Positions 1 to 64,000 of a stretch of 64,000 nt of DNA are shown here, in pieces. The stretch covers positions 4,830,962 through 4,894,961 of the forward strand of contig NC_008278.1 in assembly GCF_000058485.1 (NCBI RefSeq), read 5' to 3'. The notes below the pieces were generated by a model. The model did not search any database, had not been told where the DNA came from, and saw only the letters and a list, made by a program, of their open reading frames with translations. The position numbers and the translations under genes were made by a program. The stretch is from Frankia alni ACN14a (lineage in GTDB: Bacteria > Actinomycetota > Actinomycetes > Frankiales > Frankiaceae). The stretch's first letter is position 1; every line of letters begins with the position of its first letter.

Positions 1-253
1 GGACTGGGTAGTAAATTTGGTCAAAAAAATGTTTCAACGCCCCTGACATGTAGCCGATGTTGACCGGCGTCCCGAGCAGGTAACCGTCCGCGGCCAGCAC
101 GTCCACCGCGGAGGCGGCCAAGGCCGGCCGGACGACGACTTCCACGCCCTCTATCGCCTCATCCCTCGCGCCGGCGAGCACCGCCTCCAACATCGCTTGC
201 ATAGACGGCGACGGCGTGTGGTGGACGATCAAGAGGGTCGGCATCGCGGCCAT
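1..253 (-). CDS. Flavodoxin / NADPH-dependent FMN reductase family protein, 5' part
   Basis: Only the N-terminal ~84 residues lie in the window; the gene runs off the left edge. It reads MAAMPTLLIVHHTPSPS, then a stretch ending LLGTPVNIGYMSGALKHFF, which is the fold's FMN-phosphate loop and the typical GTP-x-NIG-x-(M/L)SG-x-LK signature of small flavodoxin-like NAD(P)H oxidoreductases. Two in-frame ATGs (253 and 244) are possible starts, and neither has a strong ribosome binding site. A related but broken copy lies at about 14130-14330 and shares the GTPxNIGYxSGALKHFFDQIYYP block. The last codons before the edge are unusually A/T-rich for this DNA. The physiological electron acceptor cannot be told from the sequence. 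Confidence 0.8.
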   Translation of the reverse strand, partial: MAAMPTLLIVHHTPSPSMQAMLEAVLAGARDEAIEGVEVVVRPALAASAVDVLAADGYLLGTPVNIGYMSGALKHFFDQIYYPV

Positions 254-384
254 GCTACGACCCGCGGCGGCCACCAGATCCTGACGGACCGTCGGCGCCA
301 GCGAATACTCAACCTTTTGCCTGGACAAAGTCGACATGAGGGGCTACGTTCGTCCAGGTCAGCTGGCTGACTGAAGATCACAAC

Positions 385-495
385 TGTCACGAGTGCCAAC
401 GTCCAGCCCCGGCTTGTTGGCCGGCAACCCTCCACCGCGAAGGGGTGCCCCGGGTGAGGACACGGCCGCATCCAGTGGAGGCGGCAAAGCGCGGG
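385..495 (+). promoter_or_regulatory. SAM-IV-type (S-adenosylmethionine) riboswitch
   Basis: The segment has the conserved SAM-I/IV core: GAGTGCCA near 391, then CCGGCAACCCTCC (421-433), then GGGGTGCCCCGGGTGA (442-457). The ends pair as TGTC (385-388) with GACA (459-462). A 3' stem GCCGC (465-469) / GCGGC (481-485) followed by AAAGCGCGG matches the extra 3' domain that separates SAM-IV from SAM-I. This class is known in Actinobacteria upstream of sulfur-metabolism genes. It lies upstream of the operon starting at 1097, with two strong stem-loops in between, so premature termination when SAM is abundant is the likely control. Recognised by eye only. Confidence 0.85.
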
Positions 496-579
496 CCCGG
501 TCTCCTGGGCCTCGGCCGAGGGAGCAAAGACATGCTGGGAGCGACTCGCCACGCGGGTGGCCGCTCCACGACCGCCGGT

Positions 580-614
580 CGCGGGCCGGGCACGATCACC
601 GTGCCCGGCCCGCG
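580..614 (+). terminator. Perfect 15-bp stem-loop in operon leader (attenuator candidate)
   Basis: Arms CGCGGGCCGGGCACG (580-594) and its exact complement (600-614) enclose a 5-nt loop. No T-run follows on either strand, so this is a U-less terminator candidate rather than a classical intrinsic terminator. It lies 85 nt downstream of the SAM riboswitch and before the operon, as expected for a riboswitch expression platform. It could also end transcription on the opposite strand. Confidence 0.55.
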
Positions 615-854
615 GGCTCACCGGTCACCGCAGGTGCGGCTCACCCGCCGCCTACCGATCGACCTGCGTCGTTCATCCAGCTGTCTCTGTTCGCCGGCCT
701 GACACCCGCTGCCGGCCGGCCTCCGGCGGTCCCGCCGCGCCCCACCCACCCGAGTTGAGCCGACCGTCGCCGTCCGTCGGCTGAGTATCCGGACCTGGCC
801 GCCCGGGTTCGGGCGTGCGGCGGCCTCGCTCAGGTCGTGCCCGGACCGGCCGCT

Positions 855-890
855 CCGGCCGCGTGCGGCGGGCCCACCGCACGCGGCCGG
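855..890 (+). terminator. Second perfect stem-loop (14 bp) in operon leader
   Basis: CCGGCCGCGTGCGG (855-868) pairs with 877-890 around the loop CGGGCCCA. There is no T-run after it. Together with the hairpin at 580-614 it makes the 600-nt stretch between riboswitch and first gene highly structured. I find no convincing gene in 254-1096; the ORFs there have arginine/proline-rich translations typical of shadow frames. Confidence 0.4.
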
Positions 891-1096
891 TCGGCTCATC
901 CGGCGGGCCGGCCGGAATCCCGACACCGATCGCGGCAGCAGGCGCCGCCGGGCCGTCGGGCCGGTTCCGATCGCGATGACCAAGCGGCTACGTCCACCGA
1001 CGCGGCCCCGTCCACCCGACGCGGCCCCGTCCTCTGGCGCGCCGCCAAGACCAACCCCAACCCCGTCGACCACTCGATCAGGAGAACGGAAACCCG

Positions 1097-2761
1097 ATGT
1101 CCAGCAACGTCTTCGGCGTCAGCAAGCGAGTCTCGCTGACGCTCGCCGCCGGGTCCGCAGCGCTCGCGCTCGCGGCCTGCGGCTCCAGTGGCGGCTCCAC
1201 GGGCGGCTCTGCCGGCGCGGCCGGCGCCCCGGTTCGTGGCGGTACGTTGACGTTCGCGATCAACTCCGACGGCACCTGCCTCGACCCGCACCAGAGCCCG
1301 GCCGACGTCGACGGGTTCTTCGCCCGGTCGATCGTCGACTCGCTCGTGGCCCTGAGCGACGACGGCACGATCTCCCCCTGGCTCGCCACGAGCTGGACCG
1401 TCTCGCCGGACCAGAAGACGTACTCGTTCGTTCTGCGCGACGACGTCACCTTCAGCAACGGCGAGAAGTTCGACGGCGCGGCCGTCAAGGCCAACCTCGA
1501 CCACATCGTCGCCCCGGCGACCAAGTCGCAGCTGGCGGCCGGCACCATCGCGACCTACACCGGCACCACCGTGCAGGACCCGACCCACGTCGAGGTCCAC
1601 TTCAGCACGCCGAACTCGGCGTTCCTGCCTTCGCTGGCCACGGCGTACCTGGGCATCGAGGCGCCGAGCACGTTGACGAAGCCGCCGTCCGAGCTCTGCA
1701 CGAAGATCGTCGGGAGCGGTCCGTTCATCAGCGCGGGCGGCTACGTCAAGGGCAAGGGCATCGACTACGTCCGGAACGCGAAGTACAACTGGGCGGCGAA
1801 GAACGCCAAGCACACCGGCCCGGCCTACCTCGACGCGTTGTCGATCCGCAGCATCCCCGAGGACTCCTCCCGCTACGGGGCGCTGACCAGCGGGCAGATC
1901 GACGCGATCGCGAGCGTCCCGCCGGTGAACGTGGCGCAGCTCAAGTCGACGCCGGGATTCCGGATCCAGACCGCGGCCGCGCCGGGCGGCAACTACAACT
2001 ACTACCCGAACACCGTCAAGGGGCCCTTCGCGGACGTCAAGGTCCGGGAGGCGTTCCGGGCGGGCATCGACTGGGCGACGATCGTCGACAAGCTGTACTT
2101 CGGCGTCTTCCCGCCCGGCAAGGGCCCGCTGTCCCCGGCGACCGTCGGCTACGACACGTCGATCGAATCCGCCTACCGCTACGACGCCGCCAAGGCCAAC
2201 CAGCTGCTCGACCAGGCCGGCTGGACGGGTCGGGACGCGCAGGGCTACCGCACCAAGGACGGCAAGCGGCTCACCGTCGTCCATCCCTTCCTCAAGCAGT
2301 TCGCCCGGGAACAGCGCGACGTCGTCGCCGACCAGGTCCAGGCCGCGGCGAAGCAGATCGGCATCGAGGTCAAGACCACGAACCCCGAGTACACCTCGTA
2401 CATCAAGGACGTCGCGGCCGGCAACTACGACCTCATCGACTTCAGCTGGCAGCGGGCCTCGCCCGACGCGCTGCGCACCCTGTTCGGCAGCGCGGCCATC
2501 CCGAAGGACGGCTTCGGCACCAACGGCTCGCGGCTGTCCGACCCGGCCCTCGACAAGGACTTCACCGACGCCCTGGGCACCACCGACCTGACGAAGCAGG
2601 GCGCGCTCTACGGCGACGCGCAGCAGCGGATCACCTCGGCCGCCGCGGTGTTCCCGATCTACGTGTTCAACTACGTCCTCGGATCGAGCACGAAGGTGCA
2701 GGGGCTGCGGTTCGAGCCCCAGGCGTTCCCGCTCTTCTACGACGCCTGGACCGGCAAGTGA
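1097..2761 (+). CDS. ABC transporter substrate-binding lipoprotein, peptide/nickel (SBP_bac_5) family
   Basis: A 554-residue extracytoplasmic solute receptor for an oligopeptide-type ABC importer. The N-terminus has a basic region and hydrophobic stretch ending in the lipobox L25-A26-A27-C28, so the mature protein should be lipid-anchored at Cys28, followed by a Gly/Ser linker. The body has SBP_bac_5 hallmarks: RGGTLTFAIN at the start of the mature domain, an LAxSW-type segment near residue 95, then FSNGEKFDGAAVKANLDH. AGGAG at 1080-1084 precedes the ATG. The stop overlaps the GTG of the next permease gene, so the transporter genes are translationally coupled. The operon lies under a SAM riboswitch, so the ligand is probably a sulfur-containing or sulfur-sparing compound rather than general peptides (inference). 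Confidence 0.93.
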   Translation: MSSNVFGVSKRVSLTLAAGSAALALAACGSSGGSTGGSAGAAGAPVRGGTLTFAINSDGTCLDPHQSPADVDGFFARSIVDSLVALSDDGTISPWLATSWTVSPDQKTYSFVLRDDVTFSNGEKFDGAAVKANLDHIVAPATKSQLAAGTIATYTGTTVQDPTHVEVHFSTPNSAFLPSLATAYLGIEAPSTLTKPPSELCTKIVGSGPFISAGGYVKGKGIDYVRNAKYNWAAKNAKHTGPAYLDALSIRSIPEDSSRYGALTSGQIDAIASVPPVNVAQLKSTPGFRIQTAAAPGGNYNYYPNTVKGPFADVKVREAFRAGIDWATIVDKLYFGVFPPGKGPLSPATVGYDTSIESAYRYDAAKANQLLDQAGWTGRDAQGYRTKDGKRLTVVHPFLKQFAREQRDVVADQVQAAAKQIGIEVKTTNPEYTSYIKDVAAGNYDLIDFSWQRASPDALRTLFGSAAIPKDGFGTNGSRLSDPALDKDFTDALGTTDLTKQGALYGDAQQRITSAAAVFPIYVFNYVLGSSTKVQGLRFEPQAFPLFYDAWTGK

Positions 2762-3846
2762 CCATCGCCCTCGCGGCGGACGAGCGGCGCGGAGGGGGCC
2801 GTGCGGCCTCCTCCGCCCGCTCGATCGGGCTCGCCGTCCTGCGGCGGGTCGGGTACGCGGTGGGTGTGCTCTGGGGTGCGGTCACCGTCACCTTCGCGGC
2901 GCTGCACCTGAAGTCCGGCGGCATCATCGACGCGATCATCGGGCAGGCAACCGTCTCCCCCGAGGTCAGGGCGCAGATCATCTCCGACTACGCCCTGGAC
3001 AGGCCCTGGCTGGTCCAGTACTTCGACTACCTCGGGCACCTGCTGCGCGGTGATCTCGGCCATTCCTACAACCAGGGGATGGACGTCACGACCGCCATCG
3101 GCGACCAGCTTGCGCCCTCGTTCGAGCTGATGGCCGCCGGCGTCGTGCTCGCGCTGGTCGGGGCGATCGTGGTGGCGTTGCTGACCGCCAACCGGCCCCG
3201 CTGGATCCGCGGCCCGTTCGCCTTCCTGGAGATCGTCGGTGTCTCCGTGCCGGCGTTCTGGTTCGCGATCCTGCTGCTCACCGTCTTCTCCTTCCAGCTC
3301 CACTGGTTCCCGGCCATCGGAGCGAACAGCGTCCGGGGACTGGTGCTGCCGGCGATCGCCCTGGCCGTGGCCCCGGGCGGAACCCTCGCTCAGGTGCTGC
3401 GAGACGGGCTGGAGCGCGCGCTCGACGAGCCGTTCGTGACGACCGCCCGCAGCCGCGGCATCCGGGAGACGGCCGTGCTGGTCCGCCACGCCCTGCGACA
3501 CGCCCTGATGCCGGCCATCACCATCGCCGGGTGGCTCGCGGGCGCGTTCCTGGGCGGCGCGATCGTGATCGAGAACGTGTTCTCCCGGCAGGGCCTCGGG
3601 ACGCTGACGGTCGGCGGACTCGGCCGCCGGGACTTCCCGCTGGTCTCCGGGGTCGTGCTCATCGCGGCGGCGTTCTACGTCGTCATCAACCTGATCATCG
3701 ACGCCGTCTACCCACTGCTGGACCCCCGGCTGCGTCCCGTCGCCCCGACCGCCTCCGGGCCCGCGAACGCGGCCGCCGCCGACATCACCTCGACAACGAA
3801 CCCGTCCGTCTCGGCGACCGGGGCTGACCAGAAGGGCGACCGATGA
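2758..3846 (+). CDS. ABC transporter permease, DppB/OppB family
   Basis: A 362-residue inner-membrane permease starting at a GTG that overlaps the previous stop (GTGA). A ~23-residue cytoplasmic tail precedes the first membrane helix (VGYAVGVLWGAVTVTFAAL), and about five more hydrophobic helices follow. The cytoplasmic EAA loop that docks on the ATPase is at about residues 224-260 (ARSRGIRETAVLVRHALRH, then LMPAITIAGW). The segment LRGDLGHSYNQGMDV between helices is typical of DppB. It should pair with the following DppC-like permease. The C-terminal ~30 residues are a Pro/Ala/Thr-rich tail beyond the family core. The stop overlaps the next ATG (ATGA). Confidence 0.93.
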   Translation: MTIALAADERRGGGRAASSARSIGLAVLRRVGYAVGVLWGAVTVTFAALHLKSGGIIDAIIGQATVSPEVRAQIISDYALDRPWLVQYFDYLGHLLRGDLGHSYNQGMDVTTAIGDQLAPSFELMAAGVVLALVGAIVVALLTANRPRWIRGPFAFLEIVGVSVPAFWFAILLLTVFSFQLHWFPAIGANSVRGLVLPAIALAVAPGGTLAQVLRDGLERALDEPFVTTARSRGIRETAVLVRHALRHALMPAITIAGWLAGAFLGGAIVIENVFSRQGLGTLTVGGLGRRDFPLVSGVVLIAAAFYVVINLIIDAVYPLLDPRLRPVAPTASGPANAAAADITSTTNPSVSATGADQKGDR

Positions 3847-4769
3847 CCCTCACGCCGGTCGATCCGACCGGGCTCCCGCCCGGCGGCGCTTCACCGGGCC
3901 CGCCGGGCGGGACCGCGACCTCGACCGCGACCTCGACCCGCGGACGCTGGTCCGGGCCGCGCGTGTCGCGGCCAGGGGTGGTCCTGAGCTTCGCCTTCCT
4001 CCTGGTGTTGCTCCTGGCCTCGTTCTGGCCGCAGCTGTTCACCGGCACCGATCCGAACGCCGCCGACATCTCGCAGACGTTGCAGGGCCCTGGCTCCGGT
4101 CACCTGCTGGGCACGGATCAGAACGGCCGGGACATCTTCGCCCGGATCGTCCACGGCACCCGGCTCTCCCTCTGGATCGGTCTGAGCGCGTCGGCGCTCG
4201 CGCTCGTGGTGGGAGCGGCCGTCGGCGTCGCGGCGGCGCAGGGCGGCCGCGTGCTCGCAGCAGTGACGGACTGGCTGCTGAACGTGTTTCTGAGCATACC
4301 GGGGTTGCTGCTCGCGCTCCTGGTCATCGCCATGCTCGGCCCCGGCACCCGCAACTCGATCCTCGGTCTGAGCCTCATCTTCATCCCGGGCTTCGCCCGG
4401 GTGGTCCGCGGCGAGGTGATGCGCATCCGTGCCTCGGTGTACCTGGAGGCCGCGCGGGCGCTCGGCTGGCCGAAGCGACAGGTGATCATCAGACACCTGG
4501 TGCCGAACGCGTTGGGTCCGGTCCTGATCCTGGCCACGATCAACGTGGGCGGGGCCATCAGCCTCGGCTCCACCCTGAGCTTCCTCGGACTCGGCCCGCA
4601 GCCGCCCACCGCCGAGTGGGGCGCGATGCTGTCCAGCAGTCGCACCTACTTCTCGGTCGCCTGGTGGCCCGCGATCTTCCCCGGGATCGCGATCACGCTG
4701 GCCGTCCTGGCCATCACGGTCGCCGGACAGTTCCTACAGGCACGACTCGAAGGCCGAAACGCGCGATGA
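3843..4769 (+). CDS. ABC transporter permease, DppC/OppC family
   Basis: A 308-residue permease, second membrane subunit of the importer. About 45 residues of Gly/Pro/Thr-rich N-terminus, with a short Thr-Ala-Thr-Ser repeat, precede the first helix (VVLSFAFLLVLLLASFW). The DppC-specific block HLLGTDQNGRDIFARIVHG follows, then further helices. The EAA loop is at about residues 199-225 (YLEAARALGWPKRQVIIRHL). The C-terminal WGAMLSSSRTYF and WWPAIFPGIAI are diagnostic for the family. ATGA overlaps bind it to both neighbouring genes. The substrate is set by the receptor, not by this subunit. Confidence 0.93.
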   Translation: MTLTPVDPTGLPPGGASPGPPGGTATSTATSTRGRWSGPRVSRPGVVLSFAFLLVLLLASFWPQLFTGTDPNAADISQTLQGPGSGHLLGTDQNGRDIFARIVHGTRLSLWIGLSASALALVVGAAVGVAAAQGGRVLAAVTDWLLNVFLSIPGLLLALLVIAMLGPGTRNSILGLSLIFIPGFARVVRGEVMRIRASVYLEAARALGWPKRQVIIRHLVPNALGPVLILATINVGGAISLGSTLSFLGLGPQPPTAEWGAMLSSSRTYFSVAWWPAIFPGIAITLAVLAITVAGQFLQARLEGRNAR

Positions 4770-6628
4770 CGTCCGACAGCGACACGACGACCGACAGCGA
4801 CACGACAACCGACGGCGACACGACGACCGACAGCGACACGACAACCGACGGCGACACGACGACCGACAGCGACACGACGACCGACAGCGACACGGTGTTG
4901 GAGCCGGCGGTGCGGCCCGGCGAACCCCGAACCCTCGTCGACGTGGCGAACCTGCACGTGCGGTTTCGGCTGGGCCGGCGCGCGGTCGACGCCGTGCGCG
5001 GGGTGTCGTTCCGCATCGACGCCGGTCAGAGCATCGCCGTCGTCGGGGAGTCGGGCTCGGGCAAGAGCGTCACCGCCCGCAGCCTCGTCGGCCTGGCGGG
5101 ACGCGGGGCCGAGGTGCGGGCCGACCGCCTGGTCATCGACGGCACGGACGCCCGGGCGCTGCCCGAACGCCGGTGGCGAACCCTGCGCGGCCGGCACATC
5201 GGCTTCGTCCTGCAGGACGCGCTCGTCTCACTCGATCCGGCCCGCCGGGTCGGCGCCGAGATCGCCGAGACGCTGCGGGCCCATCGGGTGGTCCCGCGGG
5301 CGGAGGTCGACGCGCGGGTGGTCGAGCTGTTGCGGGAGGTCGGCGTGCCGGAGCCGGCGGCCCGCGCGGGCCAGTACCCGCATCAGCTCTCCGGCGGGCT
5401 GCGGCAGCGGGCCCTGATCGCCTCGGCGATCGCGGCCGACCCGGCGCTGCTCATCGCCGACGAGCCGACCACCGCGCTGGACGTCACGGTGCAGGCCCAG
5501 ATCCTCGAGATGCTCGCCGCGCGCCGGCGGGCCGGGACGGCGCTGCTGCTCATCAGCCACGACCTGGCGGTCGTGTCCCAGGTCGCCGACCACGTCTTCG
5601 TCATGAAGGACGGAGTCTTCGTCGAGCACGGCCCGACCCGGCAGGTGCTCGACGACCCGCGGCACCCCTACACCCGCCAGCTCCTCGCCGCCGTGCCGGT
5701 CGCGCACGCCCGCGGCACCCGACTGTCACCGCAGCCCGGTGGCCCGGTGGCGCAGCCTCGGGCGGTCGTCGGCGACGGGGTCGTGCTGGCGGCCAGGAAC
5801 CTGGTCAGGACGTTCGCCCTGGACGGGCGCCGCACCCTGACCGCCGTGGACGACGTGTCGTTGGAACTGCGGGCCGGGGAGACGCTCGGCATCGTCGGCG
5901 AGTCCGGATCCGGCAAGACCACGACCGCCCGGCTGCTGCTGGACCTGGAGCGGGCAAACTCCGGCACGGTCGAGGTCGACGGCACGGCCTGGGGCGAGAT
6001 CGACGTCCGGACCAGTGCGCGGCTGCGCCAGCACATCCAGGTGATCTATCAGGACCCGCTCAGCTCGTTCGATCCGCGCTACCCGGTCCGGAAGATCGTC
6101 GCCGAGCCGCTGGCCGTGGCCCGGGTCCCTCGCGCCGAGCGCCGGAGCCGGGTGCTGGAGCTGCTCGACCAGGTCGGGCTGGGGCGCGACGTGCTGGACA
6201 GGCGACCGCGCCAGCTCTCCGGCGGGCAGCGCCAGCGGGTGGCGATCGCCCGGGCACTGGCTCCCCGGCCGCGCGTCATCGTCTGCGACGAGCCGGTCTC
6301 GGCCCTCGACGTCTCCATCCAGGCCCAGATCCTCGACCTGCTCGCCGATCTGCAGGCCCGGCTCGGCATCGCCTACGTGTTCATCTCCCACCACCTCGGC
6401 GTGATCTACCACGTCAGCGACCGTGTGCTGGTCATGAAGGACGGCCGGATCGTCGAGTCCGGCGATGTCGAGCGGGTCTTCCGGGAGCCGCGGCACGAGT
6501 ACACCCGTGGCCTGCTCGCCGCGGTGCCGACGCTGGACGGCGCCGCGCTGCGCCCCCCCGTGGAACCACGGGCGACGGTGGAACCACGGGCGACGAGCGT
6601 GGTGGACAGTGAAGGAGCGGTGGCGTGA
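4766..6628 (+). CDS. Fused DppD-DppF ATPase with an N-terminal DSDTTT repeat
   Basis: A 620-residue protein carrying both ATPase domains of the peptide importer in one chain. The first domain has Walker A GESGSGKS near residue 93, signature LSGGLRQR near 208 and Walker B LLIADEPTTALD near 230. The second has GESGSGKTTTAR near 378, LSGGQRQR near 482 and VIVCDEPVSALD near 505. Both carry the oligopeptide-ABC C-terminal motif (HPYTRQLLAAVP, then HEYTRGLLAAVP). The start ATG lies in the ATGA overlap with the permease gene. Residues 4-46 are an acidic repeat, six copies of D(S/G)DTTT plus a partial seventh, absent from usual DppD proteins. The C-terminus ends in two VEPRAT copies. Both ends look like slippage-made additions. 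Confidence 0.93.
   Translation: MTSDSDTTTDSDTTTDGDTTTDSDTTTDGDTTTDSDTTTDSDTVLEPAVRPGEPRTLVDVANLHVRFRLGRRAVDAVRGVSFRIDAGQSIAVVGESGSGKSVTARSLVGLAGRGAEVRADRLVIDGTDARALPERRWRTLRGRHIGFVLQDALVSLDPARRVGAEIAETLRAHRVVPRAEVDARVVELLREVGVPEPAARAGQYPHQLSGGLRQRALIASAIAADPALLIADEPTTALDVTVQAQILEMLAARRRAGTALLLISHDLAVVSQVADHVFVMKDGVFVEHGPTRQVLDDPRHPYTRQLLAAVPVAHARGTRLSPQPGGPVAQPRAVVGDGVVLAARNLVRTFALDGRRTLTAVDDVSLELRAGETLGIVGESGSGKTTTARLLLDLERANSGTVEVDGTAWGEIDVRTSARLRQHIQVIYQDPLSSFDPRYPVRKIVAEPLAVARVPRAERRSRVLELLDQVGLGRDVLDRRPRQLSGGQRQRVAIARALAPRPRVIVCDEPVSALDVSIQAQILDLLADLQARLGIAYVFISHHLGVIYHVSDRVLVMKDGRIVESGDVERVFREPRHEYTRGLLAAVPTLDGAALRPPVEPRATVEPRATSVVDSEGAVA
4775..4900 (+). repeat. 18-bp tandem repeat, six units plus a partial, in the ATPase 5' end
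   Basis: Units begin at 4775, 4793, 4811, 4829, 4847 and 4865, with a partial unit at 4883. The consensus is GACAGCGACACGACGACC; AGC alternates with GGC and ACGACG with ACGACA. The repeat is in frame and encodes D(S/G)DTTT. Copies are nearly identical, so expansion is probably recent and copy number may vary between strains. Confidence 0.95.
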
Positions 6629-7755
6629 CCGTCCACAAGGTCGACGTCGTCGTGCTCGGCGGCGGGGCGATGGGGTCGGCGGCGGCCTGGCAGCTGGCCC
6701 GCCGCGGCGTCGACGTCGTGCTGCTCGAACGGTTCGCGGCCGGACACGTCCGGGGGGCCTCCCACGGCGCGTCCCGGATCTTCCGGCTCGCCTACCCGGA
6801 CCTCGGCTACATCCGCCTCGCCCAGCAGGCCCGGGTGCTGTGGCGGGAGCTGGAGGATCTCACCGGCACCGAGCTTCTCACCGTCACCGGCGGGGTGGAG
6901 CACGGCGGCGACCCCGCGTTGGACCAGGTGGCCGACGCCACCGCCGCGGCCGGCGTGGCGTCGCAGTGGTTGACGCCGCGCCAGGCCGCGCGGCGCTGGC
7001 CCGGCCTGCGTTTCGACACCCGGGTGCTGGTCCACCCGGACTCCGGGCGGCTGCACGCCGACAACGCCGTCACCGCGTTGCAGGACAGCGCCGTCAAGCA
7101 CGGCGGTGTGGTCCGCCACGAGGTGCCGGTGCGAACGCTGGCGGTGCGGGGGGACGACGCCGTCGAAATCCACACCGAGGACGACCGTTACCTCGCCCGC
7201 CGCGTCGTCGTCGCCGCCGGGGCCTGGACGGAGAAGCTGCTCGGCGGCCTCGTGCCGCTGCCGGCCCTGCGGGTCACCCAGGAGCAGCCCGCGCACTTCG
7301 CCCCGGTCGGCCCGCCCACGGCGGCCGATCAGGACCGCTGGCCCAGCTTCGGGCACCTGCTGACGGCCGGGACCCGGGAGGCCATCGCCTTCCACGGCGG
7401 TGTCTACGGGCTGGAGACCCCGGGCGAGGGCGTCAAGGTCGGCTTTCACGGGGTCGGGCCGGTGGTCGACCCGGACCGGCGGGACTTCGCGGCGGTGCCG
7501 GCCCAGCTCGCGGCGCTGCGGGAGTACGTGCGGCGCTGGATCCCCGGGGTGGACCCGGACCGTTTCGCCCCGATCAGCTGCACCTACACCACGACCCCGG
7601 ACTCACACTTCGTCCTGGACCGGCACGGCCCGGTGGTCGTGGCGGCGGGATTCTCCGGCCACGGTTTCAAGTTCGTGCCCGCCATCGGCCGCATCCTCGC
7701 GGACCTGGCCGTCGACGGCACCCGTCCCGATCCCCGTTTCGCCTCCACCCGTTGA
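6625..7755 (+). CDS. FAD-dependent amine oxidase of the sarcosine / N-methyl-L-tryptophan oxidase family
   Basis: A 376-residue cytoplasmic flavoenzyme that should oxidise the C-N bond of an N-substituted amino acid, giving H2O2 and an aldehyde. The Rossmann GGGAMGSAAAWQLARRG is at residues 12-28, and E34 binds the ribose. RGASHGASRIFRLAYP is the MSOX/MTOX signature around the flavin. Cys319 in the CTYTTTPD block aligns with the cysteine that carries covalent 8-alpha-S-cysteinyl FAD (Cys315 in bacterial sarcosine oxidase). GFSGHGFKFVPAIG closes the flavin pocket. GTG start in a GTGA overlap with the ATPase gene. Placed between transporter and monooxygenases, it probably processes the imported compound; the exact amine is unknown. 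Confidence 0.88.
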   Translation: MTVHKVDVVVLGGGAMGSAAAWQLARRGVDVVLLERFAAGHVRGASHGASRIFRLAYPDLGYIRLAQQARVLWRELEDLTGTELLTVTGGVEHGGDPALDQVADATAAAGVASQWLTPRQAARRWPGLRFDTRVLVHPDSGRLHADNAVTALQDSAVKHGGVVRHEVPVRTLAVRGDDAVEIHTEDDRYLARRVVVAAGAWTEKLLGGLVPLPALRVTQEQPAHFAPVGPPTAADQDRWPSFGHLLTAGTREAIAFHGGVYGLETPGEGVKVGFHGVGPVVDPDRRDFAAVPAQLAALREYVRRWIPGVDPDRFAPISCTYTTTPDSHFVLDRHGPVVVAAGFSGHGFKFVPAIGRILADLAVDGTRPDPRFASTR

Positions 7756-7778
7756 CCCGCCAGAAAGCGAGGATCACC

Positions 7779-9011
7779 ATGCCCGAACCCGATCCGCTGC
7801 ACCTCGCCGTCGCCCTGGACGGTGCGGGGTGGCACCCGGCGGCCTGGCGGGAGCCGTCCGCTCGCCCGCGCGAGCTGTTCTCCCCGGGCTACTGGGTGGA
7901 CCTGGTCACCGAGGCCGAACGCGGACTGCTCGACTTCGTGACCTTCGAGGACTCCCTGGCGTTGCAGTCCTCGCTGCTGGGCGGCGCGGACGACCGCACC
8001 GACGAGGTGCGGGGCCGGTTGGACGCGGTGCTGGTCGCCGCCCGGGTCGCCCCGCTGACCTCGCACATCGGCCTGGTGCCGGCCACCTCGGTCCTCCACA
8101 CCGAGCCGTTCCACCTCTCGAAGGCCATCGCGACCCTGGACTACACCAGCGGCGGCCGGGCCGGCTGGCGGGTCCAGGCCGGCCGGCCCGCCGAAAGCCC
8201 GCACTTCGGCCGGCGCGAAGCCCCCGAGATCAGCTTCGACAACCTCGACACACCCGAGATCCAGGCCTTCGTCACCGCATCGTTCGACGAGGCCGCCGAC
8301 TACGTCGAGGTCGTCCGCCGGCTGTGGGACAGCTGGGAGGACGACGCCGAGATCCGCGACGTCGCCACCGGCCGGTTCGTCGACCGCGACAAGCTGCACC
8401 ACATCGACTTCGAGGGACGCTGGTTCAGCGTCCGCGGACCCTCCATCACCCCCCGCCCCCCGCAGGGCCAGCCGCCGGTCACCGCGCTGGCGCACGCCAC
8501 CGTCACGTACCGGCTGGCGGCCCGTGCCGCCGACGTCGTCTACGTCACCCCCCACGACACCGACCAGGTGCGCGCCATCGTCGCCGAGGTCCGCGACGAG
8601 CAGGACCGCGCGGGGCGCGCCGGCGAGACCCTGCACGTCTTCGCCGACCTCGTGGTCGTCCTCGACGACACCGCCGAGGCGGCCGCGGACCGGCTCGGTC
8701 GACTCGACGGGCGCCTCGACGCGCCGGCCGGGTCCGACGCGAGGACCTTCGCCGGTACCCCCGCCGACCTCGCCGACCTCCTCCTCGACTGGCAGGCCGC
8801 GGGCCTCACCGGCTACCGGCTGCGCCCCGCCGTCCTGCCCGACGACCTGACCGTCATCACCCGCCGGCTCGCCCCCGAGCTCGCCCGCCGCGGTCGGTTC
8901 CGCACCGAATACCAGACCACCACCCTGCGCGGACACCTCGGCCTGCCCCGACCGGCCAGCCGTTACGCCGTCGCCAGCGCCGAGCAGCGAATCGAGGTCG
9001 CCTCCGCATGA
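7779..9011 (+). CDS. LLM-class flavin-dependent monooxygenase (NtaA/SnaA/DszA family), first copy
   Basis: A 410-residue bacterial-luciferase-like monooxygenase expected to use FMNH2 from a separate reductase. The barrel has FVTFEDSLALQS near the N-terminus and the substrate/flavin region LDYTSGGRAGWRVQAGRP, a variant of the family's LDHLSxGRAGWNVVT. The VRRLWDSWEDDA helix and DRDKLHHIDFEGRWFSVRGP are also family-typical. AGCGAGGA precedes the ATG; the gap to the oxidase gene is 23 bp and the stop overlaps the next gene (ATGA). This family attacks nitrilotriacetate, EDTA, dibenzothiophene sulfone and related sulfur or aminocarboxylate substrates. It is shorter and more divergent than the neighbouring paralogue, suggesting a distinct step or a heteromeric partnership. 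Confidence 0.88.
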   Translation: MPEPDPLHLAVALDGAGWHPAAWREPSARPRELFSPGYWVDLVTEAERGLLDFVTFEDSLALQSSLLGGADDRTDEVRGRLDAVLVAARVAPLTSHIGLVPATSVLHTEPFHLSKAIATLDYTSGGRAGWRVQAGRPAESPHFGRREAPEISFDNLDTPEIQAFVTASFDEAADYVEVVRRLWDSWEDDAEIRDVATGRFVDRDKLHHIDFEGRWFSVRGPSITPRPPQGQPPVTALAHATVTYRLAARAADVVYVTPHDTDQVRAIVAEVRDEQDRAGRAGETLHVFADLVVVLDDTAEAAADRLGRLDGRLDAPAGSDARTFAGTPADLADLLLDWQAAGLTGYRLRPAVLPDDLTVITRRLAPELARRGRFRTEYQTTTLRGHLGLPRPASRYAVASAEQRIEVASA

Positions 9012-10384
9012 CCAGCCCGCGCAAGCAGATCATCCTCGGTCACTACATCGGCGGGGTCAATCACCACACGGTGTGGTCGGATCCGGCCGCCGGCAGCCAG
9101 ATCGCGTTCTCGTCGTTCCGGCACGCGGCCCAGGCGGCGGAGCGCGGGAAGTTCGACTTCTTCTTCCTCGCCGAGGGGCTGATCCTGCGCGAGCGGCTCG
9201 GCCAGATCTTCGACCAGGACATCGTCGGGCGCCCGGACACCCTGCCGGTGCTCGCCTCGCTGGCCGCCGTCACCGAGCATCTCGGGCTCGTCGGCACCCT
9301 GAACGCCACCTTCAACGAGCCGTACGAGCTGGCCCGCCAGCTTGCCTCGCTGGACCATCTCTCCGGCGGCCGGGCCGGCTGGAACGTGGTGACCTCGTTC
9401 GACGCCTTCACCGGGCAGAACTTCCGCCGGGGCGGTTTCCTGCACCGCGACGACCGGTACGTGCGGGCCGAGGAGTTCGTCGCCCTCGCCCGCCAGCTGT
9501 GGGACTCCTGGGCCGCCGACGCGATCGCCGCCGACGCCGAGACCGGCCGGTTCCTGCGCGACGCCGCGGCCGGGACGTTCCGCCACTCCGGTCGCCAGTT
9601 CGACGTCGCCGGCCGGTTCACCGTGCCGCGCAGCCCGCAGGGACGGCCGGTGGTCCTGCAGGCCGGGGTCTCGCCGCAGGGCCGTGACTTCGCCGCCGCC
9701 ACCGCCGACGCGATCTTCTCGCCGTACCACGAGCTCGGGCCGGCCCAGGAGTACTACCGCGACATCCAGGCCCGCCTCGCGCGGGCGGGCCGGCCGCCGG
9801 GCTCGGTGAAGCTGCTGCCCGGCGGGGCGTTCATCCTCGGCGACACCGAGGCCGACGCCGTCGAGCGGCAGCGGGAGGTCGCGCGCGCCCAGGTCAGCGG
9901 GCGGACCGCGCAGATCCTGCTGGAGACCGTCTGGAACCGGGACCTGTCCGGCTACGATCCGGACGGCCCGCTGCCCGACGTCGACCCGGACCCGGCCGGC
10001 CCGCCGGTGATCCAGGGCCGCGCCCGGCTCGCCGAGGACCCGTTCGAGACCGTGCGGACGTGGCGCGCGCTGGCCGAGGCCAACCGTTATTCGCTGCGGG
10101 ACCTCGCGATCCGCGTGTTCAGCCACACCGAGTTCGTGGGCACGCCGACCCAGATCGCCGACCGGCTCGACCACTTCGTCCAGAACGACGGCTCGGACGG
10201 CTTCATCCTGGGCTCGCACGTGACCCCCGGGGGCATCGACGAGTTCGTCGACAAGGTCGTCCCGTTGCTGCAGGAACGCGGCTCGCTGCGCGCCGAGTAC
10301 AGCGGGACGACGCTGCGGGAGAACCTCGGCCTCCCGCCGGTTCCGGTCGCTGCGGACCGGACGCCGCAGGGCGCGCCGGCGTGA
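9008..10384 (+). CDS. LLM-class flavin-dependent monooxygenase (NtaA/SnaA/DszA family), second copy
   Basis: A 458-residue canonical member of the family. The motifs are in order: WRxP-region variant GVNHHTVWSDPAAGSQ, FDFFFLAEGLILRE, LASLDHLSGGRAGWNVVTS, FRRGGFLHRDDRYVRAEEFV, FRHSGRQFDVAGRFTVPRSP, QGRPVVLQAGVSPQGRDFAA and a C-terminal NDGSDGFILGSHVTPGGIDEF. It uses reduced flavin and O2 for C-S or C-N cleavage. The ATG overlaps the stop of the first monooxygenase and the stop overlaps the GTG of the acetyltransferase. No flavin reductase is in the operon, although a flavodoxin-like NADPH:FMN reductase-family gene lies just upstream on the other strand. Confidence 0.92.
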   Translation: MTSPRKQIILGHYIGGVNHHTVWSDPAAGSQIAFSSFRHAAQAAERGKFDFFFLAEGLILRERLGQIFDQDIVGRPDTLPVLASLAAVTEHLGLVGTLNATFNEPYELARQLASLDHLSGGRAGWNVVTSFDAFTGQNFRRGGFLHRDDRYVRAEEFVALARQLWDSWAADAIAADAETGRFLRDAAAGTFRHSGRQFDVAGRFTVPRSPQGRPVVLQAGVSPQGRDFAAATADAIFSPYHELGPAQEYYRDIQARLARAGRPPGSVKLLPGGAFILGDTEADAVERQREVARAQVSGRTAQILLETVWNRDLSGYDPDGPLPDVDPDPAGPPVIQGRARLAEDPFETVRTWRALAEANRYSLRDLAIRVFSHTEFVGTPTQIADRLDHFVQNDGSDGFILGSHVTPGGIDEFVDKVVPLLQERGSLRAEYSGTTLRENLGLPPVPVAADRTPQGAPA

Positions 10385-11232
10385 CCGCACGGCATCCGCT
10401 GGACAACCCGGCCTTCGCCTCCCTGCTGGGGCCGCACGCGCACCTCGCCGTCCGGCAGGGCGACGTGCTGCGCTACCCCGAGGACGTCGCACCGTTCATC
10501 GCCCTGCCGGACGATCCCGACGCCGACACCTGGCGCGACGCCGCGACGCTGCTCGGACCCGGGGCGGTCCTGCCGCTCGCCGGCTTCGACGGCGAGCCGC
10601 CGACCGGATGGGAGGTCATCGGACACGGTGCCGGTGTGCAGCTGGTGGACGACGGTGTCGCCGCGGCGCCCGACGACGAGGCCGTCCGACTCGGGCCGGA
10701 CGACGTCGGGGACATCCTCGCGCTGATCGACCGCACCCGGCCCGGGCCGTTCCGGTCCCGGACCATCGAGCTCGGCACCTACCTCGGCATCCGGCGCGGC
10801 GGCGTGCTCGTCGCGATGGCCGGGGAGCGGCTGCACCCGCCGGGCTGGACGGAGATCAGCGCGGTGTGCACCGACGAGGCCCACCGCGGGCAGGGACTGG
10901 CCACCCGGCTCGTGCACGCCGTCGCCGCGATCATCCGGGCCCGGGGGGAGACGCCGTTCCTGCACGCCTCGGCGGACAACACCGGCGCGATCAGGCTCTA
11001 CGAACAGCTCGGTTTCCGCCTGCGCCGGCGGGTGAGGTTCACCGTCGTCCGGGTGCCCGGTGAGCCCACGGGCGGTGTGCCAGCCCCGAACCCGTTCGCC
11101 GCCGTGCGCGACGCGGGCGCCCCGACCACCGGCATCCCGACCACCGGCGGCGCGACCACCGGCGGCGCCGCCGCCCCCGCGCCGCGCAGCGCGTCGGGGG
11201 CCGACGTGACGAGCGGAGATCCGGCCGGGTGA
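10381..11232 (+). CDS. GNAT-family N-acetyltransferase (FR47-like) with repeat tail
   Basis: A 283-residue protein; the acetyl-CoA fold is at about residues 95-225. Motif A RGQGLATRLV (about residues 169-178) binds the CoA pyrophosphate. FLHASADNTGAIRLYEQLGFRLRRR is the usual C-terminal GNAT half. The N-terminal ~90 residues resemble the partner half of two-lobed GNATs. GTG start in a GTGA overlap with the monooxygenase. It may acetylate an amine intermediate or detoxify a product of the pathway. The C-terminal ~60 residues are low complexity, including PTTGI-PTTGG-ATTGG from a 15-bp tandem repeat at 11122-11166. Last gene of the operon. Confidence 0.87.
   Translation: MTARHPLDNPAFASLLGPHAHLAVRQGDVLRYPEDVAPFIALPDDPDADTWRDAATLLGPGAVLPLAGFDGEPPTGWEVIGHGAGVQLVDDGVAAAPDDEAVRLGPDDVGDILALIDRTRPGPFRSRTIELGTYLGIRRGGVLVAMAGERLHPPGWTEISAVCTDEAHRGQGLATRLVHAVAAIIRARGETPFLHASADNTGAIRLYEQLGFRLRRRVRFTVVRVPGEPTGGVPAPNPFAAVRDAGAPTTGIPTTGGATTGGAAAPAPRSASGADVTSGDPAG
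11122..11166 (+). repeat. 15-bp tandem repeat x3 near the acetyltransferase 3' end
   Basis: Three units of consensus CCGACCACCGGCGGC, in frame, encode PTTG(I/G)/ATTGG in the dispensable C-terminal tail. Confidence 0.85.
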
Positions 11233-11269
11233 CCGGAGTACGCCGGCTCGACTACGGGGCTCGCCGCCA

Positions 11270-11410
11270 CGTGGCGCCGAGCGGGCCCAGCTCCTGCCCC
11301 GTGCCGTGGAGACTGGCGCGTCGACCGTGCCGACCGGGAGGTTCTGATGGCGGCTGACGAGATCCGCGATGCGCAGCCAGTCAGCCGTGTGAGTAGCGTT
11401 GGTCCGCGAG
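11270..11410 (-). pseudogene. PIN-domain (VapC-like) toxin remnant
   Basis: Read on the minus strand, the segment gives ADWLRIADLVSRHQNLPVGT followed by VDA. This closely matches the fourth conserved stretch of VapC ribonucleases, (D)LPLGTxDAS with its catalytic aspartate. The reading frame then degenerates; QELGPLGAT in another frame resembles the ERLGxT segment that normally follows, implying frameshifts. No N-terminal half or antitoxin is recognisable. The rest of 11233-11583 holds no gene I can support. Confidence 0.4.
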
Positions 11411-11583
11411 CCCATGCTTGCCCGGGGACACGCACGGCTGGGCCCGGTTGCGCCCACGTCGGCGGCTGCTTCCGTGATGGCGGCGCCCACTGTCGACGAG
11501 GTCGCGCTGCGCGAGCAGGTCGAGGCATCGCACTCAGGTGCACAGGCCACCGCATCGGGCACAATCACCGAAAGGAGGTGATC

Positions 11584-11892
11584 ATGCGTCCGTTGATCGA
11601 GGCCAGGCGGACAGAGATCCAAGGACTCTGCCGTCGGCTCGGCATCCGCCGCCTCGACCTCTTCGGCTCCGCGACCAGCGAAGCCTTCGACCTCGACAGC
11701 AGCGACGTCGATGTCCTCGTCGAGTTCGACGATCGTGCCGAATTCGACTACTACAGCACCTACTTCGCCCTCAAGGAGGGACTCGAGCACCTGTTGGGCC
11801 GCGCCGTTGATGTCGTCAGCGTCACCAGCATTCGCAACCCCTACTTCCACGACCAGGTCATGCGCACCAGGCAGTCCCTGTATGCCGCCTGA
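11584..11892 (+). CDS. MNT-type nucleotidyltransferase antitoxin (MntA family)
   Basis: A 102-residue minimal nucleotidyltransferase. The catalytic signature is complete: G28-S29, then D41 and D43 in LDSSDVDVLVEF. The start follows an ideal Shine-Dalgarno AAAGGAGGTGATC directly before the ATG, which decides against a longer in-frame ORF beginning at 11347. In known MNT/HEPN pairs this protein neutralises the HEPN ribonuclease, in characterised cases by adding AMP to a conserved tyrosine. The HEPN partner starts inside its last codons (ATG at 11882) but is truncated, so this antitoxin is now an orphan. Codon use is less GC-biased than the flanking operon, consistent with transfer. Confidence 0.88.
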   Translation: MRPLIEARRTEIQGLCRRLGIRRLDLFGSATSEAFDLDSSDVDVLVEFDDRAEFDYYSTYFALKEGLEHLLGRAVDVVSVTSIRNPYFHDQVMRTRQSLYAA

Positions 11893-12115
11893 CCCGCGGA
11901 AGTACCTCTGGGATGCCGCGAACGCGGCTGGACTCGCCAGAAGTTTCGCCCATGGCCAGACCTTCACCGGCTATCAGGCGAACGCGATGCTCCGCGCCGC
12001 CGTCGAGCGCGAGTTCGAAATCATCGGCGAGGCACTCAACCAGCTCTCCAAGGTCGCCCCGGACGTCGTACCGGGACGTCGAGGAACTTCTGGCCGAACG
12101 CGGCATCGACGTTGA
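11882..12115 (+). pseudogene. HEPN toxin truncated by an IS6-family fragment
   Basis: The ATG overlaps the antitoxin stop, the usual MNT-HEPN arrangement. The first ~62 residues (MPPDPRKYLWDAANAAGLA, then VEREFEIIGEALNQLSKVAP) match DUF86/HEPN proteins. At about 12066 the sequence switches abruptly to a transposase, so the catalytic R-x(4-6)-H motif near the HEPN C-terminus is missing. The frame ends after a short arginine-rich extension at 12115. It cannot be an active ribonuclease. The exact junction is visible where VAPDVVP-coding DNA meets the transposase SYRDVEELL. Confidence 0.8.
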
Positions 12116-12596
12116 CCACGCCACCGTCTACCGGTGGGTCCAACGCTTCACGCCCTCGCTCGTCGACGCGCGCGGCCCTGCCGGCACAGCCCTGGGGACA
12201 GGTGGTTCGTCGACGAGACCTGCCATCAAGGTCGCCGGCTACTGGACCTACCTGTACAGGGCGGTCAACCTGCACGGCCAGGTCATCGACGTCCTCGCCA
12301 GCACCCGCCGCGATCAGGCTGCGGCACGCCCGTTCTTCACCGCGGCGCTGTCTCACGGGCGCCGGCCGGTCGAGGTCACCACCGACAAGGCCGCCGTTTA
12401 CCCACGGATCCTCGACGAGCTGCTCCCCAAGGCCTGCCACGCCGACGCCGCGCGGGAGAACAACCGGATCGAAGCCGATCACGGCCGCCTGAAAGCCCGA
12501 CTGCGGCCGATGCGCGGCCTGAAACGGCTGCTCTCCCAGCAGGCCTGCTGGCTACGCATCGTGACGCCAGACCAAGCGCATCCCGTTACTGCCTGA
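12066..12596 (+). mobile_element. IS6-family (IS26-like) transposase remnant, frameshifted and truncated at both ends
   Basis: SYRDVEELLAERGIDVD and VYRWVQRF open the fragment in one frame. PCRHSPGDRWFVDET, with the first catalytic Asp, is in the +1-shifted frame. IKVAGYWTYLYRAVN, TTDKAAVYP (second Asp) and NNRIEADHGRLKARLRPMRG (Glu) are back in the first frame. So there are two compensating frameshifts near 12165 and 12225. After MRGLKR (about 12527) the normal C-terminus is lost. The N-terminal helix-turn-helix start and terminal inverted repeats are not recognisable. This is a dead insertion that destroyed the HEPN gene. Confidence 0.85.
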
Positions 12597-12627
12597 TCAC
12601 ATCCTCTGGTCAAATGCGACGAGCCCC

Positions 12628-13896
12628 TTATCCCATCCCATCCGTCAGCCGGCCTAGGTTTACTCGGCGCAGATCGCCAACGACCAAGACGTCGTGGCCT
12701 TGGTAAGCCATCGGGAACTCAGCCCGGATTTTTTCGCCGTCGATTCGAAATGTCCCCAGGGCGGTGCTCGGAGCACAGCTCGACGTGCTTGGTGTCACCG
12801 GGTGAGACGTGATTGACAGTACCGTCGGCGCACGCACAGAATTTAGTAGCACCTCCCCCACGCCCACACAGTTGGCTACTACCCATCTGGAGCTTCCGAT
12901 CACGCTGTCGGCCTTTGCGACCCCAAAAAGCGTCAGTTCGATTTTCATCCGCGCTGAACCGACAATGGCCACTCCCTCCCAGCCGCCGACGAACGCGGCC
13001 GGCACGACCGTTGCCGAGGAGGAGCCGGGCGACGTCGCCGCCGTCGGGGGCGCTCCCGTGGGAAAGGCCGACGCGGTCGCGCCCAGTCCTGTGGGAGCAG
13101 GATTGACGGGCAGGACCAGAGTCGGGGTGGCGGTCGGAGTTGGAGCCGAGGTTGGGGCCGAAGCGGATCTCGCGTCCCCCGTGTCACGGATGCCGGGGAA
13201 GAAGGCGACGAGAAGCCCGACCGACAAGACGCCGATCACGACGAGAGCTGCCCGCGTCCGCCTCCGCGGCCTGCTCATGCCGGCAGCTCTCCGCCTTCCA
13301 GGCGCGGACTGCGCGTGGGACGGCCTTGGCTTCGCCCCACCCGTCAGTGAGCCACGCCTGAGCATCCGCAGCTCAGCCAGCGGGACGTAGAAACGCCCTT
13401 TGAAACTGGCCTCGTCCCGGGCGGCATCGATCAGTTCCTGGGCGGGAAACCGGCCGCGGACGATGGCTTCGACATGCTCACGGTCGAGCAACATCAAGCG
13501 CGGGCGGTCGCCGCTGCGCTTCAGGCTGGACAGTGCCTGCTCCGTGTAGCCGGACATGGAGACGAAGATTCCCAGCGTGCCCTCCTGCCGCTGTCGGACG
13601 CGGGCCGCGAGCTGGGCCAACGGGCCGAAGTCAATCGGCCTCCGGTGCCATTTTGCTTCCAGTATGAAGCGCGTCTGGCCCTGCCTGAAAGCAACATCGA
13701 CCTCGCCGAGCTCTCCGCACGAGCTCACCACCGGATCGAGGCCCTCGGCATGAAGCGCCTTGGCAAGAAGTCGGTTGAACTCGACCCCTCTCGCCTGCTT
13801 GCTCATTCCTCCCTCGAGGTTCACCAGCGCGCGATAGTCCCGTTCCAGTTCAAGGCGGACAGCCTCGACTGGGGGAAGCGGGTCTTCTTGTCCCAT
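12628..13896 (-). CDS. Membrane-anchored PD-(D/E)XK (Mrr-like) nuclease-fold protein with extracytoplasmic domain
   Basis: A 422-residue three-part protein. Residues ~38-165 are a restriction-endonuclease-like fold: FNRLLAKALHAEGLDP, then E65-x-D67 in GEVDVAF and E80-A-K82 in FILEAKWH, giving the PD-(D/E)XK catalytic set. LGIFVSMSGYTEQA resembles the Mrr_cat segment that places a glutamine or serine near the active site. Residues ~216-235 are one transmembrane helix after a basic cluster. A Thr/Pro/Ala-rich linker and a ~120-residue C-terminal beta-rich domain (VGGWEGVAIVGSARMKIELT) should lie outside the cell. AGGTGATC precedes the ATG. A membrane-tethered nuclease domain facing the cytoplasm with a sensor-like outer domain suggests defence against incoming DNA, but this is inference. 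It lies in accessory DNA next to a TA/IS wreck. Confidence 0.72.
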   Translation of the reverse strand: MGQEDPLPPVEAVRLELERDYRALVNLEGGMSKQARGVEFNRLLAKALHAEGLDPVVSSCGELGEVDVAFRQGQTRFILEAKWHRRPIDFGPLAQLAARVRQRQEGTLGIFVSMSGYTEQALSSLKRSGDRPRLMLLDREHVEAIVRGRFPAQELIDAARDEASFKGRFYVPLAELRMLRRGSLTGGAKPRPSHAQSAPGRRRAAGMSRPRRRTRAALVVIGVLSVGLLVAFFPGIRDTGDARSASAPTSAPTPTATPTLVLPVNPAPTGLGATASAFPTGAPPTAATSPGSSSATVVPAAFVGGWEGVAIVGSARMKIELTLFGVAKADSVIGSSRWVVANCVGVGEVLLNSVRAPTVLSITSHPVTPSTSSCAPSTALGTFRIDGEKIRAEFPMAYQGHDVLVVGDLRRVNLGRLTDGMG

Positions 13897-14124
13897 CCGC
13901 TGATCACCTGATCCCGTAGGCGGACAACCGAGAGCCCTGAACCGTGGAGGTCCGGCTCCTGCGCGGGGCAGTCAGCCGGATGAGTCAGCCAGAACCGTCT
14001 CCATCGTCTCGCAGCGTGCCTATAGCTCCGACCCGGCCCCCCTTGTGCGATCAGCTGAGTTGTAGGGCTTTGGCTCGGCGGTGGCAGTGGCTCACGCAGG
14101 CGCTTCCACTTCAGCCCGGTGGTG

Positions 14125-14330
14125 ATGGTCTCGACTCCCCGGACCGCGCCGGTGGTGTCGCTGTTGCCATGGACGTACAGGGCATACGGCCGGCCGACGG
14201 TGGCTTCCAGGCACGGATAGTAGATCTGGTCGAAGAAGTGCTTGAGCGCACCGCTCAGGTAGCCGATGTTGGCGGGCGTCCCCAGCAGGTAGCCGTCGGC
14301 GGCGAGCACGTCGAGCGCGGTCGGCCGACC
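14125..14330 (-). pseudogene. Flavodoxin-family fragment, truncated at both ends
   Basis: The minus strand reads ALDVLAADGYLLGTPANIGY, then SGALKHFFDQIYYPCLEATV and VHGNSDTTGAVRGVETI, then leaves the family sequence after TTGLKWK. The N-terminal ~40 residues and C-terminal ~35 residues of a normal ~155-residue protein are missing. It is a paralogue of the gene at 1-253 but clearly diverged at nucleotide level, so not a recent copy. The region 13900-14125 beyond it shows no gene I can support. Confidence 0.75.
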
Positions 14331-14344
14331 CTAGACTGATCGGC

Positions 14345-17300
14345 GTGGTCGTGAGTCTCACCCTCCTGGACGGGGTGCGCTGGGAGGGCGCCCCGGTGGC
14401 GGGCGACCGGCCGCAGGCGCTGCTGGCGGCGCTGGCGTCCGAGTACGGGCGGCCGGTGCGGGCGGAGCGGCTGGTCGAGATGATCTGGTGCGGGGAGCCG
14501 TTGGCCAATCCGACCAAGGGGCTGCAGGTGGTCGTCTCCCGGACCAGGGCGGCCTGCGGTGCCGGCGCGGTGGTGCGCGACGGCGACGGCTACCGGCTCG
14601 GCCTCCCGCCGGCGCAGGTCGACAGCTGCCTGCTCGGCCAGCTGGTGGCCGAGGCCGCCGGACTCGTCGCGGCCGATCCGCGGGCCGCCGCCGCGCGGGC
14701 CCGCGCGGCGCTCGAACTCGGCGCGTCACTGCCGACGGTGCCCGCGGACGACCGGGGGACGCTCGCCGACGTCCGCCGGGCGGCCGGGCGCGACCTGGCG
14801 GCGGCCCGGCTGCTGCTGGCCCGGGTCGCGAGCCGGACTGGCCGGCACGCCGAGGCACTCCCGCTGTTGGAGACGGCCCACGCAGGGCGGCCCGACGACG
14901 AGGGCCTGCTGGCCGACCTGCTGCGCAGCGAGGCCGCGGTGCGCGGGCCCGGGGCGGCCCTGCACCGCTTCGAGGGCTACCGCCGGGACCTGCGGGAGCG
15001 GCTGGGCACCGGCCCCGGTGAGGCGCTCATCCGGATGCAACGCGAACTGCTCGCCCTCGACCGGCCGCCCGTCCGCGACGGGATCCAGTACGACGCCACC
15101 GCCCTGCTGGGCCGCCAGCACGACGTCGACCGGCTGCGGGCGCTGCTGGACCGGTCCCGGGTGGTGTCGATCGTCGGGCCGGGGGGTCTGGGCAAGACCC
15201 GCCTGGCGTACCTGCTCGCCCGGGACAGCGCGCTGCCGGCGGTGCATGTCGTCCCCCTCGCCGGGGTGACGGCGCCCGAGGACCTGCTCGGCGAGATCGG
15301 CGCCGCGCTCGGGGTCCGCGACTCCATCGGCGAGCGCCGGGTGCTGACCCCGGCGCGACGCGCCGACCTGCGCACCCGCATCGCCGCGCGGCTCGCCCGG
15401 GGGCCGACCCTGCTGCTGCTGGACAACTGCGAGCACCTCGTCGTCGCGGTCGCCGAGCTCGTCGCCTTCCTGGTCACGGCCACCGCCGACCTGCGGGTGC
15501 TCACGACGAGCCGCGCCCCGCTGGCGATCAGCGCCGAACGGGTCTACCTGCTCGGGGAACTGGCCCGCGCCGACGCGATCGAGCTGTTCTGCCAGCGCGC
15601 CGCCGCCGCCCGACCCACCGTCCGGCTCGACCATGCGGTGATCGGCCGGATCGTCGACCGGCTCGACGGGCTGCCGCTGGCGATCGAGCTGGCGGCGGCG
15701 CGGGTCCGGGCGATGTCGGTGGAGGACGTCGACCGGCGGCTGACGGACCGGTTCACCCTGTTGCGCGGCGGCGACCGGGCCGCACCGGATCGCCACCGCA
15801 CGCTGCTCGCGGTGATCGACTGGTCGTGGAACCTGCTGGCGGAGCCGGAGCGGCGCTCGCTGCGCCGGCTGGCGGTCTTCCCGGACGGTTTCACCCTCGC
15901 CGCGGCGGAGGAGGTCCTCGCCGCCTCCACTGACGGCTCCGACCCCGGAGGCGGCTCCGACCCCGGAGGCGGCTCCGATCCCGTGGACGGCTCCGATCCC
16001 ATGGAGACGGTGCAGAACCTCGTCGACCAGTCGTTGCTGAGCGTGCGCGAGTCAGCCGGCGGGGTGCGCTACCGGATGTTGGAGACGGTCCGGGAGTTCG
16101 GCTGGCTGCGGCTGGCCGAGTGCGGCGAGCAGGCGTCGGCCCGGCGGGCCCGGCGGGACTGGGCGGTCGGCCACGCGGCCCGACACAGCGCGCAGCTGTC
16201 GACCGAGCGGCAGTTCACGGCGATCGACGCGATCGCGGCCGAGGAGACGAACCTCGCCGACGAACTGCGGACCGCGCTGGCCGGCGACGACGCCGAGACG
16301 GTCGCGCGCCTGGTGACCGTGCTCGAACTGTTCTGGACGATCCGCGGCGAACACGTCCGGATGATGACGTTGATCGACGCGGTCACCACGGTGCTGTCCG
16401 GCTGGGCGCCGCCGCCCGGACTGGTGCCGGTGGCGTTGGCCGCCGGGACCGCCGTGGCGAGAACCGCGGTTTTCATGGGCGACGGGGCCCTCCCGCCGCA
16501 GCTGCGTGACCTGCTGGCACGGCTGGCCCCCCACGCGGGAGACGATCCGTCGCTGGTCGGCGGGGCCCGAGTGCTCCTCGCGCTCGCCCCGGCAGAGTCC
16601 GTCGAGTCCGTCGAGACGGCCGAGACGGCCGAGACGCGGCTCGCGCGGCTGGCGGACGCCTCCGACCGGCACACCCGCCTGCACGCCCTGGTGTGGCTGA
16701 CCCATCTGCGGGAGAACGTCGGCGACGTGCGGGCCTCGGCCGCGACCGCCACCCGCGCGCTGGCACTCGCCGCGCCGCAGGACGGGCCGTGGCTGGCGGC
16801 CATGGTGCACACCCGGCTCACCGAACTGACGATGCAGCTCGGCGATCTGCCGGCCGCGCGTGCCCACGCCTCGGCGGCCCTGCCGGTCCTGGAGCGTCTC
16901 GGTGCCCACGACGATGTCGCGCAGCTGCGGGTGCTGCTGGCGCTCGACGCCGTCAACGACGGCCGGCTCGACGCGGCCGAGCGCCATCTCGCCCGGATCG
17001 GCTCGCCCAGCGACACGCTGCACAGCGGCCCGATGATGGCGGCGATCGGCCGGGCGGAGGTCGCGCTCGCCCGCGGCGACACCGCCGGCGGTCTGCGCCG
17101 CTACCTGGACGCGGCGCGGGCGCTGCGGGCGATGCGCTGGCCCGGCATCGAAGCGACCGGCGTCGAGCCCTGGGCGCTCGTCGCGGACGCGGTGACGCTG
17201 GCCGCGTTCACCTGGCACGCGACCGCCGACGACGACCTCGCCACCGGCCACGAGCTGTTCCGCTCCGGTCTGCTGCGGTGCGTCGGCGCGCTGCGGCGCG

Positions 17301-17767
17301 GCCACACCGCGATCGACTATCCGGCCTGCGGGACGCTGCTGTTCGCACTCGGAGCCTGGGGCCTTCGCGCCGCCCGGCCGACCGGGACGACGGCGCGGGA
17401 GGCGGTGGAGCTGCTCGCGCTGGCGCAGCGGTTCTCCTACGTGGCGACGATCCCGTCGCTGGCCTGGGCACGGGTCGAGGCGCTCGCGGAGCGCCGGGCG
17501 CCCGGCGCGCTCCCGGCGGCCCGGGCGGGCGACGACGATCGGCGCCCGGCGCAGCTGCTCGACGAGGCGCGTGTCCTCGTCGAGCGGCTGGCCGGACGGC
17601 TCGACGACGTGTCGCCGGGCCACGGGTCACAGGTGGCGCTTGTAGCTGGCGACCGACAGCGGCATGAAGATCACGACCACGGCGAACCCGGTGAGCAGCG
17701 TCCAGCCCACCTGCCCGGTGATCACGCCGTTGTTGGCCAGGTCCCGGGTGGCGGAGACGAGATGTGA
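14345..17767 (+). CDS. AfsR/SARP-like regulator: winged helix, BTAD, NB-ARC ATPase and TPR-type repeats
   Basis: A 1140-residue STAND-type transcription regulator. Residues 1-85 form an OmpR-type winged helix (VSLTLLDGVRWEG, then RLVEMIWCGEP and LQVVVSRTRA). Residues ~95-235 are a BTAD domain. An NB-ARC-type ATPase follows, with Walker A GPGGLGKTRLA near 278 and Walker B-like LLLLDNCEHLV near 358. Then come the GLPLAIELAAARVRAM and IDWSWNLLAEPER blocks typical of the AfsR/LuxR_LAL group, and TPR-like helices. An 18-bp repeat at 15932-16003 encodes a Gly/Ser/Asp/Pro linker. The last ~47 codons run antisense through the 3' end of the convergent permease gene (17627-17767) and look unlike the family, so the original stop has probably been lost. 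GTG start; it may control the adjacent exporter, but that is inference. Confidence 0.88.
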   Translation: MVVSLTLLDGVRWEGAPVAGDRPQALLAALASEYGRPVRAERLVEMIWCGEPLANPTKGLQVVVSRTRAACGAGAVVRDGDGYRLGLPPAQVDSCLLGQLVAEAAGLVAADPRAAAARARAALELGASLPTVPADDRGTLADVRRAAGRDLAAARLLLARVASRTGRHAEALPLLETAHAGRPDDEGLLADLLRSEAAVRGPGAALHRFEGYRRDLRERLGTGPGEALIRMQRELLALDRPPVRDGIQYDATALLGRQHDVDRLRALLDRSRVVSIVGPGGLGKTRLAYLLARDSALPAVHVVPLAGVTAPEDLLGEIGAALGVRDSIGERRVLTPARRADLRTRIAARLARGPTLLLLDNCEHLVVAVAELVAFLVTATADLRVLTTSRAPLAISAERVYLLGELARADAIELFCQRAAAARPTVRLDHAVIGRIVDRLDGLPLAIELAAARVRAMSVEDVDRRLTDRFTLLRGGDRAAPDRHRTLLAVIDWSWNLLAEPERRSLRRLAVFPDGFTLAAAEEVLAASTDGSDPGGGSDPGGGSDPVDGSDPMETVQNLVDQSLLSVRESAGGVRYRMLETVREFGWLRLAECGEQASARRARRDWAVGHAARHSAQLSTERQFTAIDAIAAEETNLADELRTALAGDDAETVARLVTVLELFWTIRGEHVRMMTLIDAVTTVLSGWAPPPGLVPVALAAGTAVARTAVFMGDGALPPQLRDLLARLAPHAGDDPSLVGGARVLLALAPAESVESVETAETAETRLARLADASDRHTRLHALVWLTHLRENVGDVRASAATATRALALAAPQDGPWLAAMVHTRLTELTMQLGDLPAARAHASAALPVLERLGAHDDVAQLRVLLALDAVNDGRLDAAERHLARIGSPSDTLHSGPMMAAIGRAEVALARGDTAGGLRRYLDAARALRAMRWPGIEATGVEPWALVADAVTLAAFTWHATADDDLATGHELFRSGLLRCVGALRRGHTAIDYPACGTLLFALGAWGLRAARPTGTTAREAVELLALAQRFSYVATIPSLAWARVEALAERRAPGALPAARAGDDDRRPAQLLDEARVLVERLAGRLDDVSPGHGSQVALVAGDRQRHEDHDHGEPGEQRPAHLPGDHAVVGQVPGGGDEM
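15932..16003 (+). repeat. 18-bp tandem repeat x4 inside the SARP-like regulator
   Basis: Four in-frame units starting at 15932, 15950, 15968 and 15986 encode (D/G)GSDP(G/V/M) and form a flexible linker after the NB-ARC module. The first two units are nearly identical; the last two carry GAT for GAC. Confidence 0.9.
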
Positions 17768-18484
17768 CACCGGGTTGACCTTGGTGAAGGTCTCCAACCA
17801 GCCCGGCATCGTCTTCGACGGCACGAACGCGTTGGACAGGAAGGTCAGCGGGAAGAGGATCATCATCGAGATGCCCTGCACGCCGCGGGCGCTGCGGGCG
17901 ACCGTGCCGATCCAGGTGAACGCCCACGCGATCGCCCAGCCGGTGAGGACCGCCAGCACGATCGCGCCGAGCACACCGAGCACCCCGCCGCCGGGTCGGT
18001 AGCCGAGGATCAGGCCCATGATGTAGGTCAGGCTCGCCGCGATCAGGTACCGGACCAGGTCGGCGACCATCGGCCCGGCCAGTGGGGCGATCCGGGACAT
18101 CGGCAGCGACCGGAACCGGTCGAAGACCCCCTTGTCCATGTCCTCCCGCAGCTGCGTCCCGGTGGCCATGCAGGTGGTGAGCACGGTCTGGGCGACGATG
18201 CCGGGAATCAGCAGCGGCAGGTAGCTGTGGACGTCGCCGGAGATCGCGCCGCCGAACACGTAGGCGAACATCGCGGTGAACAGCAGCGGTTGCAGCGCGA
18301 CGTCGAAGAACTGCTCCGGGTTGCGGCGCATCTTCTTCAACGCCCGCCACGCCATCGCGAGGGTCTGGGTGAGGGTGTCCCCCACCCCGGCGCGGGCCCG
18401 CGTGCGGGCGACGGCGGCGGCCGGGTCGGCGGCCGGGGCCGGTCGCGGGCGCGCGGCGGTCGGATCGTCGAGGACGGTGGTCAT
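17627..18484 (-). CDS. ABC-2 type transporter permease (DrrB-like)
   Basis: A 285-residue exporter membrane subunit. The N-terminal ~30 residues are a Pro/Ala-rich cytoplasmic tail; the ABC2 domain follows, starting TLAMAWRALKKMRRNPEQFF. Six hydrophobic helices and the family block LPLLIPGIVAQTVLTTCMAT, then DRFRSLPMSRIAPL are present. NAFVPSKTMPGWLETFTKVNPVSHL is the conserved late DrrB signature. The ATG overlaps the stop of the ATPase gene (ATGA), so the two subunits are coupled. Such pairs export anthracyclines, glycolipids or other hydrophobic metabolites; the substrate here is unknown. Its 3' end overlaps the convergent regulator ORF by 141 bp. Confidence 0.93.
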   Translation of the reverse strand: MTTVLDDPTAARPRPAPAADPAAAVARTRARAGVGDTLTQTLAMAWRALKKMRRNPEQFFDVALQPLLFTAMFAYVFGGAISGDVHSYLPLLIPGIVAQTVLTTCMATGTQLREDMDKGVFDRFRSLPMSRIAPLAGPMVADLVRYLIAASLTYIMGLILGYRPGGGVLGVLGAIVLAVLTGWAIAWAFTWIGTVARSARGVQGISMMILFPLTFLSNAFVPSKTMPGWLETFTKVNPVSHLVSATRDLANNGVITGQVGWTLLTGFAVVVIFMPLSVASYKRHL

Positions 18485-19530
18485 CGGGCCATCTCCGTGG
18501 GGGTGTCGTCGAGGCTGGGCGTGTCCTGGCCGGGAACGGTTCCGACCGGGCCGCCGGCGTCGGTCGGGCCGCCGGCACCGGGGTCCGGCGCGGTGCCGTG
18601 GCCGGTGAGGGCGAAGAAGACCTCGTCGAGGGTCGGCTTGGCGACGCTGACCGAGGCGATTCCGACGCCGGCCTCGCGCAGCGCGATCAGCACGTCGGCG
18701 GCCCGGTCGGCGACGTCGAGCGGAACGTTGAGCCGGCCGGACTCCGGGGTGGTGACCGGCTCCTCGCCGAGCACGCGGTGCACCACCGCGCGGGCAAGCG
18801 CCTGGTCGGCCCCGGGAGCGAGCTGGAGTTGCAGGGTCGAGTCGCCGACCTGGGTCTTCAGTTCGTCCGGCGTGCCCTCGGCGACCTTGCGGCCGTGGTC
18901 GATCACGCAGACCCGGTCGGCGAGCTGGTCGGCCTCGTCCAGGTACTGCGTGGTGAGCAGGACGGTGCAGCCATCGTCGACGAGCTCCCGGATGGTGTCC
19001 CACATCTGGCCGCGGGTGCGCGGGTCGAGGCCGGTCGTCGGTTCGTCCAGGAAGATCAGCGGCGGCCGGGTGATGAGGGAGGCGGCGAGGTCGAGGCGGC
19101 GGCGCATCCCGCCGGAGAACGCCGAGATCCGCCGCTCGGCGGCCTCGCCCAGGCCGAACTGCTCCAGCAGCCGGCGCGCGGTGGCACGCGCGTCCGCCGA
19201 GCGCAGGCCCTGCAGCCGGCCGAACAGCCACAGGTTCTCCGCGGCGGTGAGGTCCTCGTCCACCGAGGCGTACTGGCCGGTCACGCCGATGAGCTGGCGG
19301 ACCCGGTGGGGCTCGGCGGCGACGTCGACACCGAAGATCTCGGCCCGGCCGCCGTCGATCGGCAGCAGCGTGGCCAGCATCTTCAGCATCGTCGTCTTGC
19401 CGGCGCCGTTGGGCCCGAGGACCCCGAAGATCTCGCCGTGGTGCACCTCGAGATCGATCTCGTCGACGGCGCGGACATCGCCGAACTTTTTGACCAGGCC
19501 TCCGGCCTGGACAGCGGGCGTTGGTGTCAC
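18481..19530 (-). CDS. ABC transporter ATPase, daunorubicin-resistance (DrrA) family
   Basis: A 349-residue ATPase. Walker A GPNGAGKTTM, Q-loop TGQYASVDEDLTAAENL, signature FSGGMRRRLD, Walker B LIFLDEPTTGLD and the H-loop region VLLTTQYLDEADQL are all present. LVKKFGDVRAVDEIDLEVHHGE opens the domain and the ~80-residue C-terminal DrrA extension ends in SVAKPTLDEVFFALTGHG. I chose the GTG at 19530 because GGAAGGAAG sits just upstream; a longer ORF begins at 19584. The ~25-residue tail after the family core is Gly/Pro/Thr-rich. It should energise the permease encoded immediately downstream. Confidence 0.93.
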   Translation of the reverse strand: MTPTPAVQAGGLVKKFGDVRAVDEIDLEVHHGEIFGVLGPNGAGKTTMLKMLATLLPIDGGRAEIFGVDVAAEPHRVRQLIGVTGQYASVDEDLTAAENLWLFGRLQGLRSADARATARRLLEQFGLGEAAERRISAFSGGMRRRLDLAASLITRPPLIFLDEPTTGLDPRTRGQMWDTIRELVDDGCTVLLTTQYLDEADQLADRVCVIDHGRKVAEGTPDELKTQVGDSTLQLQLAPGADQALARAVVHRVLGEEPVTTPESGRLNVPLDVADRAADVLIALREAGVGIASVSVAKPTLDEVFFALTGHGTAPDPGAGGPTDAGGPVGTVPGQDTPSLDDTPTEMAR

Positions 19531-19670
19531 ACGACTTCCTTCCACGGGATGCGGGCCTGCCACCACGGGACGCAGGCAGGGCACGACAGGGCGAGCGCGC
19601 TGAACAGGACGCTAGACAACGGCGGTATCACCGCCCCTACACGCCGGTTTCACCCGCCTTCGGCTGTGCC

Positions 19671-19730
19671 TCTGGCTCGGCCGACAGGCGTCTGGCTCGG
19701 CCGACAGGCGTCCGGCTCAGCCGACAGGCG
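19671..19730. repeat. 20-bp tandem repeat x3 straddling the stop codon of the GlxA-type regulator
   Basis: Units at 19671-19690, 19691-19710 and 19711-19730 share the consensus TCTGGCTCGGCCGACAGGCG; the first two are identical. The stop codon of the minus-strand gene (19717-19719) lies inside the third unit. The rest of 19531-19716 has no gene I can support. Confidence 0.95.
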
Positions 19731-20712
19731 TCCGGCCTGCGCCGTCCGGCGAGCGGGTGTCGGCGAACGTGGCCCGGTAGGCGGCCGGAGCGACGCCGAG
19801 GATGCGACGGAAGTGCGGGCGCAGGGCGACGGCGTCGGCGAAGCCGACTCGGCGGGCGAGGGCGTCCACGGACAGGCCGGGTGACTCCAGCAGTCGCTGC
19901 GCCCACAGGACCCGCTGGGTGAGCAGCCACTGCAGCGGCGAGCTGCCGGTGTGCGCGCGGAAGCGCCGGTCGAAGGTGCGCCGGCTCAGGTGAACGTGAC
20001 GGGCCATCGCGTCGACATCCAGGTCGGCGTCGCCCAGCCGGTCCAGCGCGAAGACGATCGCGGCCGCGACCGGATTCCCCTGGGTGACGGGCGGCACCGG
20101 TCGTTCGATGTACTGGGCCTGACCGCCTGTCCGGTGCGGCGCGACGACGAGGGAACGCGCGACCGCGTTCGCGGCGGCGGACCCGCGGGCCCGGCGCAGC
20201 AGATGCAGGCACGCGTCGATCCCCGCGGCGCTGCCCGCGCTGGTCACGATGTCACCCTCGTCGACGTAGAGCACGTCCGCGTCGACCGTCGCCCGCGGAT
20301 GATCGGCGGCGAGCCGGGCAGCGAACCGCCAGTGTGTGGTGACCCGCCGTCCGTCGAGCAGGCCGGCGGCGCCCAGGACGAACGCGCCGAGGCACAGGCC
20401 GGCGACGACGGCACCACCGTCGCGCGCCGCCACGAGGGCCGCGAGCAGCGCCTCCGGCGCAGGCGCGCCGCCCGGCACACGCCAGCCCGGCACGATCACC
20501 GTGCCGGCCGCGTCGAGCGCGTCGAGACCGTGCGGCGGATCGACGACGATCCCGGCCGAGGTGGTGAGCGGGCCCGGTTCGGCGGCGACCGCCAGCACCG
20601 TGTGGGCCGGCACCTCGGGGTGGACCGGGCCGAACACCCGGGTCGGGATCGACGCCTCGAAGATCGGCATGTCCTGTCCGAACACGACGGCGACGGTGTC
20701 AGCGTCTCGCAC
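19717..20712 (-). CDS. GlxA/FtrA-type regulator: DJ-1/PfpI domain plus AraC helix-turn-helix
   Basis: A 331-residue regulator. The N-terminal ~190 residues are a class-I glutamine amidotransferase-like DJ-1/PfpI domain (VAVVFGQDMPIFEASIPTRV, nucleophile-elbow GLCLGAFVLGAAGLLDGR, and THWRFAARLA, then SAGSAAGIDACLHLLRR). The C-terminal ~100 residues are an AraC pair of helix-turn-helices (MARHVHLSRRTFDRRFRAHT, then VGFADAVALRPHFRRILGVAP). The group controls catabolic or stress genes in response to a ligand bound by the DJ-1 part. It is divergent from the isochorismatase-like gene at 20917, which it may control (inference). The C-terminal residues are encoded by a tandem repeat. Confidence 0.92.
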   Translation of the reverse strand: MRDADTVAVVFGQDMPIFEASIPTRVFGPVHPEVPAHTVLAVAAEPGPLTTSAGIVVDPPHGLDALDAAGTVIVPGWRVPGGAPAPEALLAALVAARDGGAVVAGLCLGAFVLGAAGLLDGRRVTTHWRFAARLAADHPRATVDADVLYVDEGDIVTSAGSAAGIDACLHLLRRARGSAAANAVARSLVVAPHRTGGQAQYIERPVPPVTQGNPVAAAIVFALDRLGDADLDVDAMARHVHLSRRTFDRRFRAHTGSSPLQWLLTQRVLWAQRLLESPGLSVDALARRVGFADAVALRPHFRRILGVAPAAYRATFADTRSPDGAGRTPVG

Positions 20713-20916
20713 CAGAGCCTCGCTCCCCTCGCGCGCCGGCGCCCGATGGCTTGAATCTATCGAACGATGGCCTTCAGGTCACTCTCGCCGCGGCGGCGCA
20801 GCACGGACGCTGGTCTGCGTCGGCCGGACCGACTCCCAACGCGGGCAAAGCGGGTGGGCGCCGGGCCGGGAGCCGCCGGGCCTGCCGCCGCCTGGACCAG
20901 CAGGGAGGAACCACCG

Positions 20917-21570
20917 ATGGTCAACCGCGCACTTGTCGTCATCGACGTCCAGCGGGAGTACGAGGAGGGAGCACTACCGATCGCCTACCCGCCGCTCACG
21001 GAATCGCTGGCCTCGATCGGCCGCGCGATGGACGCCGCCCGCCACCGCGGCGTGCCGATCGCCGTGATCCAGCAGGACGCCCCGGCCACATCCCCGATCT
21101 TCGCCGTCGGGACCACCGGCTGGCAGCTTCATCCCGTGGTCGCCGACCGCCCCAGCGACACGCTGTTCACCAAGCGGCTACCCGGGGCATTCACCGGCAC
21201 CGGGCTGGAGAGGTGGTTGCGCGAGCGAGCGGTCGACACCGTCACGCTGGTCGGTTACATGACGCAACACTGCGTGGACACCACCGCACGGCAGGCCTCG
21301 CATGCCGGGTTCGCCGTCGAGGTCCTCGAGGACGCGACCGGCACGCTGGACTACCGCAACGAGGTGGGCGCGGTGGACGCGCGCACCCTGCACACCACCG
21401 TCCTCACGGTCCTGCACACCGGGTTCGCCGCCGTCGCCACCACGGACGCCTGGCTCGCCGCACTGGCCGCCGACCGCCGCCTCCCCGCCGGCTCGGTGCC
21501 CTCGTCCACCGGCGTCCCGGACTCCCCCCGATCCTCCTCCCCCCGATCCTCCTCCCCCCGATCCTCGTAG
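20917..21570 (+). CDS. Isochorismatase-like cysteine hydrolase
   Basis: A 217-residue hydrolase. The triad is visible: Asp10 in ALVVIDVQREY, Lys86 in FTKRLPGAF and Cys119 in TQHCVDTTARQASHAG, with the cis-peptide VGYMTQ just before. Relatives hydrolyse amides (nicotinamidase, carbamoylsarcosine amidase) or vinyl ethers. AGGGAGGAA 8 nt upstream fixes the ATG at 20917 against a longer ORF from 20767 with an Arg-rich leader. The C-terminus ends in three SPRSS copies from a 15-bp tandem repeat (21523-21567), the last one next to the stop codon. Likely regulated by the divergent GlxA-type protein. Confidence 0.9.
   Translation: MVNRALVVIDVQREYEEGALPIAYPPLTESLASIGRAMDAARHRGVPIAVIQQDAPATSPIFAVGTTGWQLHPVVADRPSDTLFTKRLPGAFTGTGLERWLRERAVDTVTLVGYMTQHCVDTTARQASHAGFAVEVLEDATGTLDYRNEVGAVDARTLHTTVLTVLHTGFAAVATTDAWLAALAADRRLPAGSVPSSTGVPDSPRSSSPRSSSPRSS
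21523..21567 (+). repeat. 15-bp tandem repeat x3 at the hydrolase 3' end
   Basis: Unit TCCCCCCGATCCTCC at 21523, 21538 and 21553; the stop TAG follows the third unit immediately. It encodes SPRSS. Confidence 0.92.
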
Positions 21571-21643
21571 ACGGGACGGCACGCCCCTGCCGTTCCCGGT
21601 TACGGGGTACACCGTGTCGGCAGGTGAACTAACGTCCCAGGCC

Positions 21644-22129
21644 ATGACGACGGACCACATCGCCGGGCACCTGCGGGTCGGCGGCCACCCGCCCGGGGGC
21701 GTGCGGGACAGCGCCGACGTGCGGGTGGAGCAGCACCGCCTGCCGCAGACGTACGCCGCGTTCGCCGCGCTGCGCGACGCGACCGGCGAGCAGACCGCGG
21801 CGGTGCTTCAGGTCCTCGCGCTCTACGGCCACGCGGTCGACAACGGCGACGCGGAACTGCTGGCGCAGGTGTTCGTCGACCCGCCGGCCCTCGACGGCGC
21901 GACGTCCCCCGCGCACCACACCGTCAACACGGAGGTGAAGCAGGTCCCCGGCGGCCTGGCCGCCTGGAGTCGGCTGATCACGATCGCCGGCGACGGCAGC
22001 GTCGCGAGTGCCGACGTCGTCGACGTGCTCACCGAGACCCCCGCCGGCTGGCGGGTGGCCAGACGGGCCGTCCACCCGCGCCACGGCGGCCCGGCCGCCG
22101 TCGCCGACGGGCAGGCACCGTGGGCGTGA
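21644..22129 (+). CDS. NTF2/SnoaL-like domain protein, first of two
   Basis: A 161-residue protein. After ~55 residues (VEQHRLPQTYAAFAALRDAT) comes an NTF2-like cone fold: VLALYGHAVDNGDAELLAQVF near the N-terminus of the domain and DVVDVLTETPAGWRVARRAV at its end, the usual last two strands with a W. Polyketide-cyclase and ring-hydroxylating-dioxygenase small subunits share this fold, so no reaction can be assigned. No good ribosome binding site is visible; ATG 21644 was chosen as the first plausible start after the hydrolase. It overlaps the next, similar gene by 10 bp, suggesting a functional pair. Confidence 0.75.
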   Translation: MTTDHIAGHLRVGGHPPGGVRDSADVRVEQHRLPQTYAAFAALRDATGEQTAAVLQVLALYGHAVDNGDAELLAQVFVDPPALDGATSPAHHTVNTEVKQVPGGLAAWSRLITIAGDGSVASADVVDVLTETPAGWRVARRAVHPRHGGPAAVADGQAPWA

Positions 22130-22563
22130 GGATCGTGCCGGTCGACGCGGCCACCTACGCCGAGGTGTCCAGTCTGCTCGCCAAGCATCCGTACCTGTTC
22201 GACAACATCGCGCTGGACGCGGCGCCGACGGCGTACACCGACGACGCGGTCATGGGCGGGGCGCCGCTGGCCCAGGTCACGAGCGGTCTTCCGTTCGGGC
22301 GGGTGATGTTCCCGCACCACACCACCGACATCGCCGTGCACCGGGTCGACGACGACACGCTGCGAGTCTGGGCGAAGTACTTCGTCATCCGCGGCGACGG
22401 CACCGCAGGATCGGGTGACTACCAGGACACCGTGGTCCGCACGCCGCAGGGCTGGCGAATCGCCGAACGGTCCGTCACCCGCGGCAACCGACCCGCCGAC
22501 GACCCGGACGGCCCCTCCACACGGACCCTGTCCGTCACCACCTGGCTGCAGAACGAGAGTTGA
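22120..22563 (+). CDS. NTF2/SnoaL-like domain protein, second of two
   Basis: A 147-residue protein starting at a GTG 10 bp before the previous stop. YAEVSSLLAKHPYLFDNIAL, then DDTLRVWAKYFVIRGDGTAG and QDTVVRTPQGWRIAERSV fit an NTF2-like fold with the same terminal strand pair as its neighbour. The two may form a heterodimer. The stop overlaps the TTG of the following small gene. Confidence 0.78.
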   Translation: MGVRIVPVDAATYAEVSSLLAKHPYLFDNIALDAAPTAYTDDAVMGGAPLAQVTSGLPFGRVMFPHHTTDIAVHRVDDDTLRVWAKYFVIRGDGTAGSGDYQDTVVRTPQGWRIAERSVTRGNRPADDPDGPSTRTLSVTTWLQNES

Positions 22564-22769
22564 CCGGCCAGAAGGTCGGGGAAACACCGCTGACCGACCA
22601 GCAACTCGACTCCACCGGACCCGCCTATCTCTGGTACTACCTCCTCAAGGAGGCCGAGCTGCTGGGCGAGTCACGGCATCTCGGACCGGTCGGCACCCGG
22701 ATCGTGGCCGAGACGCTGGTCGAATTGACAAAACACCGATCCGCTCTCCTACCGATCGGTCTACCCTAG
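22560..22769 (+). CDS. Small protein resembling the C-terminal tail of haem peroxidases
   Basis: A 69-residue ORF beginning at a TTG overlapping the previous stop. PLTDQQLDSTGPAYLWYYLL, then EAELL and HLGPVGTRIVAETLVELTK closely match the last ~60 residues of bacterial animal-type haem peroxidases, whose typical ending is LGPVGGRIVAE. No catalytic peroxidase domain lies upstream. It is either a degenerate peroxidase tail or a free-standing small protein. The stop TAG abuts an ATG at 22770, and overlap-coupling with both neighbours favours translation. Confidence 0.55.
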   Translation: MTGQKVGETPLTDQQLDSTGPAYLWYYLLKEAELLGESRHLGPVGTRIVAETLVELTKHRSALLPIGLP

Positions 22770-22850
22770 ATGACAGCCGACGCTCGGCGGGCGTCGCTCC
22801 GAGCCAGGACACGGCGACGGCTCGCCCAGAACACACAAGGGGACGTTTCC

Positions 22851-23834
22851 GTGTCACCTAGAAGGACGATTCGCGAGACCGTCAAGAACGGGATCAACAG
22901 TATCCCCGAACTGCAGGCCTCCCTGCTCACCGCCATCCAGCTGGAGTTCTCGACCATTCCGCCGTATCTGTGCGCCCAGTGGTCCGTCAACGACAGCGGC
23001 GCCCCGGGCAGCGTGAGCTACAGCATCGGGAACGTGGCGATCCAGGAAATGGGACATTTCGGCCAGGTCTGCAACCTGTACACCGCCACCGGCGCCTCGC
23101 TCAAGGGCGAGATCGCCACGCCGGATCTCGTTCCCGTCTATCCGACCGTAGGACTGCCCGGCGGCGTCCATCCCGGCCTGGTCGTCGCGCTGGCACCGCT
23201 GGGAGACCAGGCGCTGCGGACGTTTATGGCCATCGAGTATCCGGAGAAGGGCCCCGTTGTGCCGCCGCCCCCGGACGCGCCGCCGCCGCCCCCGCCGCCG
23301 GCAGAGCCGACGATCGGCCAGTTCTACGACGCGATCAGCACTGGCTTCGAGACCGTATTCCCCACGGGTTCACTGCCCCAGTACCCGGCGCCGAACCAGG
23401 TGAGTTATGCCGACCTGCTGTCCGCCGTCAACACGGTCGCGGATGCCGTGAATGCCATCAGCGAGATCACCGCGCAGGGCGAGGGCACCAGCGCATCGCC
23501 CGACGAGGGCACATTTGATCCAGACACGCTCGCACATTACTACACGTTCGCGGAGATCTACTACGGTAGGACGATAGTCGAGGTGGGATCTGGCTTCGAG
23601 TACTCGGGCGCCATCATACAAAGGCCGGCGGTCTATGATTTTTCGCCCCACCAGCCCGGCGCACCCGGTCAGGACGAGTTCATTGACACGTTCACGCAAC
23701 TCCTGAGGAACCTGGAAGCCTGCTGGACCGACGGCTCCGACATCGGCGAACAACTCGCCGCGATGAATTCCCTGCAGTCCGCGGGCACCGTTCTGATCAA
23801 GAACGGGTTCGCCCCTCAGTTTACGTTCGCGTAG
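22851..23834 (+). CDS. Ferritin-like domain protein of the VioB/RebD C-terminal type
   Basis: A 327-residue protein. LQASLLTAIQLEFSTIPPYL, with its metal-ligand Glu, and NVAIQEMGHFGQVCNLYTAT, with the Exx(G)H pair, are the signature of the ferritin-like domain in iminophenylpyruvate dimer synthases (VioB, RebD, StaD) and free-standing relatives. EIYYGRTI and a late DGSDIGEQLAAMNSLQ helix may supply further ligands. A poly-proline insert (about residues 142-160) splits the domain. GTG 22851 has AAGGGGA 7 nt upstream; ATG 22770, abutting the previous stop, is the alternative. It may oxidatively modify an amino-acid-derived metabolite together with the NTF2 proteins, but no biosynthetic core is present. 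Confidence 0.78.
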   Translation: MSPRRTIRETVKNGINSIPELQASLLTAIQLEFSTIPPYLCAQWSVNDSGAPGSVSYSIGNVAIQEMGHFGQVCNLYTATGASLKGEIATPDLVPVYPTVGLPGGVHPGLVVALAPLGDQALRTFMAIEYPEKGPVVPPPPDAPPPPPPPAEPTIGQFYDAISTGFETVFPTGSLPQYPAPNQVSYADLLSAVNTVADAVNAISEITAQGEGTSASPDEGTFDPDTLAHYYTFAEIYYGRTIVEVGSGFEYSGAIIQRPAVYDFSPHQPGAPGQDEFIDTFTQLLRNLEACWTDGSDIGEQLAAMNSLQSAGTVLIKNGFAPQFTFA

Positions 23835-24349
23835 ATTAGTTCGTTCAGCCGCCGGCAAGGATGGCGATGCCCTTGCAGAGCCGAACGCCGCGGGCAACTC
23901 GGCCGCACCCGGGCGTCTTGCAAAGCGGGGAGTTCCCCAGTTACCTTGTCGACCACGAGTTGACCGAGGACCCTCCGTGGCACCCAGGCGGGCTCCGGGC
24001 GTCGTTACGAGGTGACCGGCTTGGACATGGTCAGGGTGCGCGACGGCCATGGTCAGGAAACCGTCCAGTAGAGAGCGAATGAGCGGCGGGTGCGACGCCC
24101 CGGTTTACTTTCGCGTAGATCTCCGCCGACCTGGCGCGCGACGTTCCCGACGTCCATGGCGGCGTCGTTGACGGTGGCGGGCGGATGGCAGCGCACAGAC
24201 GCGATGGTCTCGACACGGGGCGGACGGACGTCTGTGTCAGGCTCCGCGACTCCTCTGGCTATTTACAGTTCCACGGTTCGGACTACACTCCGGTCCCCCG
24301 GAGATCTTTGGTTTTCGGGAAGAACCATGATGATCCATAGGGGGGTCCG
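23835..24349. other. Intergenic, no gene supported
   Basis: The 515 bp hold only short shadow ORFs. A 16-bp near-repeat is present: TTTACGTTCGCGTAGA at the end of the ferritin-like gene (23820-23835) recurs as TTTACTTTCGCGTAGA at 24104-24119, so part of the spacer may be an insertion or a decayed duplicate. The last 60 bp contain the promoter side and GGGGGG ribosome binding site of the DUF4234 gene. Confidence 0.5.
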
Positions 24350-24862
24350 ATGACCGAGGCAAACTATCCGACGGGCAGCGAACAGAGGGCTGCGCCGCGC
24401 GCCGACCTGTGGCCGGCTCAGACACCGAATGCGCCGCTGTCACCCCAGCCCGGCTGGGCGGCCGCCTCGGCTCAGCCGCCGTTCGGCGCGATTCCCCCCG
24501 TTCCGCGCAAGCAGGGCGCGTGGGGCCTGTGGTGGCTCTGCGTGATCACGTTCTCGATCTACTACTTCATCTGGTACGACAGGATCAACAGCGAGCTGTC
24601 CACGATCCTCGGCCAGCCGCGCACGGCGAACAGCCAGTGGTGGAACCAGATCATCCCGATCTGGGGCCTCGTCGGCCTCGGCGCCACAGCCAAGCGACTC
24701 AACGCCGCGCATGCGCTCGTCGGCTCACCGACCCGGGTCGGCGTCTTCACGTCCTGGTTCTGGGCGCCGGGCTGGTTCGGCTCGCAGACCCGCTATCTGC
24801 AGCGACGCGTCAACATTCTGCATGACGTGCTGGCCTCGCGGACCGCCCACCGGGGGTATTGA
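24350..24862 (+). CDS. DUF4234 family membrane protein
   Basis: A 170-residue protein. The first ~52 residues are Pro/Ala/Gln-rich and cytoplasmic. KQGAWGLWWLCVITFSIYYF forms the first helix with the family hallmark W-x-DRIN after it, and QWWNQIIPIWGLVGLGATAK forms the second. A C-terminal aromatic segment (SWFWAPGWFGSQTRYLQRRV) follows. The family is widespread in Actinobacteria with no known function. TAGGGGGG just upstream fixes the ATG. It appears monocistronic. Confidence 0.85.
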   Translation: MTEANYPTGSEQRAAPRADLWPAQTPNAPLSPQPGWAAASAQPPFGAIPPVPRKQGAWGLWWLCVITFSIYYFIWYDRINSELSTILGQPRTANSQWWNQIIPIWGLVGLGATAKRLNAAHALVGSPTRVGVFTSWFWAPGWFGSQTRYLQRRVNILHDVLASRTAHRGY

Positions 24863-24883
24863 TCCCCTGTTACCGGGCGGCGG

Positions 24884-25555
24884 TCAGGCCACGACGGCGA
24901 CGGCGCGCACGGGGAAGGTGCCCATGCCGCGCACGGGCGCGGGCAGCACGGTCAGGCGGACCGGCTCGCCGTCAGGCAGCTCGTCCAGGGCGGTGAGGTG
25001 CTCGACGATCGGGATGCCGGCGCCGAGCAGACCCTGATGGGCGGGACGGGCCAGGTCGTCGACGTCGTCGATGTTCAGCGAGTCGATGCCGACCAGCAGC
25101 GCCCCGGCGGCGACGAGGGCCTCGACGGCCGCCCGGGTCAGGTGCGGCGCCGGGCCGAAGTACGCCTCGCTCCCCCAGTGCCGGGCATGGCCCGTGTGGA
25201 CGAGCACGGCCCGCCCGGCGAGCTCGGCGGCGGCCGGCAGCCGCTCGGCGCCCACGGCCCGTGCCCCGCCCGCTCGGACCACCACGGCCGGCACGTCGAC
25301 CAGCCGGGCCAGATCGAGCGCCGCGACGTCCGGGCCGTCGGCGTGGAAGTGGAACGGGGCGTCGAGGTAGGTCCCGGTGTTCGCGACGAGGTCGACGGCG
25401 GCGATGTGGAACGACACCCCGGGGGCGAGCCGCTCCCCCGAAGCGGCCCGGCTGGTCCACGTGGAGATCCGCGGACCGGGCAGGCCCGGGTAGGTCACCA
25501 TGCCGTCGACGATGGGATGGGACAGGTCGACGATGCGGCGGTCCCCGACGGGCAT
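24884..25555 (-). CDS. Cyclase / kynurenine-formamidase-like metal-dependent hydrolase
   Basis: A 223-residue protein. VDLSHPIVDGMVTYPGLP opens the fold, NTGTYLDAPFHFHADG replaces the usual HxGTHxDAPxH metal motif with Asn and Tyr in two positions, and VLVHTGHARHWGS, then GAHLVGIDSLNIDD-like segments are standard. Metal binding could be altered because the first His of HxGTHxD is Asn. AAGGAG lies 8 nt before the ATG at 25555. The family includes formamidases and isatin hydrolase; the substrate is unknown. Confidence 0.88.
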   Translation of the reverse strand: MPVGDRRIVDLSHPIVDGMVTYPGLPGPRISTWTSRAASGERLAPGVSFHIAAVDLVANTGTYLDAPFHFHADGPDVAALDLARLVDVPAVVVRAGGARAVGAERLPAAAELAGRAVLVHTGHARHWGSEAYFGPAPHLTRAAVEALVAAGALLVGIDSLNIDDVDDLARPAHQGLLGAGIPIVEHLTALDELPDGEPVRLTVLPAPVRGMGTFPVRAVAVVA

Positions 25556-25728
25556 GGCGCGCTCCTTGCGTCCACGGCACGGTTGCGGTGCCGCCACGCT
25601 ACCGGTGCGGCCACAGCTACCGGGACCGTGCGCGCCGCGGCCGGCGAACCGTCCCTGCCCGGCGCGGGCGGCGGTGGGGTCGCGGGGGCGACCCGCTCCG
25701 CCCGCCCGCGCCGGGGGGTGCCCAGCGG

Positions 25729-26625
25729 TCAGCCGTCGGTGCCGGTCACCGGCGCGGGCGGCGGGCCGGCGGGCGACGAGCGCCCGCGCGGGACGAGCGT
25801 CGGCCGGGGGCATGGCGGCCGACGCGCGAGGGGTGGCCGCTGGGCCGGAACCCGCCTCGGGGCGGCGCCCGGCGGCGTGGACTCCGCCGGAAGCCGCGGA
25901 GGCGGAGCGGACGGCGACGGATGCCGCGGCCATCCCGCGGGGGCCGACGGATGGCGCGGCGCCGGCGCGGCCGGCGGGGTCCGTGGCTGCGGGAGCTGCG
26001 GGGGCGCCGCCGGCCGAGAGGACGGGGGCACGGTCCTCGGCGCGGGGGTTCTTTCGGGTTCGGCGGCGGGGCTCTCCCGCCCGGCGTCATCGGGGGCGTC
26101 GTCGCCCGTCGGGGCGGGCGCGCCCTCGTCCGGAGCGGGGGTGCTCGGCTCGCTCGTTCCCGCGTCGTCTCCGGACGCGGCGAGAGCCGGCGCCGCGGAG
26201 GCGGCCCTGGTTCCGGCGCTCGCGCTGTCTCCCGCGGCGACCGCAGCCGGCGCCGGCCCCGCCGAGACGCCGGCGGATGGGACGGCGACGGACGGGACCC
26301 CGGCGGGCGGTGACACGGCCGGGCGGGGTCGCGGGATGAGCGGGAACGTGGGCGTGGCTTGAGTGGCTTGAGTGGCTTGAGTCGCAGGAGTGGCAGTAGG
26401 CGCGGAGGCGGGCTCGTCGGCGTCGGGAAGGCCGGCACCGGCGTCCCTGCGGGTCCGCTCGGGCAGCGGTCCCCAGGCGTCGGCGTCGACGGTCGACGTC
26501 GCCCACTGCTCGTATGGATCTTGGTCGGGTGAGAACGTCTCGGGGTCGGGCGTGTGGCGGGTCAGTCCCACCGCCGCCGCGAGCACGAGTACTAGTCCCC
26601 CCAGAATCAGCACCGGCGTCAGCAT
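25729..26625 (-). CDS. Ala/Pro-rich single-pass membrane protein, function unknown
   Basis: A 298-residue ORF. Residues 3-21 (TPVLILGGLVLVLAAAVGL) form one N-terminal helix. Then TRHTPDPETFSPDQDPYEQW and a short acidic region look like a genuine conserved juxtamembrane segment, followed by ~220 residues of Ala/Pro/Thr/Arg low complexity. A 9-bp repeat near 26355-26381 encodes TQATQATQA. The N-terminal ~60 residues are convincing as coding; the long tail may be a disordered extension. No function can be assigned. Confidence 0.55.
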   Translation of the reverse strand: MLTPVLILGGLVLVLAAAVGLTRHTPDPETFSPDQDPYEQWATSTVDADAWGPLPERTRRDAGAGLPDADEPASAPTATPATQATQATQATPTFPLIPRPRPAVSPPAGVPSVAVPSAGVSAGPAPAAVAAGDSASAGTRAASAAPALAASGDDAGTSEPSTPAPDEGAPAPTGDDAPDDAGRESPAAEPERTPAPRTVPPSSRPAAPPQLPQPRTPPAAPAPRHPSAPAGWPRHPSPSAPPPRLPAESTPPGAAPRRVPAQRPPLARRPPCPRPTLVPRGRSSPAGPPPAPVTGTDG

Positions 26626-27043
26626 CGCCGTCCTTCCCCCCCGAACAGGTCACCGCGGGCCCGCCCCCCTGCCTGGAAATCAAGGGCGGGAAGACCCGAT
26701 CGGTCCCGCATTCCTGTCATGCGCGGGCAACTGACAACGTACGGGTGACCAGCCCGGACGGGGCCCATATCGATGACACGCTGCGAGGTAGCCGGTTCGG
26801 GTGGTAAGGCCGCTCGACCGGTGCCCCAGCCGCCGGTCCGGACCAGGCCGGACCGGTACATTACGGGCCATCGACTCCAACGTGCCCGGCCCGGATGATC
26901 ATCCTCAGCCGGTCGATCCCGGGTGCAGCCACGGCCTGGGCGCAGGCGCCCACGACCGCAGCGGGGCCGCGACGCGACCGCTGTACCGTCCCGCGCCGGC
27001 TGCCGCCGGCCGGGGTCGCACCCACTGATCGCCTCCACCGCCC
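26626..27043. other. Intergenic between divergent genes, no gene supported
   Basis: This contains the promoters of the Ala/Pro-rich membrane protein (minus) and the NIPA/DMT-like transporter (plus). Translations in all frames are Arg/Gly/Pro-rich without family features. No ribosomal binding site and start combination is convincing. Confidence 0.5.
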
Positions 27044-27934
27044 GTGCCGCTGTTCATTCCGCTCGCGTTGCTCGCCGCGTTCCTGTTGGCGTCGTCGGCC
27101 GCTCTCCAGCAGCGCGCCGCGGGCCGCAGCCGGTTCGTGGCCCGCGACGACCACGACCGGGCCGTGCCCGGCTTCGGGCACCTGCTCGACCTCGTCCGCG
27201 AGCCGTTGTGGCTGGTGGGCTGGCTGACGAACCTGGCCGGCTTCCTCACCCAGGCCCTCGCGCTGCACCTGGGATCGCTCGCCGAGGTGCAGCCGCTCAT
27301 GGTCACCCAGCTGCTGTTCGCGCTCCCCCTCGGCCTGGTGGGCACCCGTCTGCGGATGGCCCGCACGGCCTGGTGGGCCATCGCGGCGATCTGCGCCGGG
27401 CTCGCGCTGCTGCTCGGCGTGCAGGATCGGCTACCCACCCGTCCGCCACTCGACCAGGTACGCCTGATGTGGGCGATCATCGCCATCGTCGCGTTGGCCG
27501 CGGTGTTGGTCGCCGCGTCGCGCGGGCGGCGGCCGGCGGCACGGGCGGCGCTGTTCGGCGTCGCCGCCGGTCTGTTCTTCGCGCTGAGCGCGCTGCTGCT
27601 CAAACAGGCGACCGACGAAACCCTCGACAACGGGTTCGACGCGACAGTGACGCACTGGTTCGCCTATGCCCTCTGCGGGGTGACACTGACGAGCCTGTGT
27701 CTAGGCCAGATGGCCTACGCGGTCGGTCCGCTGACCGCGGCGGTCACCGCCATGAACATCACCAACCCGACCGCCGCGTACGCACTTGGCGTCCTGGTGT
27801 TCGGGGTCCCCGCTCCGAGGGGGTCCGGGGTCATCGCCGGCGTCGCGGTCTCCGCCGTCCTGGTCGTGGGCGGGGTGTTCCTGCTCTCGCGGGCGAGCGC
27901 CCTGCCCCGCCCGCGTCGACCACCGCAGCCGTAG
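27044..27934 (+). CDS. DMT / NIPA-like multi-pass transporter
   Basis: A 296-residue protein with about nine hydrophobic helices and a GTG start. IPLALLAAFLLASSAALQQR, then PLWLVGWLTNLAGFLTQALA and VQPLMVTQLLFALPLGLVGT, the pattern of the drug/metabolite transporter fold, where the signature VQPL-x(3)-LLF is common in NIPA/EamA-like actinobacterial proteins. The second half repeats the topology (LFGVAAGLFFALSALLLKQA, then GQMAYAVGPLTAAVTAMNIT). The substrate is unknown; magnesium has been shown only for eukaryotic NIPA relatives. Confidence 0.83.
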   Translation: MPLFIPLALLAAFLLASSAALQQRAAGRSRFVARDDHDRAVPGFGHLLDLVREPLWLVGWLTNLAGFLTQALALHLGSLAEVQPLMVTQLLFALPLGLVGTRLRMARTAWWAIAAICAGLALLLGVQDRLPTRPPLDQVRLMWAIIAIVALAAVLVAASRGRRPAARAALFGVAAGLFFALSALLLKQATDETLDNGFDATVTHWFAYALCGVTLTSLCLGQMAYAVGPLTAAVTAMNITNPTAAYALGVLVFGVPAPRGSGVIAGVAVSAVLVVGGVFLLSRASALPRPRRPPQP

Positions 27935-27971
27935 CTGCCTCCGCCGCCGGCCGGGCGGCCGACCGACGGCG

Positions 27972-29108
27972 TCAGCGGTTGCCGAACAGGCCGCCCATGC
28001 CGCCGCCGCCGAAACCGCCGAAGCCGCCGAGCCCACCGCCACCGAAGCCGCCGCCCGGCCCACCCTGGCCGCCCTGGCCGTGGTGGCCGCCGAGCTGGTT
28101 GCCGGCGAAGCCGCCCTGGCCGAGGCCGAAGTGGCCGGCCGCGCCGGCGCCGGCCAGCGCGTTGTACGGGGGCAGCAGCTCGCAGGGCTGCACGATGACG
28201 AAGCCCTCGCCGCTGAACTGCATCTGCCAGCTTTCCCCGGTGTTGCCGCGCGGCCGCCACACCGCCGAGGACGTCACCGCCGCCTGCATCGACACCTGCA
28301 GGTTGGTCGACCAGCCGACGACGGCGTCCGCGTCGGCGAAGTAGTAGTTCTGGTGGGTGACGTGCATGACCAGCGGCGCGCCCGACGTGCAGACCGCGAC
28401 CTTGCCGTTGCCGCGCAGCTCCACCTGGTAGGAGCCGACGCCGGCGATGCCGACCTGGCTGTCGACCCGGACCAGGTCCCAGTTCAGGTCGGAGTTGAAG
28501 GCCAGTACGTTCTTGCCGTCGACGGTCAGCCCGTCGCCGGCCAGGTCGAGGATGTGGATGTCCTGCGCCTGGTTGGCGAGGAAGACCGAGCCGGAGCCGG
28601 AGACCTGCATGAGGTTCAGGCCCTCGCCGCCGCTGAAGAAGCTGCGGAACTGCCCTCCCCAGCCTTCCCAGTGGGCGTCGAAGTTCGCGGCGCCCTGGTA
28701 GGCGACCATCGCGCCCTTGCGGGCGTAGAACTCGCGCATCCCCCGGGCGCCGAGCGTCGCCCGCAGCATCTTGCTGTTCTGCAGGGAGAACGGCTCGTCG
28801 GAGGGCCGTTCGGGATTGTCGAGCAGGCTGCTGCGGATCCCGCCGGCCGGCCCACCAGGACCACCCGGACCACCCGGGTAGCCGCCGGGGCCGGGCTGAC
28901 CGGGTGCCGGCGGGTAACCCTGGCCGGGATACCCGGGACCGGGCTGACCGGGCGCGGGCGGATATCCCTGACCCGGATAGCCCTGACCCGGATAGCCCGG
29001 ACCCGGATAGCCCGGACCGGGAGGCGGGTAGCCGGGGCCGCCCGGACCACCGGGATAGCCGCCGCCGGGACCGCCCGGATGACCGCCGTACGCCCCGCCC
29101 TGCGTCAT
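27972..29108 (-). CDS. AIM24-family protein with Gly/Pro/Tyr-rich N-terminus
   Basis: A 378-residue protein and third gene of a TerD/AIM24 cluster. Residues 1-90 are GYPGQGYPPAPGQPGP-type repeats, likely disordered and sticky. Residues ~100-320 are an AIM24 beta-fold (KGAMVAYQGAANFDAHWEG, then GSGSVFLANQAQDIHILDLA, GLTVDGKNVLAF and FSGEGFVIVQPCE). The tail is Gly/Phe-rich. AIM24 domains co-occur with TerD proteins in bacterial tellurite/phage/stress gene sets, but their molecular role is unsettled. ATG at 29108, 95 bp after the preceding cluster gene. Confidence 0.88.
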   Translation of the reverse strand: MTQGGAYGGHPGGPGGGYPGGPGGPGYPPPGPGYPGPGYPGQGYPGQGYPPAPGQPGPGYPGQGYPPAPGQPGPGGYPGGPGGPGGPAGGIRSSLLDNPERPSDEPFSLQNSKMLRATLGARGMREFYARKGAMVAYQGAANFDAHWEGWGGQFRSFFSGGEGLNLMQVSGSGSVFLANQAQDIHILDLAGDGLTVDGKNVLAFNSDLNWDLVRVDSQVGIAGVGSYQVELRGNGKVAVCTSGAPLVMHVTHQNYYFADADAVVGWSTNLQVSMQAAVTSSAVWRPRGNTGESWQMQFSGEGFVIVQPCELLPPYNALAGAGAAGHFGLGQGGFAGNQLGGHHGQGGQGGPGGGFGGGGLGGFGGFGGGGMGGLFGNR

Positions 29109-29203
29109 GCCGCAGTCCTCTCCGCCGTCCGCCGCGCCCGGCTCGCGCCGCCGCCGCCCATCCCGTCAACGAACCGCCCGCCGTCTTTGGATCCCATGGC
29201 GCG

Positions 29204-29881
29204 TCAGCCCCGCAGCGACATGGTCGGCCGCTCGTCCTCGCTCGGCTGGACGACGACGAAGCCCTGCCCGGAGAACCCGAGCTGGAAGGCCTCACCGGAG
29301 CCGCGGCCGATCAGGCCGCCGAGGCGCGCCGTGCGCCGAGGTTCGACGCGCAGGCCGTCGGTGTAGGCGACGAGGGCGTCGGTGTCGACGAACGTCGGCG
29401 CCTCCCGGGTGTCGAGCACGATCGGGTTGCCCTTCGCGGTCAGGGCGACCCAGCCGTGGCCCCGCAGCACCACGTTGAACATCCCCATCCCGGACAGCAT
29501 CGTGACGCCGCGGACGCGTTCGATCTTCCACTCCAGCGCCGCGTCGAAGGCCAGGATGTTCTTGCCGTTGACCGACAGGCCCTCGCCGGCGAGCTGCGCG
29601 ACGATGACCTCCTTGCCGTAGTCGGCGAGGTAGAGCAGGCCCTGGCCGGTCGCCGTCATCAGGGGCACGCCCTCGCCGGTCGCCCAGGACGACGCGATCC
29701 GGCCGAGCTGCGGCGGCTGCGGGTTGAAGTCGATCAGCCCCTCATAGGCGATCATGGACCCGACCCGGGCGAACAGGTCCTGGCCGGGGTTCAGGACCAC
29801 CTTGACGATCTTGGAGCCGTGCTTGCTCATCCGTTCGAAGACGGGCGTCGGCCCGTAGTGCTCGATCAGGCTGCCCTGCAC
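29204..29881 (-). CDS. AIM24-family protein, minimal form
   Basis: A 225-residue protein with only the AIM24 domain, starting at a GTG. VVLNPGQDLFARVGSMIAYE, then GQGLLYLADYGKEVIVAQLA, GLSVNGKNILAF and FSGQGFVVVQPSE align with the flanking paralogues. Second gene of the cluster, 61 bp after the TerD-AIM24 fusion. Three AIM24 copies of different architecture in a row suggest a hetero-oligomeric assembly (inference). Confidence 0.88.
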   Translation of the reverse strand: MQGSLIEHYGPTPVFERMSKHGSKIVKVVLNPGQDLFARVGSMIAYEGLIDFNPQPPQLGRIASSWATGEGVPLMTATGQGLLYLADYGKEVIVAQLAGEGLSVNGKNILAFDAALEWKIERVRGVTMLSGMGMFNVVLRGHGWVALTAKGNPIVLDTREAPTFVDTDALVAYTDGLRVEPRRTARLGGLIGRGSGEAFQLGFSGQGFVVVQPSEDERPTMSLRG

Positions 29882-29942
29882 GGCCCGCTCCCTCCCGCCG
29901 GCGGGCGACCCGCCGGGCCCGCTCCCACGATCGTCGCCACGC

Positions 29943-31334
29943 TCAGACCTCGTACGGCTGGACGACGACGAAATGACCGGCGAATCCCATGAACTGCAGG
30001 GCCAGGGCCTCCCCGCTGCTGCCCGCGTAGATCTGCCGGGAGATCCGCACCTGCGTCGAGACGCTGACCCGCATCCCGGTCGTCCACGCGACCAGCGCGT
30101 TCATGTCCGCGAACGTCGGGCCCTGCACGGGCAGGGTCATCGGCGACCCCTTGGTCATGACGACCACCGAGCCCGGCCCGGAGACCTCGAAGTGGAACAG
30201 ACCGCCGCCGGGAATGCCGGCGCTCTCGATCCGGCGCACCTCGGTGCGGACGGTGGCGTCCATCGCCAGCAGGTTCTTCGCGTTGATGCACAGCGACGAG
30301 CTGCCGAGCTCGACGATGTGCAGGTCCGCGGCGTCCTGGGCGAGGAAGACCTCGCCGGATCCCTTGCAGGTCATGAGCTTGAGGCTCTGGCCGGTCAGCT
30401 TGCCCTCGATGAGGCCGCGCAGCCCGCCGCCCTTGTAGTCGAACTCGACGTTGCCCTGGTAGGCGACCATCGACCCGCGCAGCGCCAGCGCGTCCGGACC
30501 GAGGGTGACCTTGACCAGTTTGCCGTTCTGCTGGGTCCAGCGCCCGGCCGTCGGCACCTCCCGGTACGGGGCGAGGCTGTTCATCGCCCCCGGCGGGGTC
30601 GGCTGGACCTGCGACGGCAGCGGCTCGGGACCCCCGAAGGCCCCCACCGGCGGCTGGGCGCCGGGCATGCCGGCGGGCACCGGCGCGCCGCCGTAGGCCG
30701 GCGCGGGTTGGCCACCGCCGTAGGCCGGCGCGGGTTGGCCCGGCGCAGCGGGCGGCGGGGTGGGCGCCTTGCGCTGATCATGGCGGGGCGGCGCGGGCGG
30801 CGGCTCCTCCTCGGCGACCTCGCCGCCGTAGGAGCGGATGAGCTCGGCGAGGCCGCCCTGGAAGCCCTGGCCGATCGCGGCGACGCGCCACACGCCCTTG
30901 CGGTAGACGTCCCCGATCATCACCGCCCGTTCGGTGGTGAAGTCGGCGCCGGTGAAGGAGTAACGCAGCACCTCGGCGCCGCCGACGACGATGCGCAGGT
31001 AGCCCGACGTGATCGCGGCGGCGCTGCCCGCGCCGTCGAGCGCCGCGCAGAACGACAGCCGGCCGATCGAGGCGGGCACCCGGTCGAGGCTGACCCGGAA
31101 CGCCTGGGTGTCCCCGGACTGCGGGCCGAGGAGCTCGACGGACTTCTCCGGCGAGGCGGGCTGGTTGAAGAAGACGAAGTACCGGTCGTCGGAGAGGCGG
31201 TCGTCGCCGTCCAGGCCGAAGCAGGACACATCCCACTCCCCCGGCGCGTTGATCTGGATCCCGACGTACAGGTCGGTGCTCTGGGTGACCGCCGAGAGCT
31301 GCGCCTTCTGCCCGCGGCTGAACTGGGTGACCAA
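29943..31334 (-). CDS. TerD-AIM24 fusion stress protein
   Basis: A 463-residue protein joining a calcium-binding TerD domain to an AIM24 domain. The TerD part (residues ~3-180) has FSRGQKAQLSAVTQSTDLYV, the acidic calcium site in FGLDGDDRLSDDRYFVFFNQ, and VWRVAAIGQGFQGGLAELIR at its end. A ~95-residue Pro/Ala/Gly linker with QPAPAYGG repeats follows. The AIM24 part (residues ~280-463) has GSMVAYQGNVEFDYKGGG, then GSGEVFLAQDAADLHIVELG. A TTG start at 31334 preceded by AGGGAG gives the family-typical start (M)VTQFSRGQ; a longer ORF to 31454 has an Arg-rich leader unlike TerD. First gene of the cluster. Fusion of the two domains gives direct evidence that they work together. Confidence 0.88.
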   Translation of the reverse strand: MVTQFSRGQKAQLSAVTQSTDLYVGIQINAPGEWDVSCFGLDGDDRLSDDRYFVFFNQPASPEKSVELLGPQSGDTQAFRVSLDRVPASIGRLSFCAALDGAGSAAAITSGYLRIVVGGAEVLRYSFTGADFTTERAVMIGDVYRKGVWRVAAIGQGFQGGLAELIRSYGGEVAEEEPPPAPPRHDQRKAPTPPPAAPGQPAPAYGGGQPAPAYGGAPVPAGMPGAQPPVGAFGGPEPLPSQVQPTPPGAMNSLAPYREVPTAGRWTQQNGKLVKVTLGPDALALRGSMVAYQGNVEFDYKGGGLRGLIEGKLTGQSLKLMTCKGSGEVFLAQDAADLHIVELGSSSLCINAKNLLAMDATVRTEVRRIESAGIPGGGLFHFEVSGPGSVVVMTKGSPMTLPVQGPTFADMNALVAWTTGMRVSVSTQVRISRQIYAGSSGEALALQFMGFAGHFVVVQPYEV

Positions 31335-31584
31335 CGCGCTCCCTCCACTCGCCTGCCGCCGCCCCGGCGCCTGCCACGACGGCCGGCGGCCCGGCCCACC
31401 ACCTGCGCCCGCATCCGCACGAATCGGACTGCGGGCAAGGTAGCAGCTACCCACCTGCCCAGCCGAACACGCCGGGCACGCGGACGCTGTCGCCCACGGG
31501 ACACCACGCGCGCGTCACCGTGGCAGGTCACCAGCGTGACACCTCCTGTCGCCTCCCGCGGGGAGGTTGGCGTTCACTGGGCGC

Positions 31585-32574
31585 ATGCGCTACGTGGAGG
31601 GCTCCGTCACCACCAGCCCGAAGAGGATCTCCAAGATCGGCCTGGGCACCTGGCAGTTCGGCTCCGGGCAGTGGGGGTACGGCAGCCGCTACGCCGACAC
31701 CGACGCCGCGCTCATCGTCCGCCGGGCGCTCGAGCTCGGGATCACCCTGTTCGACTCGGCCGAGGTCTACGGCCTGGGACGCAGCGAACGCATCCTCGGC
31801 GCAGCGCTGGCCGCGGTCCCCGGCGCGCTCGACCGGGCATACGTGGCGACCAAGCTCCTGCCGGTCGTGCCGGTGGGCCCGGTCGTCGAGCAGCGCGCGG
31901 TCGCCAGCGCGCACCGCCTCGGCGTGCGCCATCTCGACCTTTACCAGGTTCACCAGCCCAACCCGGCGATCCGGGACCGCTGGACGATGCGGGGCATGAC
32001 CGCGCTGCGGTCCGTGGGCCTCGTCGGGGACGTCGGGGTCAGCAACTACTCGCTGGCCCGCTGGCAGGAGGCCGACGCGGCGCTCGGCGCGCCGGTGCTG
32101 TCCAACCAGGTGGAGTACAGCCTGGCCCGGCCGCGCCATGGCGCGGCGCTGCTCGACTTCGCCGCCCGCGAGTCCCGGATCGTCATCGCCTGGAGCCCGC
32201 TCGCCCAGGGCCTGCTGGCGGGTCGCTACGACGTGACCACCCGGCCGAGCGGCCGGGTCCGGGCCGCCAACACGCTGTTCGGGACCGAGAACCTCGCCCG
32301 GGCGACGCCGCTGCTCGACGTGCTGCGCGAGGTCGCGGCCGCGCACGGGGCGAGCCCCGCCCAGATCGCGCTGGCGTGGACGATCCGCCATCCGCAGGTC
32401 GTGGCGATCCCGGGGGCGTCCGGCGTCGACCAGGTGGAGAGCAACGCGGCGGCGGCCGACATCGACCTCGCCGCCGACGAGTACGCCGCGCTCAGCGCCG
32501 CCGCCGACCGCTTCACCCCGGTCGCCGGCCCCCGCGCACTCGCCGCACTGGCCGTGGAGCGCCTGCGTCGCTGA
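31585..32574 (+). CDS. Aldo/keto reductase
   Basis: A 329-residue NADPH-dependent TIM-barrel oxidoreductase. The catalytic tetrad is visible: Asp and Tyr in LFDSAEVYGLGRSE, Lys in YVATKLLP and His in YQVHQPNP. GDVGVSNYSLARWQEAD, SNQVEYSL and the C-terminal VVAIPGASGVDQVESN for cofactor binding are standard. A GGGAGG-containing hairpin (CCTCCCGCGGGGAGG, 31552-31566) sits ahead of the chosen ATG, and the spacing is long, so the start could lie a few codons away. Divergent from the TerD cluster, sharing a 250-bp promoter region. Confidence 0.9.
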   Translation: MRYVEGSVTTSPKRISKIGLGTWQFGSGQWGYGSRYADTDAALIVRRALELGITLFDSAEVYGLGRSERILGAALAAVPGALDRAYVATKLLPVVPVGPVVEQRAVASAHRLGVRHLDLYQVHQPNPAIRDRWTMRGMTALRSVGLVGDVGVSNYSLARWQEADAALGAPVLSNQVEYSLARPRHGAALLDFAARESRIVIAWSPLAQGLLAGRYDVTTRPSGRVRAANTLFGTENLARATPLLDVLREVAAAHGASPAQIALAWTIRHPQVVAIPGASGVDQVESNAAAADIDLAADEYAALSAAADRFTPVAGPRALAALAVERLRR

Positions 32575-32600
32575 CCCACTCACGCCCCCATGCCACCCCC

Positions 32601-32645
32601 GCCGCAGGGCCACCCGCCGCAGGGCCACCCGCCGCAGGCCCACCG
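32601..32645. repeat. 15-bp tandem repeat x3 just after the aldo/keto reductase
   Basis: Units GCCGCAGGGCCACCC at 32601 and 32616 are identical; the third (32631-32645) is degenerate. It starts 26 bp after the reductase stop. Confidence 0.85.
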
Positions 32646-32818
32646 TGCCGCCGACCAGCCGCACCCTCGATCGCACCTAGGTCGCGTCTGTGATTGTGAT
32701 CAGGCGGCGTGTCGGCGCCACCCGACCCCGGACCGTCGAGGCATCGCCGTGGGAACGTCTGGTCATGGGCGCCGGGGTCGTCGGTGACGTCGGGCTCACC
32801 TCCGACGGCGCCGGCCCG

Positions 32819-32830
32819 GTTCCGCGGAAC
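32819..32830. promoter_or_regulatory. Palindrome GTTCCGCGGAAC, copy 1 of 3
   Basis: A perfect 12-bp palindrome; identical copies are at 33528-33539 and 33619-33630. A looser relative (GTCCCGCGGAAG) lies near 32884-32895. Three exact copies within 812 bp, flanking remnant DNA and the DUF222/HNH gene, suggest an operator or a dispersed small repeat. Confidence 0.5.
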
Positions 32831-32922
32831 CGCCAGGACCATGCCAGCGTCGTCGCGGTGGCAGGTCGCGCCGCAGGGCACGGTCCCGCGGAAGTAACTA
32901 CACGCCCTAGTGATCACGCAGC

Positions 32923-33486
32923 GTGACAGCGGATCGATACGGACATCGTCAGCCACGAGTGGCCGGCCCGCCCGGACCGATCGCCACGGCAGCCGACAGC
33001 CACGACAGCGCCAACAGCCACGGCAGCGCCAACAGCGCTGGTTCCAACGCGTTGCGCGTCCGCCCTCTGGGGCCGGTCCTCGGCGCCGAGATCGACGGAC
33101 TCGATCTCGCGGCCCCGGTGCTGCTGTTCCACAGTCAGTCGATCGACGCCGTGCCGCAGCTCGCCCTGGGTCGCAGTCTCGGCTCGATCCTCGACTTGGC
33201 CGCCTCCAGCGACCCCGACCATCCCGGGGTCCGCCTCGCGAACACTCTGCGCCAGCCGGTCCGACGCGGCGACGACTGCCCGCTGCTGGCCCGCCCGGTG
33301 GTCCGGACCCATCCGGACCGTGTCCACGTCGGGGCAGGGTTCCACCGCGGCGCAGGCGCAGCGCACGGTGGTCGACGTGACCGGCCGGTCGGTCCGGATA
33401 CCGGGCCAGATCACCCGGGTCGCGACTACTCCTACCAGCTCTCCGACGCCCAGATCCGCTCGATCCTGAACCCCGCCGCCACCTAG
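32923..33486 (+). pseudogene. Gene-remnant patch: TauD/TfdA-like and siderophore-receptor-like fragments
   Basis: An open frame of 187 codons that is not one gene. At 33049-33123 it reads LRVRPLGPVLGAEIDGLDLA, the N-terminal signature of TauD/TfdA dioxygenases, but the His-x-Asp iron-binding part is absent. In another frame 33341-33469 reads RTVVDVTGRSVRIPGQITRV, the typical N-terminal motif of iron-siderophore substrate-binding proteins, then stops. Both are fragments. The first ~35 codons contain SHDSANSHGSANSAGSN repeats. The remaining parts of 32575-33758 have no supported gene. Confidence 0.45.
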
Positions 33487-33527
33487 CGGAACAGCTCACA
33501 GCCGTAGATCGACTCCGTTTGGCTCGG

Positions 33528-33539
33528 GTTCCGCGGAAC
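33528..33539. promoter_or_regulatory. Palindrome GTTCCGCGGAAC, copy 2 of 3
   Basis: Identical to 32819-32830; lies about 220 bp upstream of the DUF222/HNH start codon. Confidence 0.5.
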
Positions 33540-33618
33540 TCTACGATCGCCTGTTGCTCTCGATCCCCACATGGCCGCCGGGGCAGGGGCTCGGGTCCGC
33601 ACGGTGGTGTGTGGCGGT

Positions 33619-33630
33619 GTTCCGCGGAAC
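33619..33630. promoter_or_regulatory. Palindrome GTTCCGCGGAAC, copy 3 of 3
   Basis: Identical to the other two copies; 80 bp separates it from copy 2. This copy extends to a 14-bp palindrome TGTTCCGCGGAACA. Paired spacing upstream of a gene is compatible with a repressor operator. Confidence 0.5.
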
Positions 33631-33758
33631 ATCAGGGGCCTTCCCGGACCGCCGGGATCCAACCCGCCCCGGTTGATCCTGTGGTGGGTTCTTGTCGGTG
33701 CCGGGTGCGACGATGCCGGCGTCCGTTGACCGATGACATCTCTGGCCCGGTGATCCTG

Positions 33759-35255
33759 ATGAGCACAGCGTCCACGTCCCCTCCTCCCCTGCCGTCCCTC
33801 CCGTCGTCGGAGGTGTCCGCGCTGATCGGCGTGGATGTCGAGGCGGTGCCGTTGGAGGAGGTGGAGGAGGTGATCTGCCGGTGGGCGGGGCGGATCTCGG
33901 CGGCGACGTGTGGGTGGCTGCTGGCGGTGGCGGCGTTCGATCGGCGTGAGGGCTGGTCGGGGGTCGGGATGGGTTCGTGTGCGCACTGGCTGGCGTGGCG
34001 GTGCGGCCTCGGCCTGCGCACCGCCCGCGAACAGGTCGCCACCGCCCGGGCGTTGGAGGGCCTTCCGCTGATCCGGGCGGCGTTCGCGGCGGGCATGCTG
34101 TCGTATGCGAAGGTCCGCGCGGTGACCCGGGTCGCCGATTCCGCGACCGAAGGCATGTGGCTGACCCGGGCTCGACGCTGCTCGGCGGGGCAGATGGAAC
34201 GTCTCGTCCGTTCCTACCGGCAGGCCAACGGGGACCCGAAGACCCGTCAGGCGGCACGGCGGGTGACGTGGACGTTTGACGGCGACGGGATGCTGCGTCT
34301 GCGTGCGGTGTTGTCCGCGGACGAGGGTGCCCGGCTGATCGCGGCGTTGAACGCCGCCCGGACCAGCCTGGAGGACACCGCCCCCCTCGCCCCCGACCAC
34401 CCCCCAGCCGACGGCGAAGCATCAGACGGCGAAGCCGCGGGCGGCACCGGCACCGGCACCGGCGATGCGGGTGCGGGTGATGCGGTGGGCGATGGGATGC
34501 CGGCGGACGGGGAGAGGGTCGGGGCGGGGCGGGATCGCCAGCGTGACGCCGACGCGCTGGTCGCGTTGGCTGACGGGTTCCTCGACCGGCCCGCTCCGGG
34601 CCTGATGAGCCCCGGGCACACCCTGACCGTGCACCTCACCACCCAGACCGCCGGCGACACCCCGACAGACGACGCCACCATGGCCGCCGATGATGCAGGA
34701 GAGGGGCTGTGGGGGGTGGCGCGGATCGGGACCGGGGCGTGGGCGCAGGTCGACGGGGGCGTCGGGCTGTCGCGGCACGTTCTGGAGCGTCTGGGTTGCG
34801 ACGGGCTGATCCGCGCCCTGGTCACCGACCCTGACGGCAACCCGCTGCACCTTGGCCGGCGGCACCGTTTCCCCGGACAGCGCCTTCGTGACGCCGTCTA
34901 CCTGCGCGACCAGGGCCACTGCCAGTACCCGGGCTGCGGGCACACCCGCTGGCTGCACCTGCACCACCTCACCTGGTGGGGCCGCGGAGGCGACACGGAC
35001 ATCGATCGGCTGCTGCTGCTCTGCTCGACCCATCATCGGGCGGTGCACGACGAGAACATCAGCCTCGGCCGGGACGCGGGTGGCACCGTCACCGCACGCA
35101 CTGTCGACGGCCGGGTTCTCGTCGGAGCACCACCCATCGTTCCCGGGCCGCAGCCGGCGGGGATCCTCGCCCGCGCCACCCGCCACGTCGAGTCCATCCA
35201 CGCACTCCGCCAACGCCGGAGGCGGCCCGCCAAGCCGGGGACAACGCCAGCATGA
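33759..35255 (+). CDS. DUF222 / HNH endonuclease (13E12-repeat-like)
   Basis: A 498-residue protein of the actinobacterial DUF222-HNH family. The DUF222 part (about residues 20-200) has CAHWLAWRCGLGLRTAREQV, then LSYAKVRAVTRVA. An Asp/Gly/Thr-rich linker with GTGTGTGDAGAG-type repeats lies near residues 225-260. The C-terminal HNH is complete: RDQGHCQYPGCG (Cys388 and Cys393), LHLHHLTWWGRGGDT and LLCSTHHRAVH. These are multi-copy genes in actinobacteria, linked to mobile introns or of unknown role; HNH nicking or cutting of DNA is expected. ATG 33759 is the first good start; the longer ORF from 33519 has no domain support. Flanked by the GTTCCGCGGAAC palindromes. Confidence 0.9.
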   Translation: MSTASTSPPPLPSLPSSEVSALIGVDVEAVPLEEVEEVICRWAGRISAATCGWLLAVAAFDRREGWSGVGMGSCAHWLAWRCGLGLRTAREQVATARALEGLPLIRAAFAAGMLSYAKVRAVTRVADSATEGMWLTRARRCSAGQMERLVRSYRQANGDPKTRQAARRVTWTFDGDGMLRLRAVLSADEGARLIAALNAARTSLEDTAPLAPDHPPADGEASDGEAAGGTGTGTGDAGAGDAVGDGMPADGERVGAGRDRQRDADALVALADGFLDRPAPGLMSPGHTLTVHLTTQTAGDTPTDDATMAADDAGEGLWGVARIGTGAWAQVDGGVGLSRHVLERLGCDGLIRALVTDPDGNPLHLGRRHRFPGQRLRDAVYLRDQGHCQYPGCGHTRWLHLHHLTWWGRGGDTDIDRLLLLCSTHHRAVHDENISLGRDAGGTVTARTVDGRVLVGAPPIVPGPQPAGILARATRHVESIHALRQRRRRPAKPGTTPA

Positions 35256-35284
35256 CCGCGCACCGCTGATCCCACCGACGGTGG

Positions 35285-35854
35285 TCAGCCGGCGTTGACG
35301 GAGCCGTCGGGGGCGTAGACGTCGTCGGAGGAGACGATGTGGAACGGCGGGCAGACGCCCGTCGAATGGTGGGCGGCGGCCTCCAGCGCGAGCTGCACGC
35401 GCTGCTCCGCGTCGAGGCCGCGGGTGCTGTGCAGGGAGCCGCAGGCGTACTCGTCGCCGCTGCCGACGGCGTAGTAGTCGTCGACGCTGCGGCCGATCTG
35501 GTAGTCCGAGTCGATGCGGTAGAGGTGCCCGCGGATCCCGACGAGGAACAGCCCGCCGCTCTCGTTGCCGGAGTCGTTGCGCGCGAACCCGCCGTCACGC
35601 AGACAGTCACGCACGACCGCGATGAAGTCGGTCGCCATGAACCGGTCGAGGTCCCAGTCCTGGGGCACGGGCGGGACGAGGCTGTAGCGGAGCAGCTGGC
35701 CCATCCGGAACGAGTCGGTGAAACCCATGATGAACTCACCGTTACGGAACACCTTGGTGTCCGCGCGCACGGTGATGGACCAGCCGGCCACACCGGCGCT
35801 GTCCCCACCGATCACGACCCGGCCGTCCTGCTGAACCCCGACGATGCAGGTCAC
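35285..35854 (-). CDS. Ntn-hydrolase / proteasome-beta-like protein
   Basis: A 189-residue protein beginning MTCIVGVQQDGRVVIGGDSA from a GTG start. Removal of Met would leave Thr2 as N-terminal nucleophile, and GGDSAGVAGW corresponds to the Asp17-Ser region of T1 peptidases; Lys in DTKVF fits the Lys33 position. SDDYYAVGSGDEYACGSLHS matches the late G-S-G-x(2)-A loop. It resembles HslV/20S-beta-fold proteins found as single genes in actinobacteria and phages. No ATPase partner is adjacent. Substrates are unknown. Confidence 0.75.
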   Translation of the reverse strand: MTCIVGVQQDGRVVIGGDSAGVAGWSITVRADTKVFRNGEFIMGFTDSFRMGQLLRYSLVPPVPQDWDLDRFMATDFIAVVRDCLRDGGFARNDSGNESGGLFLVGIRGHLYRIDSDYQIGRSVDDYYAVGSGDEYACGSLHSTRGLDAEQRVQLALEAAAHHSTGVCPPFHIVSSDDVYAPDGSVNAG

Positions 35855-36058
35855 GAAGCGGAATGGTACCGGTTCGCCCCGCAGGCGGATGCCCCACCCC
35901 GTCGGCGTCCTCCACCTTCGTCACGGACTGTCCCGAGCGTCCCGACCGATGTCACCTTGCCGACCTGCGGCTGTTTCCCTTGGTCGGGCTGTCGTAGAGA
36001 TGTGAGAGCGTGTCCGGCGACGGCGCCGGGATCAGTCGACGAAGGGGACGGACGCACG

Positions 36059-36838
36059 ATGGGGATGAAGCGGTTCATGTCGCGGCTCGGCGTGGGGGCT
36101 GCCGAGGTCGAGACCGTGCTGGACCGTCCGGAGACGCTGCCGGGTCAGGTCGTGACCGGCACGACGACGATCTCCGGCGGCAAGGTCGACCAGGAGGTCG
36201 AGAAGGTCCTCGTCGCCCTGGAGGCGACCGTCGAGGTCGAGCGGGACGACTCGACCTGGTACGAGCAGGTCACCTTCGGCACCCAGCAGGTCGGCGGGGG
36301 CTTCACCATCCATCCGGGCCAGCAGATCAGCGGCCGGTTCGAGCTGCCCGTGCCGTGGCAGACGCCGATCACCGACGTCGGCGGCTGGCACCTGCACGGC
36401 ATGAAGATCGGCGTGCGGACGAAGCTGTCGATCTCCGGCGCGGTCGACCCGGGCGACCTGGACCCGGTCGGCGTGCATCCCCTGCCGGTGCAGGAGGCGG
36501 TGCTGGCGGCGCTCGGCGACCTCGGTTTCCACTTCAGGTCCGCGGACGTCGAGAAGGGCCGGCTGCACGGCTCCGACCTGCCCTTCTACCAGGAGATCGA
36601 GCTCAAGCCGGCCGGCGAGTACGCCCGGCGGATCTCCGAGCTGGAGGTGACCTTCCTCGTCGACGGCGCCGGGATGGACGTCGTGCTCGAGGCCGACCGC
36701 CGCGGCGGGCTGCTGTCCTCCGGCCGCGACGAGCTCAGCCGCTTCCGCCTCGCCCACCACGACACCGACCGGCACGCCCTCGCCGGCCTGCTCCACCAGC
36801 AGCTCGAGCACCTCGGCCGCCGCCGCGGCTGGTTCTGA
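36059..36838 (+). CDS. SpoOM (sporulation-control) family protein
   Basis: A 259-residue arrestin-like protein. MKRFMSRLGVGAAEVETVLD is the family start, with GQVVTGTTTISGGKVDQEVE, then FTIHPGQQISGRFELPVPWQ and TKLSISGAVDPGDLDPVGVH, all diagnostic for SpoOM. In Bacillus it modulates the sporulation phosphorelay; the actinobacterial role is unknown. AAGGGGA lies 11 nt before the ATG. A second ATG two codons later (36065) is also possible. Confidence 0.9.
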   Translation: MGMKRFMSRLGVGAAEVETVLDRPETLPGQVVTGTTTISGGKVDQEVEKVLVALEATVEVERDDSTWYEQVTFGTQQVGGGFTIHPGQQISGRFELPVPWQTPITDVGGWHLHGMKIGVRTKLSISGAVDPGDLDPVGVHPLPVQEAVLAALGDLGFHFRSADVEKGRLHGSDLPFYQEIELKPAGEYARRISELEVTFLVDGAGMDVVLEADRRGGLLSSGRDELSRFRLAHHDTDRHALAGLLHQQLEHLGRRRGWF

Positions 36839-37007
36839 TTCGGCCAACGGCCGGGGATCACGCCGACGGCCTGCTGCGCACCCTTCCACCAGCCGTGGTC
36901 GTCGACGATGAGCACGCCCTCGAATAGCCGGACATCGTCCCGTCTCGGGTGGTACCAATAGTGGCCGGCCCGACACGGTTACGACAACGCCGACGCGAGA
37001 GCGGGGG

Positions 37008-37724
37008 ATGCGGGTGAACCTGGCGGGGTTTGTCCGGCGCGGCAAGGCGGCCGCCCGGGCGACGGTGCGGGGGGCGAACCGGCAGAGGCACCCGGTGCGG
37101 TGGGGGAATCTGCGCCGGACCAGCCCGTTCTCCGCCTGGTACGGCAGCGAGCGGGGGCGGCCGGTCGACCGGCACTACATCGACGGCTTCATGGCCGCCC
37201 ACCGCGCCGACTACACCGGCAACCGGGTGATGGAGGTGAAGAACCCCCATTACAGCACCCTCTACGGGGCGCCGGCCGAGCTGACGATCGTCGACATCGA
37301 CGCGGACAATCCGGATCTCACCCTGCACGCGGATCTGAACAAGGTGGGGAGCCTTCCCCCGCAGGCCTACGACTGCGCGATCGTCACCCAGGTCCTCCAG
37401 TACGTGGATCCTCAGGCGGCGTTGGCGAACCTCTGGCAGTCCCTTGCCCCCGGCGGCGTCCTGCTCCTCACCGTCCCCGCCCTCGCCCGGCTCGATCCCC
37501 ACGACCGGGACTCGGATCTGCGCCGGTGGACCCCCGCGGGGCTGCACGCCGAACTCACCGCGGCCGGCCTGCCCGGTGATGACGTGCGCGGCCATGGCAA
37601 CGTCCTGGCCGCCGTCTGCGCGCTGCAGGGTCTGACCGTGGAGGACGTGACGGTGGCGGAGTTGGACGTGGTGAACCTTGACTTTCCCCTCACCGTGTCC
37701 GCACGAGCGGTAAAGCCGTCCTGA
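37008..37724 (+). CDS. Class I SAM-dependent methyltransferase
   Basis: A 238-residue protein. The SAM fold is recognisable though the motif I glycine loop is atypical (NRVMEVKNPHYSTLYGAPAE). LTIVDIDADNPDLTLHADLN supplies the acidic ribose ligand. YDCAIVTQVLQYVDPQAALA is motif post-II with the V-L-Q-Y-V-x-D signature, and LAPGGVLLLTVP is motif III. The weak motif I resembles LPS/glycan-associated methyltransferases. GAGCGGGGG precedes the ATG. The substrate is unknown. Downstream lies an RHS remnant. Confidence 0.85.
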   Translation: MRVNLAGFVRRGKAAARATVRGANRQRHPVRWGNLRRTSPFSAWYGSERGRPVDRHYIDGFMAAHRADYTGNRVMEVKNPHYSTLYGAPAELTIVDIDADNPDLTLHADLNKVGSLPPQAYDCAIVTQVLQYVDPQAALANLWQSLAPGGVLLLTVPALARLDPHDRDSDLRRWTPAGLHAELTAAGLPGDDVRGHGNVLAAVCALQGLTVEDVTVAELDVVNLDFPLTVSARAVKPS

Positions 37725-37840
37725 TCGACATCGCCTCAAGGGCAGGTTCCACGCAAGCCGCCGTTGACGTAAGACAACGCGATCGGCTCGCCGTGTCGGT
37801 GCCGCCCGCCCACCGTAACCGCCCCTGCTCCGTGAGCAGC

Positions 37841-38300
37841 TCAGTCCTTGGTGTCGTTCGTCCTCTTGCCCGACACATAGTTGATCCATCGACCGGCTTA
37901 ATCAAGTTGTCGTCATACCGCGTCGCCGCGACCAGGCCATTCGGATACGTCTGCGACGTCAGCTTGCCATCGGCGTTGTAACCCGCCGTGAACGTCGACG
38001 ACGCGCTACCAGCACCGACACCGAGACCCGTCAGCAGGCCACGATGCTCCCCCGAACCACCGTCGTCAATGTAGGTGTAGGTGTACGTGCCCTTGCGTCG
38101 TTCACCGTCGCGATGCGGCCGTCGATGTCGTACGTGGTCGCCGCGGTGTTGCCGTCGGCGTCGGCCTGCGAGGTCACCTGGCCCCACGAGTCGTAGCCCG
38201 TGGTGAGCGTGACGCTGTCCGCGGTGGTCGCCGCCGGCAGACCCGTCGACGCGTCGAAGGCGTAGGTGGCCGTCGGGATCGTGCTGCCACGCCGAACGCT
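37841..38300 (-). pseudogene. RHS/YD-repeat protein remnant
   Basis: The minus strand reads TIPTATYAFDASTGLPAATT, then LTTGYDSWGQVTSQADADGN and TAATTYDIDGRIATVND, classic YD repeats. A frameshift near 38095 moves to the frame giving GTYTYTYIDDGGSGEHRGLL and FTAGYNADGKLTSQTYPNGL. A second disruption near 37890 precedes INYVSGKRTNDTKD and a stop at 37841. Only ~150 residues of what is usually a >1000-residue polymorphic-toxin carrier survive. The remaining parts of 37725-38428 hold no gene I can support. Confidence 0.85.
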
Positions 38301-38428
38301 CCCTGCCTCGACGCGGATCCGTGCCGACGGCCCCGACCGGGACAGCGCACCCCCTCGACGGTGCGCAGGCGATCCGGTCAGGACGCGTCCCGGTAGGTCA
38401 CGGCGCCGTTTCGGACCTGCTCGGACGA

Positions 38429-38854
38429 CTACACGCGGCGGGTGAGGTGGAAGGCGGAGATGGAGTAGCCGGCGCGCAGGGCGAGGCGGTGCGCCTCGTG
38501 GCGGTGGGTGTCGGCGTCGAGGTGGATGTGTTCGCAGCCGAGGCGGCGCGCCTCCCGCTCCGCCCAGGCGAGCAGTCGGGTGGCGTGGCCCCGGCCGCGC
38601 GCGGCGAGCAGGGTCGTGAGGTCGTCGACGGCCAGGTACCGCCCGGCGGCCAGCGAGTTCACCTGGCGGAAACCGAGCGCGGCGGCGACCCGGCCGAGCT
38701 CGCCGTCCCAGGACGCGACGAGTCGGTACCCCTCGGGCCGCTGCACCTCGTTGACGAGCCGGACGAACCCCGTCGACGTCAGATGCGGACGCAACTGGCG
38801 CATGGGGTCGAATGCCAACCAGGTCCGCTCCGCCTCCAACTCCTCGATTTTCAC
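38429..38854 (-). CDS. GNAT-family N-acetyltransferase
   Basis: A 141-residue GNAT. RLVASWDGELGRVAAALGFR and YLAVDDLTTLLAARGRGHAT (motif A GRGHATRLL) followed by ARRLGCEHIHLDADTHRHEA and RAGYSISAFHLTRR complete the fold. I chose the GTG at 38854; a longer ORF goes to 38971 with a low-complexity leader. No clear ribosome binding site precedes the GTG, and a CACAATA -10-like box only ~10 nt upstream suggests a leaderless mRNA. Confidence 0.85.
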   Translation of the reverse strand: MKIEELEAERTWLAFDPMRQLRPHLTSTGFVRLVNEVQRPEGYRLVASWDGELGRVAAALGFRQVNSLAAGRYLAVDDLTTLLAARGRGHATRLLAWAEREARRLGCEHIHLDADTHRHEAHRLALRAGYSISAFHLTRRV

Positions 38855-39202
38855 GGGCCGTATTGTGTCAGTGCCATCAGGTGATGTGTGTGCGGAGGTC
38901 CAGCCGGAACCGATGGAGTCGGTCACCGCGGCCCCGCCGCCGGTCCCGGCGGGCGCGTCACGCCCGGCCACCAGGGCCTGCGGATCCGTCCGATGCGGTC
39001 CTTCGCCGCCGCGGCGACGTCCGGAAAACGATTCGCCGCCGGGCGCCGCGGCGGGCTACTCTGCTGCGGCCATCGGTCCGCCGGTCGACGGTGAACGGTC
39101 GGCGGTTGCGGCCCGCGGCGCGCGAGTGACGCCCTGGTGACGCCGGCACGAGGTGGAGTCCGGGGCGGGGTCCTGGGCGGGGTCCGGGGCGGGGTGAGTG
39201 GC
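38855..39202. other. Intergenic between divergent GNAT genes
   Basis: No gene supported. The right end (about 39155-39195) carries GTCCGGGGCGGGGT-type tandem repeats just ahead of the second GNAT gene. Confidence 0.5.
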
Positions 39203-39790
39203 ATGGAGGACAGCGGGATGGACGTCCGCGGTCGGTCGCCGGCCGGGATCGTCGCCGAGCCGGTGCTGCGCGGCCCGCGGCTGGTCCTGCGGCCGCTGAC
39301 CGTGGCCGGCATCGGCGCGCTGCGCGACGGGCGGTGCGGCGAGCTGGAGTCGCTCACCGGCACCCGGATCACCGCCGGCATCCAGCCGCCGCCCCTGCTC
39401 GACGCCGCCCTCGGCCCGGTCCGCGGCCGGTCGCTGACCGAGTCGGCGGCCGCCGGTTGGTGGACGTGGCTGGCCGTCGAACGGTCCACGGGCACGGCCG
39501 TCGCCTCACCCGGCCTCGGTGGCCCACCCGACGCCGACGGCTGCGTCACCTTCGGCCAGGCGACGTTCGCCGGACACACCGGACGCGGCTACGCGGTCGA
39601 GAGCGGCTGCCTGCTGCTGGACTGGGCCTTCCGCGAACCTCGGGTGCGCCGGGCGCTGATGACCCTGCCACCCCACGCCGCAGTGGCGCTGGCGGTCGCC
39701 GCCCGCCTGGGCTTCGCCGCCATCGGCCGGGCCGACGACGACGAGGTGGGCGAGCTCGTCCTGCTCGAACGAACCTGCCGGACCACCTGA
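39203..39790 (+). CDS. GNAT-family (RimJ/RimL-like) acetyltransferase
   Basis: A 195-residue Acetyltransf_3-type protein: LRGPRLVLRPLTVAGIGALR, WWTWLAVERSTGTAVAS, then FAGHTGRGYAVESGCLLLDW (motif A) and VALAVAARLGFAAIGRADDD. RimJ/RimL-like enzymes acetylate protein N-termini, amino acids or antibiotics. The ATG at 39203 avoids a Gly/Val-rich repeat leader encoded from 39137. Its 3' half is antisense to the open tail of the S9 peptidase ORF (39506-39790). Confidence 0.82.
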   Translation: MEDSGMDVRGRSPAGIVAEPVLRGPRLVLRPLTVAGIGALRDGRCGELESLTGTRITAGIQPPPLLDAALGPVRGRSLTESAAAGWWTWLAVERSTGTAVASPGLGGPPDADGCVTFGQATFAGHTGRGYAVESGCLLLDWAFREPRVRRALMTLPPHAAVALAVAARLGFAAIGRADDDEVGELVLLERTCRTT

Positions 39791-41893
39791 ACCGTGCCCG
39801 GCGGGCGGGGCGGGCGGGGCGGGCGGGGTGGACGAGGCGGGCGGGGCGCTGCGCGGCTGCGGCAGCCGCGGGGCGAGCAGGTGCGCGGCCAGCCAGTCGA
39901 CGGCGGTCCGGACGAACCGGACCCGGTTGGCAAGCTCGACCACCTCGTGCCCCTCGCCGGGGAACAGCAGGTAGCGGCAGTCGACGCCACGGGCGGTGGC
40001 CGCGGCCACCGTCTGCTCGGCCTCGATCAGCGGGACGTTGGTGTCGTTCTCACCGTGGACGACGAGCAGCGGCGCCGCCAGCGCGCTCATCCGATGCAGC
40101 GGCGACAGCGCGCGCAGCAGCGCGGGCTGCGTGGCCGGATCGCCGTACTTGGTCACCGCGGAGGCCGCGATCCACGGCTCGGTGTGCTGGTAGAACGTCT
40201 CCAGGTCGACCATGCCGCAGACGTCCACGCCCACGCGGAACAACTGCGGGAAGTGCACCAGGGCGGCCAGCGTCAGGTACCCGCCGTAGGAGCGCCCCGC
40301 GATCCCGACCCGCTCCGGGTCGGCCAGGCCGGTGTCGACGAGATCCCGCACGCAGCTCGCCACGTCCTCGATGCCGTCGAACCGGCGGTGGGCGTGATCG
40401 GCCTCCTCGAAGGCCCGCCCGTACCCGGTGGAGCCGCGCACGTTCGGCGCGAACACCGCGATCCCGCGGGCGAGCAGCGCGTGGAACAGCGGGTTGAACG
40501 TCGGGCGTTCCTGGGCCTCGGGTCCACCGTGCAGGTACACCAGGGTCGGCAGCGGGCCCGGGGGCACCGGCGGGCGGTACCACCAGCCGGCCAGCTCCCG
40601 ACCGTCATGCGCGGTGAGGGTGTGCGGCACGGGGCGCACCAGTTCCGCCGGCCGGGTGGGAGCGTGCGAGACCAGACATCGGTAGCGGGCGAACTCGGGC
40701 GCGGGCTGGCCGGCGGCGGCCCGGGCGGTCAGATCGCAGGTCCACAGCTCCCCGGGGGTCGCGGCGCCGTCGAGGGCGAGGACCAGCTCCCGGCCGCCGG
40801 GACGGGCCAGCAGGGCGGTGACGACGTCGCGGGGCGGTGCCGGCAGCGGCCGGCTCCGGCCGCTCGGCAGGTCGACGAGCGTGAGCTCGCTGCGTCCCGC
40901 CACGTTCCAGACGACGACCGCCCGCTCGCCCCCGCCGAGCAGGGCGAACCGTTCCACGTCGGCGTCGGGACGCTCGGCGATCACCACCGTGGAGCCGGGG
41001 GCGTCCACGGGGACGTCGAGCAGGGCGGCCCGCTCCCGGCCGAGGTCGGTCACCAGCAGCACCCGGCGCCCGTCCGCGGTGAAGCGGCCGGTGAGGACGG
41101 TCGCGGTGCCGCCGGGCAGCTCCCACGACGAGTGGGCCGCACCGCCGCCCGCCGGCGGGGTGAGCCGGACGTCGACGACGATCGCGCGGCGAACGCCGCG
41201 CGGCCCCTCCCGCAGCAGCAGCCGGTAGGCGCCGACCAGCGGGTCGCCCCCGTGATCGAGGGCGACGAGGTCGACGAGGTCGCAGACCTGCAATGCGACG
41301 CCCTCGGCGAGCCGGGCCCGCCGGCCGTCGAGACCGACCAGCACGGCGGCGGTACGCCCGGTCCGGTCGGCGCGGTCGGACTCGGTGACGACGAGGGCGA
41401 GCCCGTCGGCGGTCCAGCGGGCCGGCACGGCGGCACGGCCGTCCCCGCCGGCCAGGCGGCGTGGGCCGCCGCCGTCGGCCAGGCTGCGCGGTCCGCCGCC
41501 GTCGGCAGCGACGACACGGACCTCGGTGAGCTCCCCGCCGCCGGGCGCCACGTGCACGGCGATCAGGTCCCCCGCGGGCGACCAGAGCGCGGCGCGGACA
41601 TGCCCCGGGCCGGTGTCCACGCGACGTGGCCGACCGTCGGCGTCCTGGATCCACAGCGCGGGCCCGGCCGGGCCGTCCGCGACGTAGGCGAGCCGGCCGC
41701 CGGGGGCGAGGGCGGGCGCCCGCACCCCCTCGGCCGCCACCCAGGCCCGCACCAGATCCGACGCGCCGGCCCGACCGGCACGCCCGGGCCTGGGGATGCG
41801 GATCACGTTCCCCAAGGTCACATCGCCCCCTGACGTCACACCATCGCCCAACGTCACGTCACTGCCTAGCGTCACGTCACTGCCTAGCGTCAT
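39506..41893 (-). CDS. S9 prolyl-oligopeptidase-family serine peptidase
   Basis: A 795-codon ORF. The N-terminal ~25 residues are degenerate TLGSDV repeats from an 18-bp tandem repeat. Residues ~40-390 form a beta-propeller (RAPALAPGGRLAYVADGPAG, AALWSPAGDLIAVH). The C-terminal hydrolase has YLHGGPEAQERP, nucleophile Ser in GIAGRSYGGYLTLAAL near 535, Asp in VVHGENDTNVPL near 618 and His in PGEGHEVVELANR near 647. The family core ends about LAAHLLAP (near 39890). Beyond it the frame continues through a GGGCGGGGC microsatellite and antisense through the GNAT gene, so slippage there probably removed the natural stop. The start ATG overlaps the amidotransferase stop. It may trim or release the peptide made by the upstream enzymes (inference). 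Confidence 0.87.
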   Translation of the reverse strand: MTLGSDVTLGSDVTLGDGVTSGGDVTLGNVIRIPRPGRAGRAGASDLVRAWVAAEGVRAPALAPGGRLAYVADGPAGPALWIQDADGRPRRVDTGPGHVRAALWSPAGDLIAVHVAPGGGELTEVRVVAADGGGPRSLADGGGPRRLAGGDGRAAVPARWTADGLALVVTESDRADRTGRTAAVLVGLDGRRARLAEGVALQVCDLVDLVALDHGGDPLVGAYRLLLREGPRGVRRAIVVDVRLTPPAGGGAAHSSWELPGGTATVLTGRFTADGRRVLLVTDLGRERAALLDVPVDAPGSTVVIAERPDADVERFALLGGGERAVVVWNVAGRSELTLVDLPSGRSRPLPAPPRDVVTALLARPGGRELVLALDGAATPGELWTCDLTARAAAGQPAPEFARYRCLVSHAPTRPAELVRPVPHTLTAHDGRELAGWWYRPPVPPGPLPTLVYLHGGPEAQERPTFNPLFHALLARGIAVFAPNVRGSTGYGRAFEEADHAHRRFDGIEDVASCVRDLVDTGLADPERVGIAGRSYGGYLTLAALVHFPQLFRVGVDVCGMVDLETFYQHTEPWIAASAVTKYGDPATQPALLRALSPLHRMSALAAPLLVVHGENDTNVPLIEAEQTVAAATARGVDCRYLLFPGEGHEVVELANRVRFVRTAVDWLAAHLLAPRLPQPRSAPPASSTPPAPPAPPAGHGSGGPAGSFEQDELAHLVVVGPADGGEAQAGGDRQRHCGVGWQGHQRPAHPRFAEGPVQQQAAALDRVAASGVSGERRLAEGDAAVGVGWATEAG
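39800..39848. repeat. GGGCGGGGC microsatellite-like repeat at the S9 peptidase tail
   Basis: About five copies of a 9-bp G/C unit, slightly degenerate, between the GNAT stop and the end of the conserved peptidase domain. Length change here would shift the peptidase frame. Confidence 0.8.
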
Positions 41894-41906
41894 GTCACTC
41901 CCTGGG
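41817..41906. repeat. 18-bp tandem repeat x5 over the amidotransferase-stop / peptidase-start junction
   Basis: Units begin at 41817, 41835, 41853, 41871 and 41889; the units at 41853 and 41871 are identical (GTCACGTCACTGCCTAGC). The ATGA overlap of the two genes lies inside the unit at 41889. In the peptidase frame it encodes (T/S)(L)GSDV-type repeats. Confidence 0.9.
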
Positions 41907-43674
41907 TCTGGAGCCACATCTCGAGCAGCGCGGCCTGCCAGAGGGCGTTCGCGCCGAGGGTCGTGCGGTTGTCGTTCGGGGCCGCCAGCATCGCCTGGAT
42001 CCACGCCGGGCGGAACAGGCCGCGGGACTTCGCCGCCGGGTCGGTGAGCGCATCGCGGACCCGGTCGAGGAACGGGCCGTCCAGGTGGCGGATCGCCGGC
42101 ACCGGGAAGTACCCCTTGGGCCGGTCGATGACGTCGACGGGCATGAGCGGACGGCCGATGTCCTTGAGCACGCCCTTGCCCCCGGAGGCGAGCTTGAGCT
42201 CGGGCGGGCAGGCCGCGGCGAGCTCGACCAGCTCGTGGTCGAGGAAGGGAGTGCGCGCCTCCAGGCCCGCGGCCATCGTCATGTTGTCGACCCGCTTCAC
42301 CGGGTCGTCGACGAGCATGACCGTCGAGTCGAGGCGAAGGGCGGCGTCGACGGAGGTCTCGGCGCCCGGTCGGGCCATGTGGGAGGCGACGAAGTGCCGG
42401 CTGGCGTCGGCCTCGATGAGGTGGTGCGGCTCGACCATCGCGGGCATGTCGCGGTGCGGCCGGTCGGCGAAGACCCGCAGGTAGGCGTCGACGGTCTGGT
42501 CGCGTGGGACGCCGGCCAGCGGCGGATACCAGGAGTAGCCGGCGAAGACCTCGTCGGCGCCCTGCCCGGACTGCACGACCTTGACGTGCCGGGAGACCTC
42601 CTGCGAGAGCAGGTAGAACGCGACGCAGTCGTGGCTCACCATCGGCTCGCTCATCGCGGCGACGGCGGCGTCGACGGCGGGCAGCAGCCGGTTGCCGGGC
42701 ACCCGGATCTGGTGGTGGTCGGTCTCGAAGTGCCGGGCGATGATGTCCGAGTAGGCGAACTCGTCGCCGGACTCGCCGCCGGCGGCCTCGAAGCCGACGC
42801 TGAACGTCGCCAGGCCGTGCTGGCCGGCCTCGGCGAGCAGCGCGACGATCAGGCTGGAGTCCAGCCCGCCGGACAGCAGCACCCCGACGGGCACGTCGGC
42901 GACCATCCGCCGGCGCACCGCCAGGCGCAGCCTCTCGGCGATGGCGTCCTGCCAGTCGCGGGCGGTCCAGTCGGCGCGCGCCGGGTCGCGGGTGAAGTCC
43001 GGGCTCCAGTACACCTCGTCGGTCCAGGTCCCGTCGGGCTCGACGACCCGCACGGTGGCGGCGGGCAGCTTGCGCACCCCGGCGAGGATGGTGTGCGGCG
43101 CCGGCACCACCGAGTGGAACGACAGGTAGTGGTGGAAGGCGACGAGGTCGATGTCCGAGGAGACGCCGCCCCCGGCGAGCAGCGCGGGCAGGGTGGAGGC
43201 GAAGCGCAGCCGTTCGGCGTCGGCGGCGAGGTACAGCGGCTTGATGCCGAGCCGGTCGCGGGCGAGGACGAGCCGGCCGGTGTCGCGCTCGGCGACCGCG
43301 AAGGCGAACATGCCGGCGAAGTGATCCACGCACCGGGTGCCCCAGTGGTGGTAGGCCTTGGCGATCACCTCGGTGTCCGAGGTGGAGAAGAAGCGGTAGC
43401 CGGCGGCGGCCAGCTCGTCGCGCAGCTCCCGGTAGTTGTAGATGCACCCGTTGAACACGAGGGTCAGGCCCAGCTCGCTGTCGACCATCGGCTGGGCGCC
43501 ACACTCGGACAGATCGATGATCTTCAGGCGACGGTGGCCGAACGCGACCGGCCCCGACGACCACACCCCGGCGCCGTCCGGGCCCCGCGGCACCATGGTG
43601 GCCGTCATCCGTACCACCGCGTCGACGTCCGCTCCCCGGCCGTCGAACCTCAGCTCACCACTCAGCCCGCACAT
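41890..43674 (-). CDS. Asparagine-synthetase-like amidotransferase of the N-acetylglutaminylglutamine type
   Basis: A 594-residue glutamine-dependent amidotransferase. Cys2 (MCGLSGELRFDGRGADVD) is the glutaminase nucleophile, and GHRRLKIIDLSECGAQPMVD, then FNGCIYNYRELRDELAAAGY complete the class-II domain. The synthetase domain has the PP-loop LSGGLDSS near residue 272, VQSGQGADEVFAGY and EARTPFLDHELVEL. The N-terminal wording matches the amidotransferase that amidates N-acetylglutaminylglutamine, an osmoprotectant dipeptide. GGGAG lies 5 nt before the ATG. It follows the GCS2/ATP-grasp ligase gene by 280 bp and overlaps the S9 peptidase start. Confidence 0.9.
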   Translation of the reverse strand: MCGLSGELRFDGRGADVDAVVRMTATMVPRGPDGAGVWSSGPVAFGHRRLKIIDLSECGAQPMVDSELGLTLVFNGCIYNYRELRDELAAAGYRFFSTSDTEVIAKAYHHWGTRCVDHFAGMFAFAVAERDTGRLVLARDRLGIKPLYLAADAERLRFASTLPALLAGGGVSSDIDLVAFHHYLSFHSVVPAPHTILAGVRKLPAATVRVVEPDGTWTDEVYWSPDFTRDPARADWTARDWQDAIAERLRLAVRRRMVADVPVGVLLSGGLDSSLIVALLAEAGQHGLATFSVGFEAAGGESGDEFAYSDIIARHFETDHHQIRVPGNRLLPAVDAAVAAMSEPMVSHDCVAFYLLSQEVSRHVKVVQSGQGADEVFAGYSWYPPLAGVPRDQTVDAYLRVFADRPHRDMPAMVEPHHLIEADASRHFVASHMARPGAETSVDAALRLDSTVMLVDDPVKRVDNMTMAAGLEARTPFLDHELVELAAACPPELKLASGGKGVLKDIGRPLMPVDVIDRPKGYFPVPAIRHLDGPFLDRVRDALTDPAAKSRGLFRPAWIQAMLAAPNDNRTTLGANALWQAALLEMWLQTQGVT

Positions 43675-43870
43675 GTGCACTCCCGTCGATCTGTCAGAAC
43701 AGGCGAGATCCATTCCCCGAGCAGTCCTGCCCGGCATGAGGGTGCACGATCGTCCGTCCACCTTCGACGCCGGAGATTTCAGCCTCGTGTCCCCGCGGTT
43801 GCGACCGAGGACCGCTTCGCCCGCCCGGAACTCCCGCCCGCCGGCACTGGCCCGCCGGCACGTCGTCATG

Positions 43871-43893
43871 CCCCGCCGAGAACCTCGGCGGGG
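43871..43893. terminator. 10-bp stem-loop between ligase and amidotransferase genes
   Basis: CCCCGCCGAG (43871-43880) pairs perfectly with 43884-43893 around AAC. No T-run follows. It could partly terminate ligase transcription; the 280-bp gap then leaves room for a separate promoter for the amidotransferase. Confidence 0.45.
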
Positions 43894-43901
43894 TACGACG
43901 G

Positions 43902-43958
43902 CGGTCGTGGGTCAGCTCAGCGGTCGTGGGTCAGCTCAGCGGCCGTGGATCAGCTCAG
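43902..43958. repeat. 19-bp tandem repeat x3 straddling the ligase stop codon
   Basis: Units CGGTCGTGGGTCAGCTCAG at 43902 and 43921 are identical, with a two-mismatch copy at 43940-43958. The ligase stop (43955-43957) is inside the last unit. Confidence 0.92.
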
Positions 43959-46531
43959 CGGCGCGGGATCCAGGTGTCCTTGGAGCCACCGCCCTGGGAC
44001 GAGTTGACGATGAGGCTGCCGGGCGGGGCCACCCGACTCAGCGCCGCGGGCACGACGACCGGCTCGACGCCGGCGTAGACGAACACCCGCAGGTCCACCG
44101 CGCAGGGCTCCAGGTGGCTGTCGTGCCAGGTCGGATGGGTGGACAGGGCGACCACCTCCTGGCCGATCCAGCGCCGCGGGTCGGCCAGGATCTGCTCCCG
44201 GACGGCGGTGAGCTGGTACGGCTCGGCGTGCGGGCCGATCACGACGCCGGAGCCGCCGAAACCGTCGACCGGCTTGACGACGAGCTGGTCGAGGTTGGCC
44301 AGCACGTGCTCGCACTGCTCCGGATCGCCGCAGACGTAGGTCGGCACGTCGTCGAGGACGGGCTGCTCCCCGAGGTAGTAGGTGACCATCCGGGGCACGT
44401 AGGCATAGACGACCTTGTCGTCGCCGATGCCGTTGCCCGGTGCGTTCGCGACGCTCACCTGTCCGGCGCGGACCGCACGCAGCAGCGCCGGGCCGAGCGG
44501 GGCGCCGTCCGCGCCCGGCGCGGCGAACAGCTCGTCCTCGTCGATGCGCCGGTAGAGGACGTCGACGCGGCGGCGGCGGCCGTCGTCGACCCGGTAGGCG
44601 ACGTCGTCGTCGACGAGCAGCGCCCCCGGTTCGACCAGCGGTACCCCCATCTCCTCGGCGAGCATGGCGTGCTCGAAGTAGGCGGAGTCGGCCGGCCCGC
44701 TGGTCAGCACGGCGACGGCGGGCTCGCCGGTGACGGCGGGCGGCGCCGCGGCGACGAGTGCGTCGTGCAGCAGCGCGGGCACGGTGCCCAGCCGCAGGAT
44801 GCCCGGCGGCGGCCCGAGCTCGGGCAGCACCGACTCGGCGAGCCGGCGGCCCTCGACGGCGTAGGCGATCCCCGACGGCACCCGCAGGTTGTCCTCGAGC
44901 ACCAGCCAGCCGCCGTCCCCGCCGCGGACGAGGTCGATGCCGGCGGTGGTGATCCGGATCGCGTCGCGGCCGGGGGCTCGGCCGCCGTGGCGCAGCCCCG
45001 GGGCGTCGTTGACCACCCAGGGCGGGACGATGCCGTCCGCGACGGCGGCCCGTTCGCCGTAGACGTCGTGCAGGAACGCCTCCAGCGCGCGGACCCGCTG
45101 GCCGAGCCCCCGGCCGAGCACGGCCCAGTCGTCGGCGGCGACGATGCGCGGCACGATGTCGAAGGGGAACGGCCGGCTCGCCGAGTCCCCGTTGACCCGG
45201 AACGTGATGCCCCGGTCGGTCTGCTCGGCCTCGCGGGCGCCGACGCGTTCGTCGAGGGTGTCCGGGCCGAGCCGCTCCAGGGTGCGCATCACCGCCCGGT
45301 ACTGGGGGCGCACGGCGCCGTGCTCGTCGACGACCTCGTCGTAGCCGGCCGGCTGATAACGCTCCAGCAGGATCGGCGCGATCTGGTCGGGCGCCGACAC
45401 CGCGGGCGCGACCCCGAGCGACGCGCCGGCCGGCGGCACGTCGCGGGTCTCGGCGAGGATCAGGTCGGCGACGTCGGTGAGCAGGCCGCGGCGGGCGAAC
45501 GCCCGGCGCTGGCGCAGCGCCGAGCTGCCCCGACCGGCCGCCTGCTCGGCGAGGTTGTCGATGAGCTCCCAGTCGTCGTAGCGCTCGAGCTGGGGGCGCA
45601 CCTCCTCCAGCATCCGGCGCAGCATGGCCCGCGCGGGCACGGGGCCCGCGCCGAAGATGTCGACGAGGTCGCCCTCCAGCCCGGAGCGGGCCGCCCGCCA
45701 GGTCGCCGCCCGCAGCAGCTCGGCGCGCGGGGGCGGGGCCTGGCCGCCGGCCTCGATCTCCTCGATCGCCCGGCCCACCAGGGCCCGGAACAGCCCGGCG
45801 ATGAGGATGACGTTGTCCACGTCCGGGCAGGCGTCGCAGATACGCAGCTCGACGGTGGGCAGGTGGGCCGAGGGGCGGACGTCGAAGTACACCATGCCCG
45901 GGTCGCTGATCACCCCGGACTTGATCAGATCCGCGATGAGCTGGTCGTACTCGGCGGCGGTCTGGAACGACCCGGCGACGCCCGCGGTGGGCCAGCGCTG
46001 CCAGACCAGCGTGCGCATGCTCGCGTAGCCGCTGTCGGCGCCGAGCCAGTACGGCGAGCTGGCCGACAGCGCCAGCAGCATCGGCAGCCAGGGGGCGGTC
46101 CAGGCGACGACGGCCATGGCCAGGTCGCGGTCGGCGACGTCGACGTGCACCTGGGCGCCGCAGATGAGCTGCTCCCGGGCGACGATCTGGTAGTCCTCGG
46201 TCATCTGCTCGTAGCGGGCGTCGCGGGAGACGTCGAGCAGGTCCATGTCGAGGATCGGCACGGTGCCCGACGCCGCCGGCCCGAGACCCAGCTCGCCCGC
46301 CGCCTCGGCCAGCCGGCGGCGCAGGTCCAGCAGGTTGGATCGCAGGGCCAGCAGATCGACCGTCGGCTGACTGTTCGTCTCGACGACGGATTTCAACAGT
46401 TCCGGTGAGAAGGAGTCCTTGTCCAGCCGCTGCAGTATTTCCTCGGCCCGGGGAACAAGTTGGCGGGTGGTGAGATCGAGGATGTGAAACTCCTCCTCGA
46501 CGCCGACGGCCACGTTCCGTGCGTCGCTCAT
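43955..46531 (-). CDS. Fused GCS2 carboxylate-amine ligase and circularly permuted ATP-grasp enzyme
   Basis: An 858-residue two-domain ligase. Residues ~1-370 are a YbdK/GCS2 glutamate-cysteine-ligase-like domain (VAVGVEEEFHILDLTTRQLV, ICGAQVHVDVADRDLAMAVV, ELRICDACPDVDNVILIAGL). Residues ~390-858 are a circularly permuted ATP-grasp domain (DUF404/407-type): PFPFDIVPRIVAADDWAVLG, VLEDNLRVPSGIAYAVEGR, then VVKPVDGFGGSGVVIGPHAE and SLIVNSSQGGGSKDTWIPRR. Each half should activate a carboxylate with ATP and join it to an amine, so the chain could make a short peptide in two steps. It is followed by an amidotransferase and a peptidase. Divergence from EgtA/GshA means ordinary gamma-glutamylcysteine synthesis cannot be assumed. 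Confidence 0.88.
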   Translation of the reverse strand: MSDARNVAVGVEEEFHILDLTTRQLVPRAEEILQRLDKDSFSPELLKSVVETNSQPTVDLLALRSNLLDLRRRLAEAAGELGLGPAASGTVPILDMDLLDVSRDARYEQMTEDYQIVAREQLICGAQVHVDVADRDLAMAVVAWTAPWLPMLLALSASSPYWLGADSGYASMRTLVWQRWPTAGVAGSFQTAAEYDQLIADLIKSGVISDPGMVYFDVRPSAHLPTVELRICDACPDVDNVILIAGLFRALVGRAIEEIEAGGQAPPPRAELLRAATWRAARSGLEGDLVDIFGAGPVPARAMLRRMLEEVRPQLERYDDWELIDNLAEQAAGRGSSALRQRRAFARRGLLTDVADLILAETRDVPPAGASLGVAPAVSAPDQIAPILLERYQPAGYDEVVDEHGAVRPQYRAVMRTLERLGPDTLDERVGAREAEQTDRGITFRVNGDSASRPFPFDIVPRIVAADDWAVLGRGLGQRVRALEAFLHDVYGERAAVADGIVPPWVVNDAPGLRHGGRAPGRDAIRITTAGIDLVRGGDGGWLVLEDNLRVPSGIAYAVEGRRLAESVLPELGPPPGILRLGTVPALLHDALVAAAPPAVTGEPAVAVLTSGPADSAYFEHAMLAEEMGVPLVEPGALLVDDDVAYRVDDGRRRRVDVLYRRIDEDELFAAPGADGAPLGPALLRAVRAGQVSVANAPGNGIGDDKVVYAYVPRMVTYYLGEQPVLDDVPTYVCGDPEQCEHVLANLDQLVVKPVDGFGGSGVVIGPHAEPYQLTAVREQILADPRRWIGQEVVALSTHPTWHDSHLEPCAVDLRVFVYAGVEPVVVPAALSRVAPPGSLIVNSSQGGGSKDTWIPRR

Positions 46532-46889
46532 GGCGGCCTACGCTACGGCCGGCCGGTTACGCATGCATGACACGGACGTATCTCGCATACCGGCGATCGG
46601 GGCATACCTCGGCACGGGCACGTGCACCACCTTTGTCTGGTCGGCGTCCCGACCCCAGCCAGCCGTGGCGCCGCGACCCACCTGTGTGATCGCCCCGGTC
46701 CGACCCGTCGGCCGGACGCCGGCGGCAGCCGGTCGCGGACGTTGTCTTGTTGTCCCGTCGGCCGTCAATAAAACGTGACGAAGCCCGCAGCATTGCTCCG
46801 GGGAGGAGCGGGGACGAAGAGAAGCCGAGCGCTCAACGAAAGCGCTCGGAGACGCAGCGGATCGGGCCGGAGTGTTCACCCGGCGAGGG
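46532..46889. other. Intergenic between ligase start and oxyR end
   Basis: No gene supported. It contains the promoter side of the ligase gene (right to left) and the oxyR terminator at 46825-46849. Around 46745-46800 the DNA is locally A/T-richer (TCAATAAAACGTGACG), a plausible promoter area. Confidence 0.5.
46808..46849 (-). terminator. Terminator of oxyR
   Basis: On the minus strand, 41 bp after the oxyR stop, CCGAGCGCT/AGCGCTCGG arms (46825-46833 and 46841-46849) form a 9-bp stem with a 7-nt loop, followed by pyrimidine-rich CTTCTCTTCGTCCC. This is the clearest intrinsic terminator in the window. Confidence 0.65.
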
Positions 46890-47855
46890 TTACCCAGGAT
46901 TTCCCGCCGGAGCTGGAACCGACACCGTAACCGGGCTGAGGTCCAGGTCCGTCCCGGGCAGCGCGGCGCGGACCTCCGTGGCCAACAGCCCCCAGTCCGT
47001 GACGCGCGCCGAGGTCGACCGGTGGGCCAGGCCGATGCGCCGGTGCGGCGCCGGGCGGCGGAAGGTGGCGACCGCGAGGCCGCGTCCCTCCCCCACCTCG
47101 ACGGCGACGGCGGCGGCGGGCAGCAACGTCAGCCCCAGCCCGCCGGCGACCATCTGGACGATCGTCGACAGGCTGGCCGCCCGCAGCGTGGCCCGCTCCC
47201 GCGCCCCGGCCTCCCGGCAGACGTCCAGCGCCTGCGCCCGGAAGCAGTGCCCGTCCTCCAGCAGGAGCACGTCCTGGCCGGCGAGCCCGGCGACGGGTAC
47301 GGCGCTGCCGCCGGCCAGCGGATGCTCGGCGGGCGTCACGAGGACGAAGTCCTCGTCGTAGAGCGGGATCTCGGCGATGCCCGGCTCGTCGTTGGGCAGC
47401 GCGAGCAGTGCCAGGTCGAGCGCGCCGCCGCGCAGCTCCGCCAGCAGGGCCGCGGTCTGCGCCTCGCGCAGCCGCAGGCGCGCCTGCGGCCAGCGCGCGC
47501 GCAGCGTGGGCAGCAGCCGCGGCAGCAGGTAGGGCGCGACCGTGGGGATGACGCCGAGCCGGATGTCGCCGGTCAGCGGGGCGCGGGCCCGCACCGCGAC
47601 CTCCGCGATGTCGTCGACCGCGCCGAGCACCCCCCGGGCCCGCGCGACGATCTGCTCGCCCACCGCGGTGAGCAGGACGCTGCGCGTGGTGCGCTCGACG
47701 AGCTGGACGCCGAGGGTGCGCTCCAGCGCCGCGACCGCGCTGGACAGCGTCGGCTGGCTCACGTGCAGCGCCGCCGCCGCCCGGCCGAAGTGCCGATGGT
47801 CGGCGACGCCGACGAGCGCACGCAACTGGGTGAGCGTCGGCTGCGGAGTAGCCAT
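46890..47855 (-). CDS. oxyR: OxyR, LysR-family peroxide sensor
   Basis: A 321-residue LysR regulator. The N-terminal helix-turn-helix is TLTQLRALVGVADHRHFGRA, then LHVSQPTLSSAVAALERTLG. The redox pair C204 and C213 in the EDGHCFRAQALDVC region has the same 9-residue spacing as E. coli Cys199/Cys208, so peroxide sensing by disulfide formation is expected. It is divergent from ahpCD with a 123-bp spacer containing a candidate LysR site, the standard actinobacterial oxyR-ahpCD arrangement. Confidence 0.95.
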   Translation of the reverse strand: MATPQPTLTQLRALVGVADHRHFGRAAAALHVSQPTLSSAVAALERTLGVQLVERTTRSVLLTAVGEQIVARARGVLGAVDDIAEVAVRARAPLTGDIRLGVIPTVAPYLLPRLLPTLRARWPQARLRLREAQTAALLAELRGGALDLALLALPNDEPGIAEIPLYDEDFVLVTPAEHPLAGGSAVPVAGLAGQDVLLLEDGHCFRAQALDVCREAGARERATLRAASLSTIVQMVAGGLGLTLLPAAAVAVEVGEGRGLAVATFRRPAPHRRIGLAHRSTSARVTDWGLLATEVRAALPGTDLDLSPVTVSVPAPAGNPG

Positions 47856-47978
47856 AGACCGAGGCTATCAAACTTGCCGAATCTTTCGATTTCCCTTCTG
47901 AGTCGACGGTCGCAAGAGTGGGCTCTGCCCGGCCACCACCGCAGACCCGAACGTCACCGCAGAGAGGACCACCTCGAC
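47856..47978. promoter_or_regulatory. oxyR-ahpC divergent promoter region with a candidate OxyR site
   Basis: GCTATCAAACTTGCC, then GAATCTTTCGAT (47864-47890) form an imperfect dyad (ATC...GAT with ATCAAA/TTTCGAT arms), typical of a LysR T-N11-A operator. AGAGAGGA precedes the ahpC ATG. Confidence 0.55.
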
Positions 47979-48542
47979 ATGCTCACCGTCGGCGACACCT
48001 TCCCCGCCTACGATCTGACCGGCGTCGTCTCCAACGACCCCGACACCGCCTTCGTCCGGGAGACCGCCACCAGCCGCCCCGGCACGTGGCGCGTCGTGTT
48101 CTTCTGGCCGAAGGACTTCACGTTCGTGTGTCCCACCGAGATCGCCGCGTTCGGCCGGCTCAACGACGAGTTCGCCGACCGGGACGCGCAGGTCCTCGGC
48201 GTGTCCACGGACAGCGAGTACGTCCACCTGGCGTGGCGGCAGAACCACCCGGACCTGACCGACCTGCCCTTCCCGATGCTCGCCGACATCCGCAAGGACC
48301 TGACCGCCGCCGCCGGGGTGCTCGGCGACGACGGGGTGGCGCAGCGGGCGACCTTCATCGTCGACCCGGACAACGTCATCCAGTTCGTCATGGTCACCGC
48401 GGGCAGCGTCGGGCGGAACCCGGCCGAGGTCCTGCGGGTGCTCGACGCGCTGCAGACCGACGAGCTGTGCCCCTGCAACTGGCAGAAGGGCCAGGCGACG
48501 CTGGGCGCCGCCGCGCCCACCCCGGTCGAGGTGGCCGCCTGA
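47979..48542 (+). CDS. ahpC: Alkyl hydroperoxide reductase AhpC (peroxiredoxin)
   Basis: A 187-residue 2-Cys peroxiredoxin reducing H2O2, organic peroxides and peroxynitrite. The peroxidatic Cys51 is in [17 protein letters not shown] with the conserved Pro and Thr; [20 protein letters not shown] is the usual mid-domain. The C-terminal [12 protein letters not shown] contains the resolving cysteines, as in actinobacterial AhpC, which is recycled by AhpD. The stop overlaps the ahpD start by one base (TGATG). Confidence 0.97.
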
Positions 48543-49099
48543 TGACCGTCGCCCGCCTGCGGGAGCTGCTGCCCGACTACGCCCGCGACCTGCGCCTCAA
48601 CCTCGGCTCGGTGACCAGCCAGTCGAACCTGTCCGCCCAGCAGTTGTGGGGCACGGTGCTCGCGGCGGCCATCGCCAGCCGCGGGCGCACCGTGCTGGTC
48701 GAGCTCGAGCCCGAGGCGCTCGACCACCTGAGCGCCGAGGCGGCCACCGCGGCGCGCACGGCGGCGGCGCTGATGGCGATGAACAACGTCTACTACCGCA
48801 GCCTGCACCTGCTGGAGGACGAGGAGTACTCCCGGCTGCGGGCCGGGCTGCGGATGAACGCCCTCGCCAACCCCGGTGTCGACAAGGTCGATGTCGAGCT
48901 CTGGTCGCTGGCGGTCTCCGCGGTCAACGGCTGCGGCCGCTGCCTGACCGCCCACGAGCACGAGCTGCGCGGCCGCGGGGTCGCCCGCGAGGTGATCCAG
49001 GACGCGATCCGGGTCGCCTCGGTCGTGCATGCGGTCGCGGTGACCGTCGAGGCGCTGGAGACCTCCAGCGGCACCAACCGGGTCGCCGCCGCGGACTGA
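48542..49099 (+). CDS. ahpD: Alkylhydroperoxidase AhpD
   Basis: A 185-residue AhpD. Cys131-x-x-Cys134 in [20 protein letters not shown] with the following His is the catalytic proton-relay and disulfide site. The N-terminal [20 protein letters not shown] and [20 protein letters not shown] match the family throughout. It reduces AhpC using lipoamide-linked dihydrolipoyl enzymes in mycobacteria. Co-transcribed with ahpC. Confidence 0.96.
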
Positions 49100-49571
49100 G
49101 GCCGCGATCCGCCGGCGCCGCGTGATCGGCGTCCGCCCGCGTGCGTCGGACCGCGACTGGCTGTAGTCGATGCCGAGATCGGTACCGTCGGGTCCTTGCC
49201 GGGCATACTGGCGCGCCTTCTCGTCGCGCGTACCACGCCGCGGTGACGGGCGGGACGACATCCCTGGTCAACGAGGTCGCGGCCGTCGCATCTCAGGATC
49301 CGGCCGCGCCGACCCACACCGAAGTGATCAGCTCGGTACGCGGATGGCACGCCGACAATCTTATGCACTCTGAGTAACAGAGTACGGATCACACCGTGGT
49401 ACTCCCCCGGCCCCGCCCACCCCAGGTTCCGGCACGCTGCCACAATGCGACTTTGTAAGCACGGTTCGTAGCCAACTCATCGCAGTGACCACTATCCGTA
49501 CATCATCAGTCGCAGCCCGAAACGGGAGGTCCACCCGGCCGGGCAGCCGCCACCAGGGGGAGCACAAGATC
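49100..49571. other. Intergenic, no gene supported
   Basis: This is the 470-bp spacer between ahpD and the FadR-type regulator. A small palindrome ACTCTG-AGTAA-CAGAGT (49367-49383) about 190 bp upstream of the regulator could be its own operator; the surrounding AATCTTATGCACTCTGAG is locally A/T-rich. No ORF has family features. Confidence 0.5.
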
Positions 49572-50471
49572 ATGTCGTTAACGCAGCCGACCGACACCTC
49601 GACGCCCCGCATCGCGCCGCACCCGGTGCGCCTCGCGCGCACGGCCGGGGCCGACGGCGCGGCGGCCCCGGCCGGGTCTCCCGGGACGCCGGCCCGCGCA
49701 CTGTCCGGCCCGCTGCTCGCGACGAGCCGCGTCGGGCAGCATGTCCGCGTTCCGAAGACCGCCGAACTCGTCGCCGCCCACCTACGCCGCCAGATCGTCC
49801 GCGGCGAACTCCACGAAGGCGACGCCCTGCCCCCCGAAGCCGTCCTCATGGAACAGTTCGGCGTCTCCCGCCCCACCCTGCGCGAAGCCTTCCGCGTCCT
49901 CGAATCCGAAGCCCTCATCAGCGTCCGCCGCGGCGCCCACGGCGGCGCCCGCGTCCACACCCCCAACGGCCACGTCGCCGCCCGCTACACCGCCCTCGTC
50001 CTCGAACACCAACACACCACCCTCGCCGACATCCACACCGCCCACACCCACCTCGAACCCGCCGCCATCCGCCTACTCGCCACCACCGCCACCGACACCC
50101 ACCTCACCCACCTCACCACCCACCTCACCACCACCGACCACGCCCTCGCCACCCCCCACCCCAACCCCACCGACATCCACACCCACCACCTCAACTTCCA
50201 CACCCTCCTGCTCACCACCCCCGCCAACCACACCCTCACCATGATCAGCAGCATGCTCCGCCACATCCTCGACGCCACCACCCCCACCCCCGACACCCCC
50301 ACCCCCGACCTCACCACCCTGCGCCACCAACACACCACCCACCACCAACTCCTCACCCACCTCACCAACCACGACCCCGACGCCGCCGAAACCCTCTGGC
50401 GCCACCACCTCACCACCACCCCCCACACCCCCCACCAACCCACCACCCCCCTCGACCTCCTCGGCGACTAG
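49572..50471 (+). CDS. GntR/FadR-type transcription regulator with an extremely C-biased C-terminal half
   Basis: A 299-residue regulator. Residues ~58-125 form the GntR winged helix (TAELVAAHLRRQIVRGELHE, then LPPEAVLMEQFGVSRPTLRE and AFRVLESEALISVRRG). The FCD ligand domain (residues ~145-290) has the helical pattern and metal-site histidines expected of FadR relatives (DIHTAHTHLEPAAIRLLATT, HHLNFHTLLL). From about 49880 onward the coding strand contains almost no G and is rich in CAC, ACC and CTC codons, so the domain is full of His, Thr, Leu and Pro. GGGGGAG precedes ATG 49572. The fold appears intact despite the composition. Confidence 0.83.
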   Translation: MSLTQPTDTSTPRIAPHPVRLARTAGADGAAAPAGSPGTPARALSGPLLATSRVGQHVRVPKTAELVAAHLRRQIVRGELHEGDALPPEAVLMEQFGVSRPTLREAFRVLESEALISVRRGAHGGARVHTPNGHVAARYTALVLEHQHTTLADIHTAHTHLEPAAIRLLATTATDTHLTHLTTHLTTTDHALATPHPNPTDIHTHHLNFHTLLLTTPANHTLTMISSMLRHILDATTPTPDTPTPDLTTLRHQHTTHHQLLTHLTNHDPDAAETLWRHHLTTTPHTPHQPTTPLDLLGD

Positions 50472-50761
50472 GCCGCGTAGCCGACCGTGATCAGGGGGTC
50501 CGGCCGGCCGGGTCCTCGCGACCCGCCCGGCTGTCCGGCTGCCCGCCCGCAGTCGGCGGAAGCCAGTCCCGTACCGGATCGATCCGGCCCGCCGGGACTC
50601 CGACCTGCACGAATGGCGACCGGATCGGCCGGACCCAGCGGCGGCAGGGACGTCGAGCGCATATACGGGAAATAATTCGCCCGCAATGCGACAGTGTTCG
50701 CGGTATCGTCGTGGAAGTTCAGACTCGGACCATGCGCCGGCGTTCAGCCGAAAGGGTTCTG
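50472..50761. other. Promoter region of the P-loop ATPase gene
   Basis: Spacer with no gene. GCATATACGGGAAATAATTC (50659-50678) is an A/T-rich island that may hold the promoter. AAAGGG (50751-50756) is the ribosome binding site for the ATPase. Confidence 0.5.
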
Positions 50762-52243
50762 ATGGTCGATCTTGCCCGACTCAGCTTCGGCGCGGCCGCC
50801 GCGGAACGGGACATCCGCCGGGGGCTCGACTCCTATTTCATCGAGTCCTCCGCGTACAACCAGGTGAACTCGGGGATGAAGACGATCCTGGTCGCGAACC
50901 GGGGCGCCGGCAAGAGTGCGATCTTCAAGACCATGGCGCATCGGCAACGGGACGCGGGCCGCTCGGTGATCGAACTGGCCCCGGAGGACTACTCCTACGA
51001 GTTTCTCAGTTCCGCCATGACCCGGGAGCTCGACGGCTCGTGGGCGAAGCTGGGAGCCTACGCGACGGCGTGGAAATACCTGATCCTCGTGCTGATCATG
51101 AAGGAGCTGACCCGCCGCCACGGCCGGCTGCGCCGCGGCGCGGAGAGCCAGATCCACACCTACCTACGGGACCATCATGCGGGCGGCGCGACAAGCGCCT
51201 TCGACTCCTTCGTCTCCTATCTTCGCCGGATCGAGTCGGTGAAGATAGGCCGGTACGAGGCGGGTGTGCGCACCCGGGAGCTGCAGTACCTGTACAAACT
51301 CCAGGAGATCGAACATCTGCTGCCCCCGCTGGTCCGCCTGTGCGAACGCAGTCGGGTCACGGTGGTCGTCGACGAACTGGACCGCGGCTGGGACGCCTCC
51401 GAGGACGCCCAGGCATTCGTCGCCGGCCTGTTCCAGGCCTGCATGTCGATCAATGATCTCTCTCCGCACCTGCGGATCTGCATGTCGCTGCGGCAGGAGC
51501 TCTACGACAGCATCCCCGCGATCTACGACGACGCCCAGAAGTTCCGCGACCTCATCGAGGTCATCTCGTGGGACGAGGAAGGGCTCTGGAAGATGATAGC
51601 CGGCCGCATCCGGCACACGGTTCCCGACCTGAGGAGCCGCTCCGACGACGACTGCTGGGGAGCGGTCTTCACCCGGCCGGTGTGGTCCTTCCGGTACATG
51701 ACCGACCGTTCCCTGTGTCGTCCCCGGGAAATCATCCAGTACTGCAGCCACGCGCTCGACCATGCTCGCACACACAGCTCGCGCAAGTCGGTCAGAATCG
51801 CCCCACGGGACATACAGGCGGTCGAATCGACATATTCGGCCGAGCGGTCGCGCGACATCGCGGCCGAGTACCGGTTCCAGCATCCCGGCCTGCTCGGCGT
51901 CTTCCAGACGTTCCGCGCCGGGCCGCCCGTCTGGAGCCGCGCGGAACTGGAACTGTTCCTGCTGGACCTGGCCACCGGGGCGGTCCATACGGCCCCGGAG
52001 GCCCGCTCCTGGGTCGACAGCCGGGAACCGGAGGTGATCCTCGAGGTGCTGTGGAACGTCGGTTTCCTCGTTCCCGCCGGGGACATCGCCGCCGATCGCG
52101 AGCAGGTGCCGGTCGGCGCCGCATCCCAGCAGGCGGCCGGAGCCGGCCAGACCCGCCGGCCCCGGCGTCCGCGGCCCGCCCTGCACGGCGTCACCGAGTT
52201 CACGATCCATCCGATGTTCCACCGCTACGTCGTCGATCGGTGA
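50762..52243 (+). CDS. P-loop ATPase, Sll1717-like
   Basis: A 493-residue ATPase. LSFGAAAAERDIRRGLDSYF opens the family, Walker A is VANRGAGKSAIFKT (about residues 44-56), and VTVVVDELDRGWDASEDAQA near residue 200 is the Walker B with catalytic acidic pair. RICMSLRQELYDSIPAIYDD gives a sensor-like segment, and DRSLCRPREIIQYCSHA is typical of these STAND/KAP-like ATPases. The C-terminal half ends in a winged-helix-like LFLLDLATG, then VLEVLWNVGFLV stretch. Sll1717-type ATPases often occur in defence islands; here it stands alone, so a defence role is only a suggestion. AAAGGG 6 nt upstream supports ATG 50762 rather than the longer GTG at 50711. The stop lies in a 16-bp tandem repeat. Confidence 0.8.
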   Translation: MVDLARLSFGAAAAERDIRRGLDSYFIESSAYNQVNSGMKTILVANRGAGKSAIFKTMAHRQRDAGRSVIELAPEDYSYEFLSSAMTRELDGSWAKLGAYATAWKYLILVLIMKELTRRHGRLRRGAESQIHTYLRDHHAGGATSAFDSFVSYLRRIESVKIGRYEAGVRTRELQYLYKLQEIEHLLPPLVRLCERSRVTVVVDELDRGWDASEDAQAFVAGLFQACMSINDLSPHLRICMSLRQELYDSIPAIYDDAQKFRDLIEVISWDEEGLWKMIAGRIRHTVPDLRSRSDDDCWGAVFTRPVWSFRYMTDRSLCRPREIIQYCSHALDHARTHSSRKSVRIAPRDIQAVESTYSAERSRDIAAEYRFQHPGLLGVFQTFRAGPPVWSRAELELFLLDLATGAVHTAPEARSWVDSREPEVILEVLWNVGFLVPAGDIAADREQVPVGAASQQAAGAGQTRRPRRPRPALHGVTEFTIHPMFHRYVVDR

Positions 52244-52291
52244 GTCGTCCGATCGGTGAGTCGTCCCATCGGCGCGTCGTCCGATCGGTGA
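52229..52291. repeat. 16-bp tandem repeat x4 straddling the ATPase stop codon
   Basis: Units start at 52229 (15 bp), 52244, 52260 and 52276; the units at 52244 and 52276 are identical (GTCGTCCGATCGGTGA). The stop TGA is the end of the first unit and is repeated in later units. Confidence 0.93.
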
Positions 52292-52444
52292 AAAGCCGGC
52301 GTCGGCGAATGGGCGGGCGCGACGGCGAGATGACGGTGCCGAGTGCCGACGGGAAGAAAAGGCCGGGGCGGCCGCACAACCGTTTTCACATCGCGCAGCC
52401 AACACCTCTGGTCCCGTCTTGTTGCTGGGGTTACCGTGGGCCGC

Positions 52445-53083
52445 ATGCCATCGGCGGGTCTGGCCTGGCAGACCCTTTCCGACCCCGGGGCGCTCGCGCT
52501 CGTCGACGCCGACTCCGGCCGAGCCGCCGCGCTGGCCCGGCCTCATCCCACCGACCTGCCAATGGTTCAGATCGTCGACATCGAACGCCTCGCCTGGGGC
52601 TGGTTGGCGCCGGCGAGCCGGCCGCAGTCCGAGCGGCACCTACACGAGCAGGTCGCCGCCGATCCGCTGAACACGATGCGCGGGCTGTGCTGGCTGATGG
52701 CGATGTGGGTCGTGGCCGTGCATCTGCGCACCGGCCGCCAGCCGACCGTCCTCGTCGCGGAACTGCGCGTCCCGGGGATCTGGCAGGGACCCGAGACGCC
52801 GGCGAGCGCGGCGGTCTGGGCGGAGCTGGCGGATCGCATCCGGCTCGGCGTCCTCGCCGCGCTCACCAGCGACGGCGACGCCGACGCGCGGTTCGGGGAG
52901 GCCCTGCGCCACCCCGTGGGCATCGCGCCCATCCTGCTCGGCTACGCGCTGCGCATGCTCACGGATCTACACCGGCAGATGCTGGACCACGGCATCGATC
53001 CGCGCGAGATGGCGGGCACCCTGGCGCTGTACACCGTCGACCCTCAGGATCGCGCGACCGCCTGCTTCCGCCCGCTGACCTGA
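52445..53083 (+). CDS. Conserved-looking helical protein, function unknown
   Basis: A 212-residue protein I do not recognise. It is rich in Leu/Ala helices (CWLMAMWVVAVHL; LADRIRLGVLAALT; ILLGYALRMLTDLHRQMLDH) with several Trp and no signal peptide. Codon third positions are as G/C-biased as in neighbouring genes, which supports coding. ATG 52445 is the preferred start; GTG 52436 is an in-frame alternative and neither has a good ribosome binding site. It overlaps the convergent gene at 53044-53379 by 40 bp. Confidence 0.65.
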   Translation: MPSAGLAWQTLSDPGALALVDADSGRAAALARPHPTDLPMVQIVDIERLAWGWLAPASRPQSERHLHEQVAADPLNTMRGLCWLMAMWVVAVHLRTGRQPTVLVAELRVPGIWQGPETPASAAVWAELADRIRLGVLAALTSDGDADARFGEALRHPVGIAPILLGYALRMLTDLHRQMLDHGIDPREMAGTLALYTVDPQDRATACFRPLT

Positions 53084-53379
53084 CCGCCCGCCCGGCCGGC
53101 CGGGCCGAGGGAGTCCGGCGGCGTCACCGCGGAGCGCGCCGGAGGAGTCTGGTCGGCCGCGTCGATGTAGACGACCCGGGTCGTCCCGCCGTGCCCGTGG
53201 ATGGCGAGCAGGGTCTCCATCGTCGGATAGATCGCGATGGAGTCGTGCTCGGAGTCCCACCACAGCACGCAGGTGCCGTCGGGCGCCTGCGCCCCGAACG
53301 CCACCGCGCCCGTCCCGGACACCCCTGAGACGTCGACCTCACGCTCCAGCTCGAACCGCCGCACCTGGCGAGCAGACAT
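53044..53379 (-). CDS. Small conserved-looking protein, function unknown
   Basis: A 111-residue protein with an excellent ribosome binding site (AAGGAGG, 8 nt before the ATG at 53379). VRRFELEREVDVSGVSGTGA, then GTCVLWWDSEHDSIAIYPTM and LLAIHGHGGTTRVVYID look like a compact beta-rich domain known as an unannotated actinobacterial family; I cannot name it. The C-terminal ~25 residues are Pro/Gly/Ala-rich and overlap the convergent gene. Confidence 0.7.
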   Translation of the reverse strand: MSARQVRRFELEREVDVSGVSGTGAVAFGAQAPDGTCVLWWDSEHDSIAIYPTMETLLAIHGHGGTTRVVYIDAADQTPPARSAVTPPDSLGPAGRAGGQVSGRKQAVARS

Positions 53380-53677
53380 CGCCACGACCTCCTTGCGGGG
53401 CACCGCACCGTACCCGTAGGCATCGCCCGTGATCCGGTTCGGTGGGCGACTCGGGCACCGGGTCCGGATGAGGCGCCGACGCGACCGGATCAACTGGCCG
53501 GCGCTGCGCATCGTGACGCCCGCCGGCCGGTTGGCCAACGGTAGCCGGTGATGTCGGGGTGGGTCACCTGTATGCCTGCATAGCACCGTCCGGGTAGCCC
53601 GACCGGGGTAGTACCTCCGGGGAGGACACCGGTCACGCTCATACGCGGCGACGCCGGCCGTCTCCCCCGCGCGACGA

Positions 53678-55186
53678 TCACGGACTCGACCGAACGGTCG
53701 CCAGCCGCGCGTCGCCCGCGTCCGGGGTCGTGAGGTAGCGCGCGTAGCCGTCGTCTCCACGCAGGTGCAGGGAGAGGAAGGCCACGACGTAGCGGTTCGC
53801 GAGCCGGTGGGCGTCGGCAGGGGCGACCTGCGGCGGCCAGCAGGTGGCCGCGGAGGTCAGCGCGACCTGCATGCCCAGCGGGGCGGGGATCCCGGCGGCG
53901 CCGAGCAGCCCGGCCTGCCGGCAGATCTCGGTGAACGAGTTGTGCACGGCGCCGGTGATGGCGACGGTCATCCGCGGGTGGGAGTGGATCAGGAGGTTGA
54001 ACGCCCGGTCGTTGTTCTCGGGAATCGGCACCGTCCTGTCCCCGGTGCCGCCGATGAGCAGCGTCGGCACCCGCACCTGGGCGAGTGACGCCGCGGGCAG
54101 CGGGGAGGTCGCCGCCGCGATCCCCACCGACGCCCGGATGCGCACGTCCGCCGGCATGGGCAGGTTGGCGATGCTCGACACGATCGCGGTGAAGCCGCCG
54201 AAGGAGAACCCGACGATGCCGATCTGGTCGGGACGGACCCGCGGGGCGTCCGGGCAGGACGTGGCGGTCAGCGCGTCGATGACCGCGGAGACGTCGCGGG
54301 GCCGGTCCGTGGCCAGGTTGAGCTGGCGCTCCTCCCGCCCGGCCGCGGCGTCGGCCATCGTGTCGCCGGGATGATCGGGGGCGGCGACGAGGAAGCCGTG
54401 ACTGGCCAGCGCCTCCATCAGGAAGGCGGACTGCGTTCGGCTGCCGACACTGCCGTGGGAGAACACGACGAGGGGGAACGGGCCCGGAGCCGGGGCGGCG
54501 TCGGTCACGGCGCTCGCCGAGGGGAGCCCGACGTTTCCTGCCAACGGGTAGAACGCCGGCTGTCCGGGCCCACCGAGGCCCGCGGGCCCCGCGGCCGCGA
54601 CCTCGGGGCAGGCGCCACCGACACCGGGTTCGGCCGCCGCGCCCGACCCCCCGGCCGGGCCGTTCGCCCCAGTCGGGCCGTTCGCCCCAAGCAGGCCGTC
54701 AGCCCTCGCCGTGCCGGTTGTCCCCGCCGTCCCGGCCGTCGCGGGCGCCCCGGAAGGAGCCGAGCCGGAGCCGGAGGTGCCAGCCGTGTTCGCGCGGGCC
54801 GGATACCACAGCGAGGTCACGAGCACACGGCCCGGGCTGCTGGAGTTGACGATCCGCACCGTGCGGTAGCCGATCTTCCAGGGCCCGGGCAGGTCCGGGT
54901 CGGGCACGGCAGCGGCGGTGACGGCCGGCGCCGGGTCGGCCGGAGCTGCGGCGGCGGCGCCGGCGAGCGGCTCCTGGTCACTGCCGGGTGGCCCACCGCC
55001 CGCCATGGCCGGAGCCGCCGGGCCCACCAGGCAGCCCAGCAGGGCCAGCAGCGCCGGCAGAACGACGACCAGGGCCGTCGGGCGCCTCGCCGACGGTGCC
55101 GCGGTCCGGCGCGTCACCGCGTACCAGATCACGCTACGCATCATGGCCATGACACTACTGAGAGTGTCGGAACGTCGCCGACGCAT
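53678..55186 (-). CDS. Secreted alpha/beta hydrolase (dienelactone-hydrolase/PET-hydrolase-like)
   Basis: A 502-residue exported esterase-like enzyme. A basic N-terminus and the helix ALVVVLPALLALLGCLVG with PAMA/GGG form a Sec signal peptide. After a Pro/Ala linker, residues ~100-130 (WKIGYRTVRIVNSSSPGRVL) and a ~70-residue Gly/Ala/Thr repeat insert precede the catalytic fold: oxyanion FPLVVFSHGSVGSRTQSAFL, nucleophile Ser in GIVGFSFGGFTAIV, Asp in GGTGDRTVPIPENND and His in TGAVHNSF. Shape and order resemble plasma PAF-acetylhydrolase/dienelactone hydrolase relatives. ATG 55150, 12 codons in, is an equally good start. Confidence 0.85.
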   Translation of the reverse strand: MRRRRSDTLSSVMAMMRSVIWYAVTRRTAAPSARRPTALVVVLPALLALLGCLVGPAAPAMAGGGPPGSDQEPLAGAAAAAPADPAPAVTAAAVPDPDLPGPWKIGYRTVRIVNSSSPGRVLVTSLWYPARANTAGTSGSGSAPSGAPATAGTAGTTGTARADGLLGANGPTGANGPAGGSGAAAEPGVGGACPEVAAAGPAGLGGPGQPAFYPLAGNVGLPSASAVTDAAPAPGPFPLVVFSHGSVGSRTQSAFLMEALASHGFLVAAPDHPGDTMADAAAGREERQLNLATDRPRDVSAVIDALTATSCPDAPRVRPDQIGIVGFSFGGFTAIVSSIANLPMPADVRIRASVGIAAATSPLPAASLAQVRVPTLLIGGTGDRTVPIPENNDRAFNLLIHSHPRMTVAITGAVHNSFTEICRQAGLLGAAGIPAPLGMQVALTSAATCWPPQVAPADAHRLANRYVVAFLSLHLRGDDGYARYLTTPDAGDARLATVRSSP

Positions 55187-55273
55187 CGCCTGCGCCGAGG
55201 GCGGGATGTGCCTCGACGCGCCGGTTTACAGGTGCGCGATTCCCGTCTCCGACAGGCGCGGGCGGCCCCGCGG

Positions 55274-55468
55274 CTAGCTCGCCCTGGCGATCAGACGGGC
55301 GCAGCGGGGGGCGACGGCGTCCAGCAGGTCCTCGATCTCCTCGACGCAGCCGCCGCAGCCCGTGCCGGCGTCGCAGCGCGCGCCGATCTCGTCCACGTCG
55401 CGAGCACCGGCGGCGATCACTGTGCGCAGCGTCCGGTCGGACACCGCGAAGCAAGAACAGACGAGCAC
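55274..55468 (-). CDS. Bacterioferritin-associated-ferredoxin-like [2Fe-2S] protein
   Basis: A 64-residue protein starting at a GTG. Cys4 and Cys6 (LVCSCFAVSDRTLRTVIAAG) and Cys38/Cys41 (GTGCGGC) give the C-x-C...C-x2-C pattern of Bfd; an extra Cys32 lies nearby. Bfd reduces ferric iron in bacterioferritin to release it. An IdeR/DtxR-like box at 55569-55587, 100 bp upstream, fits induction under iron starvation. It lies next to the encapsulin ferritin module, whose iron it may mobilise. Confidence 0.9.
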   Translation of the reverse strand: MLVCSCFAVSDRTLRTVIAAGARDVDEIGARCDAGTGCGGCVEEIEDLLDAVAPRCARLIARAS

Positions 55469-55568
55469 CGCACCTCACCAGCCCGAGGCGGCCAACCCAC
55501 CCGGGGTTGGCCGGCAGTTGGCGGACCCTGCCGGGAGGCCGCGGCGCCGGCCCAGACGGACCGATGCC

Positions 55569-55587
55569 TTAGCTAAGGCTTCCCTAA
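55569..55587. promoter_or_regulatory. IdeR/DtxR-type iron box upstream of the Bfd-like gene
   Basis: TTAGCTAAGGCTTCCCTAA matches the TTAGGTTAGGCTAACCTAA consensus at 15 of 19 positions, counted by hand. It lies in the promoter region of the minus-strand Bfd-like gene, so iron-loaded repressor would shut the gene off when iron is plentiful. Confidence 0.7.
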
Positions 55588-55752
55588 TTGCAGGGTGCCA
55601 TGCCGCACCCCCTCGGCGCAAGACGGCCGTAACGCCCGCCACCACCGGGCCCGCCGGCCCCTCGCCCGCCGCCTGCCGGGCCCGTGCGCGGGGACGACCG
55701 GATCCGTGGTGCGGGGGACGAACGGGCCGTCCGTCCCCCGCACCACGGACGG

Positions 55753-56574
55753 TTACGCGCCGCCGCCGGCGGCCGGCACGAGCGCGACGGCCGCGTCGGG
55801 CTCGGTGACCCGGAAGGTGAAGCTCTCCTCCAGGTACAGGTCGACGGTGTCCGCCGTGTGCGACGCGTACCCGATCGAGAGATCCTGGCCCGACTCGAGC
55901 ACGAAGTCGCCGCCACGCAGGCTGAGCACGACCGCGCCGGTGACCCCGGGGGCCTGCACGACGGGCCCGTCGAGGATGTGCTGGAGGTGGGTCAGCAGCA
56001 GGTAGCCACCGTGCTCGGCGGTCTCGATCACCGCGGTGTAGCTGTCCGGCTCGAGGGCGAGCGCGTACGGACCGGCGATGCCGGCGCGACGCAGCAGGGC
56101 GACGGCCTTGGCCACGGTGCGCGGGTAGGTGTCGGTCCCCGCCTCCAGCGTGAGCTGGGGATGCGACGACGCCTGGGTGATGCCGACCAGGCCGGCCTCC
56201 TGGTAGCCGTGGAAGACGACCGAGTTCTCGGTGACGGCGATGCGGCGGACAGCCTCCTCCAGCGGCGCGAGGTCGAGGTCGTCGGCGCCGCGGTCGGCGT
56301 CGGCGAGCTCGGCGCGATCGAGGGTGAAGCCGACGCGCAGCTCGATGACCGGCTGCACCTGCCGGACCCGGGCCTGCACCCCGGCGGCCGGCGGCGCGGA
56401 CAGGGCCGCCACCCGGCCCAGTGCGGTGGCGGAGTACTCCCAGCCGTGCGGCCCGGCGAAGTCCACCACCTTGCGGGCGGCCAGGTTCGTCGTGAGGCGG
56501 GCCTTCGCCTCGTCGTCCACCGCCTTCCAGGCAGCGTCCGTCAGCGGGGCGTGGCCGCGCAGCAGATGATTCAC
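55753..56574 (-). CDS. Encapsulin shell protein (family 1, linocin-M18-like)
   Basis: A 273-residue HK97-fold nanocompartment shell protein. MNHLLRGHAPLTDAAWKAVD is the classic N-terminus with the cargo-binding helix. VRQVQPVIELRVGFTLDRAE, then VTENSVVFHGYQEAGLVGIT and SLRGGDFVLESGQDLSIGYA, then LYLEESFTFRVTEPDAAVAL are all encapsulin signatures. It overlaps the stop of the cargo gene (ATGA), so shell and cargo are co-translated. Shells of this size usually form T=1 60-mers. Confidence 0.96.
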   Translation of the reverse strand: MNHLLRGHAPLTDAAWKAVDDEAKARLTTNLAARKVVDFAGPHGWEYSATALGRVAALSAPPAAGVQARVRQVQPVIELRVGFTLDRAELADADRGADDLDLAPLEEAVRRIAVTENSVVFHGYQEAGLVGITQASSHPQLTLEAGTDTYPRTVAKAVALLRRAGIAGPYALALEPDSYTAVIETAEHGGYLLLTHLQHILDGPVVQAPGVTGAVVLSLRGGDFVLESGQDLSIGYASHTADTVDLYLEESFTFRVTEPDAAVALVPAAGGGA

Positions 56575-56981
56575 TCGCCTACACCTTTCAGACTGCCGAT
56601 TCCGAGGGAGCCGTCACCGGGCCCCGCCGCCTGCCGCTCCGTCACCGCGTCCGGGTCGCCGGAGCCGCCCCGGTCCATGGTCTCCTCCTCGACCTCGGTC
56701 ACCGGCCCGGAGGTGAACAGGTAGGTCCGTAGCTGGGTGTCCAGCACGGGGTCGTGGCGACGCAGCCATTCCAGCGTCATCGCCGCGTGTTCCTTCTCCT
56801 CGTCCCGGTTGTGCGCCAGCACCTGGGCCAGTTCCGGGTCCGTCGCGGCGTCGACCCGCTGGTCGTACCAGTCGACCGCCTCCAGCTCCTCCATCAGCGA
56901 GACGATCGCCCGGTGCCGGTCGACCGTCTGCGCGGAGAGCTTGTCGGGCTGCTCGTGCAGCCCCATGCTTGAGTCGCCCAT
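56571..56981 (-). CDS. Encapsulated ferritin-like cargo protein (EncFtn)
   Basis: A 136-residue two-helix ferritin-like protein. IVSLMEELEAVDWYDQRVDA and LAHNRDEEKEHAAMTLEWLR supply the E...ExxH iron ligands; two subunits pair to build one ferroxidase centre in known EncFtn. After an acidic Gly linker the C-terminal GSLGIGSLKG (about residues 124-133) is the cargo-loading peptide that binds inside the encapsulin shell. The next gene is the shell. Starts at 56981 or at the second ATG (56966) are both possible. Together with the Bfd-like gene this makes an iron-storage and release module. Confidence 0.95.
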   Translation of the reverse strand: MGDSSMGLHEQPDKLSAQTVDRHRAIVSLMEELEAVDWYDQRVDAATDPELAQVLAHNRDEEKEHAAMTLEWLRRHDPVLDTQLRTYLFTSGPVTEVEEETMDRGGSGDPDAVTERQAAGPGDGSLGIGSLKGVGE

Positions 56982-57077
56982 GGCGTCTGCCTACCACGCT
57001 GACCCGGTGTTACGCCGGCACGGGTGCGCCAGCCACACCCACCGTCACCGCCGTAGGCGCCGCCGTCGTCGCTGCCG

Positions 57078-58232
57078 TCAGCGCGACGGCAACGGGATGA
57101 TCTCGATGCGGCGGTTGGCGGCGCGGCCCTGCGGGGTGCCGTTGCCCGCGACCGGTTCGCGGGAGCCGAACCCGGCGGCCCGCACGAGGTCGGCGGGGAC
57201 ACCCCGGCTGGTCAGGTAGTCCGCGGCGGCCTGGGCCCGGTTCAGCGACAACGCCTGGTTCAACGCCGACGGCCCCGAGGTGTCGGTGTAGCCACCGACG
57301 AGGACGGCGAGATCCCCCCCGCGCAGGACGGCGGCGACGGAGTCCAGACGGGCCTGCGCCGACGGGCTCAACCGCGCCCCGGACACCGGGAAGGTGACGG
57401 CAGGCCCGTCGAGGGCCGCCCGCAGGGCCGCGAGGGACCCCGACTGCCGCCTCGCCGCCGCGACGCGATCCGGCGTGACGGCGGCTCCGGACCCGGCGGC
57501 TGCGGATCCCGCGGCTGCGGGTCCGGCGGCTGCGGGTCCGGCGGCCCGGGCGACGACCAGGTGGTCCGCCAGCGTGGCGCCGGGGACGACCGCGGCGGTC
57601 GCGGCCAGCGCCGCCGCGCCGAGCCGGCGGCGGGCGGCCTCGTCGGGAGCGCCGCCGGTGAGGGCGACGGTCGAGCCGGACACCGTCGCGGAGTGCTCCC
57701 CCGCCACTGCGTGTAGCGCGACGGCGAGGGCGGAGACGGCCTCGACCGGCGGTTCGGCGACCGCCGGGTCGACGAGCACCTGGCCGTGCACCGTGCCGCC
57801 GGCGGCGTCGGCGACGGCGGCCAGCAGGGCTGCGCGGCTCGCCTCGTCGGGCACGGTCGCGGTGACCGACAGGCCCCGTCCTGCGACGGCGAGCACCAGC
57901 GGCCTCGGCGGCTGGGTGGCGATGAGCACGTCGTCGCCGAGGCGGGCCGACGTGGTCCCGGAGACCGCGGCCGAGGCTCGCGCCTGCTCCGCGGCCGCCG
58001 CGTTGGGGAAGCGCCCGGTGACGATCGCCTCCCGCCCCTCGATGCGCACCTGGGCGTGCACGCCGCCGGCCGCCCGGACGGCCGCCGTCGCCCGGGCGCC
58101 CAGGTCGTCCTGGATGGGCCCGCGACGCAGCGCGAAGGCGATCAGGGCGAGCAGCAGCCAGGCCAGCACCAGCGACACGACGAACGCGACCGGGCGAGGA
58201 CGGTGCAGCCGCGCGGCCAGGGACGGGGACAT
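57078..58232 (-). CDS. OmpATb/ArfA-like protein: membrane anchor, BON-like repeats, OmpA domain
   Basis: A 384-residue protein. One N-terminal helix (VAFVVSLVLAWLLLALIAFA) anchors it. Residues ~45-250 hold three BON-like units (VRIEGREAIVTGRFPNAAAA, then LSVTATVPDEASRAALLAAV and ATVSGSTVALTGGAPDEAAR). After an Ala/Gly-rich AAGPAAAG repeat, the OmpA peptidoglycan-binding domain has LSPSAQARLDSVAAVLRGGD, LVGGYTDTSG and NRAQAAADYLTSRGV, then N-RR-IEI at the end. This matches the BON-OmpA layout of M. tuberculosis Rv0899, linked to acid adaptation. CGGAG precedes ATG 58232. Confidence 0.86.
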   Translation of the reverse strand: MSPSLAARLHRPRPVAFVVSLVLAWLLLALIAFALRRGPIQDDLGARATAAVRAAGGVHAQVRIEGREAIVTGRFPNAAAAEQARASAAVSGTTSARLGDDVLIATQPPRPLVLAVAGRGLSVTATVPDEASRAALLAAVADAAGGTVHGQVLVDPAVAEPPVEAVSALAVALHAVAGEHSATVSGSTVALTGGAPDEAARRRLGAAALAATAAVVPGATLADHLVVARAAGPAAAGPAAAGSAAAGSGAAVTPDRVAAARRQSGSLAALRAALDGPAVTFPVSGARLSPSAQARLDSVAAVLRGGDLAVLVGGYTDTSGPSALNQALSLNRAQAAADYLTSRGVPADLVRAAGFGSREPVAGNGTPQGRAANRRIEIIPLPSR

Positions 58233-58499
58233 CGATCGGACTCCGAGCGGGATCGGACCGGACGCGCAACCCGGGGGCGGTGCCGAAGGGTCGGAGTGCA
58301 TCTCACGGGGCGCGGCCCGGGCAGGCGAGGCAGGGAGGTGTGCGGCCGACGCCGGCCGCGGCACAACCTTCGCACATCGCCCACCCAGGCAACACACCGG
58401 GGGTCACAAAGCACCCATCCTGGACACCTCACCCCGGCGTCGCCCCACCGGCCGCCGGTGGCCTGCCGGCACCGCGCGGCTCCCCGGCCCGGACGAGGA

Positions 58500-59867
58500 T
58501 CAGACCGCGCGCGCCCCGTCCGGACGGACGGCCCGGTCCGACCGCAGGGAGATCTCGGGCGCGGCGGGGGCCGGCACGGGGGGCACGGGCGCCGCCGACG
58601 GCGGGCCCTGCCGACCGGTGACCGGCGCCGCCCGTGTCGAAGAGGCGGGTTCCGCCGGCGGGGTGGGCGGGGCCGCGGTCGGTTCCACCGGCGGTTCGAG
58701 CGGCTCGGGTGAGAGGGGCGACGCGGCGCCCGCGGCGGCGCCCGGACCAGCGGCGGGATCGCGGCCGACAGACGGATCGCGATCGGCGGACGGATCCCGA
58801 CCGGTCACCAGATCACGACCGGCCGACAGACCACGACCGGCCGACAGACCACGACCGGCCGACAGGTCACGACCGGCCGACGATTCGGGACCGGCCGACG
58901 GACCGCGACCGGCCGACGATTCGACGACGACGGACGGCACCGCACCAGCCGGCGACGTCGGATCCGCCCGGGGGTGCGCCGCCCCAGCCGCCGTCGAGGC
59001 GGCGAGCGTGACCGGCTCCGCCGTGCCCGATCCACCGGCGTCCGCCACGGCGGCCGGGGACGCCGATCCGGCCGGCCAGGGCGACTCCCGCTGCGGCACC
59101 GGTGCGGCGCCGACCGCGGTTGCCCGGACCCGCCGCCGCCAGGCGAACACCAGCGCGACGGAACCGGCGGCGACGCCGAGGACCATCCAGCCGGCCACCG
59201 CGTCGAGCAGGTAGTGGTTGGCGGTCGACATGACGACGAAGAACGTGGCCGCCGGGTAGAGCACCCCCAGGATCCTGGTCACCGTCCGGCGCCCGAAGCG
59301 CACGAGCAGGAACCCGCACCACAACGACCAGGCGCAGTGCAGCGACGGCAGCGCCGCGTACTGGTTGGTGATGCCTTCCAGACCGTTCGGGGCGGCACTG
59401 GCGGTCCCGGTCCACCAGCCCCAGCCCGCGAAGTGCGACATGGTGTCGGTGTACGAGGTGCCGGTGAGCAGGCGGGGCGGCGCCGTCGGGAACAGGAAGA
59501 ACCCGACGAGGCAGATCAGCGTGGTCGCCACGAGCGTCCAGCGCGCCTGCGCATAGTGCCGGGTGTGCCGGCGGTGCGTCCACACCAACATTCCCGGCGT
59601 GACCACGAAGTGCAACGTCGCGTAGTAGTAGCAACACACGACTGCCAGCACCGGGACGCTCTGCAACCACCGGTTGAGGCTGAGCTCGACGTCGAGGTGC
59701 AGGAAGGTCTCGAACCGCAGCAGATCGTGGCCCATCCGCATCGCCTCGCCCACCGATGCGTCGGCGACGGACCGGGTGCCGGTGTACGAGTAGTACAGGA
59801 TGGCCAACATCAGCAGCTCGACCCACCAGACCGGCAGACCGGTGGTCTGGTTGCGCAAGCGCCTCAC
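58500..59867 (-). CDS. PAP2-superfamily phosphatase (inositol-phosphorylceramide-synthase-like) with repeat tail
   Basis: A 455-residue protein. Residues 1-255 form six membrane helices with the lipid-phosphatase catalytic motifs: the C2-type PSLHCAWSLW and C3-type STANHYLLDAVAGW, each with its histidine. LFPTAPPRLL corresponds to the C1 region of the PAP2_3/Aur1 group, which acts on phospholipid or phosphoinositol heads. Residues ~265-455 are a Pro/Ala/Ser/Arg tail containing SAGRDLSAGRGL-type repeats from an 18-bp tandem repeat. The tail is probably cytoplasmic and disordered. Confidence 0.86.
   Translation of the reverse strand: MRRLRNQTTGLPVWWVELLMLAILYYSYTGTRSVADASVGEAMRMGHDLLRFETFLHLDVELSLNRWLQSVPVLAVVCCYYYATLHFVVTPGMLVWTHRRHTRHYAQARWTLVATTLICLVGFFLFPTAPPRLLTGTSYTDTMSHFAGWGWWTGTASAAPNGLEGITNQYAALPSLHCAWSLWCGFLLVRFGRRTVTRILGVLYPAATFFVVMSTANHYLLDAVAGWMVLGVAAGSVALVFAWRRRVRATAVGAAPVPQRESPWPAGSASPAAVADAGGSGTAEPVTLAASTAAGAAHPRADPTSPAGAVPSVVVESSAGRGPSAGPESSAGRDLSAGRGLSAGRGLSAGRDLVTGRDPSADRDPSVGRDPAAGPGAAAGAASPLSPEPLEPPVEPTAAPPTPPAEPASSTRAAPVTGRQGPPSAAPVPPVPAPAAPEISLRSDRAVRPDGARAV
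58787..58925. repeat. 18-bp tandem repeat in the PAP2 gene tail
   Basis: At least six units around the core CACGACCGGCCGACAG, some degenerate. On the coding strand they encode SAGR(D/G)L and variants. Confidence 0.88.
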
Positions 59868-60559
59868 GATGCACCTCTCGAACGTCGCACTCTTCCCAAC
59901 CGTCGCGTTCTCTCCGAAGGGCGTGCCCTTCCCGCAGGACAGGCCCTTCCCGAAGGGCGCAGTCCTCCTGGGCGTCGCGGCGAGCCCGAAGGTACCGCTC
60001 CGCCCGGATGTCGCGATCTTCCCCGACCGTCACGACGGCCGCGGTCAGCGCGCCGGGCACGGCCGGCACGCAAGCCGCGAACGCCGGCCCCAGCCGGTCG
60101 CGGCCCGCCGGGGCGCCGCGCCAGCGCGCACTTCATGCTTCCACTCAACAGCATGGGCCGGTGGACGCCGTCACGGGCCGATGCGTGACCGGGTTCGGCG
60201 CGACATTCACTGACTTGTTACGTCCCCGTCGTCCGTCGTCCGCGGCCTCCCGGCCTGGTCCGGCCACGACGAGGGGCGCTGCGCGCCCCCCGGACCACGC
60301 CACACCGGTGGGCTCGCCGGGCGCCCCACACCACCAGCGCACCTCGCACCACCGACGCACCCCACACCACCAACGAACGTCACATCTGCAACGAGCCCCA
60401 CAACACGGACGAACCCACCAGCGACGCCGGACCCAGCAGCGACGCGCCGGACCCAGCAAAGGCGTCACCCCGGCGAGGGCGACGACCGGAACCACCGCAA
60501 CGCCGACGACCGGTCACGACCCCGTGGGGGGTGACCGGTCGGCGTCGAGGCGGAGTGGA
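59868..60559. other. Intergenic, low-complexity, no gene supported
   Basis: Near 59915-59960 there are small inverted repeats of the GCCCTTCCCGAAGGGC type, in the promoter region of the PAP2 gene. From about 60310 to 60470 the strand is a CACC-rich imperfect repeat (CGCACCACCGACGCACC-like). Open frames crossing it translate to Trp/Cys/Arg-rich strings, which argues against coding. Confidence 0.55.
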
Positions 60560-61936
60560 TCAGGCACCGCCGGCCGCTGCGGCACCGGGCGCACCGGGAA
60601 CCGCGGTGCTCGCCGCCGGCGGGATCGTCGGTGCCGCCGTCTCGAGCTGGTCCGACACGGGCAGGGCGCTGCCCGCCTTCCAGACCGACCACGGTACCGA
60701 CCAGAAGTTTCCGAGCTGGCTCGTGTCCGGCGGGCGGCCGGTGTTGACGATGTCGACGATGTCACCAAGACGGCTGATTCCGTAGAACCACTGGGCGTCG
60801 GCCGGGGAGGCGTTCACGCAGCCGTGGGAGACGTTCGTCCGCCCCTGGGAGGCCACGGACCAGGGCGCGGAGTGCACGTACTGCCCGCCGCTGGTGTAGT
60901 TCACCGCCCACTGCACCTTTTCGTAGTAGTAGTCCGGGTTGCCCTTGGGGATGCCCACCGTCGCCGAATCCATAATCACCTCGGGCGACTTGCCGAGAAC
61001 GTTGTGGGGGCCGTCCATCGACGGCGACGAGGGCTTGCCGAGGCTCACCGGCATCGTGCGCAGCAACTGACCGTTGCGGAACACCTGCATCACGTGGGTG
61101 GCCGCGTCAACCCTGGAAATCTGCGCGGAGCCGACGACGAAGTCCATCGCCCGGTCCTTCACGCCGAGGCGTCCCCCGCCCGCGTCGTACCCGGCGAGGT
61201 TCGCCTCCACATGGACCTTCGTTCCCGGCGTCCAGTACTGCTGCGGGCGCCAGACGACGACCCGGTTCGAGATCCAGTTCCAGGCACCGAGGACGGGCGG
61301 ATCGGTGCGCACGGACAGCATGCGCTGCACGGCGGCGCGGTCCGGCGCGGCGGCGCTGAAGGTCAGGCTGATCGGCGCGCCGACCCCGACCGTCTGCCCG
61401 GCGACCGGATCCCAGGAGACCTTGAACGACTTCTCCGGCACTCCCGTGACGAAACTCGTACGCACCGACTTGGTCCCGACGATCCCCGCCGCAGGGCTGG
61501 TGGTGGCGGCGACCTGGTAGCGGGAGTCGGAGAACAGGCCACCCGCGGACGTCCACGTGCGCCGGTCGGCTGAGAACGTCCCGAGCAGCACCCCCGGCTC
61601 GGTCTTCTCCGACGCGCTCGCCTCTCGGGCGACGCTCACGTCGGCCAGCGGGGCGTTGGCGTGGACGACGACGTGATCGGTGAGGGTAACGCCCCTGGTG
61701 TCGTCGCCCGGGGTGACGGTCACGCTCGCCGCGGGATCCGGCGCGGCGACGCCCGCCGGCTTCGACGAGCCGCCGCCGGGCGAGCAGGCGGCGACGGTCA
61801 GCGCCGTGACGAACGCGAGCGCCCCACCCATCCACCGGCCACGCCGATACCCGAAAGTGCCGGCCGGCCGCCGACTCGGACGACTCGGGCCCCACCCACG
61901 AGAAACACGTGAGGGAATCATTACCGAGCGAGACAT
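60560..61936 (-). CDS. L,D-transpeptidase lipoprotein (Ldt, YkuD domain with Ig-like domains)
   Basis: A 458-residue cell-wall cross-linking enzyme that joins peptidoglycan stems 3-3. After a long basic N-terminus (RRPAGTFGYRRGRWMGG) the helix ALAFVTALTVAACSPGGG carries a lipobox, so it should be lipid-anchored outside. Residues ~75-285 form two Ig-like domains (SDSRYQVAATTSPAAG; PISLTFSAAAPDRAAVQRML). The YkuD domain has VDAATHVMQVFRNGQLLRTM and His371-Gly-Cys373 in NVSHGCVNASPADAQWFYG. ATG 61936 with GAGGG upstream is preferred. A Pro/Ala tail ends the protein. Confidence 0.93.
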   Translation of the reverse strand: MSRSVMIPSRVSRGWGPSRPSRRPAGTFGYRRGRWMGGALAFVTALTVAACSPGGGSSKPAGVAAPDPAASVTVTPGDDTRGVTLTDHVVVHANAPLADVSVAREASASEKTEPGVLLGTFSADRRTWTSAGGLFSDSRYQVAATTSPAAGIVGTKSVRTSFVTGVPEKSFKVSWDPVAGQTVGVGAPISLTFSAAAPDRAAVQRMLSVRTDPPVLGAWNWISNRVVVWRPQQYWTPGTKVHVEANLAGYDAGGGRLGVKDRAMDFVVGSAQISRVDAATHVMQVFRNGQLLRTMPVSLGKPSSPSMDGPHNVLGKSPEVIMDSATVGIPKGNPDYYYEKVQWAVNYTSGGQYVHSAPWSVASQGRTNVSHGCVNASPADAQWFYGISRLGDIVDIVNTGRPPDTSQLGNFWSVPWSVWKAGSALPVSDQLETAAPTIPPAASTAVPGAPGAAAAGGA

Positions 61937-62759
61937 GTAATGCCCTCTTCCGAAGAACGCGACCGGCATCGTCGCCGGACGGAAGCCTAGGTCTGAACGG
62001 TACCCAGGGGTCGGCACCTCGTCCCGTCGATCACCGGACTGGCCGGTGTCAGTCGCCCGACCATCACTCCGCGTGGAACAGATAAATACGGAGGGTAGCA
62101 ACCTCCGGGTATTCCCCATAAACCCCTCCCCTTTCCCCTCTTCCGACGCGCGGTCACCGGATGAGGTTGCCCCCCGGGATGACAATTCGCCGATCCGCCG
62201 AAAGCGACGACCTGTACCCATCGCGCCACCAAAGACGGCGCAACCGGTCACACCGAGAGAGGGTTTTCCGCAACTCACGGACGACCGGGCGGGACAGCCG
62301 GTCGACACCAACCCAGGAGCATCCCGGATCATTGCGATGTCGATGGAATTCCGGCGGGAACCGCGGATTCGTTGGGCAGCCTGTGATCGAAAGCTCACGG
62401 AACCGGGGGCGGTGGGGCCGGCGGCGATCTGCACCCACCTCCGGCCACCACGGGCCCGTGGGCGGACCGTCAGAGGATCATCGGCGGCCCTGGCACGGGT
62501 GGCCGGCGGCCGGGCGGCGCGGGCCCGGCGGGCGGAAACGGCCACGAAACCCACGGGCGGCGCGCGCCGTCACACCGCTGCCCCAGGATGGGCGGGGCCG
62601 CGGGCGGGGCGTCCCGGGGCACCGTCGGGCCGCGCGGGCCGCGCGGGCGTGGCGCTGCGTGCCGGGCCGTGCCGGGCCCGGCACGGGGACCGGGCCAGAC
62701 TCGTCGGTGAGCGGCCCTCACCGCGAGGGAACGCACGTCCCCGTGACCAGGGAGGCTCG
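61937..62759. other. Long divergent spacer between L,D-transpeptidase and urate oxidase
   Basis: No gene supported. The transpeptidase-side half (62000-62240, minus strand) is a long untranslated leader candidate with GGCGAATTGTCATCCCGGG, then GGGGTTTATGGGGAAT and a CGGAGG/CCTCCG hairpin. It recalls, without fully matching, c-di-AMP (ydaO) riboswitch wording. The urate-oxidase side ends with AGGGAGG 4 nt before its ATG. Confidence 0.45.
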
Positions 62760-63653
62760 ATGGCGATCGTGCTCGGACCGAACCAGTTCGGCAAGGCGGA
62801 GATCCGTCTCGTCCACGTGGACCGCACGGGTCCGGCGCATCACCTCACCGATCTGAACGTATCCACCGCGCTTCGCGGCGACTTCGCCGCGGCCCATCTG
62901 ACCGGCGACAACTCCCATGTCCTCACCACCGATGCGCAGAAGAACACCGTCTACGCCTTCGCCCGGGAGCATGGAATCGGCCAGATCGAGGATTTCGCGA
63001 TCCGGCTGGGCCGACATTTCGTTGATTCCTTCCCGTGGATCGACGGGGCCCGGATAGAGATCGAGCAGTACCACTGGAATCGGATCCCGGTCGGCGGGGT
63101 GCCGCACGACCACGCGTTCAGTCGGGCGGGTGGGGAAAGACGGACGACGGTCGTGACGGTGGACGGCGACGCCGCGTTCGTCGTTTCCGGACTCGCCGGG
63201 CTGGTCGTGCTCAAGTCGACCGGTTCGGAGTTCTGGGGGTTTCCCCGCGACCCCTACACGACGCTGGCCGAGACCACCGACCGCATCCTCGCGACCGAGG
63301 TGACGGCCCGCTGGCGTTACATCGGGGCCGGTCATGACTTCGGGCCGTTGTTCGACGGCGTCCGCGAGACCCTGATGGGCACCTTCGCCGACGTCCACAG
63401 CCTGGCGCTGCAGCAGACGCTCTACCGGATGGGTGAAGCCGCCCTGACCGCCTTCCCCCAGGTCGCCGAGGTCCGGATGTCGATGCCGAACAAGCACCAC
63501 TTCCTGGTCGACCTCGAACCGTTCGGGCTGGACAACCCGGACATCGTCTACCAGGCACCGGACCGTCCCTACGGGCGGATCGAGGCGGCGGTGCTGCGCG
63601 ACGACGCGCCCGACCCCGGCCCGAGCTGGCAGGCCGTCCCCGGCTTCTGCTGA
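62760..63653 (+). CDS. Urate oxidase (factor-independent uricase)
   Basis: A 297-residue uricase converting urate and O2 to 5-hydroxyisourate and H2O2 without cofactor. Lys12 in PNQFGKAEIRLVHVDR and Thr57 in VLTTDAQKNTVYAFAREHG form the catalytic dyad; the His of the triad is in PNKHHFLVDLEPFG. FVDSFPWIDGARIEIEQYHW and STGSEFWGFPRDPYTTLAET are the two tunnel-domain signatures. AGGGAGG fixes the ATG. No other ureide gene (HIU hydrolase, OHCU decarboxylase) lies in the window. Confidence 0.95.
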   Translation: MAIVLGPNQFGKAEIRLVHVDRTGPAHHLTDLNVSTALRGDFAAAHLTGDNSHVLTTDAQKNTVYAFAREHGIGQIEDFAIRLGRHFVDSFPWIDGARIEIEQYHWNRIPVGGVPHDHAFSRAGGERRTTVVTVDGDAAFVVSGLAGLVVLKSTGSEFWGFPRDPYTTLAETTDRILATEVTARWRYIGAGHDFGPLFDGVRETLMGTFADVHSLALQQTLYRMGEAALTAFPQVAEVRMSMPNKHHFLVDLEPFGLDNPDIVYQAPDRPYGRIEAAVLRDDAPDPGPSWQAVPGFC

Positions 63654-63674
63654 CCCGCCGACGGCCCACGCCGC

Positions 63675-64000
63675 TCAGGCTCCGGCGCCCGCCCGACGCA
63701 GCGCGAGCCGGTCCGCCGGGGCGACGGCCAGGGTGCGAGCCGCGTCGCCGTCGCGGACCGCGATCGCGCCCATGCCCGCGGCGTCCACGTAGAGCACCAG
63801 CTCGCCGGGCGCCACCGACCCGAACGTCACCCCCACCGCCAGCTCGATGCCACCGGCCGCATCGAGGGACTGTTCGCCGCCGCGGGATCGGCCGGCGCCG
63901 GGAGAGGGGCCAGGAGAGGGGCCGGCGCCGGGGGTGGCGGCCCAGACCAGCGCCCGACCGGGCGGTCGCAGCCCGGCGTCGGCGAGCAACGGCCCCGCGG
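63675..64000 (-). CDS. SAM hydroxide adenosyltransferase (DUF62 / chlorinase-fluorinase family), C-terminal part
   Basis: Only the last ~108 codons are present; the frame is open to the right edge. VTFGSVAPGELVLYVDAAGM, then AIAVRDGDAARTLAVAPADR and LALRRA match the C-terminal beta-barrel of S-adenosyl-L-methionine hydroxide adenosyltransferases, where the F-G-x(V/A)xPG-ELVLYxDxxG wording is diagnostic. The enzyme splits SAM to adenosine and methionine with water. A Gly/Pro/Ser-rich insert with a short PSPGPSPGAG repeat (63880-63940) interrupts the domain. It is convergent with urate oxidase, 21 bp apart. Confidence 0.82.
   Translation of the reverse strand, partial: AGPLLADAGLRPPGRALVWAATPGAGPSPGPSPGAGRSRGGEQSLDAAGGIELAVGVTFGSVAPGELVLYVDAAGMGAIAVRDGDAARTLAVAPADRLALRRAGAGA

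What the first reader, a model, noticed from the sequence alone, without database searches (positions are those of the whole stretch)
12628..13896. Transmembrane PD-(D/E)XK nuclease-fold protein with an outer sensor-like domain
The order Mrr-like nuclease core (E65xD67, E80xK82), one helix, linker, and extracytoplasmic beta domain is unusual: restriction nucleases are normally soluble. Placement in accessory DNA next to TA and IS debris, and the absence of a methyltransferase, suggest a membrane-tethered nuclease that could act on DNA entering the cell. Function is inferred, not shown.
Basis: partly seen in the sequence, partly recalled or inferred. Interest (0 to 1): 0.62.

Follow-up and report, generated by a model that had tools for sequence, protein, structure and literature searches.

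The report
Membrane-anchored nuclease with kinase-type outer domain
A soil bacterium carries a gene for a DNA-cutting enzyme that appears to be fixed in the cell membrane, with a small outer domain resembling the sensor end of its protein kinases, which suggests, but does not show, a DNA cutter controlled from outside the cell.

Summary
The 422-aa ORF at 12628-13896 (-) has an N-terminal Mrr_cat domain (Pfam E 1e-8). AlphaFold2 models residues 11-180 well as a PD-(D/E)XK core; structure searches return MspJI, BspD6I and FokI nucleases. D67, E80 and K82 are invariant in 13 of 13 aligned sequences; E65 is not. One hydrophobic helix (218-236, N-in by charge) and a Pro/Thr-rich linker lead to a C-terminal domain of about 120 aa.

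New here: that outer domain looks like a divergent copy of an unnamed two-cysteine domain at the outer end of actinobacterial Ser/Thr kinases (6 of 7 invariant Pro/Gly/Trp/Cys columns matched; best profile E only 0.028). The nearest relative (54% in the nuclease) is nuclease-TM-WD40. The nuclease may have taken a kinase's place in a receptor scaffold.

Membrane attachment is not in itself unusual: other Mrr_cat proteins carry an N-terminal hydrophobic segment, and SNIPE is a proven membrane-bound anti-phage nuclease (PMC13190303), though of different fold and layout. Defence against entering DNA is plausible but untested. New variant of a known kind.

The parts
12628..13896 (-). Whole gene, 422 aa: nuclease - TM - linker - outer domain
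13345..13869 (-). PD-(D/E)XK (Mrr_cat) nuclease domain, residues 10-184; D67, E80, K82
   Evidence: Pfam 1e-8; AF2; Foldseek/VIA; invariant residues
13189..13245 (-). Transmembrane helix, residues 218-236, predicted N-in/C-out
   Evidence: hydropathy, flanking charge
13009..13143 (-). Pro/Thr/Ser/Ala-rich linker, residues 252-296
   Evidence: 76% PTSA
12661..13008 (-). Outer domain, residues 297-412, with C343 and C374; likely divergent copy of the actinobacterial kinase-tail domain
   Evidence: profile and shuffle tests, matched invariant columns

Best explanation
The protein is a single-pass membrane 'receptor nuclease'. Its cytoplasmic N-terminal domain is a catalytically complete Mrr-type PD-(D/E)XK DNA nuclease; its outer C-terminal domain is a divergent copy of the small two-cysteine domain that ends some actinobacterial Ser/Thr kinases. 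Shown by computation: the fold, the conserved catalytic residues, one hydrophobic helix, and the similarity of the outer domain to kinase tails. Inferred: N-in/C-out topology, a disulphide between C343 and C374, and the mechanism. Proposed mechanism: the helix keeps the nuclease at the membrane and away from the bulk of the chromosome, and the outer domain meets an envelope cue (phage or mating contact, wall damage or a ligand) that positions or dimerises the nuclease domains so that they cut DNA close to the membrane, most simply DNA that is entering the cell.
For: Fold and active site. Membrane layout. Outer domain against a kinase-tail profile: first of 1585 targets, among them 1000 shuffles (E 0.028); global z 8.2, 6.5 and 5.8 for three profiles, against a best of 3.2, 2.6 and 2.1 among 65 control segments; of 7 Pro/Gly/Trp/Cys columns invariant in 21 of 21 kinase tails it has 6: Pro, Gly, Trp, Gly, Cys, Cys. 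Theme seen twice: sister protein L007 (54% in the nuclease; joint clade 96/84, three-row clade with L008 98/99) is nuclease-TM-WD40, and its WD40 part matches kinase tail L124 of the host genome at 3e-28. Defence lead, indirect: of five plasmid neighbourhoods of more distant relatives fetched, one has a RES gene (L017) and one AAA, UvrD-helicase and Abi genes (L018); two relatives lie on viral contigs; L003 is fused to an OLD-like TOPRIM; weak match of the window protein to PADLOC candidate PDC-S02 (3.9e-5). Precedent that a membrane nuclease can cut injected phage DNA: SNIPE, PMC13190303.
Against: No experiment. HMMER scores the outer domain only at E 0.028 and over residues 2-48 of the segment; with the first 12 residues held fixed z falls to 4.5, 2.2 and 1.5, so much of the signal lies in the VPAAFVGGWEG motif. 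One of 7 invariant columns and 7 of 9 nearly invariant ones are not matched, and the window row was aligned together with the tails, which favours matching cysteines. L131 was picked by eye among 23 tails before testing. No confident model of the outer domain. No orthologue with the same outer domain in 35 genomes of the order, so constraint on the whole architecture cannot be measured. Of the 18 tree rows only two have a clear helix; the other 16 peak at 1.63 or less against 2.58 and 1.93. Seven of the 8 relatives scanned gave no PDC-S02 match at 0.01. No recognised defence system adjoins the gene in the ORFs scanned.
Confidence: 0.45

Rival explanations
1. Plain membrane tether, SNIPE-like: the helix only sequesters a constitutively active nuclease near the entry site, and the outer domain anchors it to the wall or to an entry protein without signalling.
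For: SNIPE without its helix is toxic through its nuclease, and its homologues have variable N-terminal regions (PMC13190303, passages); Mrr_cat ORFs with only an N-terminal hydrophobic segment exist.
Against: The outer module resembles kinase tails, and the sister protein has a WD40 there, which would be large for a mere anchor. DUF4041 and GIY-YIG were not found.
Confidence: 0.25
2. Suicide receptor: an envelope cue unleashes the nuclease on the cell's own chromosome (abortive infection or programmed death), like effector-sensor proteins of multicellular bacteria.
For: REase effectors, including Mrr-like ones, and membrane-proximal conflict systems are described in multicellular bacteria, among them actinobacteria (PMC7159879, passages and one section); sister L007 lies in an 18 kb stretch with a TIR/NB-ARC/TPR gene.
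Against: No proteolytic switch gene was recognised among the ORFs scanned beside the window gene; a tethered nuclease should reach the chromosome poorly.
Confidence: 0.15
3. Housekeeping DNA maintenance at the membrane, like RmuC.
For: RmuC combines a helix with a PD-(D/E)XK domain (PMC1189080, passages).
Against: Patchy: the nuclease subfamily is in 11 of 296 genomes of the class (E 1e-8) and relatives in 4 of 13 of the genus; the gene lies in lower-GC DNA beside TA and IS debris.
Confidence: 0.06
4. Non-functional chimera or decaying gene in an island scar.
For: Neighbours look truncated (HepT 4-47 of 120; FMN reductase 68-119 of 152); third-position GC 0.74 against 0.90-0.95 for several neighbours; single occurrence of the full architecture.
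Against: Open frame, conserved catalytic set, helix, and 6 of 7 invariant columns of the outer domain kept.
Confidence: 0.09

Closest known systems
SNIPE (membrane-bound anti-phage nuclease, PMC13190303; abstract, passages and Discussion seen)
   Same: Single-pass membrane protein with a cytoplasmic DNA nuclease domain; localisation as the proposed self/non-self filter
   Different: SNIPE is GIY-YIG with DUF4041 and an N-terminal helix; here a PD-(D/E)XK domain precedes the helix and an outer domain of about 120 aa follows
Mrr_cat (PF04471) ORFs with an N-terminal hydrophobic segment in actinobacterial genomes (L093, L094, L096, L097, L099, L100, L101)
   Same: Same Pfam domain, hydrophobic segment
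   Different: Segment lies before the domain; no hydrophobic segment or long part after it
COG4741 and RmuC (PMC1189080; passages seen)
   Same: PD-(D/E)XK domain with a membrane helix; COG4741 was already proposed to guard against foreign DNA
   Different: N-terminal helix, YraN- or McrC-related nuclease, no outer sensor-like domain described in the passages
Actinobacterial Ser/Thr kinases with the VPxx[FY]xGxWxG two-cysteine tail (e.g. L131 in the host genome)
   Same: Basic juxtamembrane stretch, helix, linker and the outer domain
   Different: Cytoplasmic domain is a kinase, not a nuclease
PADLOC PDC-S02 (phage defence candidate)
   Same: Weak match over the nuclease part, E 3.9e-5
   Different: Matches only 202-303 of 346 profile positions; 1 of 8 relatives scanned matched it

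Membership tests
Mrr_cat / PD-(D/E)XK nuclease superfamily | Profile match above curated cut-off | tested here: met
   35.7 bits against 21
Mrr_cat / PD-(D/E)XK nuclease superfamily | alpha-beta-beta-beta-alpha-beta core | tested here: met
   AF2 model, residues 33-137; MspJI, BspD6I, FokI, EndoMS in structure searches
Mrr_cat / PD-(D/E)XK nuclease superfamily | D...E-x-K catalytic residues | tested here: met
   D67, E80, K82 in 13 of 13
Mrr_cat / PD-(D/E)XK nuclease superfamily | DNA cleavage activity | not testable with these tools
   needs biochemistry
SNIPE | GIY-YIG nuclease domain | tested here: not met
   only Mrr_cat found in Pfam up to E 1
SNIPE | DUF4041 domain | tested here: not met
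   only Mrr_cat found in Pfam up to E 1
SNIPE | Membrane helix with cytoplasmic nuclease | tested here: inconclusive
   hydropathy and charge only
Actinobacterial kinase-tail domain (unnamed) | Invariant Pro/Gly/Trp/Cys columns, after TM and linker | tested here: met
   6 of 7 matched, the seventh (Gly) is Ala; z 5.8-8.2
Actinobacterial kinase-tail domain (unnamed) | Significant sequence-profile match over the whole length | tested here: inconclusive
   HMMER E 0.028, local to residues 2-48 of the segment
Restriction-modification system | Cognate methyltransferase nearby | tested here: not met
   none among 17 ORFs scanned, 976-20712
PDC-S02 | Match over most of the profile | tested here: not met
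   best 202-303 of 346

The most novel reading that the evidence does not exclude
A bacterial receptor nuclease: in the host's family a PD-(D/E)XK nuclease has replaced the kinase in the kinase-TM-outer sensor scaffold, with two different outer modules (two-cysteine domain here, WD40 in L007), so that an outside signal is turned directly into DNA cleavage at the inner membrane face.
Probability: 0.3. Interest if true: 0.8.

Novelty: new variant of a known kind. Interest (0 to 1): 0.52.

Why it matters
If outer-domain control is real, it would couple an extracellular signal to DNA cutting in one polypeptide, without a second messenger or kinase cascade, and would offer a PD-(D/E)XK counterpart to SNIPE in an actinobacterium. 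It also draws attention to an outer domain shared by kinases, for which no credible Pfam match was found in the three copies tested.

Tried and rejected
Outer domain by direct search: 1 of 35 genomes of the order at E 0.001 (own only); 69 of 296 genomes of the class at E 0.1, of which only the own match is below 0.001. I read frames at 10 loci: 8 and 2; none showed this architecture. The two (G018, second place in G019, residues 199-335) look like lipoproteins, so 7 of 35 genomes, not 8, carry the nuclease. No Pfam family for the outer domain; three kinase tails gave one chance hit (DciA, E 0.15). PDB sequence search gave only linker matches to a transporter, E 0.04 and 0.1. NCBIfam: one chance linker match, E 0.042, none for five relatives and partners. 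PHROGs nothing for 3 proteins. Plasmids: 81 records match, none over 80% of the query. No phage record matched; no viral contig with the protein alone, 2 with the alignment. EACC1 two-gene systems (PMC7159879, section read) considered; no caspase-type partner among the ORFs scanned. Absence of other folds from the list is no evidence.

Limits: the first structure job was sent without an alignment by oversight and was unusable (pLDDT 38). In one search, 22 of 25 kinase-tail loci were recovered (L133, L134, L135 lost); L139 was a wrong 19-aa piece that stayed in that first profile and was dropped later, leaving 21. In one search, 37 of 51 loci were resolved; frames run from stop to stop, so some N-terminal segments may be artefacts. 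L006 was left out of alignment A1 and of the tree; L167 and L168 were not resolved and are not in the tree.

Literature: 6 papers; 8; 60, 10 listed; 1; 0; 133, 15 listed; 2; 11; none of the titles and abstract starts listed names a nuclease-TM-kinase-tail protein. This is absence in those searches of an open-licence library only. Passages were seen in PMC1189080, PMC7159879, PMC8195603, PMC13190303 and PMC12904381.

Full report
OBSERVATION. The reverse-strand ORF 12628-13896 reads as 422 aa from ATG to stop. The host assembly is one contig of 7,497,934 bases with one match; from recall, that length is that of Frankia alni ACN14a, which no call confirms, so 'Frankiaceae' would be the host's family by recall only. 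In 500-base blocks GC is 61-70% from about 11.5 to 14.5 kb and 71-80% in the other blocks between 10 and 18 kb; third-position GC is 0.74 against 0.90-0.95 in several neighbours, so the gene looks acquired. Flanking debris is real: an NTP_transf_2 (MNT-type) gene, a HepT-like match to 4-47 of 120 positions, a DDE_Tnp_IS240 match and an FMN-reductase match (68-119 of 152, below the family cut-off). No methyltransferase family appeared in the 17 ORFs scanned from 976 to 20712.

NUCLEASE. Pfam gives only Mrr_cat, E 1e-8. In alignment A1 (13 sequences: six of the host's family with the window protein, a Solirubrobacteraceae MAG, Psychromonas, five plasmids) the invariant columns are R36, G37, D67, E80, K82, W83, G109 and G116. 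The residue after F40 is E in 10 of 13 rows and N in the window protein, L007 and L008. E65 is E or Q across rows, so the set to mutate is D67/E80/K82. AlphaFold2 with a 5-row alignment models residues 11-180 well (pLDDT 69-94 per ten-residue block; 159 residues of the whole protein at 70 or more; pTM 0.47) with H33-50, E56-60, E65-72, E75-82, H90-102, E107-113 and so on, the PD-(D/E)XK order. Foldseek: the 4 matches at E 0.001 or less are all MspJI chains (best 1.6e-5); AF1548 and EndoMS about 2e-3; FokI 1.6e-2. VIA-align: Nt.BspD6I Z 11.9 (171 aligned, rmsd 4.3), R.BspD6I small subunit Z 11.1 (150, 3.2), AF1548 Z 10.2 (110, 3.1), FokI Z 9.9 (153, 5.2); non-nucleases such as RNA polymerase subunits appear lower, Z about 6-7. 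A shared fold does not prove activity.

MEMBRANE. One segment, 218-236, exceeds the hydropathy threshold (mean 2.58); it is preceded by 6 K/R in 15 residues and followed by 2. With no earlier hydrophobic segment this predicts a cytoplasmic nuclease and an outer C terminus. Membrane association of this fold is not new: 11 of 37 resolved Mrr_cat ORFs (of 51 loci from the host's family and class) had a hydrophobic segment before the domain, and 2 had a weak one after it (L083, L084) (crude test); RmuC and COG4741 were described in 2005, the latter with a proposed role of guarding against foreign DNA (PMC1189080, passages).

OUTER DOMAIN. Direct searches found no orthologue. Reading the tails of own-genome kinases (58 matches; 30 loci fetched; 23 with a TM tail by my script, 4 without my motif, 3 without TM), I saw that L131 ends in a domain with the same grammar. 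Its relatives are in 25 of 296 genomes of the class (18 of the host's family, 7 of one other family); in 21 of these 25 loci a kinase motif and the GxWxG motif lie in one open frame. Three tested have no credible Pfam family. A profile of 22 recovered pieces ranks the window domain first among 1585 targets including 1000 shuffles, but weakly (E 0.028). Global alignment with 21 rows gives z 6.4 (all), 5.6 (host's family) and 9.1 (the other family) with 150 shuffles, and 1.7, 1.3 and 4.2 with the first 12 residues held fixed. With 200 shuffles it gives 6.5, 5.8 and 8.2, against a best of 2.6, 2.1 and 3.2 among 65 control segments (other kinase tails and stretches of other window ORFs, 40 shuffles each); with 12 residues fixed 2.2, 1.5 and 4.5. 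I listed only Cys, Trp, Gly and Pro columns: of 7 invariant in 21 of 21 kinase tails the window domain has 6 (Pro, Gly, Trp, Gly, Cys, Cys; one Gly is Ala); of 9 nearly invariant it has 2, while five Gly differ and one Gly and one Pro are gapped. I regard common descent as likely (about 0.75), with the caveats that L131 was chosen by eye and that the window row was aligned together with the tails.

RELATIVES AND MODULE SWAP. The nuclease subfamily is patchy: 4 of 13 genomes of the genus, 7 of 35 of the family after removing a false hit, 11 of 296 of the class by profile at E 1e-8, own genome included each time. The tree of 18 rows joins the window protein with L007 (96/84) and both with L008 (98/99); 8 of 15 inner branches are open and two rows (L165, L166) are long. 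L007 is nuclease-TM-WD40, and its WD40 part matches kinase L124 of the host genome at 3e-28. WD40 repeats resemble each other widely, so this is weaker than it looks. L008 has no helix (peak 1.31); its C-terminal half looks propeller-like by eye but Pfam shows only Mrr_cat, and a 218-aa protein with one hydrophobic segment near its N terminus (17-35, 1.99) is encoded just upstream and overlaps it by 8 bases. The remaining 15 tree rows peak at 1.63 or less (the highest, L002, holds Arg and two Asp), and have other partners, for example an OLD-like TOPRIM in L003. So in this three-protein subclade the nuclease is joined to outer or propeller-type modules, and in two of three cases to a membrane helix.

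HOW IT MAY WORK. Shown computationally: nuclease fold, conserved active-site residues, hydrophobic helix, outer-domain similarity. Inferred: topology, disulphide, gating, defence. Most likely the helix confines the nuclease to the membrane and an envelope event sensed by the outer domain licenses cutting of nearby DNA. SNIPE gives the proven precedent for confinement: without its helix it is highly toxic through its nuclease, and the whole protein cuts phage DNA during injection (PMC13190303; abstract, passages and Discussion). The window protein is not a SNIPE member: no GIY-YIG, no DUF4041. Defence links are indirect: a weak PDC-S02 match (1 of 8 relatives scanned matched it, L008, E 0.0066); of five plasmid neighbourhoods fetched, RES beside L017 and AAA, UvrD and Abi genes near L018, the other three without such genes by their annotation; two viral-contig relatives; a TIR/NB-ARC/TPR gene near L007.

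VERDICT. A real, intact-looking, membrane-anchored PD-(D/E)XK nuclease with a probable kinase-type outer domain. Function remains a prediction.

Noticed in passing
L172 8184-8840 (+), beside L008 at 8833-10221: A 218-aa protein with one hydrophobic segment near its N terminus and no Pfam or NCBIfam family overlaps the start of the soluble nuclease relative in low-GC DNA; it may be its membrane partner.
   Followed up: partly
L131-L156 (kinase tails): Unnamed outer domain VPxx[FY]xGxWxG with two invariant cysteines at the end of Ser/Thr kinases; in 25 of 296 genomes of the class, no credible Pfam match for the three tested.
   Followed up: yes
L171 13752-16577 (+): TIR_2 - NB-ARC - TPR gene a few kb from the nuclease-TM-WD40 gene; STAND-type conflict gene.
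   Followed up: no
window 11347-12115 (+): MNT/HepT toxin-antitoxin pair whose HepT match covers only 4-47 of 120 positions, next to an IS240-type transposase piece.
   Followed up: partly
window 13821-14309 (-): FMN-reductase piece (68-119 of 152 positions, below cut-off) just upstream of the nuclease gene, a likely insertion scar.
   Followed up: no
L083, L084: Two Mrr_cat ORFs with a weak hydrophobic segment after the domain and a longer C-terminal part; possible further nuclease-TM-outer proteins.
   Followed up: no
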